DNA from: a virus
IMG/VR virus record: IMGVR_UViG_3300028908_000024
Span: 1 to 30,757 of that record
Strand: one strand, 5' to 3'
DNA: 30,757 nucleotides
Shown here: positions 1 through 30,757 of the stretch, piece by piece
Layout of the letters: every line of letters starts with the position of its first letter
Numbering within the stretch: the first letter of the stretch is position 1
The notes under the pieces: generated by a model
The model's input: the letters and a program-made list of their open reading frames with translations, nothing else
Told to the model about the DNA's origin: nothing
The model's database searches: none
Translations under genes and position numbers: made by a program

Positions 1-828
1 GGGGTTTTGCAGGGATGGTGGGCGCAGTATGGGGATAGTGTGATGGTGATCTGGGATGCGATTGTTTCGGTGGTGCAGAGTGCTATGGCCGGTGTGGAGG
101 GGGTGATCAGGGGGGTGATGGATGGTCTGCGTGCGTTCTGGGATGCATGGGGGTCTGATATTATGCTGCTGGCGCAGACGGCCTGGGATAATGTGATGGT
201 GGTTATCAAGACTGCGCTGACGGTGATCGGCGAGATTATCAATGCTATGGCGTCGGCGATCAAGGGGGACTGGCGCGGTTTCGGTGAGCATTTGCGCAAG
301 GCGACGGATGCGATGATGACTGGTCTGAAGACGATTTTCCGCAATGGTCTGCGGGCGGTTGTGCGTGTTGTGAGTGATATTGTGGAGCGGATCCGGGCGA
401 AGTTTACGAATATCGACTGGGGAGAGGTGGGCCGCGCGGTTGTGCGCGGGATTGCCAACGGGATTACGGCCGGGGCGGGTGCGATTGCGGAGGCAGCGCG
501 TAATGCGGCTGCGGCGGCGCTGGCTGCGGCGAAGGGGTTCCTGGGCATTCACAGTCCATCGGCGGTGATGCGTCTGCAGGTGGGGATGCAGATTGCCAGG
601 GGCTGGGCTGCTGGCATCCGGGCCGGGGAGGGGATGGTGTCGGGCGCTGCAAGCGGATTGGCCAGTGCGACGGTGGAGGGGGCGCAACTGGTCGGAGGCG
701 GCGGTTGTGGCGGCGGCAATATCGTCATTAATTATCAGCCGACAGTTAGCCTCGGCGATCGGTATGAGTTCGAACGCGTGTTACTGCCGATGATGCGTGA
801 TTTATTGCGAGCCGAGGGGGTAATCTGA
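1..828 (+). CDS. Phage tail tape-measure protein, C-terminal part (5' truncated by window edge)
   Basis: The frame is open from base 1, so the true start lies outside the window. The protein is rich in hydrophobic and amphipathic helices (for example residues around FWDAWGSDIMLLAQTAWDN), then an Ala-rich stretch, then the motif GFLGIHSPSAVMR followed by MQIARGWAAGI. That motif is typical of the C-terminal end of siphophage tape-measure proteins, which set tail length and line the tail tube. The stop overlaps the start of the next tail gene by one base (TGATG). The N-terminal part of such a gene is at the other end of the window (30480-30757), but the two ends do not join in frame. The family identity is clear; only the full length is unknown. 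Confidence 0.88.
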   Translation, partial: GVLQGWWAQYGDSVMVIWDAIVSVVQSAMAGVEGVIRGVMDGLRAFWDAWGSDIMLLAQTAWDNVMVVIKTALTVIGEIINAMASAIKGDWRGFGEHLRKATDAMMTGLKTIFRNGLRAVVRVVSDIVERIRAKFTNIDWGEVGRAVVRGIANGITAGAGAIAEAARNAAAAALAAAKGFLGIHSPSAVMRLQVGMQIARGWAAGIRAGEGMVSGAASGLASATVEGAQLVGGGGCGGGNIVINYQPTVSLGDRYEFERVLLPMMRDLLRAEGVI

Positions 829-2471
829 TGGCGACAGTGCAATTGCAGTCTCATAATCTGGCGTTTAGCGCCAGCAGCATGGTCGACGCCGATGTTGTGG
901 CGCATTGGTCGGTGGATGGCGTTGTTTTTGACGGCGTGCAGGCATACGCCAGCAGTTATATCGTGGCGCACTGGTCGGTGGATGGCGCTGTTTTTGACGG
1001 CGTGCAGACATATGCATCGATGGATTTCTCTGGTATGGGATGGGTATTGTTTATTGACTGGGATGGAGACGGCGTCTTTTCCAACGAGAGCGGAATCTAT
1101 GATATGTCGATGCATGGCGGACGACGGAGATATATCCGATCTGATGGCAAAGGCTTCGAAGCATGGACGCCGGGCACGCTGACGTTGAAACTGAGAAATC
1201 AGGATGGTCGCTATGATTATGACAATATCTCATCGCCGATTTATCCGAACCTTAAACCGGGCGCTGCGTTGCGGCTAGGTTTGCATTATGGCGGCGATTA
1301 TTATCGCGTATTCTCGGGCGATGTAGTGGACATCCGCCCGATCTATGAGCGAGGCTCGGAAAATGTAATGATAGAGGCGCGGTCGGATGCGATGCGTCTG
1401 GAGCAGGATGTCAACCTGGGCATGTTACGGGATATGCGGGCTGATGAAATTATCAGTAGGATATTGGATGCAGTGGAATGGCCGGGACTGCAGGATTTGG
1501 GCGAGGGAGCGGATACCCTGGATGTCTGGTGGGATGGTTATGGCGCTGAGGCCAGGGCATTGATAGAATCGCTGGTCGCGGCGGAGTTGGGGATGTATGC
1601 GCCGCGAATGGATGGTGTTTTCTGGTTTCGCAATCGCCATACGATTACGAAGGCAGTGGAGACGTTGACAGGTAGCGATATCAAACAGGGAGTGGGACGA
1701 TCGATGCCATGGGACGACATGCGCAATAAGATCAGCATCAATGTATATGCCATGGAACAATTGATGAGTGGCGCTGTGGTATGGTCGCAATCGGGTCAGT
1801 TGAGCATACCGCCATTGGGCAGCAGAGAACTGCGAGTCAGGTTGAAATCAGGTGAATTGCCCGTTGCCGCCGAGAGTCTACTCACACCGGTGGCCAACAC
1901 CGATTATGTGGCCAACATGGCCGAGGATGGCAATGGCGCCGATATGACCGCTGATGTGATCGTCGCGACGAATGTGGCCGGCGGAGAGGCGACCATTATG
2001 ATCACCAACAACAGCACAGAGACGGTCTATATGACAACGCTGCAGCTGCGTTGTGATGTGGCATATACGTATGAGAGTACAGGTGAGATAAGCGCTGAAA
2101 GCGGTGATGCAAGCCAAAAATTGACGCTGGACAATCTGTGGGTGACAGATAGCAACCAGGCGCATGACATGGCATGTGCGCTGTTGAATGAGCTCGAAAA
2201 TGGAAAGGTTAATATAACGGTCAGGCTCCGCAATCGGCCAGATTTGCAGTTTGGTCTGCATGAGATGGACAAACTCGATGTGAGCATCAATCTATCGCAT
2301 AGCGTGATCAGCGGCGATTATAAAATCATTCACATCGAACATAAATCATATGATGAGTCGCTGACCATTTTCGATACATGGCTGACGTTGGAGCCCAGCC
2401 GCGAGGTCGACCCCGCCACCACATGGATTTTTCCGGTTAGGTGGGAGGTCAATAGCAGATTCGGATATTAG
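828..2471 (+). CDS. Tail hub / baseplate-type tail protein (547 aa)
   Basis: It lies directly downstream of the tape measure, where siphophages encode distal-tail and hub proteins. The segment at about residues 70-190 (FIDWDGDGVFSN, then TLTLKLRNQDGRYD, then SPIYPNLKPGAALRL, then YRVFSGDVVDI) is a conserved pattern of phage tail proteins: a bounded beta domain with the 'N-x-DGRY' and 'PG-x-x-x-R' signatures. The C-terminal third is beta-rich and ends in a domain predicted to carry baseplate contacts. Near the N-terminus, residues about 24-64 hold a 22-residue tandem duplication (VAHWSVDG...FDGVQ twice). Start ATG overlaps the tape-measure stop. Function as tail hub is inferred from position and motif; no enzymatic motif was seen. 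Confidence 0.72.
   Translation: MATVQLQSHNLAFSASSMVDADVVAHWSVDGVVFDGVQAYASSYIVAHWSVDGAVFDGVQTYASMDFSGMGWVLFIDWDGDGVFSNESGIYDMSMHGGRRRYIRSDGKGFEAWTPGTLTLKLRNQDGRYDYDNISSPIYPNLKPGAALRLGLHYGGDYYRVFSGDVVDIRPIYERGSENVMIEARSDAMRLEQDVNLGMLRDMRADEIISRILDAVEWPGLQDLGEGADTLDVWWDGYGAEARALIESLVAAELGMYAPRMDGVFWFRNRHTITKAVETLTGSDIKQGVGRSMPWDDMRNKISINVYAMEQLMSGAVVWSQSGQLSIPPLGSRELRVRLKSGELPVAAESLLTPVANTDYVANMAEDGNGADMTADVIVATNVAGGEATIMITNNSTETVYMTTLQLRCDVAYTYESTGEISAESGDASQKLTLDNLWVTDSNQAHDMACALLNELENGKVNITVRLRNRPDLQFGLHEMDKLDVSINLSHSVISGDYKIIHIEHKSYDESLTIFDTWLTLEPSREVDPATTWIFPVRWEVNSRFGY
897..1019 (+). repeat. 66-bp in-frame tandem duplication in the tail hub gene
   Basis: A 66-bp unit beginning GTGGCGCA occurs at 897 and again at 963 (period exactly 66 bp, 22 codons). 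The two copies differ by only a few substitutions, several of them silent. It encodes VAHWSVDGVVFDGVQAYAS and VAHWSVDGAVFDGVQTYAS in succession. Confidence 0.93.
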
Positions 2472-2481
2472 GAGAGACATT

Positions 2482-3033
2482 ATGCCAACTTTTACCGCAG
2501 TTCCAACGCAGTCACCGGGCGACGAGTGGACAGCCGCCGACCAAAACACATACGTCAGGGATAATCTGCAGGCGCACCAAGATGCGCTACAGGACAGCGC
2601 ATTGCTGGCCGCAATCAAAAACGTGGATGGTTCGGGGTCTGGCCTGGATGCCGACACCGTTGATGGCGCTGAACCGTCCATTTCGAGCAGCGCCAATACT
2701 ATTGCACAGCGAGACGCCAACGGCGACATATCGACCAGCGCTGGCAAGGCGCTAGCCTCCAGCAAGGCTGGAGGTTTTATCCAGATAAAACAGGGGTCAG
2801 TGACGGTTCCCGCAGGTAGTGGGGCAGCGGATTATACTGTAAGCGTGACCTGGGATACGCCATTTTCTGATATCTATGGTGTTGTTACCGACATATCAAT
2901 CCAATACGAAACGACTAACACACACAAGGAATTAGTATTTTCTACGACTGGTGCGAGTAAAACTATCAATATATTCCGCATATCATCCTCCATTGTAGTG
3001 ACTGTGACGTTTATGGCATTTGGAGCTATATAG
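2482..3033 (+). CDS. Tail-fibre/tail-tip structural protein (183 aa)
   Basis: A good ribosome site (AGGAGAG) precedes the ATG, ten bases after the hub gene stop. The middle of the protein carries LDADTVDGAEPS followed by NTIAQRDANGDIST, a pattern common in phage tail-fibre and tail-collar proteins. The N-terminal part (WTAADQNTYVRDNLQAHQDAL) looks like the short helical segment many tail-tip proteins use to attach. The C-terminal 90 residues are Ser/Thr/Val-rich and predicted all-beta. It is probably a receptor-facing or fibre-adaptor component. Composition here is more balanced in G and C than in the head genes. Confidence 0.62.
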   Translation: MPTFTAVPTQSPGDEWTAADQNTYVRDNLQAHQDALQDSALLAAIKNVDGSGSGLDADTVDGAEPSISSSANTIAQRDANGDISTSAGKALASSKAGGFIQIKQGSVTVPAGSGAADYTVSVTWDTPFSDIYGVVTDISIQYETTNTHKELVFSTTGASKTINIFRISSSIVVTVTFMAFGAI

Positions 3034-3035
3034 TA

Positions 3036-3884
3036 ATGGCTACGTTAGAACAAGCATCATTGACCAATTTTTCACGCAATGCCATGGTCGAGCATGTTTT
3101 TGGCGTCGCGAGCTACACCCCCGCGACGACGATATATCTGGCGCTGTTGACGCAGATGCCGGATAACGATGACGATGGCAGTAGTATTAGCGAGAGTGGC
3201 GCCGGAGGTTATGCGCGCACGGCCATCACATTCGGTGCGCCGGTTGCTCATGCCGGAATCACGACAAATATCCGCATCACGCAAAACGCCACGGTCACAT
3301 TTCCTATCTTGACGTCAGAGATGACCGGGATTGTGGCGTGGGGGATTTTGGATAGCGCCACTATTGGCGCGGGGAATCTGTTAGCGTGGGGGCAATTGGC
3401 CAGTTATACAGTCGATGCGGGCGAGGCCCCGGCAATCGAGTCTGGTCAGATATGGATCGAAATCGAGGATGGCATGAGCAATTATATGGCTACGGCCATG
3501 CTCAATATGCTATTCCGTGGCGTCAGTTACACGCAGCCGACGATTTACATCGGGTTGGCGACAGCAGCCATCGCGGAAACCGATACCGGTAGTACGGTTA
3601 GCGAGCCGAGCGGCGGCGCTTACGCCCGGCAGGCTGTGAGTGGATGGATAGCCGATGACAGCAATGGCCAAGGCGTCAAAAATAGCGCCACGGTTACATT
3701 TGCGGAGGAGAGCGCCGCATCTGGCGGCGAGGATATTTACGGCGTCTTTGCCGCGGATGCGCTAACTGGAGGAAATATCCTGTATTACGATCCGTGGCTG
3801 GGTGGCAACGCCAAAACGCTGCAGCGGCACATGCAGGTCGATTTCGATGCAGGTAATATCGTGTGGAGGCATGAGAACACATGA
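3036..3884 (+). CDS. Tail-fibre protein with two tandem fibre domains (282 aa)
   Basis: It starts two bases after the previous stop. The protein is built of two related halves. Residues about 17-147 contain HVFGVASYTPATTIYLALLT, GAGGYARTAITF, VTFPI and NLLAWGQLASYTVDAGE. Residues about 155-278 contain LFRGVSYTQPTIYIGLAT, DTGSTVSEPSGGAYARQAV, VTFAEE and GNILYYD. The pattern 'LAL-T...GS-VSEPSGGAYARQ...VTFP...GNLL-W' is a recognisable repeated domain of phage tail-fibre proteins. No chaperone or enzymatic motif was seen. The two halves also match the N-terminal halves of the next gene, so the pair arose by duplication. Confidence 0.7.
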   Translation: MATLEQASLTNFSRNAMVEHVFGVASYTPATTIYLALLTQMPDNDDDGSSISESGAGGYARTAITFGAPVAHAGITTNIRITQNATVTFPILTSEMTGIVAWGILDSATIGAGNLLAWGQLASYTVDAGEAPAIESGQIWIEIEDGMSNYMATAMLNMLFRGVSYTQPTIYIGLATAAIAETDTGSTVSEPSGGAYARQAVSGWIADDSNGQGVKNSATVTFAEESAASGGEDIYGVFAADALTGGNILYYDPWLGGNAKTLQRHMQVDFDAGNIVWRHENT

Positions 3885-5536
3885 GCGCCGGGCAGCTATC
3901 GTTATACGCCAGCCAGTCTATTGTCGAGCATGTTTTCGGCGTCGCGAGCTATACTCCCGCGGCGAGTTGCTGGCTTGCGCTCTGCACCGAGATCCCGCGG
4001 GCCGGGGCGCTGAATGAAATCAGTGGCGGCGGGTATCAGCGGGCCGCCGTAAACTTCGAGAGCAGCGGGGCGCGCAGTTACGCCAATAATGGCGAGGTGA
4101 TGTTTTTCCGCCTGACCGGCGATGCCGGAGATGTGAAATACTGGGCTGTGATGGACGCGCAAACAGGCGGGAATTTGCTGGCCTGGGGCAGGTTTGACGT
4201 CTGGGTGACGGCAATGGATGCGGATGTGCAGATGACGATAGCCGCGGGAGAGATAGAGGTTAGCATCCGTGGCGGTGTAATGAGCGATTATTTGGCGGAT
4301 AAGGCGCTGGGTATGATACTGGGCCACACGAGTTACACGCAGCCGTCGATTTATGTCGGTCTGACGACCGCGACAATTGCAGATAATGATACCGGCAGCA
4401 CGGTGACGGAGTTGTCGGGTGCAGGATATGCCAGACAAAGTCTAAGCGATTGGTCCGCCAATAGCGTGCCGGGACTGGTGGATAGCGATAATACGGTGAC
4501 GTTTCCGTTAGCGTCCACGCCAGCGGGCGGAGAAACGGCTGTGGCGTCATTTGTGGCCGACGCCAGCAGCGGCGGGAATCTGTTATTTTATGACAACAAA
4601 ATGCCTGATACGGTGCTGGGACCAGTCGATCAGGCGGAATTTGCGGCGGGTGCGCTCGGGTATGGTCTATCATCGTCATTTGTAACAACTTGGCGGATTG
4701 CTGCAGATGGGGATAGCATCACGTTGCCGTTGTATAGTGGTTATAATTACGATTTTATCGTGGATTGGGGGGATGGCTCATCGTCCACGGTTACGGCATA
4801 TAATGATAGCGACCGCGTGCATACTTATGCGGTGGCCGGAGATTATCTGGTGACCATTCACGGCACGATGGAGGCGTGGAGTCATTACCATGCCGGGACG
4901 GACAAGACGCAGATTCGCGGCGTAGAGAATTGGGGGGCAATAGCGTTAAAGACCGGTTATCGCATGTTCCGCGAATGCACAAATCTGAACGGTGGCGCTG
5001 TCGATGCGCCTGACCTAACTGGTGCGACATTGATGCATACGATGTTTTATAAGGCCACCAGCTATAATCAGGATATGTCTGGCTGGGACGTGAGTAATAT
5101 CACATCGATGTATTTCGTGTTCGGTTATTGTAGCGCGTTCAACCAGGACATCGGCGGCTGGGATATAAGCAATGTTACGGATATGAGATATATGTTCTAT
5201 CATGCCAGCGCATTCGACCAGGACATCAGCGGTTGGGATACCGGCAACGTCACCAATATGTATGCTATGTTCTATTATGCCAGCGCATTCGACCAGGACA
5301 TCGGCGGTTGGGATGTAGCGTCTGTGACAAATATGGCATATATGTTTTCCGGCGTTACGTTGTCGACGGCGCATTATGATTCCTTGCTCATCGGCTGGGC
5401 CGCTCAAAGTGTGCAAACGGGCGTGACGTTTGACGCTGGCAATAGCAAATATACGGCTGGCGGCGACGCCGAGGCGGCGCGGACTGAGCTCATTAACACA
5501 TACGGATGGACCATCACCGATGGAGGCGCGGTATGA
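3881..5536 (+). CDS. Receptor-binding-type tail fibre: two fibre domains, PKD-like domain, BspA/DUF285 repeats (551 aa)
   Basis: The ATG overlaps the previous stop by four bases (ATGA). Residues about 1-270 repeat the two-domain plan of the preceding gene (IVEHVFGVASYTPAASCWLAL; SYTQPSIYVGLTTA; DTGSTVTELSGAGYARQ). Residues about 285-330 look PKD-like (FIVDWGDGSSSTVTAYN followed by HTYAVAGDYLVTIHG). Then four 25-residue repeats of the type 'MFYxASAFDQDIGGWDVSNVTN' form a BspA/DUF285 leucine-rich-like solenoid at about residues 388-487. A short domain with the 'YDSLLIGWA...FDAGNSKYTAGG' closing motif follows, as in bacterial DUF285 surface proteins. The modular plan suggests host surface recognition; this is inferred. 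Confidence 0.75.
   Translation: MSAGQLSLYASQSIVEHVFGVASYTPAASCWLALCTEIPRAGALNEISGGGYQRAAVNFESSGARSYANNGEVMFFRLTGDAGDVKYWAVMDAQTGGNLLAWGRFDVWVTAMDADVQMTIAAGEIEVSIRGGVMSDYLADKALGMILGHTSYTQPSIYVGLTTATIADNDTGSTVTELSGAGYARQSLSDWSANSVPGLVDSDNTVTFPLASTPAGGETAVASFVADASSGGNLLFYDNKMPDTVLGPVDQAEFAAGALGYGLSSSFVTTWRIAADGDSITLPLYSGYNYDFIVDWGDGSSSTVTAYNDSDRVHTYAVAGDYLVTIHGTMEAWSHYHAGTDKTQIRGVENWGAIALKTGYRMFRECTNLNGGAVDAPDLTGATLMHTMFYKATSYNQDMSGWDVSNITSMYFVFGYCSAFNQDIGGWDISNVTDMRYMFYHASAFDQDISGWDTGNVTNMYAMFYYASAFDQDIGGWDVASVTNMAYMFSGVTLSTAHYDSLLIGWAAQSVQTGVTFDAGNSKYTAGGDAEAARTELINTYGWTITDGGAV
5042..5341 (+). repeat. Four 75-bp repeats encoding DUF285 (BspA-like) units
   Basis: Units start at 5042, 5117, 5192 and 5267, each exactly 75 bp. 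Each encodes 25 residues beginning MF (VF in unit 2) and containing (N/D)QD(M/I)xGWD. Units 3 and 4 are the most alike at the DNA level (shared TGCCAGCGCATTCGACCAGG), suggesting recent unit duplication. Confidence 0.92.
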
Positions 5537-5598
5537 TCGAGAGGGAGCAGGCTGTTTTTTTTTATGCGGCTTATGCGGCATTGTTGTGGAAGAGGTGA
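5533..5598 (+). CDS. Possible 21-aa mini-ORF at the start of the lysis region
   Basis: ATG overlaps the fibre gene stop (ATGA), and the ORF encodes MIEREQAVFFYAAYAALLWKR before TGA at 5596. It has a short charged N-terminus and a hydrophobic stretch ending in KR. It may be a translated coupling peptide linking the fibre gene with the next membrane-protein gene, whose ribosome site (AAGAGG) lies inside it. It is too short to assign, and there is no evidence of selection beyond the overlap geometry. Confidence 0.3.
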   Translation: MIEREQAVFFYAAYAALLWKR

Positions 5599-5601
5599 TC
5601 G

Positions 5602-6027
5602 ATGATTGACCGTGAGAAGGCACGCGAATATTTGCAGCGTCGGGTGACGGAGCATGACCTTGGCATCGCGAATGGGGCGGATATGGACCCGGATGTTGTG
5701 GCGCTGAGTGCGATTGTGCTGGCGATGGATGATAGGCTTGATGAGCTGGTTTCGTATTTTGAGGCGGCCCGTGGGGATGAGGGGACTATGACGCTGGCTT
5801 TTTTCGAGGCGATGTGGGAGGCGCTATTGAAAAATAAAGTGGCGCTGGGGGCGGCGCTCAGTGCGCTGGTTGCGTTTTTCGCCTCGCAGACGGTGCAGTT
5901 TTTTGAGGTGCGGGAATTTTTTGGACTCTCTGGTATGGAGGGGATGATGGTTTTCTTAGCGCTTGTGATGTTCATCGTGGCGATGTTCGCGGTGTTTTTT
6001 AAACAATCTCATCCACCACGGAGGTGA
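5602..6027 (+). CDS. Membrane protein of the lysis region, two C-terminal TM segments (141 aa)
   Basis: The N-terminal 75 residues are soluble and acidic (MIDREKAREYLQRRVTEHD...). Two hydrophobic segments follow, at about residues 79-100 (VALGAALSALVAFFASQTV) and 111-132 (MMVFLALVMFIVAMFAVFF), and then a basic tail (HPPRR). It is immediately upstream of a second membrane protein and the endolysin and overlaps its neighbour. Membrane topology plus position suggests a holin or holin partner, but no named holin family was recognised. Ribosome site AAGAGG is 5-6 bases before ATG. Confidence 0.6.
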   Translation: MIDREKAREYLQRRVTEHDLGIANGADMDPDVVALSAIVLAMDDRLDELVSYFEAARGDEGTMTLAFFEAMWEALLKNKVALGAALSALVAFFASQTVQFFEVREFFGLSGMEGMMVFLALVMFIVAMFAVFFKQSHPPRR

Positions 6028-6032
6028 TGGTG

Positions 6033-6377
6033 ATGTCGGATTATGTGAGTTTTGCGAATGTGATTACGGCGATTGCTGCTGTGTTGATCAGTGTGCTGAC
6101 GGAGCGGATTCCGCTGGTGCGCCGCTGGTGGCGCGAGGGTCTGGATGCGCGCCATGATGCGGAGACTGCGGATACGATCCGGCTGGGGCTGCAGGTGATT
6201 ATGACGGTTCTGGCGGCGATGCTGGCGTATTATGCGGCGGATATGGGTTATTTGCCTGGTCCGGCGCCGGGTGATGATGTTTTTATTCCGGCGCTGCTGG
6301 CGGCGTTGATGGGGGTATTTATGAATCAGGGGGCGTATCATCTTGACAAGAAGTTCTGGCGGAAGGCGATTGGTTGA
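6033..6377 (+). CDS. Holin-like membrane protein, about three TM segments (114 aa)
   Basis: ATG at 6033 is chosen because GGAGG at 6020-6024 lies eight bases upstream; in-frame GTG/ATG codons at 6024-6030 overlap that site. Hydrophobic segments are at about residues 8-24 (ANVITAIAAVLISVL), 52-72 (LGLQVIMTVLAAMLAYYAA) and 86-102 (IPALLAALMGVFMNQ). A basic loop (RIPLVRRWWR) and a basic C-terminus (KKFWRKAIG) flank them. Size, topology and location just before the endolysin fit a holin. No direct family match is claimed. Confidence 0.62.
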   Translation: MSDYVSFANVITAIAAVLISVLTERIPLVRRWWREGLDARHDAETADTIRLGLQVIMTVLAAMLAYYAADMGYLPGPAPGDDVFIPALLAALMGVFMNQGAYHLDKKFWRKAIG

Positions 6378-6384
6378 GGAGGCG

Positions 6385-7896
6385 ATGATGATTGATAGGA
6401 GCAGTTTATGGGAGGCATGGCCGCTGGATAATGCTATGGGACGGATCACGGCGTTGTTCGGTGGTGACAATAAGCAGTTGTGGCCATGGTGGGACGGTCT
6501 GCATAATGGTCTTGATTTTCGAGCGAGTCTGGGCGAGCCGGTACGGGCAGTGCGCGGTGGGCGCGTGTTCGAGGTGCGAGAGGACCCAGACGGTTATGGT
6601 AAATATCTCAAAATCGGGTCGGCAAATGACCATGAGCTATATGCGCATCTGGACCGGTGGACGGTGCGCAATGGTGACATGGTGACGGCAGGAGATGTGA
6701 TCGGGCATGCGGGGTCGACGGGCAACAGCACGGGGGTGCATCTGCATATCGGCAAACGTGTGGCCAGTCTGATGCGTTATCGGAATGCTCTTGATGGTTG
6801 GGTGAATCCGCTGCCGTTTGCATGGCAGCTGCTGTTGCGGCAGCATAATTTCAAATTGAGTGATCACTGGGACGCGTATCACCGCGGCGCATATGATGAT
6901 GAGGCGCTGAGGCGCTGGCGGCCACCGGTGGTGAAGCTGCTGAAACGGAGCTATATGGACCCGTCTGCTCTGGCCGCTGCGCTGGATGTTGCTCGCGGTG
7001 GTAGCATTATCATCCTGCGTAACTGGGAGATATCGGTGCAGCATGATGCGCTGTTTGATGATCCGGAGTCGCTTGGGGCGGCGCATGCCGCGTTTTGGGA
7101 TGAGGAGCTTGGTCGGATTCGGGATGCCACGGGTATGGAGATGCCGCGGCATTTGCTGGCGGTGGAGGGGCTGAATGAGCCTCCGGAGTGGCGGTTCGGG
7201 CTAGATGAGGCGTCCCAGCGGCGTGGTGCTGCGGTGATTGCGCGCTATTCGGCGGCATTTGCGACGGCCGCTGCCCGGCATTTGCTATCGGTCGTGACGC
7301 CTAACCTGAGTGTTGGGTGGCCCGGGAATGGCGGTGTTACTAATAAACCACCTCACTGGGACGCCTATCAGGGGATGCGGGATGCGCTGACGCAATATGG
7401 CGGGCTATTGTCTGTGCATGAATATTGCTCCGGATTTCGGGATGGTAATGGTCTGCATGTGGATTTTGTTGAGGGATGGTTGATTGGTCGCTACCGCACC
7501 TCATTTGATGCAGGTTTTCATCATGTGTTCGTGGTGGTGACTGAGACTGGTATCGATAATGGTTTGATCGGGCGGCCCGGTGAGAGCTGGATGAATAGCG
7601 GATTGAGTGCGGCTGATTACATGGGGGTGCTGCAGGGGCTGGATGAGATATATGCGGCGGATGCTGGGGTGTTGGGCGCATGCATTTTTAGCCGCGACGG
7701 AGTGGAGGAGAATTGGGGCGGATTTGATATTCGCCACCCGGAGATGATGGAGCGAATTATCGATTATGCGGCGGCGCGGCGGGAGGCATATGAGCCACCA
7801 TCGCCTGATCCTGAGACTCCGCCGGAGCATGATGATGCGCTGGCAGCATTGGATGAGCGCATGACGCGGCTGGAGCGCTGGGCGGCGAGTTTTTGA
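6385..7896 (+). CDS. Endolysin-like fusion: M23 peptidase plus clan GH-A-type glycosidase-like domain (503 aa)
   Basis: GAGGAGG at 6376-6382 precedes ATG ATG at 6385/6388. Residues about 1-135 form a LytM/M23 zinc endopeptidase: HNGLDF supplies the H-x3-D zinc ligands, then VRAVRGGRV, YAHLDR and GVHLHIG (H-x-H). This domain cleaves peptidoglycan cross-bridges. Residues about 150-470 look like a TIM-barrel glycosidase of the GH-A type: LAVEGLNEPPEW carries the N-E-P acid/base motif at a strand end, and VVVTETGID could carry the nucleophile Glu; SVHEYC and GACIFSRDG fit later strands. The C-terminus is a Pro-rich linker and a short coiled coil (ALDERMTRLERWA). The peptidase call is firm; the glycosidase call is by motif. 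Confidence 0.78.
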   Translation: MMIDRSSLWEAWPLDNAMGRITALFGGDNKQLWPWWDGLHNGLDFRASLGEPVRAVRGGRVFEVREDPDGYGKYLKIGSANDHELYAHLDRWTVRNGDMVTAGDVIGHAGSTGNSTGVHLHIGKRVASLMRYRNALDGWVNPLPFAWQLLLRQHNFKLSDHWDAYHRGAYDDEALRRWRPPVVKLLKRSYMDPSALAAALDVARGGSIIILRNWEISVQHDALFDDPESLGAAHAAFWDEELGRIRDATGMEMPRHLLAVEGLNEPPEWRFGLDEASQRRGAAVIARYSAAFATAAARHLLSVVTPNLSVGWPGNGGVTNKPPHWDAYQGMRDALTQYGGLLSVHEYCSGFRDGNGLHVDFVEGWLIGRYRTSFDAGFHHVFVVVTETGIDNGLIGRPGESWMNSGLSAADYMGVLQGLDEIYAADAGVLGACIFSRDGVEENWGGFDIRHPEMMERIIDYAAARREAYEPPSPDPETPPEHDDALAALDERMTRLERWAASF

Positions 7897-7898
7897 GG

Positions 7899-7982
7899 AT
7901 GACGATTGATGAGTTGCTTCTGGCGCTGTTGTTCGAGGTTCAAGGTTTGATGTTCAAGGTTTGGAGGCTGGTGGTTGGTTGA
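7899..7982 (+). CDS. Possible 27-aa hydrophobic mini-ORF containing a heptamer repeat
   Basis: TGAGGATG at the end of the endolysin gene gives ATG at 7899; the peptide is MTIDELLLALLFEVQGLMFK and seven more residues, ending VVG. About half of it is encoded by a 'GTTCAAGG'-type heptamer repeat, so the reading frame may be accidental. The next gene's ribosome site (GGAGG 7963-7967) is inside it. It is listed because nothing else occupies the gap. Confidence 0.22.
   Translation: MTIDELLLALLFEVQGLMFKVWRLVVG
7931..7962 (+). repeat. Heptamer-type tandem repeat (GTTCAAG family)
   Basis: Degenerate units of the GTTCGAG/GTTCAAG type (gttcgag gttcaag gtttgat gttcaag gttt). The same family recurs at 11849, 21356 and 25219, each time at a gene border. 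Confidence 0.8.
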
Positions 7983-8355
7983 GCAGCTGGTTTTTGTGTT
8001 GCATTTGATGATGCAGGCGCGGGATGTGCAGGCGCGGGCGGCGGCGGCGCGCAGTTGTGTGGCGGGTGAGGCGACGCTGCATAATGCCTGGGCGGGGGTG
8101 TTTGCGCATTTTCCGGAGCGTCTGGATGAGGCTGTGGATGGGTATGTGGCGGTGGCTGATTGTGGTGAGATGGGTCGCTATAAGCGGTTGTATCTGGGGG
8201 GGCGGTGGTTCCGGGTGCGGGTGGCGGATTGCAGGAATCCGGCGGATGAGGCGACGATGGAGTGGTTGGTTGATGTGGATTATCGGTTGTGGTGGCTGGT
8301 ATTTGCGAAGGAGGGGCTGCGCCCGCGGCGGGCGATTCTTTGCGTACTACCTTGA
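7975..8355 (+). CDS. Small protein with beta-barrel-like C-terminal half (about 126 aa)
   Basis: TTG at 7975 is favoured because GGAGG (7963-7967) lies seven bases upstream; ATGs at 8008/8011 are alternatives. The N-terminus is hydrophobic (LVFVLHLMMQ) and could be a short signal or anchor. The remainder reads AWAGVFAHFPERLDEAVDGYVAVADC, then GRWFRVRVADCRN and WLVDVDYRLWW. The duplicated 'VADC' strands suggest a double-psi beta-barrel type domain as in some small secreted cell-wall proteins; this is a weak inference. It closes the lysis operon and may be a lysis accessory. Confidence 0.5.
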   Translation: MVEQLVFVLHLMMQARDVQARAAAARSCVAGEATLHNAWAGVFAHFPERLDEAVDGYVAVADCGEMGRYKRLYLGGRWFRVRVADCRNPADEATMEWLVDVDYRLWWLVFAKEGLRPRRAILCVLP

Positions 8356-8372
8356 TCCACCATGGGGGGAGA

Positions 8373-8664
8373 GGGTGCGTTTCAATTTTGGGAGCAATTT
8401 ATCAATGTCGTCGGGTCACAGTTCCGGCGGGAGAGCAGAAATGTGCACATGCGAGTCTGTGACTCGCTGGCCTGACAACCTCAGTCGGTCTACATCGAGT
8501 GAATGCATCTATTTTGAACCGCACCCATTGTCTGGGCATGGTTCAATGTTGGGCGCTTTTCTGTTTTTACCGGGCGGATTACGAATCCGCCCTGGGGAGC
8601 TCCGCTTCGGAGCCGGATTCATCAGGCGGGATGGCAATAATTGCCCCCATTTTGAAACGCACCC
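8373..8664. repeat. Imperfect 292-bp inverted-repeat element (MITE-like)
   Basis: The left arm at 8373-8402 begins GGGTGCGTTTCAA. The right arm at 8637-8664 ends with its exact complement (TTGAAACGCACCC), and pairing continues imperfectly through GGGRGCAATT. Two further arms of the same kind occur inside, at 8511-8526 and 8540-8556. There is no transposase inside. Confidence 0.6.
8572..8600 (+). repeat. REP-like palindrome with GGGGAGC tail
   Basis: Perfect 9-bp stem GGGCGGATT / AATCCGCCC with loop ACG, then TGGGGAGC. The same stem-loop plus (T)GGGAGC tail design recurs at 10766, 11462 and 12251. A second small hairpin (CTCCG CTT CGGAG) follows directly. Confidence 0.75.
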
Positions 8665-8744
8665 GGCGGGAGATGAATCGGGCCAATGCATGGGGCATCA
8701 TGCCCGCGGATTTTATGCGTCCAGGGGTGGCCCTGGGCGCGAGA

Positions 8745-8775
8745 AAGCCCCGAGTCGCCAAGCGTCTCGGGGCTT
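8745..8775. terminator. Hairpin terminator at the end of the lysis operon
   Basis: Perfect 10-bp stem AAGCCCCGAG / CTCGGGGCTT with an 11-base loop, followed on the + strand by GTTGTCTT. Placed between convergent genes, it could stop the rightward operon. The T-run is weak, so efficiency is uncertain. Confidence 0.6.
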
Positions 8776-8785
8776 GTTGTCTTCA

Positions 8786-8805
8786 CTCACCCGCTAGCGG
8801 GTGAG
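8786..8805. terminator. 20-bp perfect palindrome between convergent genes
   Basis: The sequence CTCACCCGCTAGCGGGTGAG is fully self-complementary. It lies 10 bases after the previous hairpin and 37 bases before the 3' end of the leftward HIRAN gene. It may be a second bidirectional transcription block or a repeat; there is no T-run. Confidence 0.45.
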
Positions 8806-8841
8806 GAGCGGGTGGCGTTTGTTGTGATGGGGGATCGGTGG

Positions 8842-9294
8842 TCAGCTGGCGAGGCCGGTGAGATCGAGGATGAGGCCGCAGGCTGAGAGGATGAGGCAGG
8901 TGAGGATGATGGCGATAATGGCGATGATGATGATTTTGGCGCAGGATGATTTTTCTTTGGGGGTGGTGATGGTGATGTTGACGCCGTAGGTTGGTTTTTC
9001 GGCTGAGCCGCCTGTGATTTCTTTGACGATGGCGGTGACCGGCTGACCGGCATCGATGAATGTTTTGATCTGCTGGCTGCGTTTGCGGTTGAGATAGCCG
9101 AGGTGATAGGTTTGGCCGCTGAGGGTGGCGTGGACGGCGACCGCGCCGGAATCGACGGGGTTGTCTGGCTCGGGGATGAGCTGGAGTTTCTGGCCCGGGT
9201 GCAGGCGCTTGGCGATGATGTCCTGGCGGTTAAGGCCGGAGATGGGGTCGACGTTGGTGACGCCTGCAATTTTGGTATGGAATTTGTTGCCCAT
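8842..9294 (-). CDS. HIRAN-domain protein with C-terminal membrane anchor (150 aa)
   Basis: Residues about 5-95 match the HIRAN pattern: HTKIAGVTNVD, RQDIIAKRLHPGQKLQLIPE, DNPVDSGAVAVH, YHLGYLNRKRS and FIDAGQPVTAIVKEITGG. HIRAN domains, known from SNF2-family Rad5/HLTF proteins and from many stand-alone bacterial and phage proteins, bind 3' DNA ends or stalled-fork structures. Residues about 118-142 form one strongly hydrophobic segment (KIIIIAIIAIILTCLILS), so the protein is likely membrane tethered with HIRAN in the cytoplasm. It is transcribed leftward, apart from the repressor; the start is ATG at 9294 with only a weak upstream AGGGA. Its role in the lysogen is unknown. Confidence 0.78.
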   Translation of the reverse strand: MGNKFHTKIAGVTNVDPISGLNRQDIIAKRLHPGQKLQLIPEPDNPVDSGAVAVHATLSGQTYHLGYLNRKRSQQIKTFIDAGQPVTAIVKEITGGSAEKPTYGVNITITTPKEKSSCAKIIIIAIIAIILTCLILSACGLILDLTGLAS

Positions 9295-9308
9295 GTTGCG
9301 GTTCCCTA

Positions 9309-9337
9309 TTGACGGATGGCGATTTGCGTTATAAAAT
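9309..9337 (+). promoter_or_regulatory. Sigma-70-type promoter, rightward
   Basis: TTGACG (9309-9314), a 17-base spacer, then TAAAAT (9332-9337). It points to the small gene at 9376 and toward the 3' end of the repressor gene. It would make an antisense transcript through the repressor's end. Confidence 0.6.
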
Positions 9338-9375
9338 AAGAACAGATTTTCTAATTCTTTTCCCAGGAATGGATG

Positions 9376-9582
9376 ATGCCGAAGCAGTTCACACGCGAGA
9401 TTATGGCGATGTTTGATTCGCTGGATGATGAAGGCCAGGAGCGTTTTTTGCAGCTGGTGCGGTCTTATGTGGCCGGGTTGCGATCGGGGAGTGCATCGGC
9501 CAATTCGGGTGCGAGGGATCGCAGCAGCATGAAGAAGAGGTTTTTGCGGTCTTCGTCGGAGAGTGAGTCGACGAAGAAGTAG
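9376..9582 (+). CDS. Small protein resembling the repressor's C-terminal segment (68 aa), antisense overlap
   Basis: It is preceded by its own promoter and by CAGGA at 9364-9368. The first about 38 residues look protein-like (FTREIMAMFDSLDDEGQERF, then LQLVRSYVAGL). The remaining about 30 residues run antisense inside the leftward repressor gene and are Ser/Lys/Arg-rich. Its segment FDSLDDEGQERFLQLVRS resembles the repressor's own C-terminal segment VDSLSDEDRKNLFFMLLRS. It might be a short regulator that pairs with the repressor, or a remnant of a duplicated repressor end. Function unproven. Confidence 0.45.
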   Translation: MPKQFTREIMAMFDSLDDEGQERFLQLVRSYVAGLRSGSASANSGARDRSSMKKRFLRSSSESESTKK

Positions 9583-10067
9583 AGTTGGTCCCGGTTTTGG
9601 GGGCCTTGCTGCATCTGGTCGGCGGGCGTGTCTGCGGGCGTTTTCTGGGGGGCGGCCGATGTTGCAGCGGGCTGGTCTGTGAGGGGCTGTGGGGCGATGA
9701 GAAGGACGGAGGCGTTTGGGGTGTGGGAGAATGTATCGATGATGGTGAATATGGCTTCCAGGGCGTTGTGGCGGGCGCTGGGAGGAAGCTGGGCCAGGGC
9801 CTGGGTAAGGGCGAGGATGTGGGGCTGGCCGAGGTCTTCGGGCGCGGGGATTTCGCCGGCGGCGGCGAGGACGGTGGTGACGGGGAGGCGGAGGGCGCGG
9901 GCGATGCGGCGGTAGAAGTCGAGGCCGGGGTTGCGGTCTCCGGAGAGGACGCGAGAGATATATGTGCGATCAAGGTTGCTGCGTCTCGCTAATTCTGTCT
10001 GAGACCAGTTACGTTCATAGAGTTCATCAGTGAGCCATTGACGGAAGGCATCAAATTTTGTTGTCAT
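9465..10067 (-). CDS. XRE-family (Cro/CI-like) transcriptional repressor (200 aa)
   Basis: Residues about 8-62 form a helix-turn-helix: LTDELYERNWSQTELARRSN, LDRTYISRVLSGDRNPGLDF and YRRIARALRLPVTTVL. This is the classic HTH_3 layout with recognition helix around RTYISRVLSG. A Pro/Ala/Thr-rich linker (about residues 125-155) leads to a helical C-terminus (FVDSLSDEDRKNLFFMLLRS), probably for oligomerisation. No peptidase (LexA/CI-type Ser-Lys) domain is seen, so induction by RecA-stimulated self-cleavage is unlikely. It is divergent from the early operon across a 128-bp promoter region. Its coding strand is unusually C-rich. Confidence 0.88.
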   Translation of the reverse strand: MTTKFDAFRQWLTDELYERNWSQTELARRSNLDRTYISRVLSGDRNPGLDFYRRIARALRLPVTTVLAAAGEIPAPEDLGQPHILALTQALAQLPPSARHNALEAIFTIIDTFSHTPNASVLLIAPQPLTDQPAATSAAPQKTPADTPADQMQQGPQNRDQLYFFVDSLSDEDRKNLFFMLLRSLAPELADALPDRNPAT

Positions 10068-10125
10068 ATTGGTTACATCATAGAATTTTTTTTGTTGTTT
10101 TTGGGTAAAATATATCTGTAGCCTA

Positions 10126-10154
10126 TTGACACGGGGTCATAAGTTTGCTATACT
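10126..10154 (+). promoter_or_regulatory. Near-consensus early promoter (rightward)
   Basis: TTGACA (10126-10131), exactly 17 bases, TATACT (10149-10154). It drives the early operon starting at the ribbon-helix-helix gene and lies divergent to the XRE repressor. Confidence 0.85.
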
Positions 10155-10193
10155 GTGACCACAATACAATTTATTGCGTGAACAAAGGTCACA
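10135..10193. promoter_or_regulatory. Operator candidates: three GGTCA/TGACC half-sites
   Basis: GGTCAT at 10135, TGTGACC at 10154-10160 and GGTCACA at 10187-10193. The first two flank the -10 box as an inverted pair (GGTCA...TGACC). The last two form a perfect 7-bp inverted pair TGTGACC / GGTCACA up to the gene start. This arrangement suits binding by the XRE repressor or by the ribbon-helix-helix product of the first gene. Confidence 0.6.
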
Positions 10194-10195
10194 AT

Positions 10196-10453
10196 ATGAA
10201 CGAAAAAACATTTCGCAGAGTTGGCGTCAGCCTTGATCGGCAGACAGAAAAAATTGTAAAAAATCTGAATGACGGTCTTGGGTTTTACAATTTCAGCGCG
10301 GCATTACGGTATATCATCAATGATTGGGCGAAGAAAGAGGGATGGGATTTTGAGCCGATTGATGATCTTGCCATTTCCCCCGCATCATCCCCTGCGAGCG
10401 ATGGCGATGATGACGGGGATATGACGATTTTAGCAGGCCAGGAGGGGGCGTGA
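10196..10453 (+). CDS. Ribbon-helix-helix-like early regulator (85 aa)
   Basis: ATG at 10196 is chosen; AAAGG lies seven bases upstream, and earlier in-frame starts would lie upstream of or inside the promoter region. The N-terminus (KTFRRVGVSLDRQTEKIVKN) followed by FYNFSAALRYIINDWAKKEG has the strand-helix-helix layout of Arc/MetJ-type DNA-binding proteins, here about residues 3-50. The C-terminus is acidic (SDGDDDGDM). As the first gene after the main early promoter it is placed like a Cro or an early regulator, possibly binding the TGACC sites in its own leader. Confidence 0.65.
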   Translation: MNEKTFRRVGVSLDRQTEKIVKNLNDGLGFYNFSAALRYIINDWAKKEGWDFEPIDDLAISPASSPASDGDDDGDMTILAGQEGA

Positions 10454-10956
10454 TGATGTGGGCGGATTCGGGACGGTTTTGGGCAGCGATGGGGGCGCTG
10501 GTGGTTTTCGGCGCGGGGTATAATGTGCTGGTGGACTGGCTGGAGCGGCGCGGGTATGAGGAGGGGTATGTGGGGCTGCTGGTGGTGGTGGGGGCGTTTG
10601 TGACGTTGCTGGGTCTGTGGTGGGTGTATGACCTGGCTGTGTTTCTGACGGCGCTGGGGTTGTTTGCGGCGAGTGGCGGGCCGATGGTTGCGGGGAGTAT
10701 CTTGCGGCATGTGCGGGCGCGGGAGCGGGGGATGGCTGCGGTGCGTGATGAGGTTGTTGGTGGGCGGCGGGTCACAGACCCGCCTGGGAGCGTCACAGAC
10801 CCGCCTGGGAGCGTCACAGACCCGCCTGGGAGCGTCACAGACCCGCCTGGGAGCGTCACAGACCCGCCTGGGAGCGTCGCAGACCCGCCTGGGAGCGTCG
10901 CAGACTCGCCTGGGAGCGTCGCGGCCTCGCCCGGTTGCATAGAGGGGGGTGCCTGA
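10453..10956 (+). CDS. Membrane protein with C-terminal VTDPPGS heptapeptide repeats (167 aa)
   Basis: ATG at 10453 overlaps the previous stop (TGATG) with GGAGG at 10441-10445. Residues about 1-90 contain two or three hydrophobic segments (WAAMGALVVFGAGYNVLV; YVGLLVVVGAFVTLLGLWWV; LAVFLTALGLFAAS). A short cytoplasmic-looking basic stretch (RHVRARERG) follows. The last about 55 residues are eight heptads: five VTDPPGS, then VADPPGS, VADSPGS and a decayed VAASPGC. The repeats are encoded by a 21-bp DNA repeat that begins inside a REP-like palindrome, so the tail is probably an insertion, not an ancestral domain. Function unknown. Confidence 0.62.
   Translation: MMWADSGRFWAAMGALVVFGAGYNVLVDWLERRGYEEGYVGLLVVVGAFVTLLGLWWVYDLAVFLTALGLFAASGGPMVAGSILRHVRARERGMAAVRDEVVGGRRVTDPPGSVTDPPGSVTDPPGSVTDPPGSVTDPPGSVADPPGSVADSPGSVAASPGCIEGGA
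10766..10791 (+). repeat. REP-like palindrome founding the 21-bp array
   Basis: Perfect 8-bp stem GGCGGGTC / GACCCGCC with loop ACA (10766-10784), then TGGGAGC. Its right half plus tail is the unit amplified in the following array. Confidence 0.82.
10771..10938 (+). repeat. 21-bp minisatellite, seven clear copies plus one degenerate
   Basis: Unit starts are 10771, 10792, 10813, 10834, 10855, 10876, 10897 and 10918. The first five copies are identical (GTCACAGACCC followed by GCCTGGGAGC). Copies 6 and 7 carry single changes (GTCGCAG, ACTCG), and copy 8 is decayed. There are no spacers, so it is not CRISPR. Divergence grows toward the 3' end. Confidence 0.95.
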
Positions 10957-11174
10957 TGACGAAGGCGCGGCCGTGGCCGAATAATGCGAAGGAGGCGCGG
11001 GACCGGTGTGCTGAGGATGCGGTGCGTTGTATCCGGTTGCTGCGTCCTGTGGTGGCTGGTGATCGTTTTACGGAGGCTGAGCGTTTGCGGCGGACGGCGC
11101 TGGCGCTGAGTCTGAGTCATGATATTGCCCGGCGTCTGCAAGGCGTTGGGGCGCCGATTGTTTTGGTGGAGTAG
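10956..11174 (+). CDS. Small helical early protein (72 aa)
   Basis: ATG at 10956 overlaps the previous stop (TGATG); GGGGGG upstream serves as ribosome site. The protein begins MTKARPWPNNAKEARDRCAE and continues as two predicted helices (AVRCIRLLRPVVAGDRF; EAERLRRTALALSLSHDIAR), ending QGVGAPIVLVE. It is basic, with no recognised domain. It sits in the early operon between membrane proteins. Confidence 0.55.
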   Translation: MTKARPWPNNAKEARDRCAEDAVRCIRLLRPVVAGDRFTEAERLRRTALALSLSHDIARRLQGVGAPIVLVE

Positions 11175-11192
11175 GCCCACCTGGAGGTTATG

Positions 11193-11273
11193 ATGAATGA
11201 TTCGATGATTATGATTATCGCCGGTCTGGTCGGGTTTTTGATCCTGGCCGGGCAGTGGAGGGGGGTGTTATGA
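11193..11273 (+). CDS. Single-pass membrane miniprotein (26-27 aa)
   Basis: GGAGG at 11183-11187 precedes ATG ATG at 11190/11193. The product is MNDSMIMIIAGLVGFLILAG followed by QWRGVL. It is one strongly hydrophobic helix with a short polar N-terminus and a basic end. TGA at 11271 overlaps the ATG of the next gene (ATGA), and the next gene's ribosome site is inside this ORF. The strong ribosome site, overlap and clean TM segment support a real gene. Confidence 0.6.
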   Translation: MNDSMIMIIAGLVGFLILAGQWRGVL

Positions 11274-11848
11274 CAGTTGAGAGTTCGGGGGCCGAAGTCA
11301 AAGGACCAGGGGCGTTGTCGCATTATGCGCTGGATGCGGAGCTGAGCCGTGAGGCGCGGCTGAAGCGGGCGCGTGTGCGGCGGGCTGCGGCTCGGGCTGC
11401 GGCTCGGGCTGCGGCTCGGGCTGCGGCTCGGGAGGCTGAGCGGCTGGGGCTGCGTGCAGGCGGCGGGTCACAGACCCGCCTGGGAGCGGGAGATTCGCAG
11501 TTGGGGTTGTTTGATGATTGGGTTGTGCATGAGATGGTGCAGCCTGATTTCGGTGATGAGGCGCTGACGCTGGATGAGCAGTTTGAGCAATGGATCCGTG
11601 TGAATCCGCATGTGCTGGATGAGTTTGTGCGGCGGGCGCGGATTTTGAAGGCCCAGGGGCTGAAGCGGTTCGGGGCGAAGGCGATCATTGAGGGGATGCG
11701 GTATGACCGGGCGGTGCGGACGGGTGGTGACAGTTTCAAGCTGAATAATAATTATACGAGCCGTCTGGTGCGGCTGGCGCTGGAGCGGGCGCCGGATCTG
11801 GCGGGGTTTTTCGAGCTGCGGGCGCTGCGGAAGGAGGTGCAGTGGTGA
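11270..11848 (+). CDS. Conserved phage protein with 'KLNNNYTSRL' signature (192 aa)
   Basis: ATG at 11270 overlaps the miniprotein stop. Residues about 30-55 are Ala/Arg-rich (RAAARAAARAAARAAAREAE), made by a 12-bp tandem repeat. A REP-like palindrome follows in frame (GGGSQTRLGAGD). The conserved domain occupies about residues 95-190: EQWIRVNPHVLDEFVRRAR, GLKRFGAKAIIEGMRYD, DSFKLNNNYTSRLVRLALE and APDLAGFFELRALRK. This pattern is widespread in phage early regions near replication or recombination genes, but its function is not established. The N-terminal expansion is a local oddity. Confidence 0.68.
   Translation: MTVESSGAEVKGPGALSHYALDAELSREARLKRARVRRAAARAAARAAARAAAREAERLGLRAGGGSQTRLGAGDSQLGLFDDWVVHEMVQPDFGDEALTLDEQFEQWIRVNPHVLDEFVRRARILKAQGLKRFGAKAIIEGMRYDRAVRTGGDSFKLNNNYTSRLVRLALERAPDLAGFFELRALRKEVQW
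11381..11428 (+). repeat. 12-bp tandem repeat, four copies (RAAA coding)
   Basis: Four exact copies of CGGGCTGCGGCT at 11381, 11393, 11405 and 11417, each encoding R-A-A-A in the surrounding frame. Confidence 0.94.
11462..11488 (+). repeat. REP-like palindrome, read in a different frame
   Basis: GGCGGGTC ACA GACCCGCC followed by TGGGAGCG, identical to the founder of the 21-bp array at 10766. Here it is read one frame over, giving GSQTRLGA instead of VTDPPGS. Confidence 0.9.
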
Positions 11849-12288
11849 GTTCAAAGTTCAATGTTCAAAATTCAAAGTCTACGGTATATGGGCCAATGTC
11901 GCCTGGTGATGTCGTTTTATTCCTGGAGTCCTATGGAGCTGATGTTATTGAGCATGGCGGCGCTATTGAATTGCGCTTCGGCGTTTTGGTTGATCAGTCT
12001 GACATCGATGCTGTGAAGTTGCTGAAGAAGAGGGCTCGTGAAAAGGCTGCAGAATCTCCTTCAGAAACAATTGATAAGGACCTGGCTGAGTTGCATATTC
12101 AACTGGCTGAGGCTATTTTGATGGCAGAAGCATTTGGTGGAGAAACAACCAAAAGTGCGATGAAGCGTTCTGACATTATGGTTTTGAGAAATAAAATTTT
12201 CTGGCTGACGGCATTGGCGGCTCATGTTGATTTTCTGGATGGAGGGGGGACGCCGGATTGGGAATCCGGCGGGGAGCGTGAAGAATGA
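11845..12288 (+). CDS. Early protein of unknown function (147 aa)
   Basis: GTG at 11845 overlaps the previous stop and has AAGGAGG at 11831-11837. An ATG at 11896 would remove a heptamer-repeat-encoded leader (SSKFNVQNSKS). The body starts MSPGDVVLFLESYGADVIEH, continues with charged helices (AVKLLKKRAREKAAESPSET; DLAELHIQLAEAILMAEAFGG) and ends with an in-frame REP palindrome coding TPDWESGG. Codon usage is more A/T-rich than its neighbours, suggesting a separate origin. No domain recognised; it directly precedes the replication initiator with ATGA overlap. Confidence 0.6.
   Translation: MSSKFNVQNSKSTVYGPMSPGDVVLFLESYGADVIEHGGAIELRFGVLVDQSDIDAVKLLKKRAREKAAESPSETIDKDLAELHIQLAEAILMAEAFGGETTKSAMKRSDIMVLRNKIFWLTALAAHVDFLDGGGTPDWESGGEREE
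11849..11880 (+). repeat. Heptamer-type tandem repeat inside a gene start
   Basis: Degenerate GTTCAAA/GTTCAAT/TTCAAAA units (agttcaa agttcaa tgttcaa aattcaa ag). It lies just after the GTG start of the 11845 gene and is translated. Confidence 0.75.
12251..12278 (+). repeat. REP-like palindrome supplying a ribosome site
   Basis: Perfect 9-bp stem CGCCGGATT / AATCCGGCG with loop GGG, then GGGAGCG. The GGGGAG of the tail lies eight bases upstream of the initiator ATG at 12285 and may act as its ribosome site. Confidence 0.8.
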
Positions 12289-13499
12289 GCGTTAAGATGA
12301 TGGGGCTGGTCTGGGAGTCGGCGCTGCCTCCGCGGCAGAAGCTGGTGGCGCTGGCGTATGCGGATCATGCTGATGATGAGGGGTATCATATTTATCCATC
12401 GGTGCGGCGGATGGCTGAAAAGACGGGGTATTCGGAGCGTTCGATCCAGCGGATTAGCCGCCAGCTGGAGACGCTGGGGGTGCTTGTGCTGGTGAAGAAG
12501 GGGCCGTTCGGGACGAATCATTATCGATTGGTGGCCAGTGCGTTGCCTGCGCACGGGGGTGACAGTTTGTCACCCGAATATGCTGGCCAAGGTGGGGGTG
12601 ACAATATGACACCCCCCGGTGACAATTTGTCACCCAATACGGAAGCAGGGGGGGGTGACAATTTGTCGGGGGGGGGTGACAAACACGACAGCGCGATTAG
12701 GGTGACAGATGCGACAGAATTTTTGCACGATTTGTCACCCGATCCATCAATTAACCTAAGAGAAACCATCAAAGAACCATCATCCTCTTCTTATGCACCT
12801 GATCGCGTTAATGCGACGGGGCGCGCTGGCCAGAAGGAGAGAGAGCAGGAAGGTGATGATGGATCGATTTTTGATGTCCTGGCTGAGCTGAACATTTTTG
12901 GGGGAGTGGCCAATGATGTGATCAATAAGTTTTATGTGGCGGCTGGCCGGACGCTGACGCAGGATGATGTGCGGGCGTGGGGGCGATGGCTGGATGCTGA
13001 GAATGCCCGCGGGCGGAATGTGACGCCGGGCCTGGTGGTGACGGCGCTGCGGGCTGGTCGGACGGCTGATGAGCGCTGGTATGAAGCGGCGGATGAGGCT
13101 GCCGGGGGGTTGATGGTGCTGGGGGATGAGGATGATGTGATGCCGCTGGATGAGGCGCTGGCTGTGGTGCAGCGGGTTGCGGATGAGATCGACGGGGCGG
13201 CGCCGATGGTGGGTGATGAGGATGAGGCTGTGCGCTGGTGGGAGGAGGCGATGACTGAGCTGCATGTTGCGTATGGTGGCCGCTATAATCGGCTGTTTGC
13301 GCAGACGCAACTGACGGATGCGGCCAATGATGAGCTGGTTGTGACGTGTGCGGATGAGTTGGTGCAGGCGCAGATGGTGCGGCTGCAGGGTCTGTTTAAG
13401 CGGCGGCTGGCGCGCATTGCCGGGCGTCAGGTGCGTGTGCGTTTTGTGACTTCGGCCTCGGCGATGGCGGGCGATGAGGTTCTGGAGGTGGCGGCGTGA
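12285..13499 (+). CDS. Replication initiator / replisome organiser with HTH and DnaA-N-like ends (404 aa)
   Basis: Residues about 5-85 form a winged HTH_36-type domain (LPPRQKLVALAYADHADDEG, IYPSVRRMAEKTGYSERSIQ, ISRQLETLGVLVLVKKG) found in phage replication initiators. Residues about 88-150 are a Gly/Asp/Ser-rich linker encoded by iterons (GGDNLSP repeats). A helical segment follows at about 195-265, with DVRAWGRWLDAENARG. The C-terminal about 75 residues (WWEEAMTELHVAYGGRYNRL; ELVVTCADELVQAQMVRLQG; VRVRFV) resemble the DnaA N-terminal domain, which recruits helicase. The plan, with ori repeats inside the initiator gene, parallels lambda O. The initiator call is strong; the helicase-recruiter role is inferred. 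Confidence 0.78.
   Translation: MSVKMMGLVWESALPPRQKLVALAYADHADDEGYHIYPSVRRMAEKTGYSERSIQRISRQLETLGVLVLVKKGPFGTNHYRLVASALPAHGGDSLSPEYAGQGGGDNMTPPGDNLSPNTEAGGGDNLSGGGDKHDSAIRVTDATEFLHDLSPDPSINLRETIKEPSSSSYAPDRVNATGRAGQKEREQEGDDGSIFDVLAELNIFGGVANDVINKFYVAAGRTLTQDDVRAWGRWLDAENARGRNVTPGLVVTALRAGRTADERWYEAADEAAGGLMVLGDEDDVMPLDEALAVVQRVADEIDGAAPMVGDEDEAVRWWEEAMTELHVAYGGRYNRLFAQTQLTDAANDELVVTCADELVQAQMVRLQGLFKRRLARIAGRQVRVRFVTSASAMAGDEVLEVAA
12557..12740. other. Probable replication origin: iteron array inside the initiator gene
   Basis: Copies of the half-site GGGTGACA, several paired as palindromes: GGGTGACAGTTTGTCACCC (12557-12575), GGTGACAATTTGTCACC (12618-12634) and GGGTGACAATTTGTC (12653-12667). 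Single sites lie at 12596, 12674, 12700 and (inverted) 12733. The DNA right after (12741-12815: ATCAATTAACC, AAACCATCAAAG, CATCATCC) is markedly A/T-richer than the rest of the gene, fitting an unwinding region. Confidence 0.82.
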
Positions 13500-14020
13500 G
13501 TCGGCGTGGCGGGATGCATGTGAGTGTGCGCCGGGTTGTGCCTGGTGCGGCTGTGCTGCGGGCGGCGCGGTTGCTGGATATGATGTACAAGCCGAGCGAG
13601 ATCGCGTATGAGCTGAAGATCCAGCAGCGGGCGATTTATGAGGTGCTGATTCCGCTGGGATTGCCGCATGAGCGGGATGAGCATGGGCATATCTGGCTGC
13701 ATGGTCCGGCGGTGCGGGCGTGGCTGGAGGTGGCGACCCGCGGGCCGAAATATGAGCTGGCCGATGATGAGTTGTTTTGTTTGAAGTGTTTTGAGCCCCG
13801 GTCCCCCTCCCAGCCTCCCCCGGGCCCCCTCCCAGCCTCCCCCGCAAGCGGGGGCGGAGCGGGGGCGGAGCTGGTGCGGAATGGACGGTTTGTGATGCTC
13901 CGGGCGACGTGCCCGGTCTGCGGCGCCGAGATGTATAAGGGCGTCGGTAAACGCATGGCGCGGCGTCTGGCGGCGTCGGGCCTGATCGATGAGAAAGATT
14001 TGGAGGTTTTTGATGTCTAA
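13496..14020 (+). CDS. HTH plus split zinc-ribbon protein (174 aa)
   Basis: GTG overlaps the initiator stop (GTGA), with GGAGG seven bases upstream. Residues about 22-75 look like a helix-turn-helix/excisionase-like fold: MYKPSEIAYELKIQQRAIYE, VLIPLGLPHERDEHGHIWLH and GPAVRAWLE. A zinc ribbon follows with CLKC (about residue 98) and CPVC (about residue 140). Between the two Cys pairs sits a low-complexity insert (SPSQPPPGPLPASPASGGGA) encoded by a C/G-tract palindrome. It could regulate early genes or act as a recombination directionality factor; this is not shown. Confidence 0.62.
   Translation: MSRRGGMHVSVRRVVPGAAVLRAARLLDMMYKPSEIAYELKIQQRAIYEVLIPLGLPHERDEHGHIWLHGPAVRAWLEVATRGPKYELADDELFCLKCFEPRSPSQPPPGPLPASPASGGGAGAELVRNGRFVMLRATCPVCGAEMYKGVGKRMARRLAASGLIDEKDLEVFDV
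13798..13867 (+). repeat. C/G-tract palindromic repeat inserted in the zinc-ribbon gene
   Basis: A duplicated GCCCCCTCCCAGCCTCCCCC-like segment is followed by the palindrome CCCCCGC AAGCGGGGGCGG and GAGCGGGGGCGGAG. It shares the 'CCCCC-GCARGCGG-GGG' core with copies at 20646, 28785 and 29272. Confidence 0.75.
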
Positions 14021-14297
14021 GCGATCTCGAAGGGCAAGGAATGCCAGGCGGGCCATAATGGCGGCGGCCTGGGATGAGCAGGCGGCGGAGGCGATGCCAC
14101 CGGCTGTCAGCGTTTCGCAGTTGCCGGTGGATGTTGGCGATGAGGCTGTGACGATGACGCCTGCGCCTGAGGCGTGGGAATCATCGGAAGAGCTGGATGA
14201 GCGGGAAAAGCGGATGGCGCTGGCGGCGGCGATTGTGTTGTCGGCCATCTGGCTGGCGCTGGCGTTCGGCGTACTAATTCCTCTGCTGAGAGGTTAA
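14013..14297 (+). CDS. Tail-anchored small membrane protein (94 aa)
   Basis: ATG at 14013 has GGAGG six bases upstream and overlaps the end of the previous gene. The N-terminus is very basic (SKRSRRARNARRAIM). An acidic, Pro-rich middle (MTPAPEAWESSEELDEREKR) leads to a single C-terminal TM segment at about residues 71-91 (LAAAIVLSAIWLALAFGVLI). Basic N-terminus in the cytoplasm and a C-terminal anchor are likely. It sits directly before a membrane-anchored ATPase and may be its partner; this is inference from position. Confidence 0.58.
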   Translation: MSKRSRRARNARRAIMAAAWDEQAAEAMPPAVSVSQLPVDVGDEAVTMTPAPEAWESSEELDEREKRMALAAAIVLSAIWLALAFGVLIPLLRG

Positions 14298-14320
14298 TCA
14301 GCGCAAAATGGGGGGGACCC

Positions 14321-15736
14321 ATGGAAAAGTTCATGTCGCTATTTTTTCTTGCTATCACATTCATCATCGGCTTGCCCGTCATTATGCTGACGGTGCGGGT
14401 GATGCTGTCGCCTGCGTTTGACCGGTTTGTTGGTGTACTGGCAGATGTGGCGACGATTATTGTCTGGGGCGGGGCTGTCAGTGTGGTGGCGATGATGATT
14501 GGGGGGGCTGTGTTTGTGCTGGGTCGGGCGATGGCTGCGACGTGGGATAAATTGGTGGATGCGCGGCATATTTGGCCGGATGCGAATGGCCAGTTTCCCA
14601 TCGTGAAGATGGACAAGGCGTATGCGGACCTGACGCCGGAGAGTGTGCGTCTGATGGCGAGTATGGTGGCGACGATGGGGGCGTTCGGGCAGAAGCCGAC
14701 GGCGGCGACGATTGGGCGGTTCATGCAGGAGGCGATCCCGCGGGCGATGGCGGATATAGAGATGCCACCTCTGCTGGATGATGAGGAGCAGATGGATGAC
14801 GGGTTCGATATCGGGCGTGTGGACCCGGTGACGGCTCCGCACTGGCTGTTCATCGGTCAGACGGGCAGTGGTAAGAGTACGGCGATGTTTACGGTGCTCC
14901 GGCAGTTGCGGGAGCGCTATGGGGCGGAGTTTGTGATCTGCGAGCCTGGGGGTGTTGACTGGAATGATCAGGCTGATTTCATCAGCTATGATGATATTGC
15001 TGGTGCGATCGAGGCGGAGTATGAGGTGATGAAGGAGCGGCAGGCGGCGTTGCGTGAGGCGGATGTGAATCATGTGAGCCGGATGCCTGATCCGCTGCCG
15101 TACCGGTATATGGTGCTGGAGGAGACGGATAGTTTGTTAGATAATCTGAGCCGGGACCGGGCGAAGGATGCGATTTTCCATTTGCGGGAGATCGCCCGGA
15201 TGGGCCGGAAGACGGGTATTGGTCTGATTGCGCTGAGTCAGACGGCGCTGGCGGATGTGTTCAATACGCATGTGCGCGGGAATCTGAGCAATGTGTATCT
15301 GTTTCGCGGGAGCCAGCAGATCGCGAGGATTTGGGGGGTGAGCAAGCTGGTGGATCTGCAGGCGTTGCAGCCGGGCCAGGCGTTCGATGTGAGTTATGAG
15401 CGTGTGGTGCAGTTTCCGATGGCTGAGCGCCCGGTGCTGAGTGAGTTGCGGCGTGGTGCCGGAGCGGTGCGAGATGGTGCCGGGCGTGTGCGGAGCGGTG
15501 CCAGCACCGGTAAAAATGGTGTCAGCACCGCCAGCACCGGGCGAAATGGTTCAGCACCGGTGGTGCTGGCGCCAGTGCTGCCACCTGGGCGGCGACCAGG
15601 GCATCGGGAGGCGGCGATGATGCGGGCCTGGTATCATGATGGTGTCAGTAAAACGGAGATTGCGAGACGTATCTGGGGCTATAAGAGTTCGGATGTGTGG
15701 CCCTGGGTGATCGATGCGATTGAGGGGAGGTTGTAA
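14321..15736 (+). CDS. Membrane-anchored FtsK/HerA-type ATPase with C-terminal HTH (471 aa)
   Basis: Two N-terminal TM segments lie at about residues 5-30 (LFFLAITFIIGLPVIMLTV) and 41-70 (ATIIVWGGAVSVVAMMIGGA). A motor domain follows with Walker A GQTGSGKST (about 179-187), FVICEPGG, a Walker B-like strand YMVLEETDSL (about 264) and the sensor region GLIALSQT. These are features of FtsK/SpoIIIE/HerA/TraG DNA translocases. A repetitive linker (about 390-425) leads to a helix-turn-helix end (MMRAWYHDGVSKTEIARRIW). Such ATPases pump DNA along or through membranes and are unusual in siphophages. There is no obvious ribosome site beyond GGGGGGACC. Confidence 0.75.
   Translation: MEKFMSLFFLAITFIIGLPVIMLTVRVMLSPAFDRFVGVLADVATIIVWGGAVSVVAMMIGGAVFVLGRAMAATWDKLVDARHIWPDANGQFPIVKMDKAYADLTPESVRLMASMVATMGAFGQKPTAATIGRFMQEAIPRAMADIEMPPLLDDEEQMDDGFDIGRVDPVTAPHWLFIGQTGSGKSTAMFTVLRQLRERYGAEFVICEPGGVDWNDQADFISYDDIAGAIEAEYEVMKERQAALREADVNHVSRMPDPLPYRYMVLEETDSLLDNLSRDRAKDAIFHLREIARMGRKTGIGLIALSQTALADVFNTHVRGNLSNVYLFRGSQQIARIWGVSKLVDLQALQPGQAFDVSYERVVQFPMAERPVLSELRRGAGAVRDGAGRVRSGASTGKNGVSTASTGRNGSAPVVLAPVLPPGRRPGHREAAMMRAWYHDGVSKTEIARRIWGYKSSDVWPWVIDAIEGRL
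15502..15559 (+). repeat. Four CAGCACCG octamers in the ATPase linker
   Basis: CAGCACCG at 15502, 15523, 15532 and 15552, inside a 30-bp imperfect direct repeat; CGGTGC elements lie upstream. The region codes for a Gly/Ser/Thr linker before the HTH domain. It could be a DNA binding cluster for the encoded ATPase or a simple coding repeat. Confidence 0.6.
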
Positions 15737-15737
15737 G

Positions 15738-16025
15738 ATGAAGCAGTGGCCAGATGTCGGAGGCCAGATTTCGGGGGCTGATGGCTGCGAGATGTCGTTT
15801 TGGGTGCGGCGATCGCAATTGCGGTGGGCACGGTATTTGGCGACGACTGAGCGGCCTCCGATAGCGTGGGATGATGGCCGCGGGGCCCGCGGATGGGTGC
15901 GGGCGTTTGCGGCGTTGTTTGGCTGGCGATTTGGTGATGTTTCCCGGTCCGCCCGCGGGCGGCGGTCCGTTTCTCATAAATCGGTCAAAAAATCATCATT
16001 CAAAAATGGGAGGATATCACGGTGA
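15738..16025 (+). CDS. Hypothetical basic protein (95 aa)
   Basis: ATG at 15738 has GGGGAGG seven bases upstream. The product begins MKQWPDVGGQISGADGCEMS, then SFWVRRSQLRWARYLATTER, and ends very basic (KSVKKSSFKNGRISR). The first codons contain an 'AGATGTCGGAGG' repeat element also found at 21414-21442. No family recognised; it overlaps the next gene by GTGA. Confidence 0.45.
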   Translation: MKQWPDVGGQISGADGCEMSFWVRRSQLRWARYLATTERPPIAWDDGRGARGWVRAFAALFGWRFGDVSRSARGRRSVSHKSVKKSSFKNGRISR

Positions 16026-16255
16026 AATGTGATTTCTGCGGACGTGAGTTCAAATTAAGTGCTGGAAGTTATCGGCTATTGCCGATTATGGACCTGCGGC
16101 AGTTTCCACCGAGGGGCGTCTATGCCTGTTCCGCCTGTGTGGATGCGGAGGGGGTTGAGGCGCTGGTTGATCAATGGTTTCTCGCTGCCGAAGGTGATCA
16201 GGTGCGATCGCAGCGGCGACAGGATATGATGACGCTAATGGAGGCGGCGGCATGA
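16022..16255 (+). CDS. Small zinc-finger protein (77 aa)
   Basis: GTG start overlaps the previous stop; GGGAGG lies upstream. The first residues give MKCDFCGREFKLSAG and, about 30 residues later, YACSACVDAEGVEAL, so two C-x2-C knuckles could bind one zinc. The C-terminal half is helical. It resembles many small phage zinc-binding proteins of unknown role. Confidence 0.58.
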   Translation: MKCDFCGREFKLSAGSYRLLPIMDLRQFPPRGVYACSACVDAEGVEALVDQWFLAAEGDQVRSQRRQDMMTLMEAAA

Positions 16256-16575
16256 GGTATCTGTTTCGTGTTCTGCCGATAATGGCGATCATTTTCCAGG
16301 CAGGCATATCCGGGGCGTGGTGGGCCGGGCAACTTACGGTCCCACTGCCTCCGGCCTGGGGCTGGTTTGGTGCGGGCATCATTGGTATAACGATACAGAT
16401 GGCTGATGCTGACCGGATCGCACCGGGCGAGCGGCGGTCATGGCTGGTCAATAATCCGGGCGCCTATTCTGTTGCCGAATTGGCCCGGCAATGGGGTGTC
16501 AGCGAGCGCACGGTGCGCCGTGATTTGGTTGCTGCCGGCTTCCATAAAAATGGCGATGGGAGGTGGCATCGATGA
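16252..16575 (+). CDS. Membrane-anchored helix-turn-helix protein (107 aa)
   Basis: ATGA overlap with the previous gene. Two hydrophobic stretches lie at about residues 4-28 (LFRVLPIMAIIFQAGISGAW) and 33-52 (PPAWGWFGAGIIGITIQM). A cytoplasmic helix-turn-helix follows (YSVAELARQWGVSERTVRRD, then LVAAGFHKNGDGRWHR) at about residues 70-107. The HTH matches the pattern of resolvase/DeoR-like DNA-binding tails. A DNA-binding domain tied to the membrane, encoded close to a membrane ATPase with an HTH, suggests membrane-linked DNA handling. Confidence 0.62.
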   Translation: MRYLFRVLPIMAIIFQAGISGAWWAGQLTVPLPPAWGWFGAGIIGITIQMADADRIAPGERRSWLVNNPGAYSVAELARQWGVSERTVRRDLVAAGFHKNGDGRWHR

Positions 16576-16817
16576 GTTGCTCGCCGAAGTCTCTGAAATG
16601 GAATCGGTATTCTGCCCTGCAATCTGGATGGCTGGCAGGTTATGGTGATTTGACTTATATCGTCGAGGAAACGCTGGGCCGATATCGGCTATCTGTGCAA
16701 TATGGTATCGGCGATCCGGGTTATCTGGGCTGGTTTAATAGCCTGGATGAGGCGAAGCGGCGGGCGCAATTCGATTTCGATCGCCAATTCGAGGAGATGC
16801 GTGATGATCAATCGTGA
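16572..16817 (+). CDS. Hypothetical small protein (81 aa)
   Basis: ATG at 16572 overlaps the previous TGA, with GGGAGG eight bases upstream. It reads SLKWNRYSALQSGWLAGYGD, then VEETLGRYRLSVQYG and LGWFNSLDEAKRRAQFDFDR. It is predicted beta-strand rich with a final helix, possibly a small two-layer fold. It overlaps the integrase start region. No family is named. Confidence 0.52.
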   Translation: MSCSPKSLKWNRYSALQSGWLAGYGDLTYIVEETLGRYRLSVQYGIGDPGYLGWFNSLDEAKRRAQFDFDRQFEEMRDDQS

Positions 16818-17829
16818 TAATTACATGGTGTTGCAGCAATATCTGAGATATCAATCTGAGGTGATGCTGCTTGCCGATGAAACGGTGTCACGCAAGGAGA
16901 ATCGCCTGCGGTATTTACTGATCTGGTCTGGAGAAATAGGTTTTGAAAAATGCCAGGCCATCCGGCCAGTTTTTCCGCGCTGGTTGGATGGTTCTGGCTT
17001 GCATGATATTGGACAGCGCCGGACATGCATGGATGTGCGGTCGTTTTTGATATGGCTTCGGAGACGCTGGCCGCGGCGATATCAATCACTGACTGATGAC
17101 TGGATTGAGACGATTCGTCCGGTGCGGGCGGTTATGCGGCCGCACGACGACCGTCAGATCGTGACCGTGGAGATGGTGCGGGCGCTGTTGGATGTGCCTG
17201 CCAATACGCTGGCAACACAGCGTGAACAGGCTGCTGCAGCAATGCTGTTTTTAAGCGGAATCCGGGCGCGGGCATTTGTGACACTGCCCATTCGGGCAGT
17301 TGATATGGATGAGTTGATCGTGCTACAGTATCCTGAGCTTGGTGTGGAAACAAAAACAAAAAAGGCCATCAAAACAGCATTATTGCCGATTGACGACCTG
17401 ATTGATGTTGTGCGGGCCTGGGATATGTTTGTGCGAAATGAGCTCCCCCCTCATGCATTATGGTGGCCAGTAATGCGTAGTCATAATGGCATTATCCGCC
17501 TGGCTAATGAATCACCAGGCGTACATCGTGATAGCGTATTGCGGCGGCGGTTGGCTGGTCTATTTCGTCGTGCGGGCCTGGCCCCATTGAGTCCGCATAA
17601 GTTTCGCCATGGTCACGCAGTCTATGCGCTCAAGCGGGCAAAGACGATGGCGGATCTGAAGGCGGTAAGCCAGAATTTGGGACATGCGAATATAGGTATC
17701 ACTGATGGCATTTATGCTGTGCTAGGAGATGCTGATGTGGCAGGGCGGATCGCCGGATTGGGCACCATGACAGAAGAAGATGATAAGCTCACCCGTCTCA
17801 TACAGATATTGGAGGATAGATTGCTATGA
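16804..17829 (+). CDS. int: Tyrosine recombinase / phage integrase (341 aa)
   Basis: ATG at 16804 has GAGGAG six bases upstream; a longer frame upstream overlaps the previous gene and is not used. Residues about 1-110 fit an N-terminal SAM-like core-binding domain. The catalytic domain shows Arg154 (SGIRARA), His265-x2-Arg268 (HKFRHGHA), His294 (NLGHANIG) and the nucleophile Tyr304 (IYAVLG), the R-H-R-H-Y set of the family. It would recombine the phage attachment site with the host copy. The attachment core is 49 bp downstream of its stop. The second Lys of the active site was not located with certainty. Confidence 0.9.
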   Translation: MINRDNYMVLQQYLRYQSEVMLLADETVSRKENRLRYLLIWSGEIGFEKCQAIRPVFPRWLDGSGLHDIGQRRTCMDVRSFLIWLRRRWPRRYQSLTDDWIETIRPVRAVMRPHDDRQIVTVEMVRALLDVPANTLATQREQAAAAMLFLSGIRARAFVTLPIRAVDMDELIVLQYPELGVETKTKKAIKTALLPIDDLIDVVRAWDMFVRNELPPHALWWPVMRSHNGIIRLANESPGVHRDSVLRRRLAGLFRRAGLAPLSPHKFRHGHAVYALKRAKTMADLKAVSQNLGHANIGITDGIYAVLGDADVAGRIAGLGTMTEEDDKLTRLIQILEDRLL

Positions 17830-17845
17830 TTTGCATGCAAAAAGA

Positions 17846-17873
17846 AAGGCCCCCAGCTATTGCTGAGAGCCTC
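17846..17873 (-). terminator. Imperfect hairpin after the integrase
   Basis: GGCCCCCAGC TATT GCTGAGAGCC pairs partly (GGC/GCC and CAGC/GCTG). On the minus strand it is followed by TTTCTTTTT, so it would act as a leftward terminator, perhaps carried over from sequence next to a host tRNA. Confidence 0.4.
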
Positions 17874-17877
17874 AAAA

Positions 17878-17914
17878 GGTCGGGGCGAGAGGACTTGAAC
17901 CTCCGACCTCACGG
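17878..17914 (-). other. attP: Attachment core (attP): 3' part of a tRNA-Pro
   Basis: On the minus strand the segment reads as a tRNA 3' end: variable bases AGGTC, T-arm GGAGG TTCAAGT CCTCT, acceptor strand CGCCCCG, then ACC. The GTCGGAGGTTC and CGCCCCGACC features match bacterial tRNA-Pro. Upstream (18 bases beyond) the anticodon arm is not tRNA-like, so only a fragment is present, as in phage attachment sites that restore a host tRNA gene. It is next to the integrase. Confidence 0.8.
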
Positions 17915-18033
17915 ACGGATGTTCTAGTTCTCTCAACGGTATGATAATTCTTGGGAATTTTATTCATTTCGTACGAATAGATTTCGGTGATCACTACTGT
18001 TCCTTATGTAAGAATCGAAACGGATGTGCTATA
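17915..18033 (+). other. Short intergenic region after attP
   Basis: This 119-bp stretch is A/T-richer than the genome. It contains the perfect palindrome TTCGTACGAA (17968-17977), a possible integrase or excisionase arm site. An extended -10-like TGCTATAAT (18027-18035) overlaps the nuclease start. Confidence 0.35.
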
Positions 18034-18414
18034 ATGCCAATGAAACCGCGAACGCATTCGATCACACGCCGACAGCGAGACGAAAGACCATCTGCATCAC
18101 GACGTGGTTATGGTCGCAAATGGAAGCGATTAAGAATCCTATATCTCAAACGGCATCCAATTTGCGAGAATCCATTTGAGATAACGGATCATATTGTTCC
18201 AGCAACAGATGTCGATCATATTATCCCCAAGCGGCGGGGGGGGCCGGACCGTTGGGAGAATTTACAAGCATTGTGTCATTCATGCCATAGCAGTAAGACG
18301 AGACTTGAGCAGCAGGACAGATTAAAAATCAATTATCGTGGAACAGAATCAATAGAACAAGTCAAGTTAATTCTTGCCCAACAGTTCAAAGGGAGGGGGG
18401 ATGATAATCTCTAG
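18034..18414 (+). CDS. HNH endonuclease (126 aa)
   Basis: ATG at 18034 (MPMKPRTHSITRRQRDERPS) is the family-typical start, although the frame is open for 31 codons upstream. The basic SASRRGYGRKWKRLR segment precedes the HNH core VDHIIPKRRGGPDRW, ENLQALCHSCHSSKT: His and Asp in DH, Asn in ENL, and His in CHSCH. Only the second C-x2-C zinc knuckle is intact (CENP replaces the first). HNH enzymes next to terS take part in DNA packaging in many HK97-type phages. Base composition is balanced and A/T-richer than its neighbours, suggesting independent acquisition. Confidence 0.85.
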   Translation: MPMKPRTHSITRRQRDERPSASRRGYGRKWKRLRILYLKRHPICENPFEITDHIVPATDVDHIIPKRRGGPDRWENLQALCHSCHSSKTRLEQQDRLKINYRGTESIEQVKLILAQQFKGRGDDNL

Positions 18415-18511
18415 AAAAAAACGAACGGAGACCGCCGGGGAGGTCAACTTCTCACGAAATGATGATTTTTGCTGTTTTCCTAGAGATCGGAGGGAGCTAT
18501 GGATGACGTGA
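18401..18511 (+). CDS. Possible 36-aa ORF between HNH and terS
   Basis: GGGAGGGGGG (18391-18400) immediately precedes ATG at 18401. The product begins MIISRKKRTETAGEVNFSRN and overlaps the terS start by 13 bp in another frame. The ribosome site is strong but too close (0-3 bases), and the peptide has no recognisable features. It may only be a leader for terS translation. Confidence 0.25.
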   Translation: MIISRKKRTETAGEVNFSRNDDFCCFPRDRRELWMT

Positions 18512-18885
18512 TTAAGGCCCCGCGAGCTCCCCAACATCTTGGTCGCCATGCTGCACGATGGTGGAGGAAGGTCGTGCCGCGGTTGGTTGAGCTTGGTATC
18601 GTTGATGTGCGGGCGGATTATGGACGGCTGGTTGTGCTGGCCCAGGCGTGGGGTATGAGCCAGCAGGCTTATCAGAAGATCCAGGATGAGGGATTATTCC
18701 GGCAGGATGAGAATAATGTGACGCGCAAACATCCAGCCCATCAGGTGTGGCGCGATTCGGCGAATATCTACAATAGCCTGGGTAAGGAATTGGGGCTGAC
18801 GCCTCTGAGCAGATCCAGGCTCGGCGTGAAGGATGATGATGGGAATGATGAGCTGATTCAATTCCTGACACGAGGGAGGAAATGA
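18499..18885 (+). CDS. terS: Small terminase subunit, P27-family type (128 aa)
   Basis: GGAGGGAG lies just before ATG. The protein has the P27/terS_2 layout: PRAPQHLGRHAARWWRKVVP, LVELGIVDVRADYGRLVVLA, then EGLFRQDENNVTRKHPAHQV and LGKELGLTPLSRSRLG, with the 'ELGLTP-SRSRL' signature near the C-terminus. TerS binds phage DNA at the packaging start and directs the large subunit. It is between the HNH nuclease and the large terminase, as usual. Confidence 0.88.
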   Translation: MDDVIKAPRAPQHLGRHAARWWRKVVPRLVELGIVDVRADYGRLVVLAQAWGMSQQAYQKIQDEGLFRQDENNVTRKHPAHQVWRDSANIYNSLGKELGLTPLSRSRLGVKDDDGNDELIQFLTRGRK

Positions 18886-19259
18886 TGGCGAAGGATGCTG
18901 GCCTGGCGCAAGCGGTAGCGCAGGGCATTCGTAATGCTCAGGGTCCCGGTTCGAATCCGGGGGCCAGCTCAAGGGCGTATGGCGAGAGCGCCCTAGCAGC
19001 CGGGGGTGTGAGTGGTGAGGCTGTGGGGTCCGACCGGCTGCGGCTGCGGGCCGGTGATGCGCCGGATGGGGGTGGTGTCCCCGGTGATGGCGCATTGCTG
19101 GCCGGTAGTTTGATGGAGGAGGATGACGGGAGGAGCCGCGGGGGCGAGGGGCCGGTGGTGGTGCGGTGCAGTGTGTGCGGGCGGCCTCTGCGGTCTGCGG
19201 AGAGTATTGCGCGGGGGATGGGGCGGGATTGCTGGCGGAAGAGCAGGGGGAAGAGATGA
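18882..19259 (+). CDS. ORF with C-terminal Cys-rich DUF6011-like domain; overlaps a tRNA gene (125 aa as drawn)
   Basis: ATG overlaps the terS stop (ATGA) and has GGAGG upstream. However, codons 6-30 (AQAVAQGIRNAQGPGSNPGA) are the tRNA-Thr gene read as protein. The only recognised part is the end: VVVRCSVCGRPLRSAESIAR, GMGRDCWRK, a C-x2-C...C motif with the 'CGRPL-SIA-G-G--C' pattern (DUF6011-like). GTG at 19008 or ATG at 19113 would give 83 or 48 residues without the tRNA. I suspect the tRNA entered the front of an older gene, or translation starts downstream. Confidence 0.55.
   Translation: MMAKDAGLAQAVAQGIRNAQGPGSNPGASSRAYGESALAAGGVSGEAVGSDRLRLRAGDAPDGGGVPGDGALLAGSLMEEDDGRSRGGEGPVVVRCSVCGRPLRSAESIARGMGRDCWRKSRGKR
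18897..18969 (+). tRNA. tRNA-Thr, anticodon CGT
   Basis: A complete cloverleaf folds with no mismatch: acceptor GCTGGCC / GGCCAGC; T8; D-stem GCGC / GCGC with loop AAGCGGTA (GG present); anticodon stem GGGCA / TGCTC, loop TTCGTAA; variable loop AGGGT; T-stem CCCGG / CCGGG with loop TTCGAAT. The anticodon CGT reads ACG (Thr), and G1-C72 plus C2-G71 fit Thr identity. The discriminator is T, and CCA is not encoded. It was missed by a simple ORF view because it lies within a frame. Confidence 0.93.
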
Positions 19260-19268
19260 GGGTGCGTG

Positions 19269-19481
19269 ATGTGTGATAATGAAAATGTTGTTGAGTCTGA
19301 TATATTGTTGGAAGAGTTCGCAGAGTCTATGCGGGCCATCAGAATTGCGTTATTGCCGGTGATTCAGGCCGCGGCAAAAATGGGGGAGTCGATGATTGCT
19401 CAATGGGAGGCATGGTATGATGGTTTGCCGGATGATGTGCGGGAGATAATTGATTCGTATGCCGATGAGGAGGATGGATGA
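19269..19481 (+). CDS. Hypothetical acidic small protein (70 aa)
   Basis: ATG at 19269, with GAGGG upstream. It begins MCDNENVVESDILLEEFAES and forms one long amphipathic helix (AIRIALLPVIQAAAKMGESM), then WYDGLPDDVREIIDSYADEE. It is strongly acidic. It overlaps the next small ORF (ATGA). No family recognised. Confidence 0.48.
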   Translation: MCDNENVVESDILLEEFAESMRAIRIALLPVIQAAAKMGESMIAQWEAWYDGLPDDVREIIDSYADEEDG

Positions 19482-19609
19482 TAATGAATGATTTTAATTA
19501 TGTTTTACATTTTCCTGACGGATCGACTATGAATTTGGATACATCGTATCGAGGAGCAATCATTTCGTCTGCGATTATTTTGTCAGAAAAGATAGGATTA
19601 GATGAGTGA
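19478..19609 (+). CDS. 43-aa ORF overlapping the large terminase start
   Basis: GAGGAGG (19467-19473) precedes ATG at 19478, which overlaps the previous stop. The peptide begins MIMNDFNYVLHFPDGSTMNL and ends SEKIGLDE; its TGA at 19607 lies inside the first codons of terL. The A/T-rich codons differ from the terminase. Overlaps at both ends and the good ribosome site support translation; function unknown. Confidence 0.5.
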   Translation: MIMNDFNYVLHFPDGSTMNLDTSYRGAIISSAIILSEKIGLDE

Positions 19610-21347
19610 GTATCGTTATCTGGCATATGCGGAGGGTGTGGTGGAGGGGCGGGTTCCGGCCGGGAGGTGGGTGCGGCTGGCGGCGACGCGGTTTTTGCGC
19701 GACCTGGAGGAGGGGCCGGGGCGGGGGCTGCGGTTCGATGAGGGGGCGGCGGCGCATGTGATTGATTTTTTCCGGGTGTTTCTGCGGCACTGGAAGGGAG
19801 AGTGGGCGGGGGAGCCGGTGATTCTGGAGCCGTGGCAGGAGTTTTTCGTGGCGAATCTGTTCGGGTGGATGATGGCGGCGGATGACGCATCCGCCACGGA
19901 GCGGCGGCGGTTTCGGGTGGGGTATGGGGAGGTGCCGCGGAAGAATGGGAAGACGCTGCTGGCGGCGGGAATCGGAGATTATCTGCTGGTGGCGGATGGG
20001 GAGCCGGGGGCGGAGGTGTATACGGCGGCGACGAAGCGGGATCAGGCGAGGATTGCGCACCGGGATGCGGTGATGATGGTGAAGCGGTCGCCAGCGCTGC
20101 GGAAGCTGGTGACGGTGCAGCGAGATAAGCTGATAGTGGCGGAGACGGGGAGCATTTTTGTGCCGCTGGGGCGGGATGCGGATACGATGGACGGCTTAAA
20201 TGTGCATGGGGCTATCATCGATGAGCTGCACGCTCACAAGAACCGGGATGTGTGGGATGTGCTGGAGACGGGGACGGGGGCCAGGCGGCAGCCGCTGATG
20301 CTGGGGATTACGACGGCTGGGTATAGCAGGCAGTCGCTATGCTGGGAGCTGCATGAGTATACGGAGAAGGTGCTGAGCGGGGTGGTCGAGGATGATTCGT
20401 GGTTCGGGATCATTTATGCGCTGGATGAGGATGATGTGGATAATTGGGAAGATGAGCGGCTGTGGTATGCGGCGAATCCGAACCTGGGGGTGAGTAAGAA
20501 GGTGGAGGATATGCGGCGGCTGGCGCTGAAGGCGCAAGAGCAACCGGCGGCGCTGAATGCGTTTTTGCGGCTGCATCTGAATGTGTGGACACATAGTGAG
20601 ACGCGGTGGATGCGGCCGGAGGTGTGGCGGGCATGCGGAGAGGCCCCCCTGGGTCCCCCCGCAGGCGGAGGGGGGTATGGGGCGGTGCGGGAGGAGTTGG
20701 AGGAGATGCTGGCGGGGCGGGGGTGTTATGCGGGGCTGGATCTGAGTACGACGACGGATATTACGTCTTTGTATTATTGCTTTCCGCCGCGGGAGGAAGG
20801 GGAGCGGTATGTGCTGCTGGGTCGGAATTTCATTCCGGAGGCGAATGTGCGCGAGCGGTCGCGGCGGGATCGGGCGCCGTATGAGGCGTGGATGCGGGCC
20901 GGGGTTGTGATTGCGACGCCGGGGGATTGGGTGGATTATGAGCGGGTGCTGGCGACGCTGATCGCTGACGCTGAGCGGTTCGATGTCCGGGAGGTGGCGT
21001 TCGACCCGTGGAATGCGGCGGCGATTGTGCAGCGGATGCAGGAGGCGGGGTTCGAGGTGGTGTCGTTTCGGCAGGGGTACCGGACGATGAGCCCGGCGAT
21101 GAAGGATTTCGAGAGGATGGCGCTGGGGCGGGAGCTTTATCATGGCGGGGACCCGGTGCTGGCCTGGGCGGTGGATAATGTGGTGGTGGAGATGGATGCG
21201 GCGGGGAATATCAAGCCGAGCAAAGCGAAGAGCTCGGAGCGGATTGATCCGTTTGTGGCGGCGCTGATGGCGACGGCTCGGGCGGTGTTGGGGGGTGGGA
21301 GCGGGGGGCGGAGCGTTTATGAGGAGCGGGGGATTTTGGTGTTATGA
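19602..21347 (+). CDS. terL: Large terminase subunit (581 aa)
   Basis: ATPase half: adenine/Q-motif region LEPWQEFFVANLFGW, Walker A-like GEVPRKNGKT (about residues 109-118) and Walker B GAIIDELHAH (about 203). Nuclease half: GLDLSTTTDITSLYY (first acidic strand, about 380), AFDPWNA (about 466) and SERIDPFVAALMA (about 546). These are typical of Terminase_1/YmfN-type enzymes that cut concatemers and pump DNA into the head. An odd in-frame stretch, APLGPPAGGGGYGA (about 348), comes from a C/G-tract palindrome between the two domains. There is no internal stop, and the length is normal. Confidence 0.93.
   Translation: MSEYRYLAYAEGVVEGRVPAGRWVRLAATRFLRDLEEGPGRGLRFDEGAAAHVIDFFRVFLRHWKGEWAGEPVILEPWQEFFVANLFGWMMAADDASATERRRFRVGYGEVPRKNGKTLLAAGIGDYLLVADGEPGAEVYTAATKRDQARIAHRDAVMMVKRSPALRKLVTVQRDKLIVAETGSIFVPLGRDADTMDGLNVHGAIIDELHAHKNRDVWDVLETGTGARRQPLMLGITTAGYSRQSLCWELHEYTEKVLSGVVEDDSWFGIIYALDEDDVDNWEDERLWYAANPNLGVSKKVEDMRRLALKAQEQPAALNAFLRLHLNVWTHSETRWMRPEVWRACGEAPLGPPAGGGGYGAVREELEEMLAGRGCYAGLDLSTTTDITSLYYCFPPREEGERYVLLGRNFIPEANVRERSRRDRAPYEAWMRAGVVIATPGDWVDYERVLATLIADAERFDVREVAFDPWNAAAIVQRMQEAGFEVVSFRQGYRTMSPAMKDFERMALGRELYHGGDPVLAWAVDNVVVEMDAAGNIKPSKAKSSERIDPFVAALMATARAVLGGGSGGRSVYEERGILVL
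20646..20677 (+). repeat. C/G-tract palindromic repeat inside terL
   Basis: CCCCCTGGGTCCCCCCGCAG followed by GCGGAGGGGGG: a CCCCCC-GCAGGC-GGAGGGGGG hairpin. It matches the intergenic copies at 28785 and 29272 and sits in the interdomain linker of the terminase. Confidence 0.78.
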
Positions 21348-21355
21348 TGGTTTGG

Positions 21356-21442
21356 AGTTCGAGGTTCAAAGTTGAAAGTTCAAAGTTGAAAGTTCGAGGT
21401 TCCAGGGTCCGATGTCGGAGACCAGAGGTCAGATGTCGGAGG
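21356..21442 (+). repeat. Heptamer tandem repeat plus 'AGATGTCGGAGG' repeat
   Basis: GTTCGAG/GTTCAAA/GTTGAAA heptamers (21356-21401), then a GTCCGATGTCGGAGACCAGA block and GGTCAGATGTCGGAGG. It sits between terL and a small membrane-protein gene. Confidence 0.8.
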
Positions 21443-21472
21443 GCTGAGGTTCATTTTTCACTGTGGAGGTAT

Positions 21473-21649
21473 ATGATGATTGATGTGTTTGATATGCTGG
21501 CGCTGGTGGGGCTGGCGCTGGTGGGGGCCGGGGTGTGGCTGTTGGCCGGGCCTGGCTGGACGCTGCTGGTGGTGGGTGGGATTGTGCTGGCGATGGGGAT
21601 GATCGGGGCGCTGCGTGGCGGGGCGCCGATTGATGACGAGGGAGAGTGA
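21473..21649 (+). CDS. Two-TM small membrane protein (58 aa)
   Basis: GGAGG (21465-21469) supports the ATG pair 21473/21476. A longer frame from 21344 (ATGA with terL) would translate the heptamer repeat and is less likely. Two helices are VFDMLALVGLALVGAGVWLL and WTLLVVGGIVLAMGMIGAL. It ends GGAPIDDEGE. Function unknown; possibly a superinfection or host-membrane factor. Confidence 0.58.
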   Translation: MMIDVFDMLALVGLALVGAGVWLLAGPGWTLLVVGGIVLAMGMIGALRGGAPIDDEGE

Positions 21650-21860
21650 TCGTTATGGGGCGGAGGGGCGGGCGTGGCGCTGCCGGAGTTGTGGTCAGGT
21701 TCTGGGGGTGGGTGTGGGGACGCGTCTGGTGTTGAGTGTGGGGGTGGCGGTTGAGGATCGGACGCGGTTGATGTGTCGCGCCTGTGGCAGATGGCAGACG
21801 TGGTATCCGCCTGGGGGGGAGGGGGAGCGGCGGATGCCGCTGTTTACGCTGGGGGATTGA
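21633..21860 (+). CDS. Com-like zinc-ribbon protein (75 aa)
   Basis: The ATG at 21633 is inside the end of the previous gene. The sequence reads WRCRSCGQVLGVGVGTRLVL, then VEDRTRLMCRACGRWQTWYP: two C-x2-C pairs about 30 residues apart. This matches the small zinc-ribbon layout of Com-type phage proteins, known in Mu as an mRNA-binding activator. It is the last rightward gene before the leftward cassette. Confidence 0.55.
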   Translation: MTRESDRYGAEGRAWRCRSCGQVLGVGVGTRLVLSVGVAVEDRTRLMCRACGRWQTWYPPGGEGERRMPLFTLGD

Positions 21861-21871
21861 GGGATGTAAAG

Positions 21872-21896
21872 CAAAAAGCCCGCCTGGTGGCGGGCT
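21872..21896 (-). terminator. Strong intrinsic terminator, leftward
   Basis: Perfect 8-bp stem AGCCCGCC / GGCGGGCT with loop (TGGT on the + strand), followed on the minus strand by TTTTTGC. It lies 20 bases after the stop of the leftward gene at 21916. Confidence 0.88.
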
Positions 21897-21915
21897 GGAT
21901 TGTGTGAGATAGGTG

Positions 21916-22341
21916 TCAGTCAGCGAGGAGATCGGTATGTGGTGGCTGTTCACCCTGTGCGACGCGTATCCACCAACGCTCCGCCCCATCGATAATCGTC
22001 AGATAGGTTATGTAGGCTGCGTTTTGGATTTTCAGCATTAGCTCGCTGGGATCCACGCCCCATTTTGCATCCAGGTCATCTAGTTCGATGGCGTCCAAGA
22101 CGCCATATGCAAACATGTTGACCGTCTCCGGATAATGGCTTACGCCGTTGGTTGCATCGAGGATGAGCGCACATTCGTTTTCCGTCAGAATGTTTCTCAG
22201 TCCCCTTCTCTCCCGTCTTAGCGCCTCAAAATAGCGCGCTAGTTGGCTATTTACGGTTGCTGACTGGTTTCCCCTGTTTCTTCGTTTGACTTCTGCTGCC
22301 GTTTTTGGCAGCAGGGAAATGGACATTTTTGATACTGGCAT
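21916..22341 (-). CDS. RHH-N-terminus small protein of the leftward cassette (141 aa)
   Basis: AAGGAG lies six bases before ATG at 22341. The N-terminus (SKMSISLLPKTAAEVKRRN, GNQSATVNSQLARYFEAL) fits a ribbon-helix-helix DNA-binding element (about residues 4-42). The rest is helical: ENECALILDATNGVSHYPET, then DLDAKWGVDPSELMLK and AERWWIRVA. It could bind the palindromic operator upstream of the cassette, as RHH proteins often do. It resembles small bacterial proteins often found outside phage structural regions. It is the second gene in its own transcript. Confidence 0.62.
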   Translation of the reverse strand: MPVSKMSISLLPKTAAEVKRRNRGNQSATVNSQLARYFEALRRERRGLRNILTENECALILDATNGVSHYPETVNMFAYGVLDAIELDDLDAKWGVDPSELMLKIQNAAYITYLTIIDGAERWWIRVAQGEQPPHTDLLAD

Positions 22342-22458
22342 GATTTTCTCCTTGTCCTTTTGTTGGGCTTTTCAGTGAGTTGGTTTATCAGAGCTGACAA
22401 GCTGCCCAGATTTTGAGATTGGCTCCGGGCGGGCCAGGGCTGGGTTAGAGAGGGGGGG

Positions 22459-22764
22459 TCAGGCGTCAATTATCTCGACCTCCGGGAAGGCTTCTGCGTA
22501 GGGGACGGTGTGCTCTGGCAATTGCTCTTCGTACAAAGCACGAGCCTCTTCCGGGCTCACGGGCGTGAGGGTGTCTCGTTCGCCTTGCCAGAATGATCCG
22601 CGCACGACGAAGTATCTTCCGTTGTGCGTGCGATAGAGCCAGGCGTTGCGCCCACTGCGTTCCATGTTGTGCCCGTCCCAGTAGACGTTATCTGCTAGGA
22701 GCGTTGCGTTCTCCGTGTTGTAGCGATGCCCTTCGATTACTCTTTTCATAATGATGCGTTTCAT
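22459..22764 (-). CDS. First gene of the leftward cassette, 'YNTENA' family small protein (101 aa)
   Basis: AGGAG precedes ATG at 22764. The protein reads KRIIMKRVIEGHRYNTENAT, LLADNVYWDGHNMERSGRNA, WLYRTHNGRYFVVRGSFWQ, then SPEEARALYEEQLPEHTV and an acidic end. The 'G-xYNTE-A' start with 'LYRT-G-YF' is a known pattern of small proteins of unknown function in phages and bacteria. It is expressed from the near-consensus promoter at 22841. Biological role not known. Confidence 0.62.
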   Translation of the reverse strand: MKRIIMKRVIEGHRYNTENATLLADNVYWDGHNMERSGRNAWLYRTHNGRYFVVRGSFWQGERDTLTPVSPEEARALYEEQLPEHTVPYAEAFPEVEIIDA

Positions 22765-22802
22765 GAGTTTCTCCTGTTTGAGAGATGGATTAGTGTTTGT
22801 TA

Positions 22803-22820
22803 GGTATACCCTAGTATACC
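22803..22820. promoter_or_regulatory. 18-bp palindromic operator
   Basis: GGTATAC CCTA GTATACC, a perfect 7-bp inverted repeat overlapping the -10 box of the leftward promoter. Its place suggests repressor binding, for example by the RHH protein of the cassette. Confidence 0.75.
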
Positions 22821-22841
22821 ATAGCGCACCATATTTGTCAA
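22813..22841 (-). promoter_or_regulatory. Near-consensus leftward promoter of the moron cassette
   Basis: On the minus strand: TTGACA (22841-22836), 17 bases, TATACT (22818-22813). It drives the two leftward genes ending at 21916. Confidence 0.85.
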
Positions 22842-22863
22842 GCCCAAAATGGCCGTTTCGGGG

Positions 22864-22891
22864 ACGAATTTGCAAAATTCGTGAAATTCGT
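22864..22891. repeat. ACGAATTT/AAATTCGT inverted and direct repeat
   Basis: ACGAATTT (22864-22871) and AAATTCGT (22875-22882) form a perfect 8-bp inverted repeat; AAATTCGT recurs directly at 22884-22891. It lies between two divergent promoters. Confidence 0.7.
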
Positions 22892-22924
22892 TTTGTTTTC
22901 AGGGTTCAGGAGGGTGGGCGGGGG

Positions 22925-22952
22925 TTGACACGAAATTATCTTCTGTTAAAAT
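22925..22952 (+). promoter_or_regulatory. Rightward promoter before the portal operon
   Basis: TTGACA (22925-22930), 16 bases, TAAAAT (22947-22952). Its transcript would run into the head genes through a leader with a strong terminator. Confidence 0.7.
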
Positions 22953-22957
22953 GGTGG

Positions 22958-23122
22958 TGAGAGGGCTCCGGGCGGTCCCCCCCACCCCTCCCCTCCGTCC
23001 CGCCGTCCGGGCCTCTCGTCCCCCCTCCTATTCCGGGAGTGTGTGGGGAATAGGTATGGCGGATGTGATGTCCTTCATGCGAGAGTTTGCCGCCTCGCGC
23101 CATTGCTGGCGCGAGGTTTTTT
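22958..23122 (+). ncRNA. Leader RNA between promoter and terminator (possible attenuator or sRNA)
   Basis: About 160 bases lie between the promoter at 22925 and the terminator at 23122. The stretch 22975-23040 is strongly C-rich (CCCCCCCACCCCTCCCCTCC). No protein with a ribosome site fits. It could end as a short RNA or be read through by an anti-termination event. Unproven. Confidence 0.4.
23093..23122 (+). terminator. Strong intrinsic terminator before the portal gene
   Basis: Perfect 10-bp stem CCTCGCGCCA / TGGCGCGAGG, loop TTGC, then six T. It lies 36 bases upstream of the portal ATG, inside the transcript of the 22925 promoter. Confidence 0.92.
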
Positions 23123-23157
23123 GCAGGGGGTGATATGGCCGGGAGGGTTTGGTTGTT

Positions 23158-25218
23158 ATGGGTTTGCTGACGATGGTTTTGGGCGGGAGGGGTCTGGCCA
23201 GGGCCAGTTCGACGCTGTCGTATCCGAATGCGGAGCTGGTTGCGGCTCTGCGCGGGTCTGTTTCGACGCATGCGGGTGTTAGTGTGACGCCACAGAGTGC
23301 GATGGGGTATAGTGCTGTGGTGAGTGCGGTGCGGGTGTTGAGCGAGAGTGTGGCGCAGTTGCCGCTGATTTTGTATGAGCGGGTTGGTGATGATGGGCGG
23401 CGGCGGGCGCCTGAGCATCCTATTTATGGTCTGCTGCATGATGCTCCGAATTTTGTGCAGGATTCGTTTATGTTCTGGGATCTTGTGCTACAGCATCTGA
23501 TTTTCTGGGGTAATTTTTACGCGGAGATGGAGGTGACGGCCGGGGGGGAAATTACGGCGTTGTGGCCGTTGAATCCGCGGTATATGGATGTGGTTGTGGC
23601 GGATGGGCATGTGCGGTATGTGTACAGGCAGTTTGGCCGGGATGAGGTGTGGCCTGTTTTTCATGTGCGGGGGATGGCGAAGGATGCTGTGAAGGGTCAG
23701 AGTTTGCTGAGTGCGGCGCGGCAGGCGATTGGGCTCGGTATGGCGGCTGAGGAGTTCGGGGCGCGGTTGTTTGAGAATGGTGCGGTGCCTGGGGTTGCGC
23801 TATCGCATCCTGGTCTGCTGAGTGAGGAGGCGCGAGATCATTTGAAGCGGAGCTGGGAGGATGCGTATAGCGGGTTGAGCAATGCACATCGGGTGGCTGT
23901 GCTGGAGGAGGGTCTGACGGTTGAGCGGATCGGTATTCCTCCGGATGATGCGCAGTTTCTGGAGACGCGTAAGTTTCAGGTGACGGAGATCGCACGGATT
24001 TTCCGTGTGCCGCCTCATATGCTGGCGGATCTGGAACGAGCGACGTTTTCGAATATAGAGCATCAGTCGCTTGAGTTTGTGGTGCATAGTCTGGGGCCGT
24101 GGCTGAAGCGCATTGAAACGGCCATCCGGGTGCAGTTGCTGGACAGCAGGGAGCGGGACAGGTTTTATGCTGAGTTTCTGGTGGATGGTTTGCTGCGAGG
24201 TGATATCAAAGCGCGATATGCCGCGTATGCGACGGGGCGGCAATGGGGCTGGCTGAGCAGGAATGATGTACGACGTTTTGAGAATATGAATCCGGTGCCG
24301 GGTGGTGATGATTATCTGACGCCGATGAATATGATGGTGATTGGGGAGGCGGCGCTGCTGGATGGGCAGCGGGAGAATGGCGGTGAGAGGTCGGAGGTGA
24401 GCGGATGGGGAGCGAGGGAGCGAGAGGGTGAAAGGGGGGAGGCGTTGCCTCGGGCGGCGGTGGTGCGGCATCGGCTGGCGGGGCGGTATGTGCGGGTGAT
24501 TGAGGATGTGGCTCAGAGGCTGGTGAATCGTGAGGTGAATGATGTGGGGAATGCGGCGCGGCGGTTGCTGGCTTCGGGGAAGTCGCCGCGGCATGAGGCC
24601 GGGCGAGGTGTGGCGGAGGAGCAGGATTTTGTGGATTGGCTGCGTGATTTTTATGATCGGGATGGGTTTGCGGCTGTGATCAGGGAGTATGTGTCGCCTG
24701 TGTTTGTGAGTTATCTAGAGTTAGTACTGGATGCGGTATCTGAGGAGACGGGCGAAGATGTGGGGCAGGGGGCTCTGGATGACTGGATGGACCGGTATCT
24801 GAGGAGCCGGGCGAATATATGGTGCAAGGAGCATCGGCTGGCGCTGGGGCGGGCGGTTGAGGAGGCGCAGGGGGATGGTTCGCCGGATGCGGTTCTGGCG
24901 GCTGTGGAGGATCGGCTGGCGCAGATGAAGGAGCGGGATGCGGGGCAATGGGGATGGGATCAGGCGCACCGGTTCAATAATGCGGCTGCTGTGACTGCGT
25001 ATGGCATGCTGGCCCGGACGCTGAAGCGGTGGGTTGCGTTCGGGGATAGTTGTCCGTATTGCAGTCAGATGGATGGCCATGTGGTGGGGATTGAGATGAC
25101 GTTTTTGGGGCCTGGGGAGAGTCTGGAGGATGGCAAGGGTGGGGTGTATACGACGCGGTCGCATGTGATGCATGCGCCTCTGCATGATGGTTGCGATTGT
25201 ATGGTGATCAGTGCATGA
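23158..25218 (+). CDS. Portal protein fused to MuF-like minor head domain (686 aa)
   Basis: ATG at 23158 has GGGAGGG ten bases upstream. Residues about 45-410 are an HK97-type portal: YSAVVSAVRVLSESVAQLPL, LIFWGNFYAEM, EITALWPLNPRYMDVV, VFHVRG, LFENGAVPGVAL, FLETRKFQVTEIARIFRVPP and ATFSNIEHQSLEFV. A charged linker (about 410-440) leads to a C-terminal region (about 440-686) ending in the MuF-type zinc-like motif GDSCPYCSQMDGHVVGIEM...HAPLHDGCDCMV. Portals form the dodecameric head gate; MuF domains are minor head proteins, usually separate genes. The fusion is known in some phages. Confidence 0.9.
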   Translation: MGLLTMVLGGRGLARASSTLSYPNAELVAALRGSVSTHAGVSVTPQSAMGYSAVVSAVRVLSESVAQLPLILYERVGDDGRRRAPEHPIYGLLHDAPNFVQDSFMFWDLVLQHLIFWGNFYAEMEVTAGGEITALWPLNPRYMDVVVADGHVRYVYRQFGRDEVWPVFHVRGMAKDAVKGQSLLSAARQAIGLGMAAEEFGARLFENGAVPGVALSHPGLLSEEARDHLKRSWEDAYSGLSNAHRVAVLEEGLTVERIGIPPDDAQFLETRKFQVTEIARIFRVPPHMLADLERATFSNIEHQSLEFVVHSLGPWLKRIETAIRVQLLDSRERDRFYAEFLVDGLLRGDIKARYAAYATGRQWGWLSRNDVRRFENMNPVPGGDDYLTPMNMMVIGEAALLDGQRENGGERSEVSGWGAREREGERGEALPRAAVVRHRLAGRYVRVIEDVAQRLVNREVNDVGNAARRLLASGKSPRHEAGRGVAEEQDFVDWLRDFYDRDGFAAVIREYVSPVFVSYLELVLDAVSEETGEDVGQGALDDWMDRYLRSRANIWCKEHRLALGRAVEEAQGDGSPDAVLAAVEDRLAQMKERDAGQWGWDQAHRFNNAAAVTAYGMLARTLKRWVAFGDSCPYCSQMDGHVVGIEMTFLGPGESLEDGKGGVYTTRSHVMHAPLHDGCDCMVISA

Positions 25219-25294
25219 GAGTTCGAGGTTCTAAGTTCGATGTTCAAGGTTCCAAGTTCAAGGTTCAAGGTCTGAAGTTCGAGGTTCTAAGTTC
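25219..25294 (+). repeat. Heptamer tandem repeat between portal and protease
   Basis: Units GTTCGAG GTTCTAA GTTCGAT GTTCAAG GTTCCAA GTTCAAG GTTCAAG follow each other. The array fills the whole gap and provides only a weak GAGG before the protease ATG. Confidence 0.88.
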
Positions 25295-25296
25295 TT

Positions 25297-25944
25297 ATGG
25301 ATGATTTGGTTGATAAGGTGGTGACGGGGGATGTTGAGCGGCGTGTGTGGCTGGTGGAGGGTCTGGAGGTGCGGGCTGCGCATGAGGAGGGGCCGCGGCG
25401 GATTGTGGGGTATGCTGCTGTGTATGGGCGGCGGAGCAATCCTATTTTCGGGATGTTTGTGGAGGTGATCGAGCCGGGGGCGTTTGCGGGGGTGCTGGAT
25501 GATGATGTGCGGGCGTTGTGGAATCATGATCCGAATTATGTGCTGGGGCGGACGGAGGCGGGGACGCTGATGCTGGAGGAGGATGAGCTGGGGCTGCGGG
25601 TGGCGATTACGCCTCCGGATGCGCAGTGGGCGCGGGATTTGCTTGTGAGTATTGAGCGGGGGGATGTGACGCAGATGAGTTTTGCATGGCGTTCGGATGA
25701 GGACTGGTGGGATGAGGCGCAGGGGGATGGTCTGCCGGTGCGGCATGTGACGCGGATCGAGCGGCTGTATGATGTGAGTCCGGTGACGTTTCCGGCTTAT
25801 GAGCAGACGACGGTGGCGGTGCGGAGTATGGCTGAAAAGACGCTGCGGGCGCGGCGCGATGATAATCAATCCGATAGCGGGGCCGCGGGCGCGGTGGACG
25901 TGATGCGGAGAAAACTTTCTTTACTTGATCTGGAGGTTGTGTGA
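25297..25944 (+). CDS. HK97-family prohead protease (215 aa)
   Basis: The pattern RRIVGYAAVYGRRSNPIFG, VIEPGAFAGVL, RALWNHDPNYVLGR, LRVAITPPDAQWARDL and GDVTQMSFAWR is the U35/S78 family. The catalytic pair is His in WNHD (about residue 77) and Ser in QMSF (about residue 128). VTRIERLYDVSPVTFPAYEQT closes the domain. It processes the capsid delta domain during head maturation. The start lies in a heptamer repeat without a clear ribosome site, so translation may be coupled or weak. It overlaps nothing. Confidence 0.92.
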   Translation: MDDLVDKVVTGDVERRVWLVEGLEVRAAHEEGPRRIVGYAAVYGRRSNPIFGMFVEVIEPGAFAGVLDDDVRALWNHDPNYVLGRTEAGTLMLEEDELGLRVAITPPDAQWARDLLVSIERGDVTQMSFAWRSDEDWWDEAQGDGLPVRHVTRIERLYDVSPVTFPAYEQTTVAVRSMAEKTLRARRDDNQSDSGAAGAVDVMRRKLSLLDLEVV

Positions 25945-25945
25945 G

Positions 25946-27193
25946 ATGGATGCATTCATTGAGCTGATGCGGAAGCGTCAGGAGAAGCTGGCTGCTGCCC
26001 AGGGGGTTCTGGATGGGGCTGATGGCCGTGCGTTGACTGAGGATGAGCGCGAGCGTTATGATGAGCTGGAGGCTGAGATCCGGGAGATGAATGAGACGCT
26101 GGAGCGGAAGCAGCGGCTGGCTCTGCTGCTGGGGAATGAGGAGCGCCACCAGGCTGGCGGCGTGACGCCCCGGTCGCTGATCGGAATGAATGATGATGAG
26201 GTGCGGTCTTACCGGCTGGTGCGTGCGATTCGGGCGTCTGCTGATGCGGCCCGCGGTGTGCGGAATGCCTGGGATGGCGCTGAGCTGGAGCTGGAGGCGA
26301 GCCGGGCCGTGGCTGAGCGGCTGGGCCGGGAGCCTGAGGGATTTTTCGTTCCGTTCGAGGTGCAGGCTCGTGATCTGGTGGTGGGGACGGATAGTGCGGG
26401 CGGTTATACGGTGGCGACGGAGCTGCTGGGTCTGATTGAGCTGCTGCGGAAGAAGATGGTGGCCCGTGCTGCTGGTGCGACGGTGCTGGCTGGTCTGGTG
26501 GGGGATGTGGCGATTCCTCGGCAGACGGGCGGTGCGACGGCGTACTGGGTGGCTGAGAGTGGATCGCCGACGGAGAGTCAGGCGACGTTCGATCAGGTGG
26601 CTATGAGTCCCAATACGGTGGGGGCGTTCACGGATATCAGCCGCAAGTTGCTGAAGCAGTCGAGTCTGGATGTGGAGGCATTTGTGCGGAATGATCTGGC
26701 GACGGCGCTGGCTCTGGAGATCGACCGGGTGGCGCTGCATGGCAGCGGTACGGCGCCGGAGCCGACGGGGATTGCGAATACGACGGGCATCAATTCGGTG
26801 ACGCTGGCGACGGCGAATTCGCCGACGTGGGCCGAGGTGGTGAAGATGGAGACGGAGGTGGCTGCTGATAATGCTGATCTGGGCCGGCTGGCGTATCTGG
26901 TGAATGCGGCGCTGCGGGGCTGGCTGAAGACGACGCCGAAGGTGAGCGGCACGGGGCTGTTTATGTGGGAAGGGAATGAGGTGAATGGCTACCGGGCGCT
27001 GGCCAGTAATCAGGCGAGCACGATGTTCTTCGGCAATTGGGCGGATCTGATTATCGGCATGTGGGGCGGCCTGGATATTCTGGTGGACCCGTATACGGGC
27101 AGCACGAGCGGCACGGTGCGGGTGGTGGCGCTGCAGGATGTGGATATTGCTGTGCGCCACGCCGAGAGTTTCTGCATTACTGCGAATCCTTAG
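25946..27193 (+). CDS. Major capsid protein, HK97 fold (415 aa)
   Basis: ATG at 25946, with GGAGG nine bases upstream. Residues about 1-105 form a charged coiled-coil delta domain (RYDELEAEIREMNETLERKQ) that acts as scaffold and is cleaved. The shell domain follows: VVGTDSAGGYTVATELLGLI, GDVAIPRQTGGATAYWVAES, MSPNTVGAFTDISRKLLKQS, ALEIDRVALHGSGTAPEPTG and the C-terminal IIGMWGGLDILVDPYT with RVVALQDVDIAVRHAESF. All are HK97-family signatures. The protease is immediately upstream. Confidence 0.94.
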   Translation: MDAFIELMRKRQEKLAAAQGVLDGADGRALTEDERERYDELEAEIREMNETLERKQRLALLLGNEERHQAGGVTPRSLIGMNDDEVRSYRLVRAIRASADAARGVRNAWDGAELELEASRAVAERLGREPEGFFVPFEVQARDLVVGTDSAGGYTVATELLGLIELLRKKMVARAAGATVLAGLVGDVAIPRQTGGATAYWVAESGSPTESQATFDQVAMSPNTVGAFTDISRKLLKQSSLDVEAFVRNDLATALALEIDRVALHGSGTAPEPTGIANTTGINSVTLATANSPTWAEVVKMETEVAADNADLGRLAYLVNAALRGWLKTTPKVSGTGLFMWEGNEVNGYRALASNQASTMFFGNWADLIIGMWGGLDILVDPYTGSTSGTVRVVALQDVDIAVRHAESFCITANP

Positions 27194-27204
27194 GGTGAGT
27201 TGTG

Positions 27205-27453
27205 ATGACGAGGCTGACGAGGCTGTTGATTCTGCGTGATACGGTGGCTGGCGGACGCGTTGTGAAAGCGGGGGATGTGATCGAAGCATCCCCCGCGGAT
27301 GCGGCGGTGCTGCTGAGGCTGGGGAAGGCTGTGCCGGCGGATGATGGGGTTGAGCGGGCGGTTGACGGGCCTGCGCGGCGGGCTGTCGGGGCGGCGCAGG
27401 CGTCTACCAGGGCGAAGGCGCCGAGGAAGCGGAAGCAGCGGAGGAAGATGTGA
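27205..27453 (+). CDS. Small capsid-associated protein (82 aa)
   Basis: ATG at 27205 with GGGTGAG upstream. Residues about 1-45 read TRLLILRDTVAGGRVVKAGD, VIEASPADAAVLLRLGKAVP, a short beta fold found between capsid and connector genes in many siphophages. The tail is very basic (RAKAPRKRKQRRKM). It overlaps the connector gene by GTGA. Possibly a head decoration or completion protein; the exact role is unknown. Confidence 0.6.
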   Translation: MTRLTRLLILRDTVAGGRVVKAGDVIEASPADAAVLLRLGKAVPADDGVERAVDGPARRAVGAAQASTRAKAPRKRKQRRKM

Positions 27454-28046
27454 GTGCGCTGGAGGTGGTGACGGCGGCCAGTAAGCCGGTGCTGAGTACG
27501 GATGAGGCGAAGCTGCATTTGCGTGTTGATGTGAGCGATGATGATATGCTGATCGATGCGTTTGTGAGTGCGGCGACGGCTCATGCGGAGCAGTATATGC
27601 GGCGGGCGTTGATCTCGCGGACGTATCGGTATTGGCTGGATGGCTGGCCATCGGATGGGGTGATCTGGCTGCCGATGCCTCCGCTGCGGTCGGTGAGCAG
27701 CATTACGTATTATGATGAGGATGATGCGGATTATACGCTGGCGACGAGTGAGTATTATGTGGATGCTGTTTCGATGCCAGGGCGTGTGATGTTGCGTCGG
27801 GATGGGAGCTGGCCGAGTGTGACGCTGCGGGTGGCGAATGGGGTGGCGGTGCTGTTTGAAGCGGGTTACGGGACGGCTGCCAGTGATGTGCCAGAGGATG
27901 TGCGGAATGCGATCCGCCTGCTTGTTGGTCATTTTTATGAGAATCGGGAGGCGGTTGTGAGTACGGGGGCGGTGCCGAAGGAGTTGCCCTTTGCTGTGCG
28001 AGCGCTGCTGGATCCGTATCGGATGAGCATGGTGGGAGGGTTGTGA
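27450..28046 (+). CDS. Head-tail connector protein, gp6-like (198 aa)
   Basis: The GTG overlaps the previous stop. The N-terminus (VLSTDEAKLHLRVDVSDDD, MLIDAFVSAATAHAEQYMRR) is the signature of HK97 gp6-like connectors. A beta-rich middle (YRYWLDGWPSDGVIWLPMPP) and C-terminal helix (RNAIRLLVGHFYENREAV) complete the fold. It joins portal to tail. Confidence 0.88.
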   Translation: MSALEVVTAASKPVLSTDEAKLHLRVDVSDDDMLIDAFVSAATAHAEQYMRRALISRTYRYWLDGWPSDGVIWLPMPPLRSVSSITYYDEDDADYTLATSEYYVDAVSMPGRVMLRRDGSWPSVTLRVANGVAVLFEAGYGTAASDVPEDVRNAIRLLVGHFYENREAVVSTGAVPKELPFAVRALLDPYRMSMVGGL

Positions 28047-28378
28047 TGCAGGCAGGCGCATTGCGGCACCGTGTGACGATTCAGGCGGCGACGGAGACTC
28101 AGAATGATTTCGGCGAGGTGACGAAGACATGGTCGGATCTGGCGACGGTGTGGGCGGCTGTGGAGGCGCTGTCGGGCCGGGAGTATTTTGAGGCCAGGCA
28201 GTTGCAGCGCTCGACGCTGACGCGGATGATCATTCGCTGGCGGGACGATGTGACGGCGGGCCACCGGGTGCGGTGGACGGACACGATGGGCACGACGCAT
28301 ACGTATGACATCGAGAGCGTCATCGCAGACCGGACGCATCGGGCGCAGTTGACGCTAATGTGTGTGGAGGTTACGTAG
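28046..28378 (+). CDS. Head closure protein, SPP1 gp16 / HK97 gp7-like type (110 aa)
   Basis: ATG at 28046 overlaps the previous stop, with GGGAGGG upstream. GALRHRVTIQAATETQNDFG, VTKTWSDLATVWAAVEALSG and REYFEARQLQRSTLTRMIIR form the family pattern (SPP1 gp16-like stopper). It seals the portal after packaging and forms the interface with the tail. Confidence 0.88.
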   Translation: MQAGALRHRVTIQAATETQNDFGEVTKTWSDLATVWAAVEALSGREYFEARQLQRSTLTRMIIRWRDDVTAGHRVRWTDTMGTTHTYDIESVIADRTHRAQLTLMCVEVT

Positions 28379-28379
28379 T

Positions 28380-28784
28380 GTGGCTGTGATTGAGGATGCG
28401 TTGGTGGCGCTGCTGAGGGCTGATGCGACGGTCTCGGGCCTGGTTGGCAGTCGGATTTATCCGATTGTGGCGCCAGCGGAGGCGACGCTGCCTGCGTTGG
28501 TTTATCAGCGAATCAGCGGGCCGCGGGTGATGACGCATGACGGACCCAGCGGCCTGGCGCATCCCCGGTTTCAGTTTCGGGCGGTGGCGCGGCATTACAG
28601 TGAGGCCAAGGGCCTGGTCAATGCGCTGCGGTCGGCGCTGGATGGGTATCATGGCACGACCAGCGGCGTGACGATTGATGAGATCGCTATCGACAATGAG
28701 ATCGATGCGTTTTACCCGTCGGATGATGAGGCGGCGGATAGTTATGAGATATTGGTCGATTTTATCGTCTGGCACCACGAGTAG
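28380..28784 (+). CDS. Tail completion protein, DUF3168-type (134 aa)
   Basis: GTG at 28380 is chosen since GGAGG (28366-28370) lies nine bases upstream. The motif AVIEDALVALLRADATVSGL, GSRIYPIVAPAEATLPALVY and FRAVARHYSEAKGLVNALRS matches the DUF3168 / tail terminator family (SPP1 gp17, lambda gpU-like). It caps the tail tube at the head end. Confidence 0.86.
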   Translation: MAVIEDALVALLRADATVSGLVGSRIYPIVAPAEATLPALVYQRISGPRVMTHDGPSGLAHPRFQFRAVARHYSEAKGLVNALRSALDGYHGTTSGVTIDEIAIDNEIDAFYPSDDEAADSYEILVDFIVWHHE

Positions 28785-28816
28785 CCCCCCCAGCAGGCGG
28801 GGGGAGGCAGTAGTTA
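28785..28816 (+). repeat. C/G-tract palindrome, intergenic copy 1
   Basis: CCCCCCCAGCAGGCGGGGGG followed by AGGCAGTAGTTAA. Six-base C/G stem with AGCAGGC loop, just upstream of the tail tube gene. Confidence 0.78.
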
Positions 28817-28856
28817 ATAATCATGGACGGAGGGATCAGAAAAGGAGTAGTTTATT

Positions 28857-29261
28857 ATGAGTGTGACAAGCGGTTTTGGAACGACAATTGGCGTGAGTGA
28901 TGATGGCGCCACGTACACGCTGCTGGCGGAGATCATCGACACCATCGACGGGCCTGAACGCCGGGCGGATGCGATCGAGACGACGAGCCACGACAGCACC
29001 AATGGCATCCGCACGTATATCGGCGGGTTGAAGGACAACGGCGAGCTGGGATTCAAACTGAACTGGGACCCTGGCAGTACGACGCACACGAAGCTAGCTG
29101 CGGCACGCGGCGCACTGAAACACTGGCAGATCACGTATCCTGGTGGTGACACGTCCAGTTTCGAGGGTGTTCTGACGAGCTTTAAGCCATCGGCGCCGAT
29201 CGATGACCGGATGACGGCTGAGGTGACGGTGCAGGTGAGCGGCGCCATCACGGACGCGTAG
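28857..29261 (+). CDS. Major tail tube protein (134 aa)
   Basis: AAAGGAG lies 8-9 bases before ATG. SGFGTTIGVSDDGATYTLLA, EIIDTIDGPERRADAIETTS, RTYIGGLKDNGELGFKLNW and GVLTSFKPSAP give the two-sheet fold of siphophage tail tube proteins. Hexamers of it form the tail tube. It is flanked on both sides by C/G palindromes, unusual for this operon. Confidence 0.88.
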   Translation: MSVTSGFGTTIGVSDDGATYTLLAEIIDTIDGPERRADAIETTSHDSTNGIRTYIGGLKDNGELGFKLNWDPGSTTHTKLAAARGALKHWQITYPGGDTSSFEGVLTSFKPSAPIDDRMTAEVTVQVSGAITDA

Positions 29262-29271
29262 AGCGTCCACC

Positions 29272-29298
29272 GGGCCCCCGCCCGCAGGCGGTGGGAGA
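29272..29298 (+). repeat. C/G-tract palindrome, intergenic copy 2
   Basis: CCCCCGCCCGCAGGCGGTGG followed by GAGACAGTAAT; stem CCGCC/GGCGG with loop CGCA. The 3' part (GCAGGCGG-GGGAG-CAGTA) is shared with copy 1. Confidence 0.76.
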
Positions 29299-29301
29299 CA
29301 G

Positions 29302-29336
29302 TAATCAGTTATCAGTAATCAGTTATCAGTAATCAG
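29302..29336 (+). repeat. Heptamer tandem repeat (CAGTAAT/CAGTTAT)
   Basis: Alternating units CAGTAAT CAGTTAT CAGTAAT CAGTTAT CAGTAAT, starting just after the palindrome, with clean 7-bp period. Similar short heptamer arrays are known from other bacterial genomes. Confidence 0.9.
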
Positions 29337-29351
29337 CAGTGAGGAGTTGTT

Positions 29352-29762
29352 ATGACTAAGCGGTTTTTGACGCGTGATTTGATTTTGGCCGCGGATGATC
29401 TCAAGACGGAGGAGGTGGAGGTACCGGAGTGGGGAGGCGTGGTGCTGGTGCGGGAGATGACGGGGATGGAGCGTGATCAGTATGAGCGGCGGATGGTGCA
29501 GGCCAAGGGCAACGAGCCGGGCATCAATCTGGACGGGCTGGTGAATATACGGGCCTGGGTGGCGGCGGCGTGCATGGTGGACGGCAGCGGCAAGCGGCTG
29601 TTTACGGAGCGGGATGTGATGTCTCTGGGCCGGAAGAGCGCTGCGGCCCTGGGCCGGGTCTATGATGTGGCGACGCGTCTGAGTGGCCTGATGAGGGGGG
29701 ACCTGGATGAGCTGGAAAAAAACTCCGAAAACATCCCGAACGGAGGTTCTATTTCCGACTAG
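29352..29762 (+). CDS. Tail assembly chaperone, gpG-like (136 aa, zero frame)
   Basis: Ribosome site GAGGAG precedes the ATG. The protein begins MTKRFLTRDLILAADDLKTE and includes EMTGMERDQYERRMVQAKG and a helical middle. Its second last stretch (ELEKNSENIP) contains the slippery heptamer A AAA AAC. It is the short form of the G/GT pair that helps wrap the tape measure during tail assembly. TAG at 29760 ends the zero frame. Confidence 0.85.
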   Translation: MTKRFLTRDLILAADDLKTEEVEVPEWGGVVLVREMTGMERDQYERRMVQAKGNEPGINLDGLVNIRAWVAAACMVDGSGKRLFTERDVMSLGRKSAAALGRVYDVATRLSGLMRGDLDELEKNSENIPNGGSISD

Positions 29763-30040
29763 CGCTGGCGCTGGGGTATCCCCACCCCCGCCATCTGCTG
29801 GCAGCGTTGACGAGCCGGGAGATGGCGGAGTGGCTGGCATATGCGAGCCTGGAGCCGTTTGGCGAGGACCGGGCGGACCTGCGGGCTGGAATTATTGCCA
29901 GTACGGTGGCGAATGTGAATCGTGGCAGGAGCCAGCGTTCTCTGACGCCTCAGGATTTTATGCCGGATTTCGATTATCGTCCTCCGAGTAGGGATGAGGT
30001 GGCGGATAAAGTGCGGCGGATGTTGCAATCTCATGGCTAA
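29352..30040 (+). CDS. Tail assembly chaperone GT-type fusion by -1 frameshift (about 229 aa)
   Basis: Reading the zero frame to AAC (residue 124), then slipping back one base at 29723, gives LRKHPERRFYFRLALALGYP, HPRHLLAALTSREMAEWLAY, ASLEPFGEDRADLRAG, then STVANVNRGRS and a 'DFMPDF' segment. This is a typical GT extension (PRHLLAALTS--MAEW---SLEPFGE-R-D---A). The downstream frame is open from before the slip site to 30040 and has no good ribosome site of its own. So a programmed -1 frameshift produces the long form, as in lambda G/GT. Confidence 0.87.
29717..29723 (+). other. Programmed -1 frameshift site A AAA AAC
   Basis: The heptamer lies in zero-frame codons GAA AAA AAC (29715-29723), the ideal X XXY YYZ layout. 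Slippage moves to the frame that reads through 30040. Confidence 0.88.
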
Positions 30041-30042
30041 TT

Positions 30043-30483
30043 ATGGCGACCATTGACGTTAAAATCGATGGCGGAGAGGAGCTGCTGCGAAAATTGCGGC
30101 AGTTGGATACCGGTACGGCGGCGGCGCTGGGCGCTGCGGTGGAGGCGGGCGCGCGCTTAATTGATGAGATAGCGGACGGGATGGCTCCGGGGCCGCACAT
30201 CGAGCACGAGGTGGTGGCGCGGTCGGATCGGTCGGCGACGGCGGCCATCGGGCCGGATAGTGAGCATTGGTATTATCGTTTTGCGGAGACGGGGGCGAAG
30301 GCGCATACGATCACGGGGAGCCCGCTGGTTTTCGAGGGACGGCGGGGGACGGTGTTTACGGGGGTCGTGCATCATCCTGGTTTTGGGGCGCGGCCGTTTC
30401 TGCGTCCGGCGATGGATGGGAATGTGGAGAAGGCCAGGGATACGGTGGGGGGCGTGTTGAAGCGGGCGGTGGAGGCGGTATGA
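30043..30483 (+). CDS. HK97 gp10-like tail component (146 aa)
   Basis: It starts two bases after the GT-frame stop without a clear ribosome site, so coupling is likely. VKIDGGEELLRKLRQLDTGT, DEIADGMAPGPHIEHEVV, EHWYYRFAETGAKAHTITGS, VHHPGFGARPFLRPAMDGN is the HK97 gp10 family pattern ('YARFVEFGT...PFLRPA'). In most relatives this gene precedes the tail tube; here it follows the chaperones. Confidence 0.84.
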   Translation: MATIDVKIDGGEELLRKLRQLDTGTAAALGAAVEAGARLIDEIADGMAPGPHIEHEVVARSDRSATAAIGPDSEHWYYRFAETGAKAHTITGSPLVFEGRRGTVFTGVVHHPGFGARPFLRPAMDGNVEKARDTVGGVLKRAVEAV

Positions 30484-30757
30484 GTACGCTGGCGACGCTG
30501 GTTGTGCGGCTGAAGGCCGATACGGGGGATTTCTCGAAGGGGATGAAACACGCGGAGGGTGCGGTGAAGCGCGCCTCGGCGACGATGAAGAAGACGGGGC
30601 TGGCGATGACGGCGGGGATTACGGCGCCGCTGACGGGGATTGCGGTGGCGGCGATCAGGGCGGGGGAGAGTCTGGACCGGGGGATGGCGAACGTGGCGAG
30701 TCTGGGGGTGGCGACGGAGCGGGTGCAGGAGCTAAAGTCGGGCGTGCAGGACCTGGC
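30480..30757 (+). CDS. Tape-measure protein, N-terminal part (3' truncated by window edge)
   Basis: ATG at 30480 overlaps the previous TGA (ATGA). The first 92 codons read STLATLVVRLKADTGDFSKG, MKHAEGAVKRASATMKKTG, then ITAPLTGIAVAAIRAGESLD and MANVASLGVATERVQELKS. This is a standard tape-measure N-terminus with a TP901-type core start (MANVASLG). The gene runs off the end. Its continuation should resemble the fragment at 1-828, but the two do not join directly in frame. Confidence 0.9.
   Translation, partial: MSTLATLVVRLKADTGDFSKGMKHAEGAVKRASATMKKTGLAMTAGITAPLTGIAVAAIRAGESLDRGMANVASLGVATERVQELKSGVQDL

What the first reader, a model, noticed from the sequence alone, without database searches (positions are those of the whole stretch)
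14013..16575. Membrane-linked DNA-handling set: FtsK-like ATPase and two anchored small proteins
The early region encodes a two-TM FtsK/HerA ATPase with a C-terminal HTH (14321-15736), a tail-anchored basic protein directly upstream (14013), and a two-TM HTH protein downstream (16252). FtsK-type pumps are rare in siphophages but central in actinomycete integrative conjugative elements, which likewise combine a Rep, an FtsK-like translocase and an integrase, in some cases targeting tRNA-Pro. This may be a phage/conjugative-element hybrid or a new membrane-bound replication or partition system.
Basis: partly seen in the sequence, partly recalled or inferred. Interest (0 to 1): 0.75.

Follow-up and report, generated by a model that had tools for sequence, protein, structure and literature searches.

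The report
Plasmid-type DNA pump in Chloroflexota phage
A temperate tailed phage of filamentous Chloroflexota bacteria carries, beside its replication gene, a membrane-anchored DNA-pumping motor of the kind that conjugative plasmids use, and the same replication-gene/motor pair sits in virus-free integrated plasmid-like elements of the same bacterial order, so the phage appears to share a DNA-handling cassette with plasmids.

Summary
The ATPase (14321-15736) has two N-terminal transmembrane helices, an intact FtsK/HerA motor and a C-terminal helix-turn-helix (HTH). It lies between a C-terminally anchored 94-aa protein and a TM-HTH protein, in a Rep-to-integrase operon. The window is a nearly complete temperate siphophage with its own terminase. 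Its attP is the 3' end of tRNA-Pro(CGG), matching one order of Anaerolineae/Caldilineae (Chloroflexota), and all three real ATPase relatives lie in that order. Two sit in integrated elements without visible phage genes: tyrosine recombinase, Rep, ATPase and, on the longer contig, zinc finger and ParA. Their Rep shares its C-terminal domain with the phage Rep. All these rep genes carry iterons inside the gene, as lambda O does. A sister element has Rep and ParA but no ATPase, so the motor is an optional add-on. The nearest solved structure is TcpA, a conjugation coupling protein. The phage/integrative-element hybrid idea is supported at the level of the cassette; a true ICE is not (no relaxase or type IV secretion genes found). 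Most likely it is a TcpA/TraB-like double-stranded DNA translocase acting on the circular element, used for transfer or cell-to-cell spread. That function is inferred. New variant of a known kind.

The parts
14321..15736 (+). FtsK/HerA-type ATPase, 471 aa: two N-terminal TM helices, motor (Walker A GQTGSGKST, Walker B acidic pair EE), C-terminal helix-turn-helix (about residues 428-467)
14013..14297 (+). 94-aa protein with one C-terminal TM segment; basic only at its N-terminus
   Evidence: GGAGG ribosome-binding site 6 nt before the ATG; no relative found
16252..16575 (+). 107-aa membrane protein with HTH; shortened version of a TM/coiled-coil/HTH protein found in the host order
16022..16255 (+). 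77-aa zinc-finger protein, probable homologue of the zinc-finger gene of the plasmid-like elements
   Evidence: 27% identity, pairwise E 2e-6 and 5e-6; conserved C-x2-CG ... PP ... C-x2-C ... W pattern
12285..13499 (+). lambda-O-like replication initiator (Rep); winged-helix N-terminus, C-terminal domain (about residues 178-282) shared with Reps of the plasmid-like elements
12555..12743 (+). iteron array (GGGTGACAATTTGTCACCC palindromes) inside rep: presumed origin of replication
13496..14020 (+). 174-aa protein, HTH-like N-terminus (by inspection) and C-terminal zinc-ribbon-like cysteines, between Rep and the anchored protein
   Evidence: weak Pfam matches only
16702..17829 (+). tyrosine integrase (true start probably ATG 16804)
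17879..17916 (-). attP core: 38 bp identical to the 3' part of tRNA-Pro(CGG) of Anaerolineae/Caldilineae
10771..10920 (+). 7 x 21-bp tandem array (CAGACCCGCCTGGGAGC core); an eighth core at 11471-11487 lies in another gene in another reading frame; candidate DNA site for a DNA-binding protein (speculative)

Best explanation
The segment is a plasmid/ICE-type DNA-handling cassette carried by a temperate siphophage of an Anaerolineae/Caldilineae order. SHOWN: the anatomy (two TM helices, FtsK/HerA motor, C-terminal HTH), the operon with a lambda-O-like Rep whose iterons lie in the gene, the partner membrane-HTH protein, the tRNA-Pro attP, and the sharing of Rep domain, motor and zinc-finger gene with integrated plasmid-like elements of the same order. 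INFERRED: the ATPase forms a hexameric ring under the membrane, is loaded on the excised circular element by its C-terminal HTH (helped by the TM-HTH protein, as SpdB-type proteins help TraB), and pumps double-stranded DNA at the membrane, so that the phage genome can move as a plasmid-like circle: through a septum or into a neighbouring cell of the filament, or to a partner conjugation channel. I favour a transfer or spread role over partition or replication, because a sister element keeps Rep and ParA but lacks the motor.
For: ATPase relatives: L060 41% over 7-466 (E 6e-87), L062 33% (E 5e-42), L061 32% (E 7e-38); the next matches are chromosomal FtsK at about 1e-8. Motif residues are invariant. 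The four form one group apart from host FtsK and from plasmid or phage FtsKs (support 90/94). L061 and L062 elements: divergent tyrosine recombinase, Rep, ATPase, DUF, and in L061 also zinc finger, ParA and RHH, with no phage structural gene visible. Rep C-terminal domain: found in 3 of 396 Anaerolineae genomes, in two of them one gene upstream of the ATPase. Iterons inside all four rep genes. The sister element L090 has serine recombinase, Rep, zinc finger, ParA and RHH but no ATPase. Nearest known structure by sequence and by fold: TcpA of pCW3. TM-HTH partner: G203, which holds the closest ATPase, is the only one of 20 genomes with a match. An actinophage carries a DUF2637 membrane protein next to a TM-bearing FtsK ATPase. 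SpdB2 is a membrane DNA-binding protein that interacts with TraB (PMC4170104). TraB-only transfer is known from multicellular actinobacteria (PMC5704250), and filamentous multicellular Chloroflexota are documented (PMC7332563).
Against: No transfer has been shown, and no relaxase or type IV secretion gene was seen. The phage is held as one record; no second phage with this ATPase was found in IMG/VR, so conservation within phages rests on the 5-kb contig L060, whose phage nature rests on one PHROG match. The absence of the motor from one element (n = 1) is thin ground for choosing transfer over maintenance. A clt-like loading site is only a candidate. Structure models were poor (pLDDT 40-43). 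That this particular order is filamentous was not checked.
Confidence: 0.45

Rival explanations
1. Intracellular maintenance: the ATPase segregates or resolves multimers of the excised or replicating phage circle, as FtsK does with XerCD, perhaps working with the tyrosine recombinase of the element.
For: The phage and both ATPase-bearing elements that show a recombinase have a tyrosine recombinase; the element without ATPase has a serine recombinase. Host FtsK is the next-best homologue. C-terminal HTH recalls the FtsK gamma domain.
Against: L061 and L090 carry ParA and RHH for partition, and L090 does without the motor. No dif-like site was sought or found. Tiny sample.
Confidence: 0.25
2. 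Mobilisation coupling protein, as in IMEs of Firmicutes: the ATPase feeds the element's DNA to a type IV secretion channel of a co-resident conjugative element.
For: Best solved homologue is TcpA. 83 streptococcal IMEs encode an RCR-initiator relaxase with a TcpA coupling protein (PMC5704250). Small plasmids such as pSMQ173b carry a MOBT Rep followed by a two-TM FtsK.
Against: The Rep is lambda-O-like with in-gene iterons and no relaxase domain in Pfam or PHROGs; no relaxase means no single strand to couple.
Confidence: 0.1
3. Replication or membrane-tethering factor: the ATPase is recruited by Rep to the origin and acts in theta replication.
For: Gene lies directly in the rep operon; the rare Rep C-terminal domain and the ATPase are neighbours in two elements and near neighbours in the phage.
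Against: L090 has the same Rep domain and iterons but no ATPase. FtsK-type motors are not known as replicative helicases.
Confidence: 0.1
4. DNA packaging motor or host-division interference (moron).
For: PHROG 2666 (terminase large subunit) matches weakly, E 3.6e-7; the best PHROG is filed under 'moron, host takeover'.
Against: A canonical small and large terminase, portal, protease and capsid are present; the motor is in the early rep-int operon; its kin sit in elements without visible phage genes.
Confidence: 0.07

Closest known systems
TcpA coupling protein of pCW3 and Orf21-type coupling proteins of Tn916-like elements
   Same: FtsK/HerA motor; N-terminal TM helices and similar size in the homologous plasmid protein of pSMQ173b; best PDB match by sequence (E 5e-4) and by Foldseek (E 5e-4)
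   Different: Works with a relaxase and a T4SS channel, neither seen here; about 22% identity; the window protein has a C-terminal HTH
TraB of Streptomyces conjugative plasmids and AICEs
   Same: Single FtsK-like dsDNA translocase with C-terminal DNA-recognition domain, encoded with a Rep, small membrane DNA-binding (Spd) proteins and, in AICEs, an integrase at a tRNA; multicellular host
   Different: Sequence similarity weak (26% over 172 residues to pIJ101 TraB); no shared clade in the tree; no clt site shown; Rep of another type; Chloroflexota; virion genes present
FtsK plus replication-relaxation gene pairs in Bacillus phages and prophages (phage Silence, L083)
   Same: FtsK-like ATPase beside a replication-type gene in a tailed phage or prophage-like record, in L083 also with a tyrosine integrase
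   Different: No TM segments in Silence; different Rep family (Replic_Relax in L083); motor in another part of the tree
ICEth1/TdtA of Thermus thermophilus
   Same: Integrated element at a tRNA 3' end with a HerA-type ATPase as DNA-donation motor and no described T4SS (PMC5365140)
   Different: HerA/NurA setting and dependence on natural competence; not a phage; homology not tested here
Chromosomal FtsK/SpoIIIE
   Same: Same motor family and motif set; next-best homologues (E about 1e-8)
   Different: Different N-terminus and different C-terminal DNA-binding domain; forms a separate group (98/99)

Membership tests
FtsK/HerA-superfamily DNA translocase | Walker A, Walker B and the downstream FtsK-type R-x2-RK-x-GI ... 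Q motif | tested here: met
   GQTGSGKST, VLEE, ARMGRKTGIGLIALSQ conserved in all four relatives; Pfam FtsK_SpoIIIE 24.2 bits in frame, cut-off 24; 2.5e-8 for L060
FtsK/HerA-superfamily DNA translocase | ATP-driven dsDNA translocation by a hexamer | not testable with these tools
   needs biochemistry
TcpA-type coupling protein | N-terminal TM helices plus FtsK-like motor | tested here: met
TcpA-type coupling protein | Encoded with a relaxase (MobT or other) | tested here: not met
   Rep is lambda-O-like (PHROG 391, 270; HTH_36), iterons inside the gene; no relaxase family among the window proteins scanned
TcpA-type coupling protein | Serves a type IV secretion channel | tested here: inconclusive
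   no T4SS gene among the scanned window proteins or the L061/L062 proteins seen; a helper element cannot be excluded
TraB / AICE transfer system | Integrase + Rep + FtsK-like translocase + small membrane (Spd) proteins | tested here: met
   all four kinds of gene present; functional equivalence untested
TraB / AICE transfer system | Translocase homologous to TraB more closely than to other FtsKs | tested here: not met
   pIJ101 TraB ranks below host FtsK, phage and staphylococcal FtsKs and lies outside the window's group (long branches, weak support)
TraB / AICE transfer system | clt: short repeats bound by the C-terminal domain | tested here: inconclusive
   a 7 x 21-bp array with an eighth copy in another gene and frame exists; binding unknown
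Tailed temperate phage (siphovirus-like) | Terminase, portal, protease, capsid, connector, tape measure; integrase and repressor | tested here: met
Integrated plasmid-like element of this Anaerolineae order (L061, L062, L090) | Rep with shared C-terminal domain and in-gene iterons, zinc-finger gene, recombinase | tested here: met
Integrated plasmid-like element of this Anaerolineae order (L061, L062, L090) | ParA and RHH partition genes (L061, L090; L062 contig too short) | tested here: not met
   no ParA seen among the window's scanned proteins

The most novel reading that the evidence does not exclude
A tailed temperate phage that can also spread as naked double-stranded DNA from cell to cell in a filamentous Chloroflexota host, with a TraB-like one-motor transfer system (ATPase 14321, TM-HTH protein 16252, a loading site such as the 21-bp array at 10771) shared with virus-free integrative plasmids of the same order. 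This would be one-protein conjugation outside the Actinobacteria and inside a virus.
Probability: 0.2. Interest if true: 0.85.

Novelty: new variant of a known kind. Interest (0 to 1): 0.52.

Why it matters
Phages and conjugative plasmids are usually treated as separate routes of gene transfer. Here a Rep/membrane-motor cassette is shared between a tailed phage and virion-less integrated elements of one bacterial order, and a sister element without the motor provides a natural comparison. If the motor moves phage DNA between cells of a filament, infection could spread without lysis or virions. TraB-type one-protein transfer is so far described only from mycelial Actinobacteria; filamentous Chloroflexota would be a natural second place to look. 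Even if it only stabilises the episome, it identifies a mobile-element cassette with a rare Rep domain in hosts whose mobile elements are little described.

Tried and rejected
Packaging motor: rejected, because the phage has its own terminase. Relaxase-type Rep: rejected, because lambda-O-like PHROG matches and in-gene iterons point to theta replication. Matches at E 1e-7 to 1e-9: four (L056-L059), of which the two read out (L056, L059) are chromosomal FtsK, so all four were set aside. L055 (446 aa, no TM seen, similar C-terminal HTH, chromosomal-looking surroundings) was left out of the family. Peptide-pattern scans of IMG/VR with the ATPase alone, with A2, A3 and with the TM-HTH pair found no relative; A1 gave only the actinophage L064. 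The attP core was absent from other IMG/VR contigs. Phage and plasmid collections held only remote FtsKs, and the TM-HTH protein had no phage hit. The 94-aa anchored protein could not be linked to the 58-aa one of L060. Idea of a dispersed host repeat for the 21-bp array: the 17-bp core is absent from 20 genomes of the order. The heptamer repeats (AGTTCAA) near gene starts were not used as evidence.
Full report
WHAT THE WINDOW IS. The window is one IMG/VR virus record of 30,757 bases without terminal repeats. It encodes small and large terminase, portal, head protease, capsid, connector, tape-measure protein and a phage-type repressor on the minus strand, plus a tyrosine integrase and an HNH endonuclease. 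The left end begins in the C-terminal part of a tape-measure protein and the right end stops in the N-terminal part of what looks like the same gene (by inspection), so the genome is probably circularly permuted and nearly complete apart from a gap in that gene.

HOST. Downstream of the integrase, 17879-17916 (minus strand) is identical over 38 bp to the 3' part of tRNA-Pro(CGG). The 15 genome contigs sharing 38 or 39 bp are all Chloroflexota, mostly titled Anaerolineae or Caldilineae/Caldilineales. The seven such genomes I took as handles all fall in one order of 20 held genomes. The same order contains a prophage fragment with structural genes like those of the window (L076).

THE OBSERVATION. 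The ATPase at 14321-15736 has two N-terminal hydrophobic helices (7-25, 46-64), an FtsK/HerA motor and a C-terminal three-helix HTH, which even the poor single-sequence model shows with pLDDT 60-80. Walker A is GQTGSGKST; the Walker B acidic pair is EE. The 94-aa protein upstream (14013) has a C-terminal TM and a basic N-terminal tip but is not basic overall. The 107-aa protein downstream (16252) has an HTH above the Pfam cut-off and one clear plus one weak TM.

RELATIVES. Peptide-pattern scans found nothing close in IMG/VR or GTDB contigs. Searching 396 whole Anaerolineae genomes gave three real relatives: L060 (41%, residues 7-466), L062 (33%) and L061 (32%). Weaker hits were chromosomal FtsK where read out, apart from L055, a TM-less protein with a similar C-terminal HTH. 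All three relatives lie in the host order just named. Motif residues are invariant. In a tree of 18 FtsK-like motors the window, L060, L061 and L062 form one group (90/94), apart from host FtsK, from staphylococcal and streptococcal plasmid FtsKs, and from Bacillus phage FtsKs; deeper branches are unsure. Among solved structures the best match by sequence (E 5e-4) and by fold (Foldseek E 5e-4, probability 1.0, from a low-confidence model) is TcpA, the coupling protein of the conjugative plasmid pCW3.

WHAT TRAVELS WITH THE ATPASE. L061 and L062 are parts of integrated elements: a tyrosine recombinase, then on the other strand Rep, ATPase and a conserved DUF; the longer L061 contig adds a zinc-finger protein, ParA and an Arc-type RHH protein. 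No phage structural gene was seen. Their Rep shares a domain of about 90 residues with the window's Rep (E 4e-10 pairwise). A profile of that domain matches only 3 of 396 genomes: G003 and G224, where it lies one gene upstream of the ATPase, and G006. The G006 element (L090) has a large serine recombinase, Rep, zinc finger, ParA and two RHH genes but no ATPase. So the ATPase is an optional module on a family of plasmid-like elements. The zinc-finger protein of the elements is probably homologous to the window's 16022-16255 protein (27% identity, pairwise E 2e-6). Gene order Rep, ATPase, zinc finger is thus shared between phage and elements. L060 also looks like a phage fragment: besides the ATPase it carries a 58-aa anchored protein, an HNH gene (by inspection) and a phage protein (phrog_4652, E 5e-49).

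ORIGIN. The window's rep gene contains palindromic iterons (GGGTGACAATTTGTCACCC) at 12555-12743: four hits to the palindrome within 117 bp; 7 in the whole window against 0.85 expected, and 0 of 100 shuffles reach it. The rep genes of L061, L062 and L090 carry their own, different iterons between the N-terminus and the shared domain. This is the lambda-O arrangement and points to theta replication. It argues against Rep being a relaxase.

THE TM-HTH PARTNER. Of the 20 genomes of the order only G203, the genome with the closest ATPase, encodes a relative of the 16252 protein, on another short contig: a 247-aa protein with several TM segments, a coiled coil and an HTH, 56% identical over the first 70 residues. 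The window protein looks like a shortened form. Independently, an actinophage contig (L064) has a DUF2637 membrane protein with a long C-terminal extension directly before a TM-bearing FtsK ATPase. In Streptomyces plasmids the integral membrane protein SpdB2 binds DNA and interacts with the FtsK-like TraB (PMC4170104). These are parallels in arrangement; homology between them was not found.

MECHANISM. What is shown is anatomy and company. From the established behaviour of FtsK, TraB and TcpA motors I infer a membrane-bound hexamer that is loaded by its HTH and pumps dsDNA of the excised circle. Partition is an unlikely main job, because L061 and L090 have ParA/RHH and L090 does without the motor; replication likewise, because L090 has the Rep. 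Transfer or spread is the simplest remaining accessory function. The integrase + Rep + FtsK-like motor + small membrane protein set is that of TraB systems, which are described from multicellular Actinobacteria (PMC5704250), and filamentous multicellular Chloroflexota exist (PMC7332563; not checked for this order). A dimer-resolution role with the tyrosine recombinase is the strongest rival: the phage and both ATPase-bearing elements use tyrosine recombinases, the ATPase-less one a serine recombinase, but this is one contrast.

A CANDIDATE SITE. 10771-10920 holds seven 21-bp repeats whose 17-bp core occurs an eighth time at 11471-11487, in another gene and another reading frame. The same DNA in two frames suggests that the DNA, not the peptide, is kept. 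It is absent from 20 genomes of the host order. Whether Rep, the ATPase or a regulator binds it is unknown.

COMPARISON WITH THE KNOWN. It works like a TcpA or TraB motor as far as anatomy tells, but it is not a member of either system: no relaxase or T4SS was seen (TcpA), and it does not group with TraB. FtsK-plus-replication-gene pairs already exist in Bacillus phages (Silence; a B. subtilis prophage-like record) and in small Firmicutes plasmids, so the kind is known. New here are the Chloroflexota setting, the two-TM plus HTH motor in a phage, and the shared cassette with virion-less elements of the same order.

VERDICT. Observation confirmed; interpretation partly supported; new variant of a known kind; moderate interest, rising sharply if transfer is shown.

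Noticed in passing
window 1-828 and about 30470-30757: Both ends of the record lie in tape-measure coding sequence, so the genome is probably circular or permuted with only part of that gene missing.
   Followed up: partly
window 10771-10920 and 11471-11487: Seven tandem 21-bp repeats plus an eighth copy of the 17-bp core in another gene and reading frame; not found in 20 genomes of the host order.
   Followed up: partly
window 10450-10956: Another apparently multi-TM early protein (by inspection) whose C-terminal VTDPPGS repeats are encoded by the 21-bp array.
   Followed up: no
window 18897-18970: ARAGORN calls a full tRNA-Thr (CGU) between the small and large terminase genes, overlapping a spurious extension of the next ORF; a possible phage tRNA.
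   Followed up: no
L090 4827-10750 (G006): Integrated element with large serine recombinase, HTH, lambda-O-like Rep with seven in-gene iterons, zinc finger, ParA and two RHH proteins; sister of L061/L062 but without the FtsK-like ATPase.
   Followed up: yes
L064 8293-10978: Actinophage contig with a DUF2637 membrane protein directly upstream of a TM-bearing FtsK ATPase with C-terminal HTH.
   Followed up: partly
L055 (G160) 1486-2826, minus strand: 446-aa FtsK-like protein without obvious TM helices but with a C-terminal HTH resembling the window's (GYKNGDVWAWLEEAL), in a chromosomal-looking setting.
   Followed up: partly
window 7931-7961, 11848-11878, 21356-21395, 25220-25295: Heptamer repeats (AGTTCAA type) near four gene starts; similar FNLQPST-coding heptamers occur in L060, even inside its ATPase gene.
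   Followed up: no
window 5132-5346: 75-bp tandem repeats in the putative tail protein 3881-5536 (BspA-like repeats, by inspection).
   Followed up: no
L077 (S. warneri p5GD01), L078 (pSMQ173b), L085: Small 4.4-4.7 kb Firmicutes plasmids in which an FtsK-like gene makes up about a quarter to a third of the plasmid; in L077 and L078 it follows a Rep gene.
   Followed up: partly

What the first reader, a model, noticed from the sequence alone, without database searches (positions are those of the whole stretch)
21872..22841. Self-regulated leftward 'moron' between the terminase and portal genes
Two leftward genes with a near-consensus promoter (TTGACA-17-TATACT), an 18-bp perfect palindromic operator over the -10 box and a strong terminator sit between terL and portal. 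The plus strand here is not G-rich, unlike all around, which points to recent acquisition. One product has an RHH-like N-terminus and could be the autoregulator. This is the layout of lysogenic-conversion cassettes (morons): expressed in the lysogen, unknown function, possible defence or superinfection role.
Basis: partly seen in the sequence, partly recalled or inferred. Interest (0 to 1): 0.72.

Follow-up and report, generated by a model that had tools for sequence, protein, structure and literature searches.

The report
Self-contained cargo cassette in phage
A phage genome carries a small, recently acquired, self-switched pair of backward-facing genes wedged between two of its packaging genes, at a spot where two other phages that were checked carry toxin-antitoxin pairs; what the two genes do is still unknown.

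Summary
Two leftward genes are real: B (22459-22764, 101 aa) and A (21916-22341, 141 aa). They share an 11/12 promoter and a strong terminator, and both have Shine-Dalgarno sites. B belongs to an uncharacterised family (phrog_38278). A has one full-length plasmid relative found directly.

The 'perfect 18-bp palindrome' is really two GTATAC boxes 10 bp apart with an asymmetric centre. A stronger operator candidate was missed: three AAATTCGT copies (22864-22891), found nowhere else in the window (0 of 3000 shuffles). The cassette extends to 23117: a second, rightward 11/12 promoter makes a ~160-nt RNA that ends at a strong terminator, so both transcripts stop at the cassette's edges.

Recent acquisition is supported. 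Resident leftward genes carry the phage's strand bias; A and B do not. None of 7 phylum relatives has leftward genes at this junction. Two of 19 named phages carry toxin-antitoxin pairs there, one with the same leftward layout.

Moron-type cargo is well supported. A toxin-antitoxin role is only suggested: A and B never co-occur elsewhere, and the RHH fold of A is unproven. B often lies beside integrases, which gives a rival lysogeny-control reading. Defence is untested.

The parts
22459..22764 (-). Gene B, 101 aa, promoter-proximal; small beta-rich protein of an uncharacterised family (phrog_38278) with invariant W, G, WQGE and A positions
   Evidence: ORF with AGGAG Shine-Dalgarno; phrog_38278 1.8e-10; 21-row family alignment; AlphaFold model mean pLDDT 83
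21916..22341 (-). Gene A, 141 aa, promoter-distal; possible RHH N-terminus plus a helical C-terminal part; candidate autoregulator
   Evidence: ORF with AGGAG Shine-Dalgarno; full-length relative on a Pseudomonas luteola plasmid, 36%, 5e-6; RHH fold inconclusive; poor structure model, pLDDT 44
22813..22841 (-). Leftward promoter TTGACA-17-TATACT with extended TG
   Evidence: 11 of 12; three 11/12 sites in the whole window
22803..22820 (.). Operator-like repeat GGTATAC-CCTA-GTATACC: two GTATAC boxes 10 bp apart, one on the -10, the other near the start site
   Evidence: Shuffle counts 42/2000 (inverted) and 14/2000 (direct); no copy in the other loci held
22864..22891 (.). Second operator-like cluster: three copies of AAATTCGT (22864 -, 22875 +, 22884 +) between the two divergent promoters
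   Evidence: 0 of 3000 local shuffles; only three copies in the window, all here
22925..22952 (+). Rightward promoter TTGACA-16-TAAAAT with extended TG
   Evidence: 11 of 12
22959..23117 (+). Predicted ~160-nt structured RNA with a C-rich loop, ending at its own terminator; function unknown
   Evidence: Promoter and terminator scan; fold of 22958-23125 z -2.06, 8 of 200 shuffles as good; no Rfam match at gathering score
23092..23117 (+). Rightward intrinsic terminator, 11-pair stem, upstream of portal
   Evidence: the most G-C pairs of the 10 terminator-like sites in 19001-30757
21877..21896 (-). Leftward intrinsic terminator after gene A
   Evidence: second most G-C pairs of the same 10 sites

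Best explanation
The stretch 21877-23117 is a recently acquired, self-contained accessory (moron-type) cassette at the terL-portal junction. A central control region fires two divergent transcripts, each stopped by its own terminator at the cassette's edge: leftward B-A, and rightward a ~160-nt RNA. Most likely A is a DNA-binding autorepressor that acts on the GTATAC boxes and/or the AAATTCGT cluster, keeping B-A at a low steady level in the prophage independently of the phage's own repressor. B is then the effector or a partner of A. Layout and position match toxin-antitoxin cargo that other phages with related TerL carry at the same junction, so an addiction- or defence-type role is the best single guess. 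Shown: genes, promoters, repeats, terminators, foreign composition, absence in relatives, precedent at the site. Inferred: autoregulation, prophage expression, the effector role of B.
For: Own promoter, terminator and Shine-Dalgarno sites. A and B plus-strand skew -0.03 and +0.02, against +0.38 and +0.40 for the resident leftward genes 8842-9294 and 9465-10067, whose third positions are strongly ameliorated. No leftward gene at this junction in 7 of 7 informative relatives. B is scattered: 4 of 301 genomes of the L005 phylum, 6 of 398 of the L014 phylum. Precedent: Monoglobales phage CHVD 5762 has two leftward genes at the same junction (Gp49/HigB-like toxin 1.9e-20 first, HTH_3 antitoxin 8.3e-14 second), with an 11/12 promoter, a 7-bp-arm inverted repeat over it and a terminator behind it. 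Streptococcus phage phiSC070807 has a RelB-ParE pair there with an 11/12 promoter and a terminator. The early promoter 10126-10154 shares neither repeat.
Against: A and B do not co-occur elsewhere: no A-like protein among 2849 ORFs of 30 B loci, and no B near 3 A loci, unlike obligate toxin-antitoxin partners. The A-B gap is 117 nt. B has no toxin match (Pfam, NCBIfam, PADLOC) and no Foldseek PDB hit at E 0.001. The RHH fold of A is not established. Toxin-antitoxin pairs occur in only 2 of 19 named phages looked at, and leftward genes in 1 of 19. No expression data.
Confidence: 0.55

Rival explanations
1. Lysogeny or integration-control module: B is a partner of site-specific recombination or lysogeny control, and B-A is such a control pair that has moved away from the integrase.
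For: A tyrosine recombinase lies within 400 nt and on the same strand as B in 7 of 23 B loci (random placement mean 0.93; 0 of 20000 reach 7), and in 2 of 7 loci of a later sample. A HTH_17 excisionase-like gene is next to B in L010, L015, L016 and L146; a serine recombinase lies 792 nt from B in L020.
Against: In the window B is 4.6 kb from the integrase (16702-17829) and points the other way. About two thirds of B loci have no recombinase next to B. Cargo genes also settle beside integrases, so adjacency does not prove function.
Confidence: 0.2
2. Neutral or self-serving hitchhiker: a transient insert with its own promoter and no function for phage or host.
For: No known family for A; scattered distribution of B; foreign composition.
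Against: Intact frames with good ribosome sites, paired operator-like repeats and terminators, and strongly conserved residues in B suggest selection.
Confidence: 0.15
3. Late-gene control region: the rightward promoter, ~160-nt leader and strong terminator just upstream of portal form a pR'-6S-tR'-like antitermination switch for the head and tail genes, with B-A as local regulators.
For: Promoter 22925-22952, leader and terminator 23092-23117 lie directly upstream of portal, and the scan lists no promoter between 23117 and 23149.
Against: Relatives run terL to portal directly, so such a switch is not general. No antiterminator was identified; the lambda comparison is from recall.
Confidence: 0.1

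Closest known systems
Leftward HigBA-type toxin-antitoxin pair between terL and portal of Monoglobales phage CHVD 5762 (PV036456)
   Same: Related TerL (42%), same junction, two small leftward genes, DNA-binding protein encoded second, 11/12 promoter with an inverted repeat on it, terminator behind the second gene
   Different: Genes are unrelated by family scan: Gp49 toxin and HTH_3 antitoxin there; B and A match neither family. No rightward RNA unit was looked for there
RelB-ParE pair between terL and portal of Streptococcus phage phiSC070807 (KT336321)
   Same: Same junction, own 11/12 promoter and terminator, two small genes
   Different: Rightward, known toxin and antitoxin families (annotated Phd/Doc in the record, RelB/ParE by Pfam)
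phrog_38278
   Same: B matches it at 1.8e-10 over profile positions 94-175
   Different: Function unknown; covers only part of that profile
Prophage cargo hotspots with antiviral systems in P2-like phages and P4 satellites (PMC9122126)
   Same: Small variable loci between conserved phage genes (passages read)
   Different: There between other genes, with tested defence systems; here no defence match

Membership tests
Moron / lysogenic-conversion cassette | Own promoter and terminator, transcribed independently of the late operon | tested here: met
   (sequence signals only)
Moron / lysogenic-conversion cassette | Absent at the same place in relatives | tested here: met
   0 of 7 informative relatives have leftward genes there; 1 of 19 named phages, with other genes
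Moron / lysogenic-conversion cassette | Base composition unlike the host phage | tested here: met
Moron / lysogenic-conversion cassette | Expressed in the lysogen and of use to lysogen or phage | not testable with these tools
   No transcriptome or phenotype at hand
Type II toxin-antitoxin module | Two small co-directional genes under one autoregulated promoter | tested here: inconclusive
   Two genes, one promoter, operator-like repeats; autoregulation not shown
Type II toxin-antitoxin module | Toxin of a known or demonstrable toxin family | tested here: inconclusive
   No match of A or B to a toxin family in Pfam, NCBIfam or PADLOC; no significant PDB fold match for B
Type II toxin-antitoxin module | Partners occur together across genomes | tested here: not met
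   No A among 2849 ORFs of 30 B loci; no B near 3 A loci
Type II toxin-antitoxin module | Genes overlap or lie a few bases apart | tested here: not met
   117 nt between B and A
RHH (MetJ/Arc) DNA-binding proteins, for A | RHH profile match or fold | tested here: inconclusive
   No Pfam hit; none with a 16-sequence RHH_1 profile; hhalign 4%, 2 of 200 column shuffles as good; structure model too poor
phrog_38278, for B | Significant profile match | tested here: met
   1.8e-10; 4.6e-12 in a second run
Integration/excision module gene, for B in the window | Next to the integrase | tested here: not met
   Integrase 16702-17829 is 4.6 kb away; met in 7 of 23 and 2 of 7 other B loci
WGR domain, for B | Profile or fold match | tested here: inconclusive
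   VIA-align Z 4.0-4.7 to PARP WGR domains, below the noise level stated by the tool; hhalign 0.3%, 22 of 150 shuffles as good

The most novel reading that the evidence does not exclude
B ('WQGE' protein) founds an uncharacterised family of mobile-element control or effector proteins that couple to different DNA-binding partners: an RHH-like protein in trans here, possibly RHH-like tails in cis in L020 and L022, HTH_17 proteins elsewhere. The window's cassette would be a new two-protein-plus-small-RNA module with divergent, jointly controlled transcripts, acting in lysogeny control, addiction or superinfection immunity.
Probability: 0.15. Interest if true: 0.7.

Novelty: new variant of a known kind. 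Interest (0 to 1): 0.42.

Why it matters
It adds the terL-portal junction to the places in tailed phages worth searching for compact cargo: of 19 named phages looked at, two hold toxin-antitoxin pairs there and one a TerB_N-domain protein. It also gives the B family its first functional lead here, co-oriented adjacency to integrases across bacterial elements, and a small cassette that can be tested directly by EMSA and expression in a laboratory strain.

Tried and rejected
Rejected: perfect 18-bp palindrome. B as a WGR-like nucleic-acid-binding domain. Control of B-A by the phage's own repressor through a shared operator: the early control region shares only words of up to 8 bases with the cassette's, the longest being TTGACACG around the -35. 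Known Rfam RNA for the rightward transcript.

Led nowhere: no tblastn match of A or B in the phage collection, nor of B in the plasmid collection; viral-contig scans for A and for portal found no relative; the TerL scan found one distant relative; DNA search of the whole cassette in the phage collection found nothing; the structure model of A is too poor to use; Foldseek PDB for B gave nothing at E 0.001, and BFVD gave an uncharacterised phage protein at 9e-3. VIA-align listed no toxin family for B at a Z above the noise.

Literature: four searches turned up no listing about terL-portal cargo that I recognised from titles and abstract starts; I opened only passages of PMC9122126. Searches were for background. 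A missing report in print is therefore not claimed beyond these searches. Recalled, from no call: the lambda pR'-6S-tR' comparison, RHH operator habits, and an impression that proteins like the C-terminal half of A are common unannotated ORFs on integrative elements.

Rows dropped before counts: of the B loci, L018 (same contig as L002), L027-L032, L033-L036 and L125-L129 were left out as repeats or short copies of loci already counted, and L130/L131 were replaced by L150/L151; L010 and L011 come from one genome, and L015 and L016 are near-identical, yet each was counted. L053 and L054 are weaker family members and were kept. Of the 13 TerL loci examined by ORF list, 7 were informative; the rest ended at the contig edge or showed no recognisable portal.

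Full report
WHAT IS THERE. The window is a 30,757-base virus record. Between terL (19602-21347) and portal (23149-25218) lie two leftward genes: B (22459-22764, 101 aa) first, A (21916-22341, 141 aa) second, 117 nt apart. Each has an AGGAG Shine-Dalgarno. The promoter TTGACA-17-TATACT with extended TG matches 11 of 12 positions; the whole window has three such sites, at 10126 (+), 22841 (-) and 22925 (+), so two of the three face away from each other in this control region. A strong terminator follows A.

CORRECTIONS AND ADDITIONS. The claimed 18-bp perfect palindrome has perfect 7-bp arms and an asymmetric centre; it is equally two GTATAC boxes 10 bp apart, one on the -10 and one near the start site. 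Chance gives such an inverted repeat in 42 of 2000 promoter shuffles and such a direct repeat in 14 of 2000. A better candidate operator was missed: three copies of AAATTCGT at 22864 (-), 22875 (+) and 22884 (+), spaced 11 and 9 bp, found nowhere else in the window; 0 of 3000 shuffles of 22766-22960 give any 8-mer three times within 45 bp. A second promoter, 22925-22952 (+), should make a ~160-nt structured RNA (z -2.06) that ends at the terminator 23092-23117. The two cassette-edge terminators have the most G-C pairs of the 10 terminator-like sites in 19001-30757. The unit is therefore about 21877-23117.

RECENT ARRIVAL. The phage's plus strand is G-rich whichever way genes point: the resident leftward genes 8842-9294 and 9465-10067 have plus-strand skews of 0.384 and 0.403, with coding-strand third-position skews of -0.78 and -0.64. 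A and B have -0.028 and 0.018, with -0.04 and -0.28. The cassette's skew, 0.063, is at the 1.4th percentile of 2785 other windows of equal size. So A and B have not been ameliorated to this strand. One rightward gene (2482-3033, 0.014) is as low, so low skew alone is not unique.

RELATIVES AT THE JUNCTION. TerL relatives were found in 12 of 301 genomes of the phylum of G001, the genome of L005, titled Caldilineales; portal relatives in 21 of 301. Of 13 TerL loci examined (12 regions plus viral locus L003), seven have terL and portal located together. L003, L058 and G237 run terL to portal almost directly. L060 and L064 have one small membrane-type ORF between. L065 has one same-strand ORF. G192, the closest relative by TerL (46%), has about 4.9 kb that I read as rightward genes, although a long antisense open frame is present there. 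None of the seven has a leftward pair. I then looked at 19 named phages: 3 of the 15 rows listed and 16 of the 60, the latter picked for varied hosts before seeing their content. One of 19 has leftward genes there: Monoglobales phage CHVD 5762, with a Gp49-type toxin and an HTH_3 antitoxin, an 11/12 promoter carrying a 7-bp-arm inverted repeat, and a terminator behind the pair. A second, phiSC070807, has a rightward pair annotated Phd/Doc that Pfam calls RelB and ParE, again with an 11/12 promoter and a terminator. A third, IMGVR 517045, has a 508-aa TerB_N protein. The other 16 have nothing, or one to four small rightward ORFs, in the gap.

PROTEIN B. B matches phrog_38278 (1.8e-10) and nothing of note in Pfam, NCBIfam or PADLOC (one Pfam hit at E 0.14, below its cut-off). 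A 21-row alignment shows invariant W29, G38, W59-Q60-G61-E62 and A74. The AlphaFold model (pLDDT 83) is mostly beta with one main helix; no significant PDB match. B is sparse: 4 of 301 genomes of the L005 phylum and 6 of 398 of the L014 phylum (Paenibacillus by record title). Its neighbourhood is telling: in 7 of 23 loci a tyrosine recombinase lies within 400 nt on the same strand (L005, L011, L012, L013, L017, L052, L054), against 0.93 expected for random placement and 0 of 20,000 placements reaching 7. In a later sample of 7 loci, 2 show it (L146, L149). Excisionase-like HTH_17 genes adjoin B in L010, L015, L016 and L146. L020 and L022 appear to fuse B to RHH-like tails, but only by eye and by sub-threshold Pfam hits (DUF2239 5.2e-4; DUF7557 6.7e-5).

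PROTEIN A. No Pfam match. Relatives: one broken ORF in 1 of 400 genomes, a full-length protein on a Pseudomonas luteola plasmid, and through it one on a Chromobacterium plasmid that also carries terminase genes on the other strand. The RHH reading rests on the pattern of the window, Pseudomonas and Chromobacterium proteins and on a weak profile-profile match in the right register (probability 4%; 2 of 200 column shuffles as good); a direct profile search found nothing.

HOW IT PROBABLY WORKS. Steps shown: an insulated divergent cassette with operator-like repeats, foreign composition and no counterpart in relatives. Steps inferred: A represses the shared control region, the cassette is active in the prophage because it does not share the repeats of the phage's early promoter, and B is effector or partner. 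The layout match to CHVD 5762 favours an addiction- or defence-type module. Against that, A and B do not occur together anywhere else (0 A-like among 2849 ORFs of 30 B loci, 0 B near 3 A loci), and B lacks any toxin signature. The integrase association of B supports a lysogeny-control rival.

VERDICT. A real moron-type cassette, extended and corrected; precise function open. Moderately interesting; a new variant of a known kind.

Noticed in passing
window 18897-18970: A complete tRNA-Thr gene (anticodon CGT) lies between the small terminase ORF and terL, inside an ORF on the same strand.
   Followed up: no
window 10126-10190: The early promoter TTGACA-17-TATACT is framed by GGTCA/TGACC-type repeats, likely operators of the leftward HTH repressor 9465-10067.
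   Followed up: partly
window 10766-10920: A 21-bp tandem repeat encodes repeated VTDPPGS units in ORF 10450-10956; a 12-bp repeat lies at 11383-11447.
   Followed up: no
window 29301-29336: Three copies of CTGATTAC at 14-bp spacing in the gap between two tail-region ORFs.
   Followed up: no
window 1-828 and 30267-30757: Open frames run off both ends of the record, with head genes towards its right end and tail genes at its left; this looks like a circularly permuted genome cut inside one gene.
   Followed up: no
L099 4108-4748: Pair annotated as Phd antitoxin and Doc toxin in phage phiSC070807 matches RelB and ParE in Pfam: a probable misannotation.
   Followed up: yes
L074 3001-4129 and L073 2917-4027: In two plasmids the relative of A overlaps a downstream gene of about 240 aa by 17 nt; the two downstream proteins look alike and basic, and no Pfam family passed its cut-off for either.
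   Followed up: partly
window 22975-23010: The rightward RNA has a ~25-nt C-rich loop that could pair with G-rich ribosome sites of this G-rich phage.
   Followed up: no
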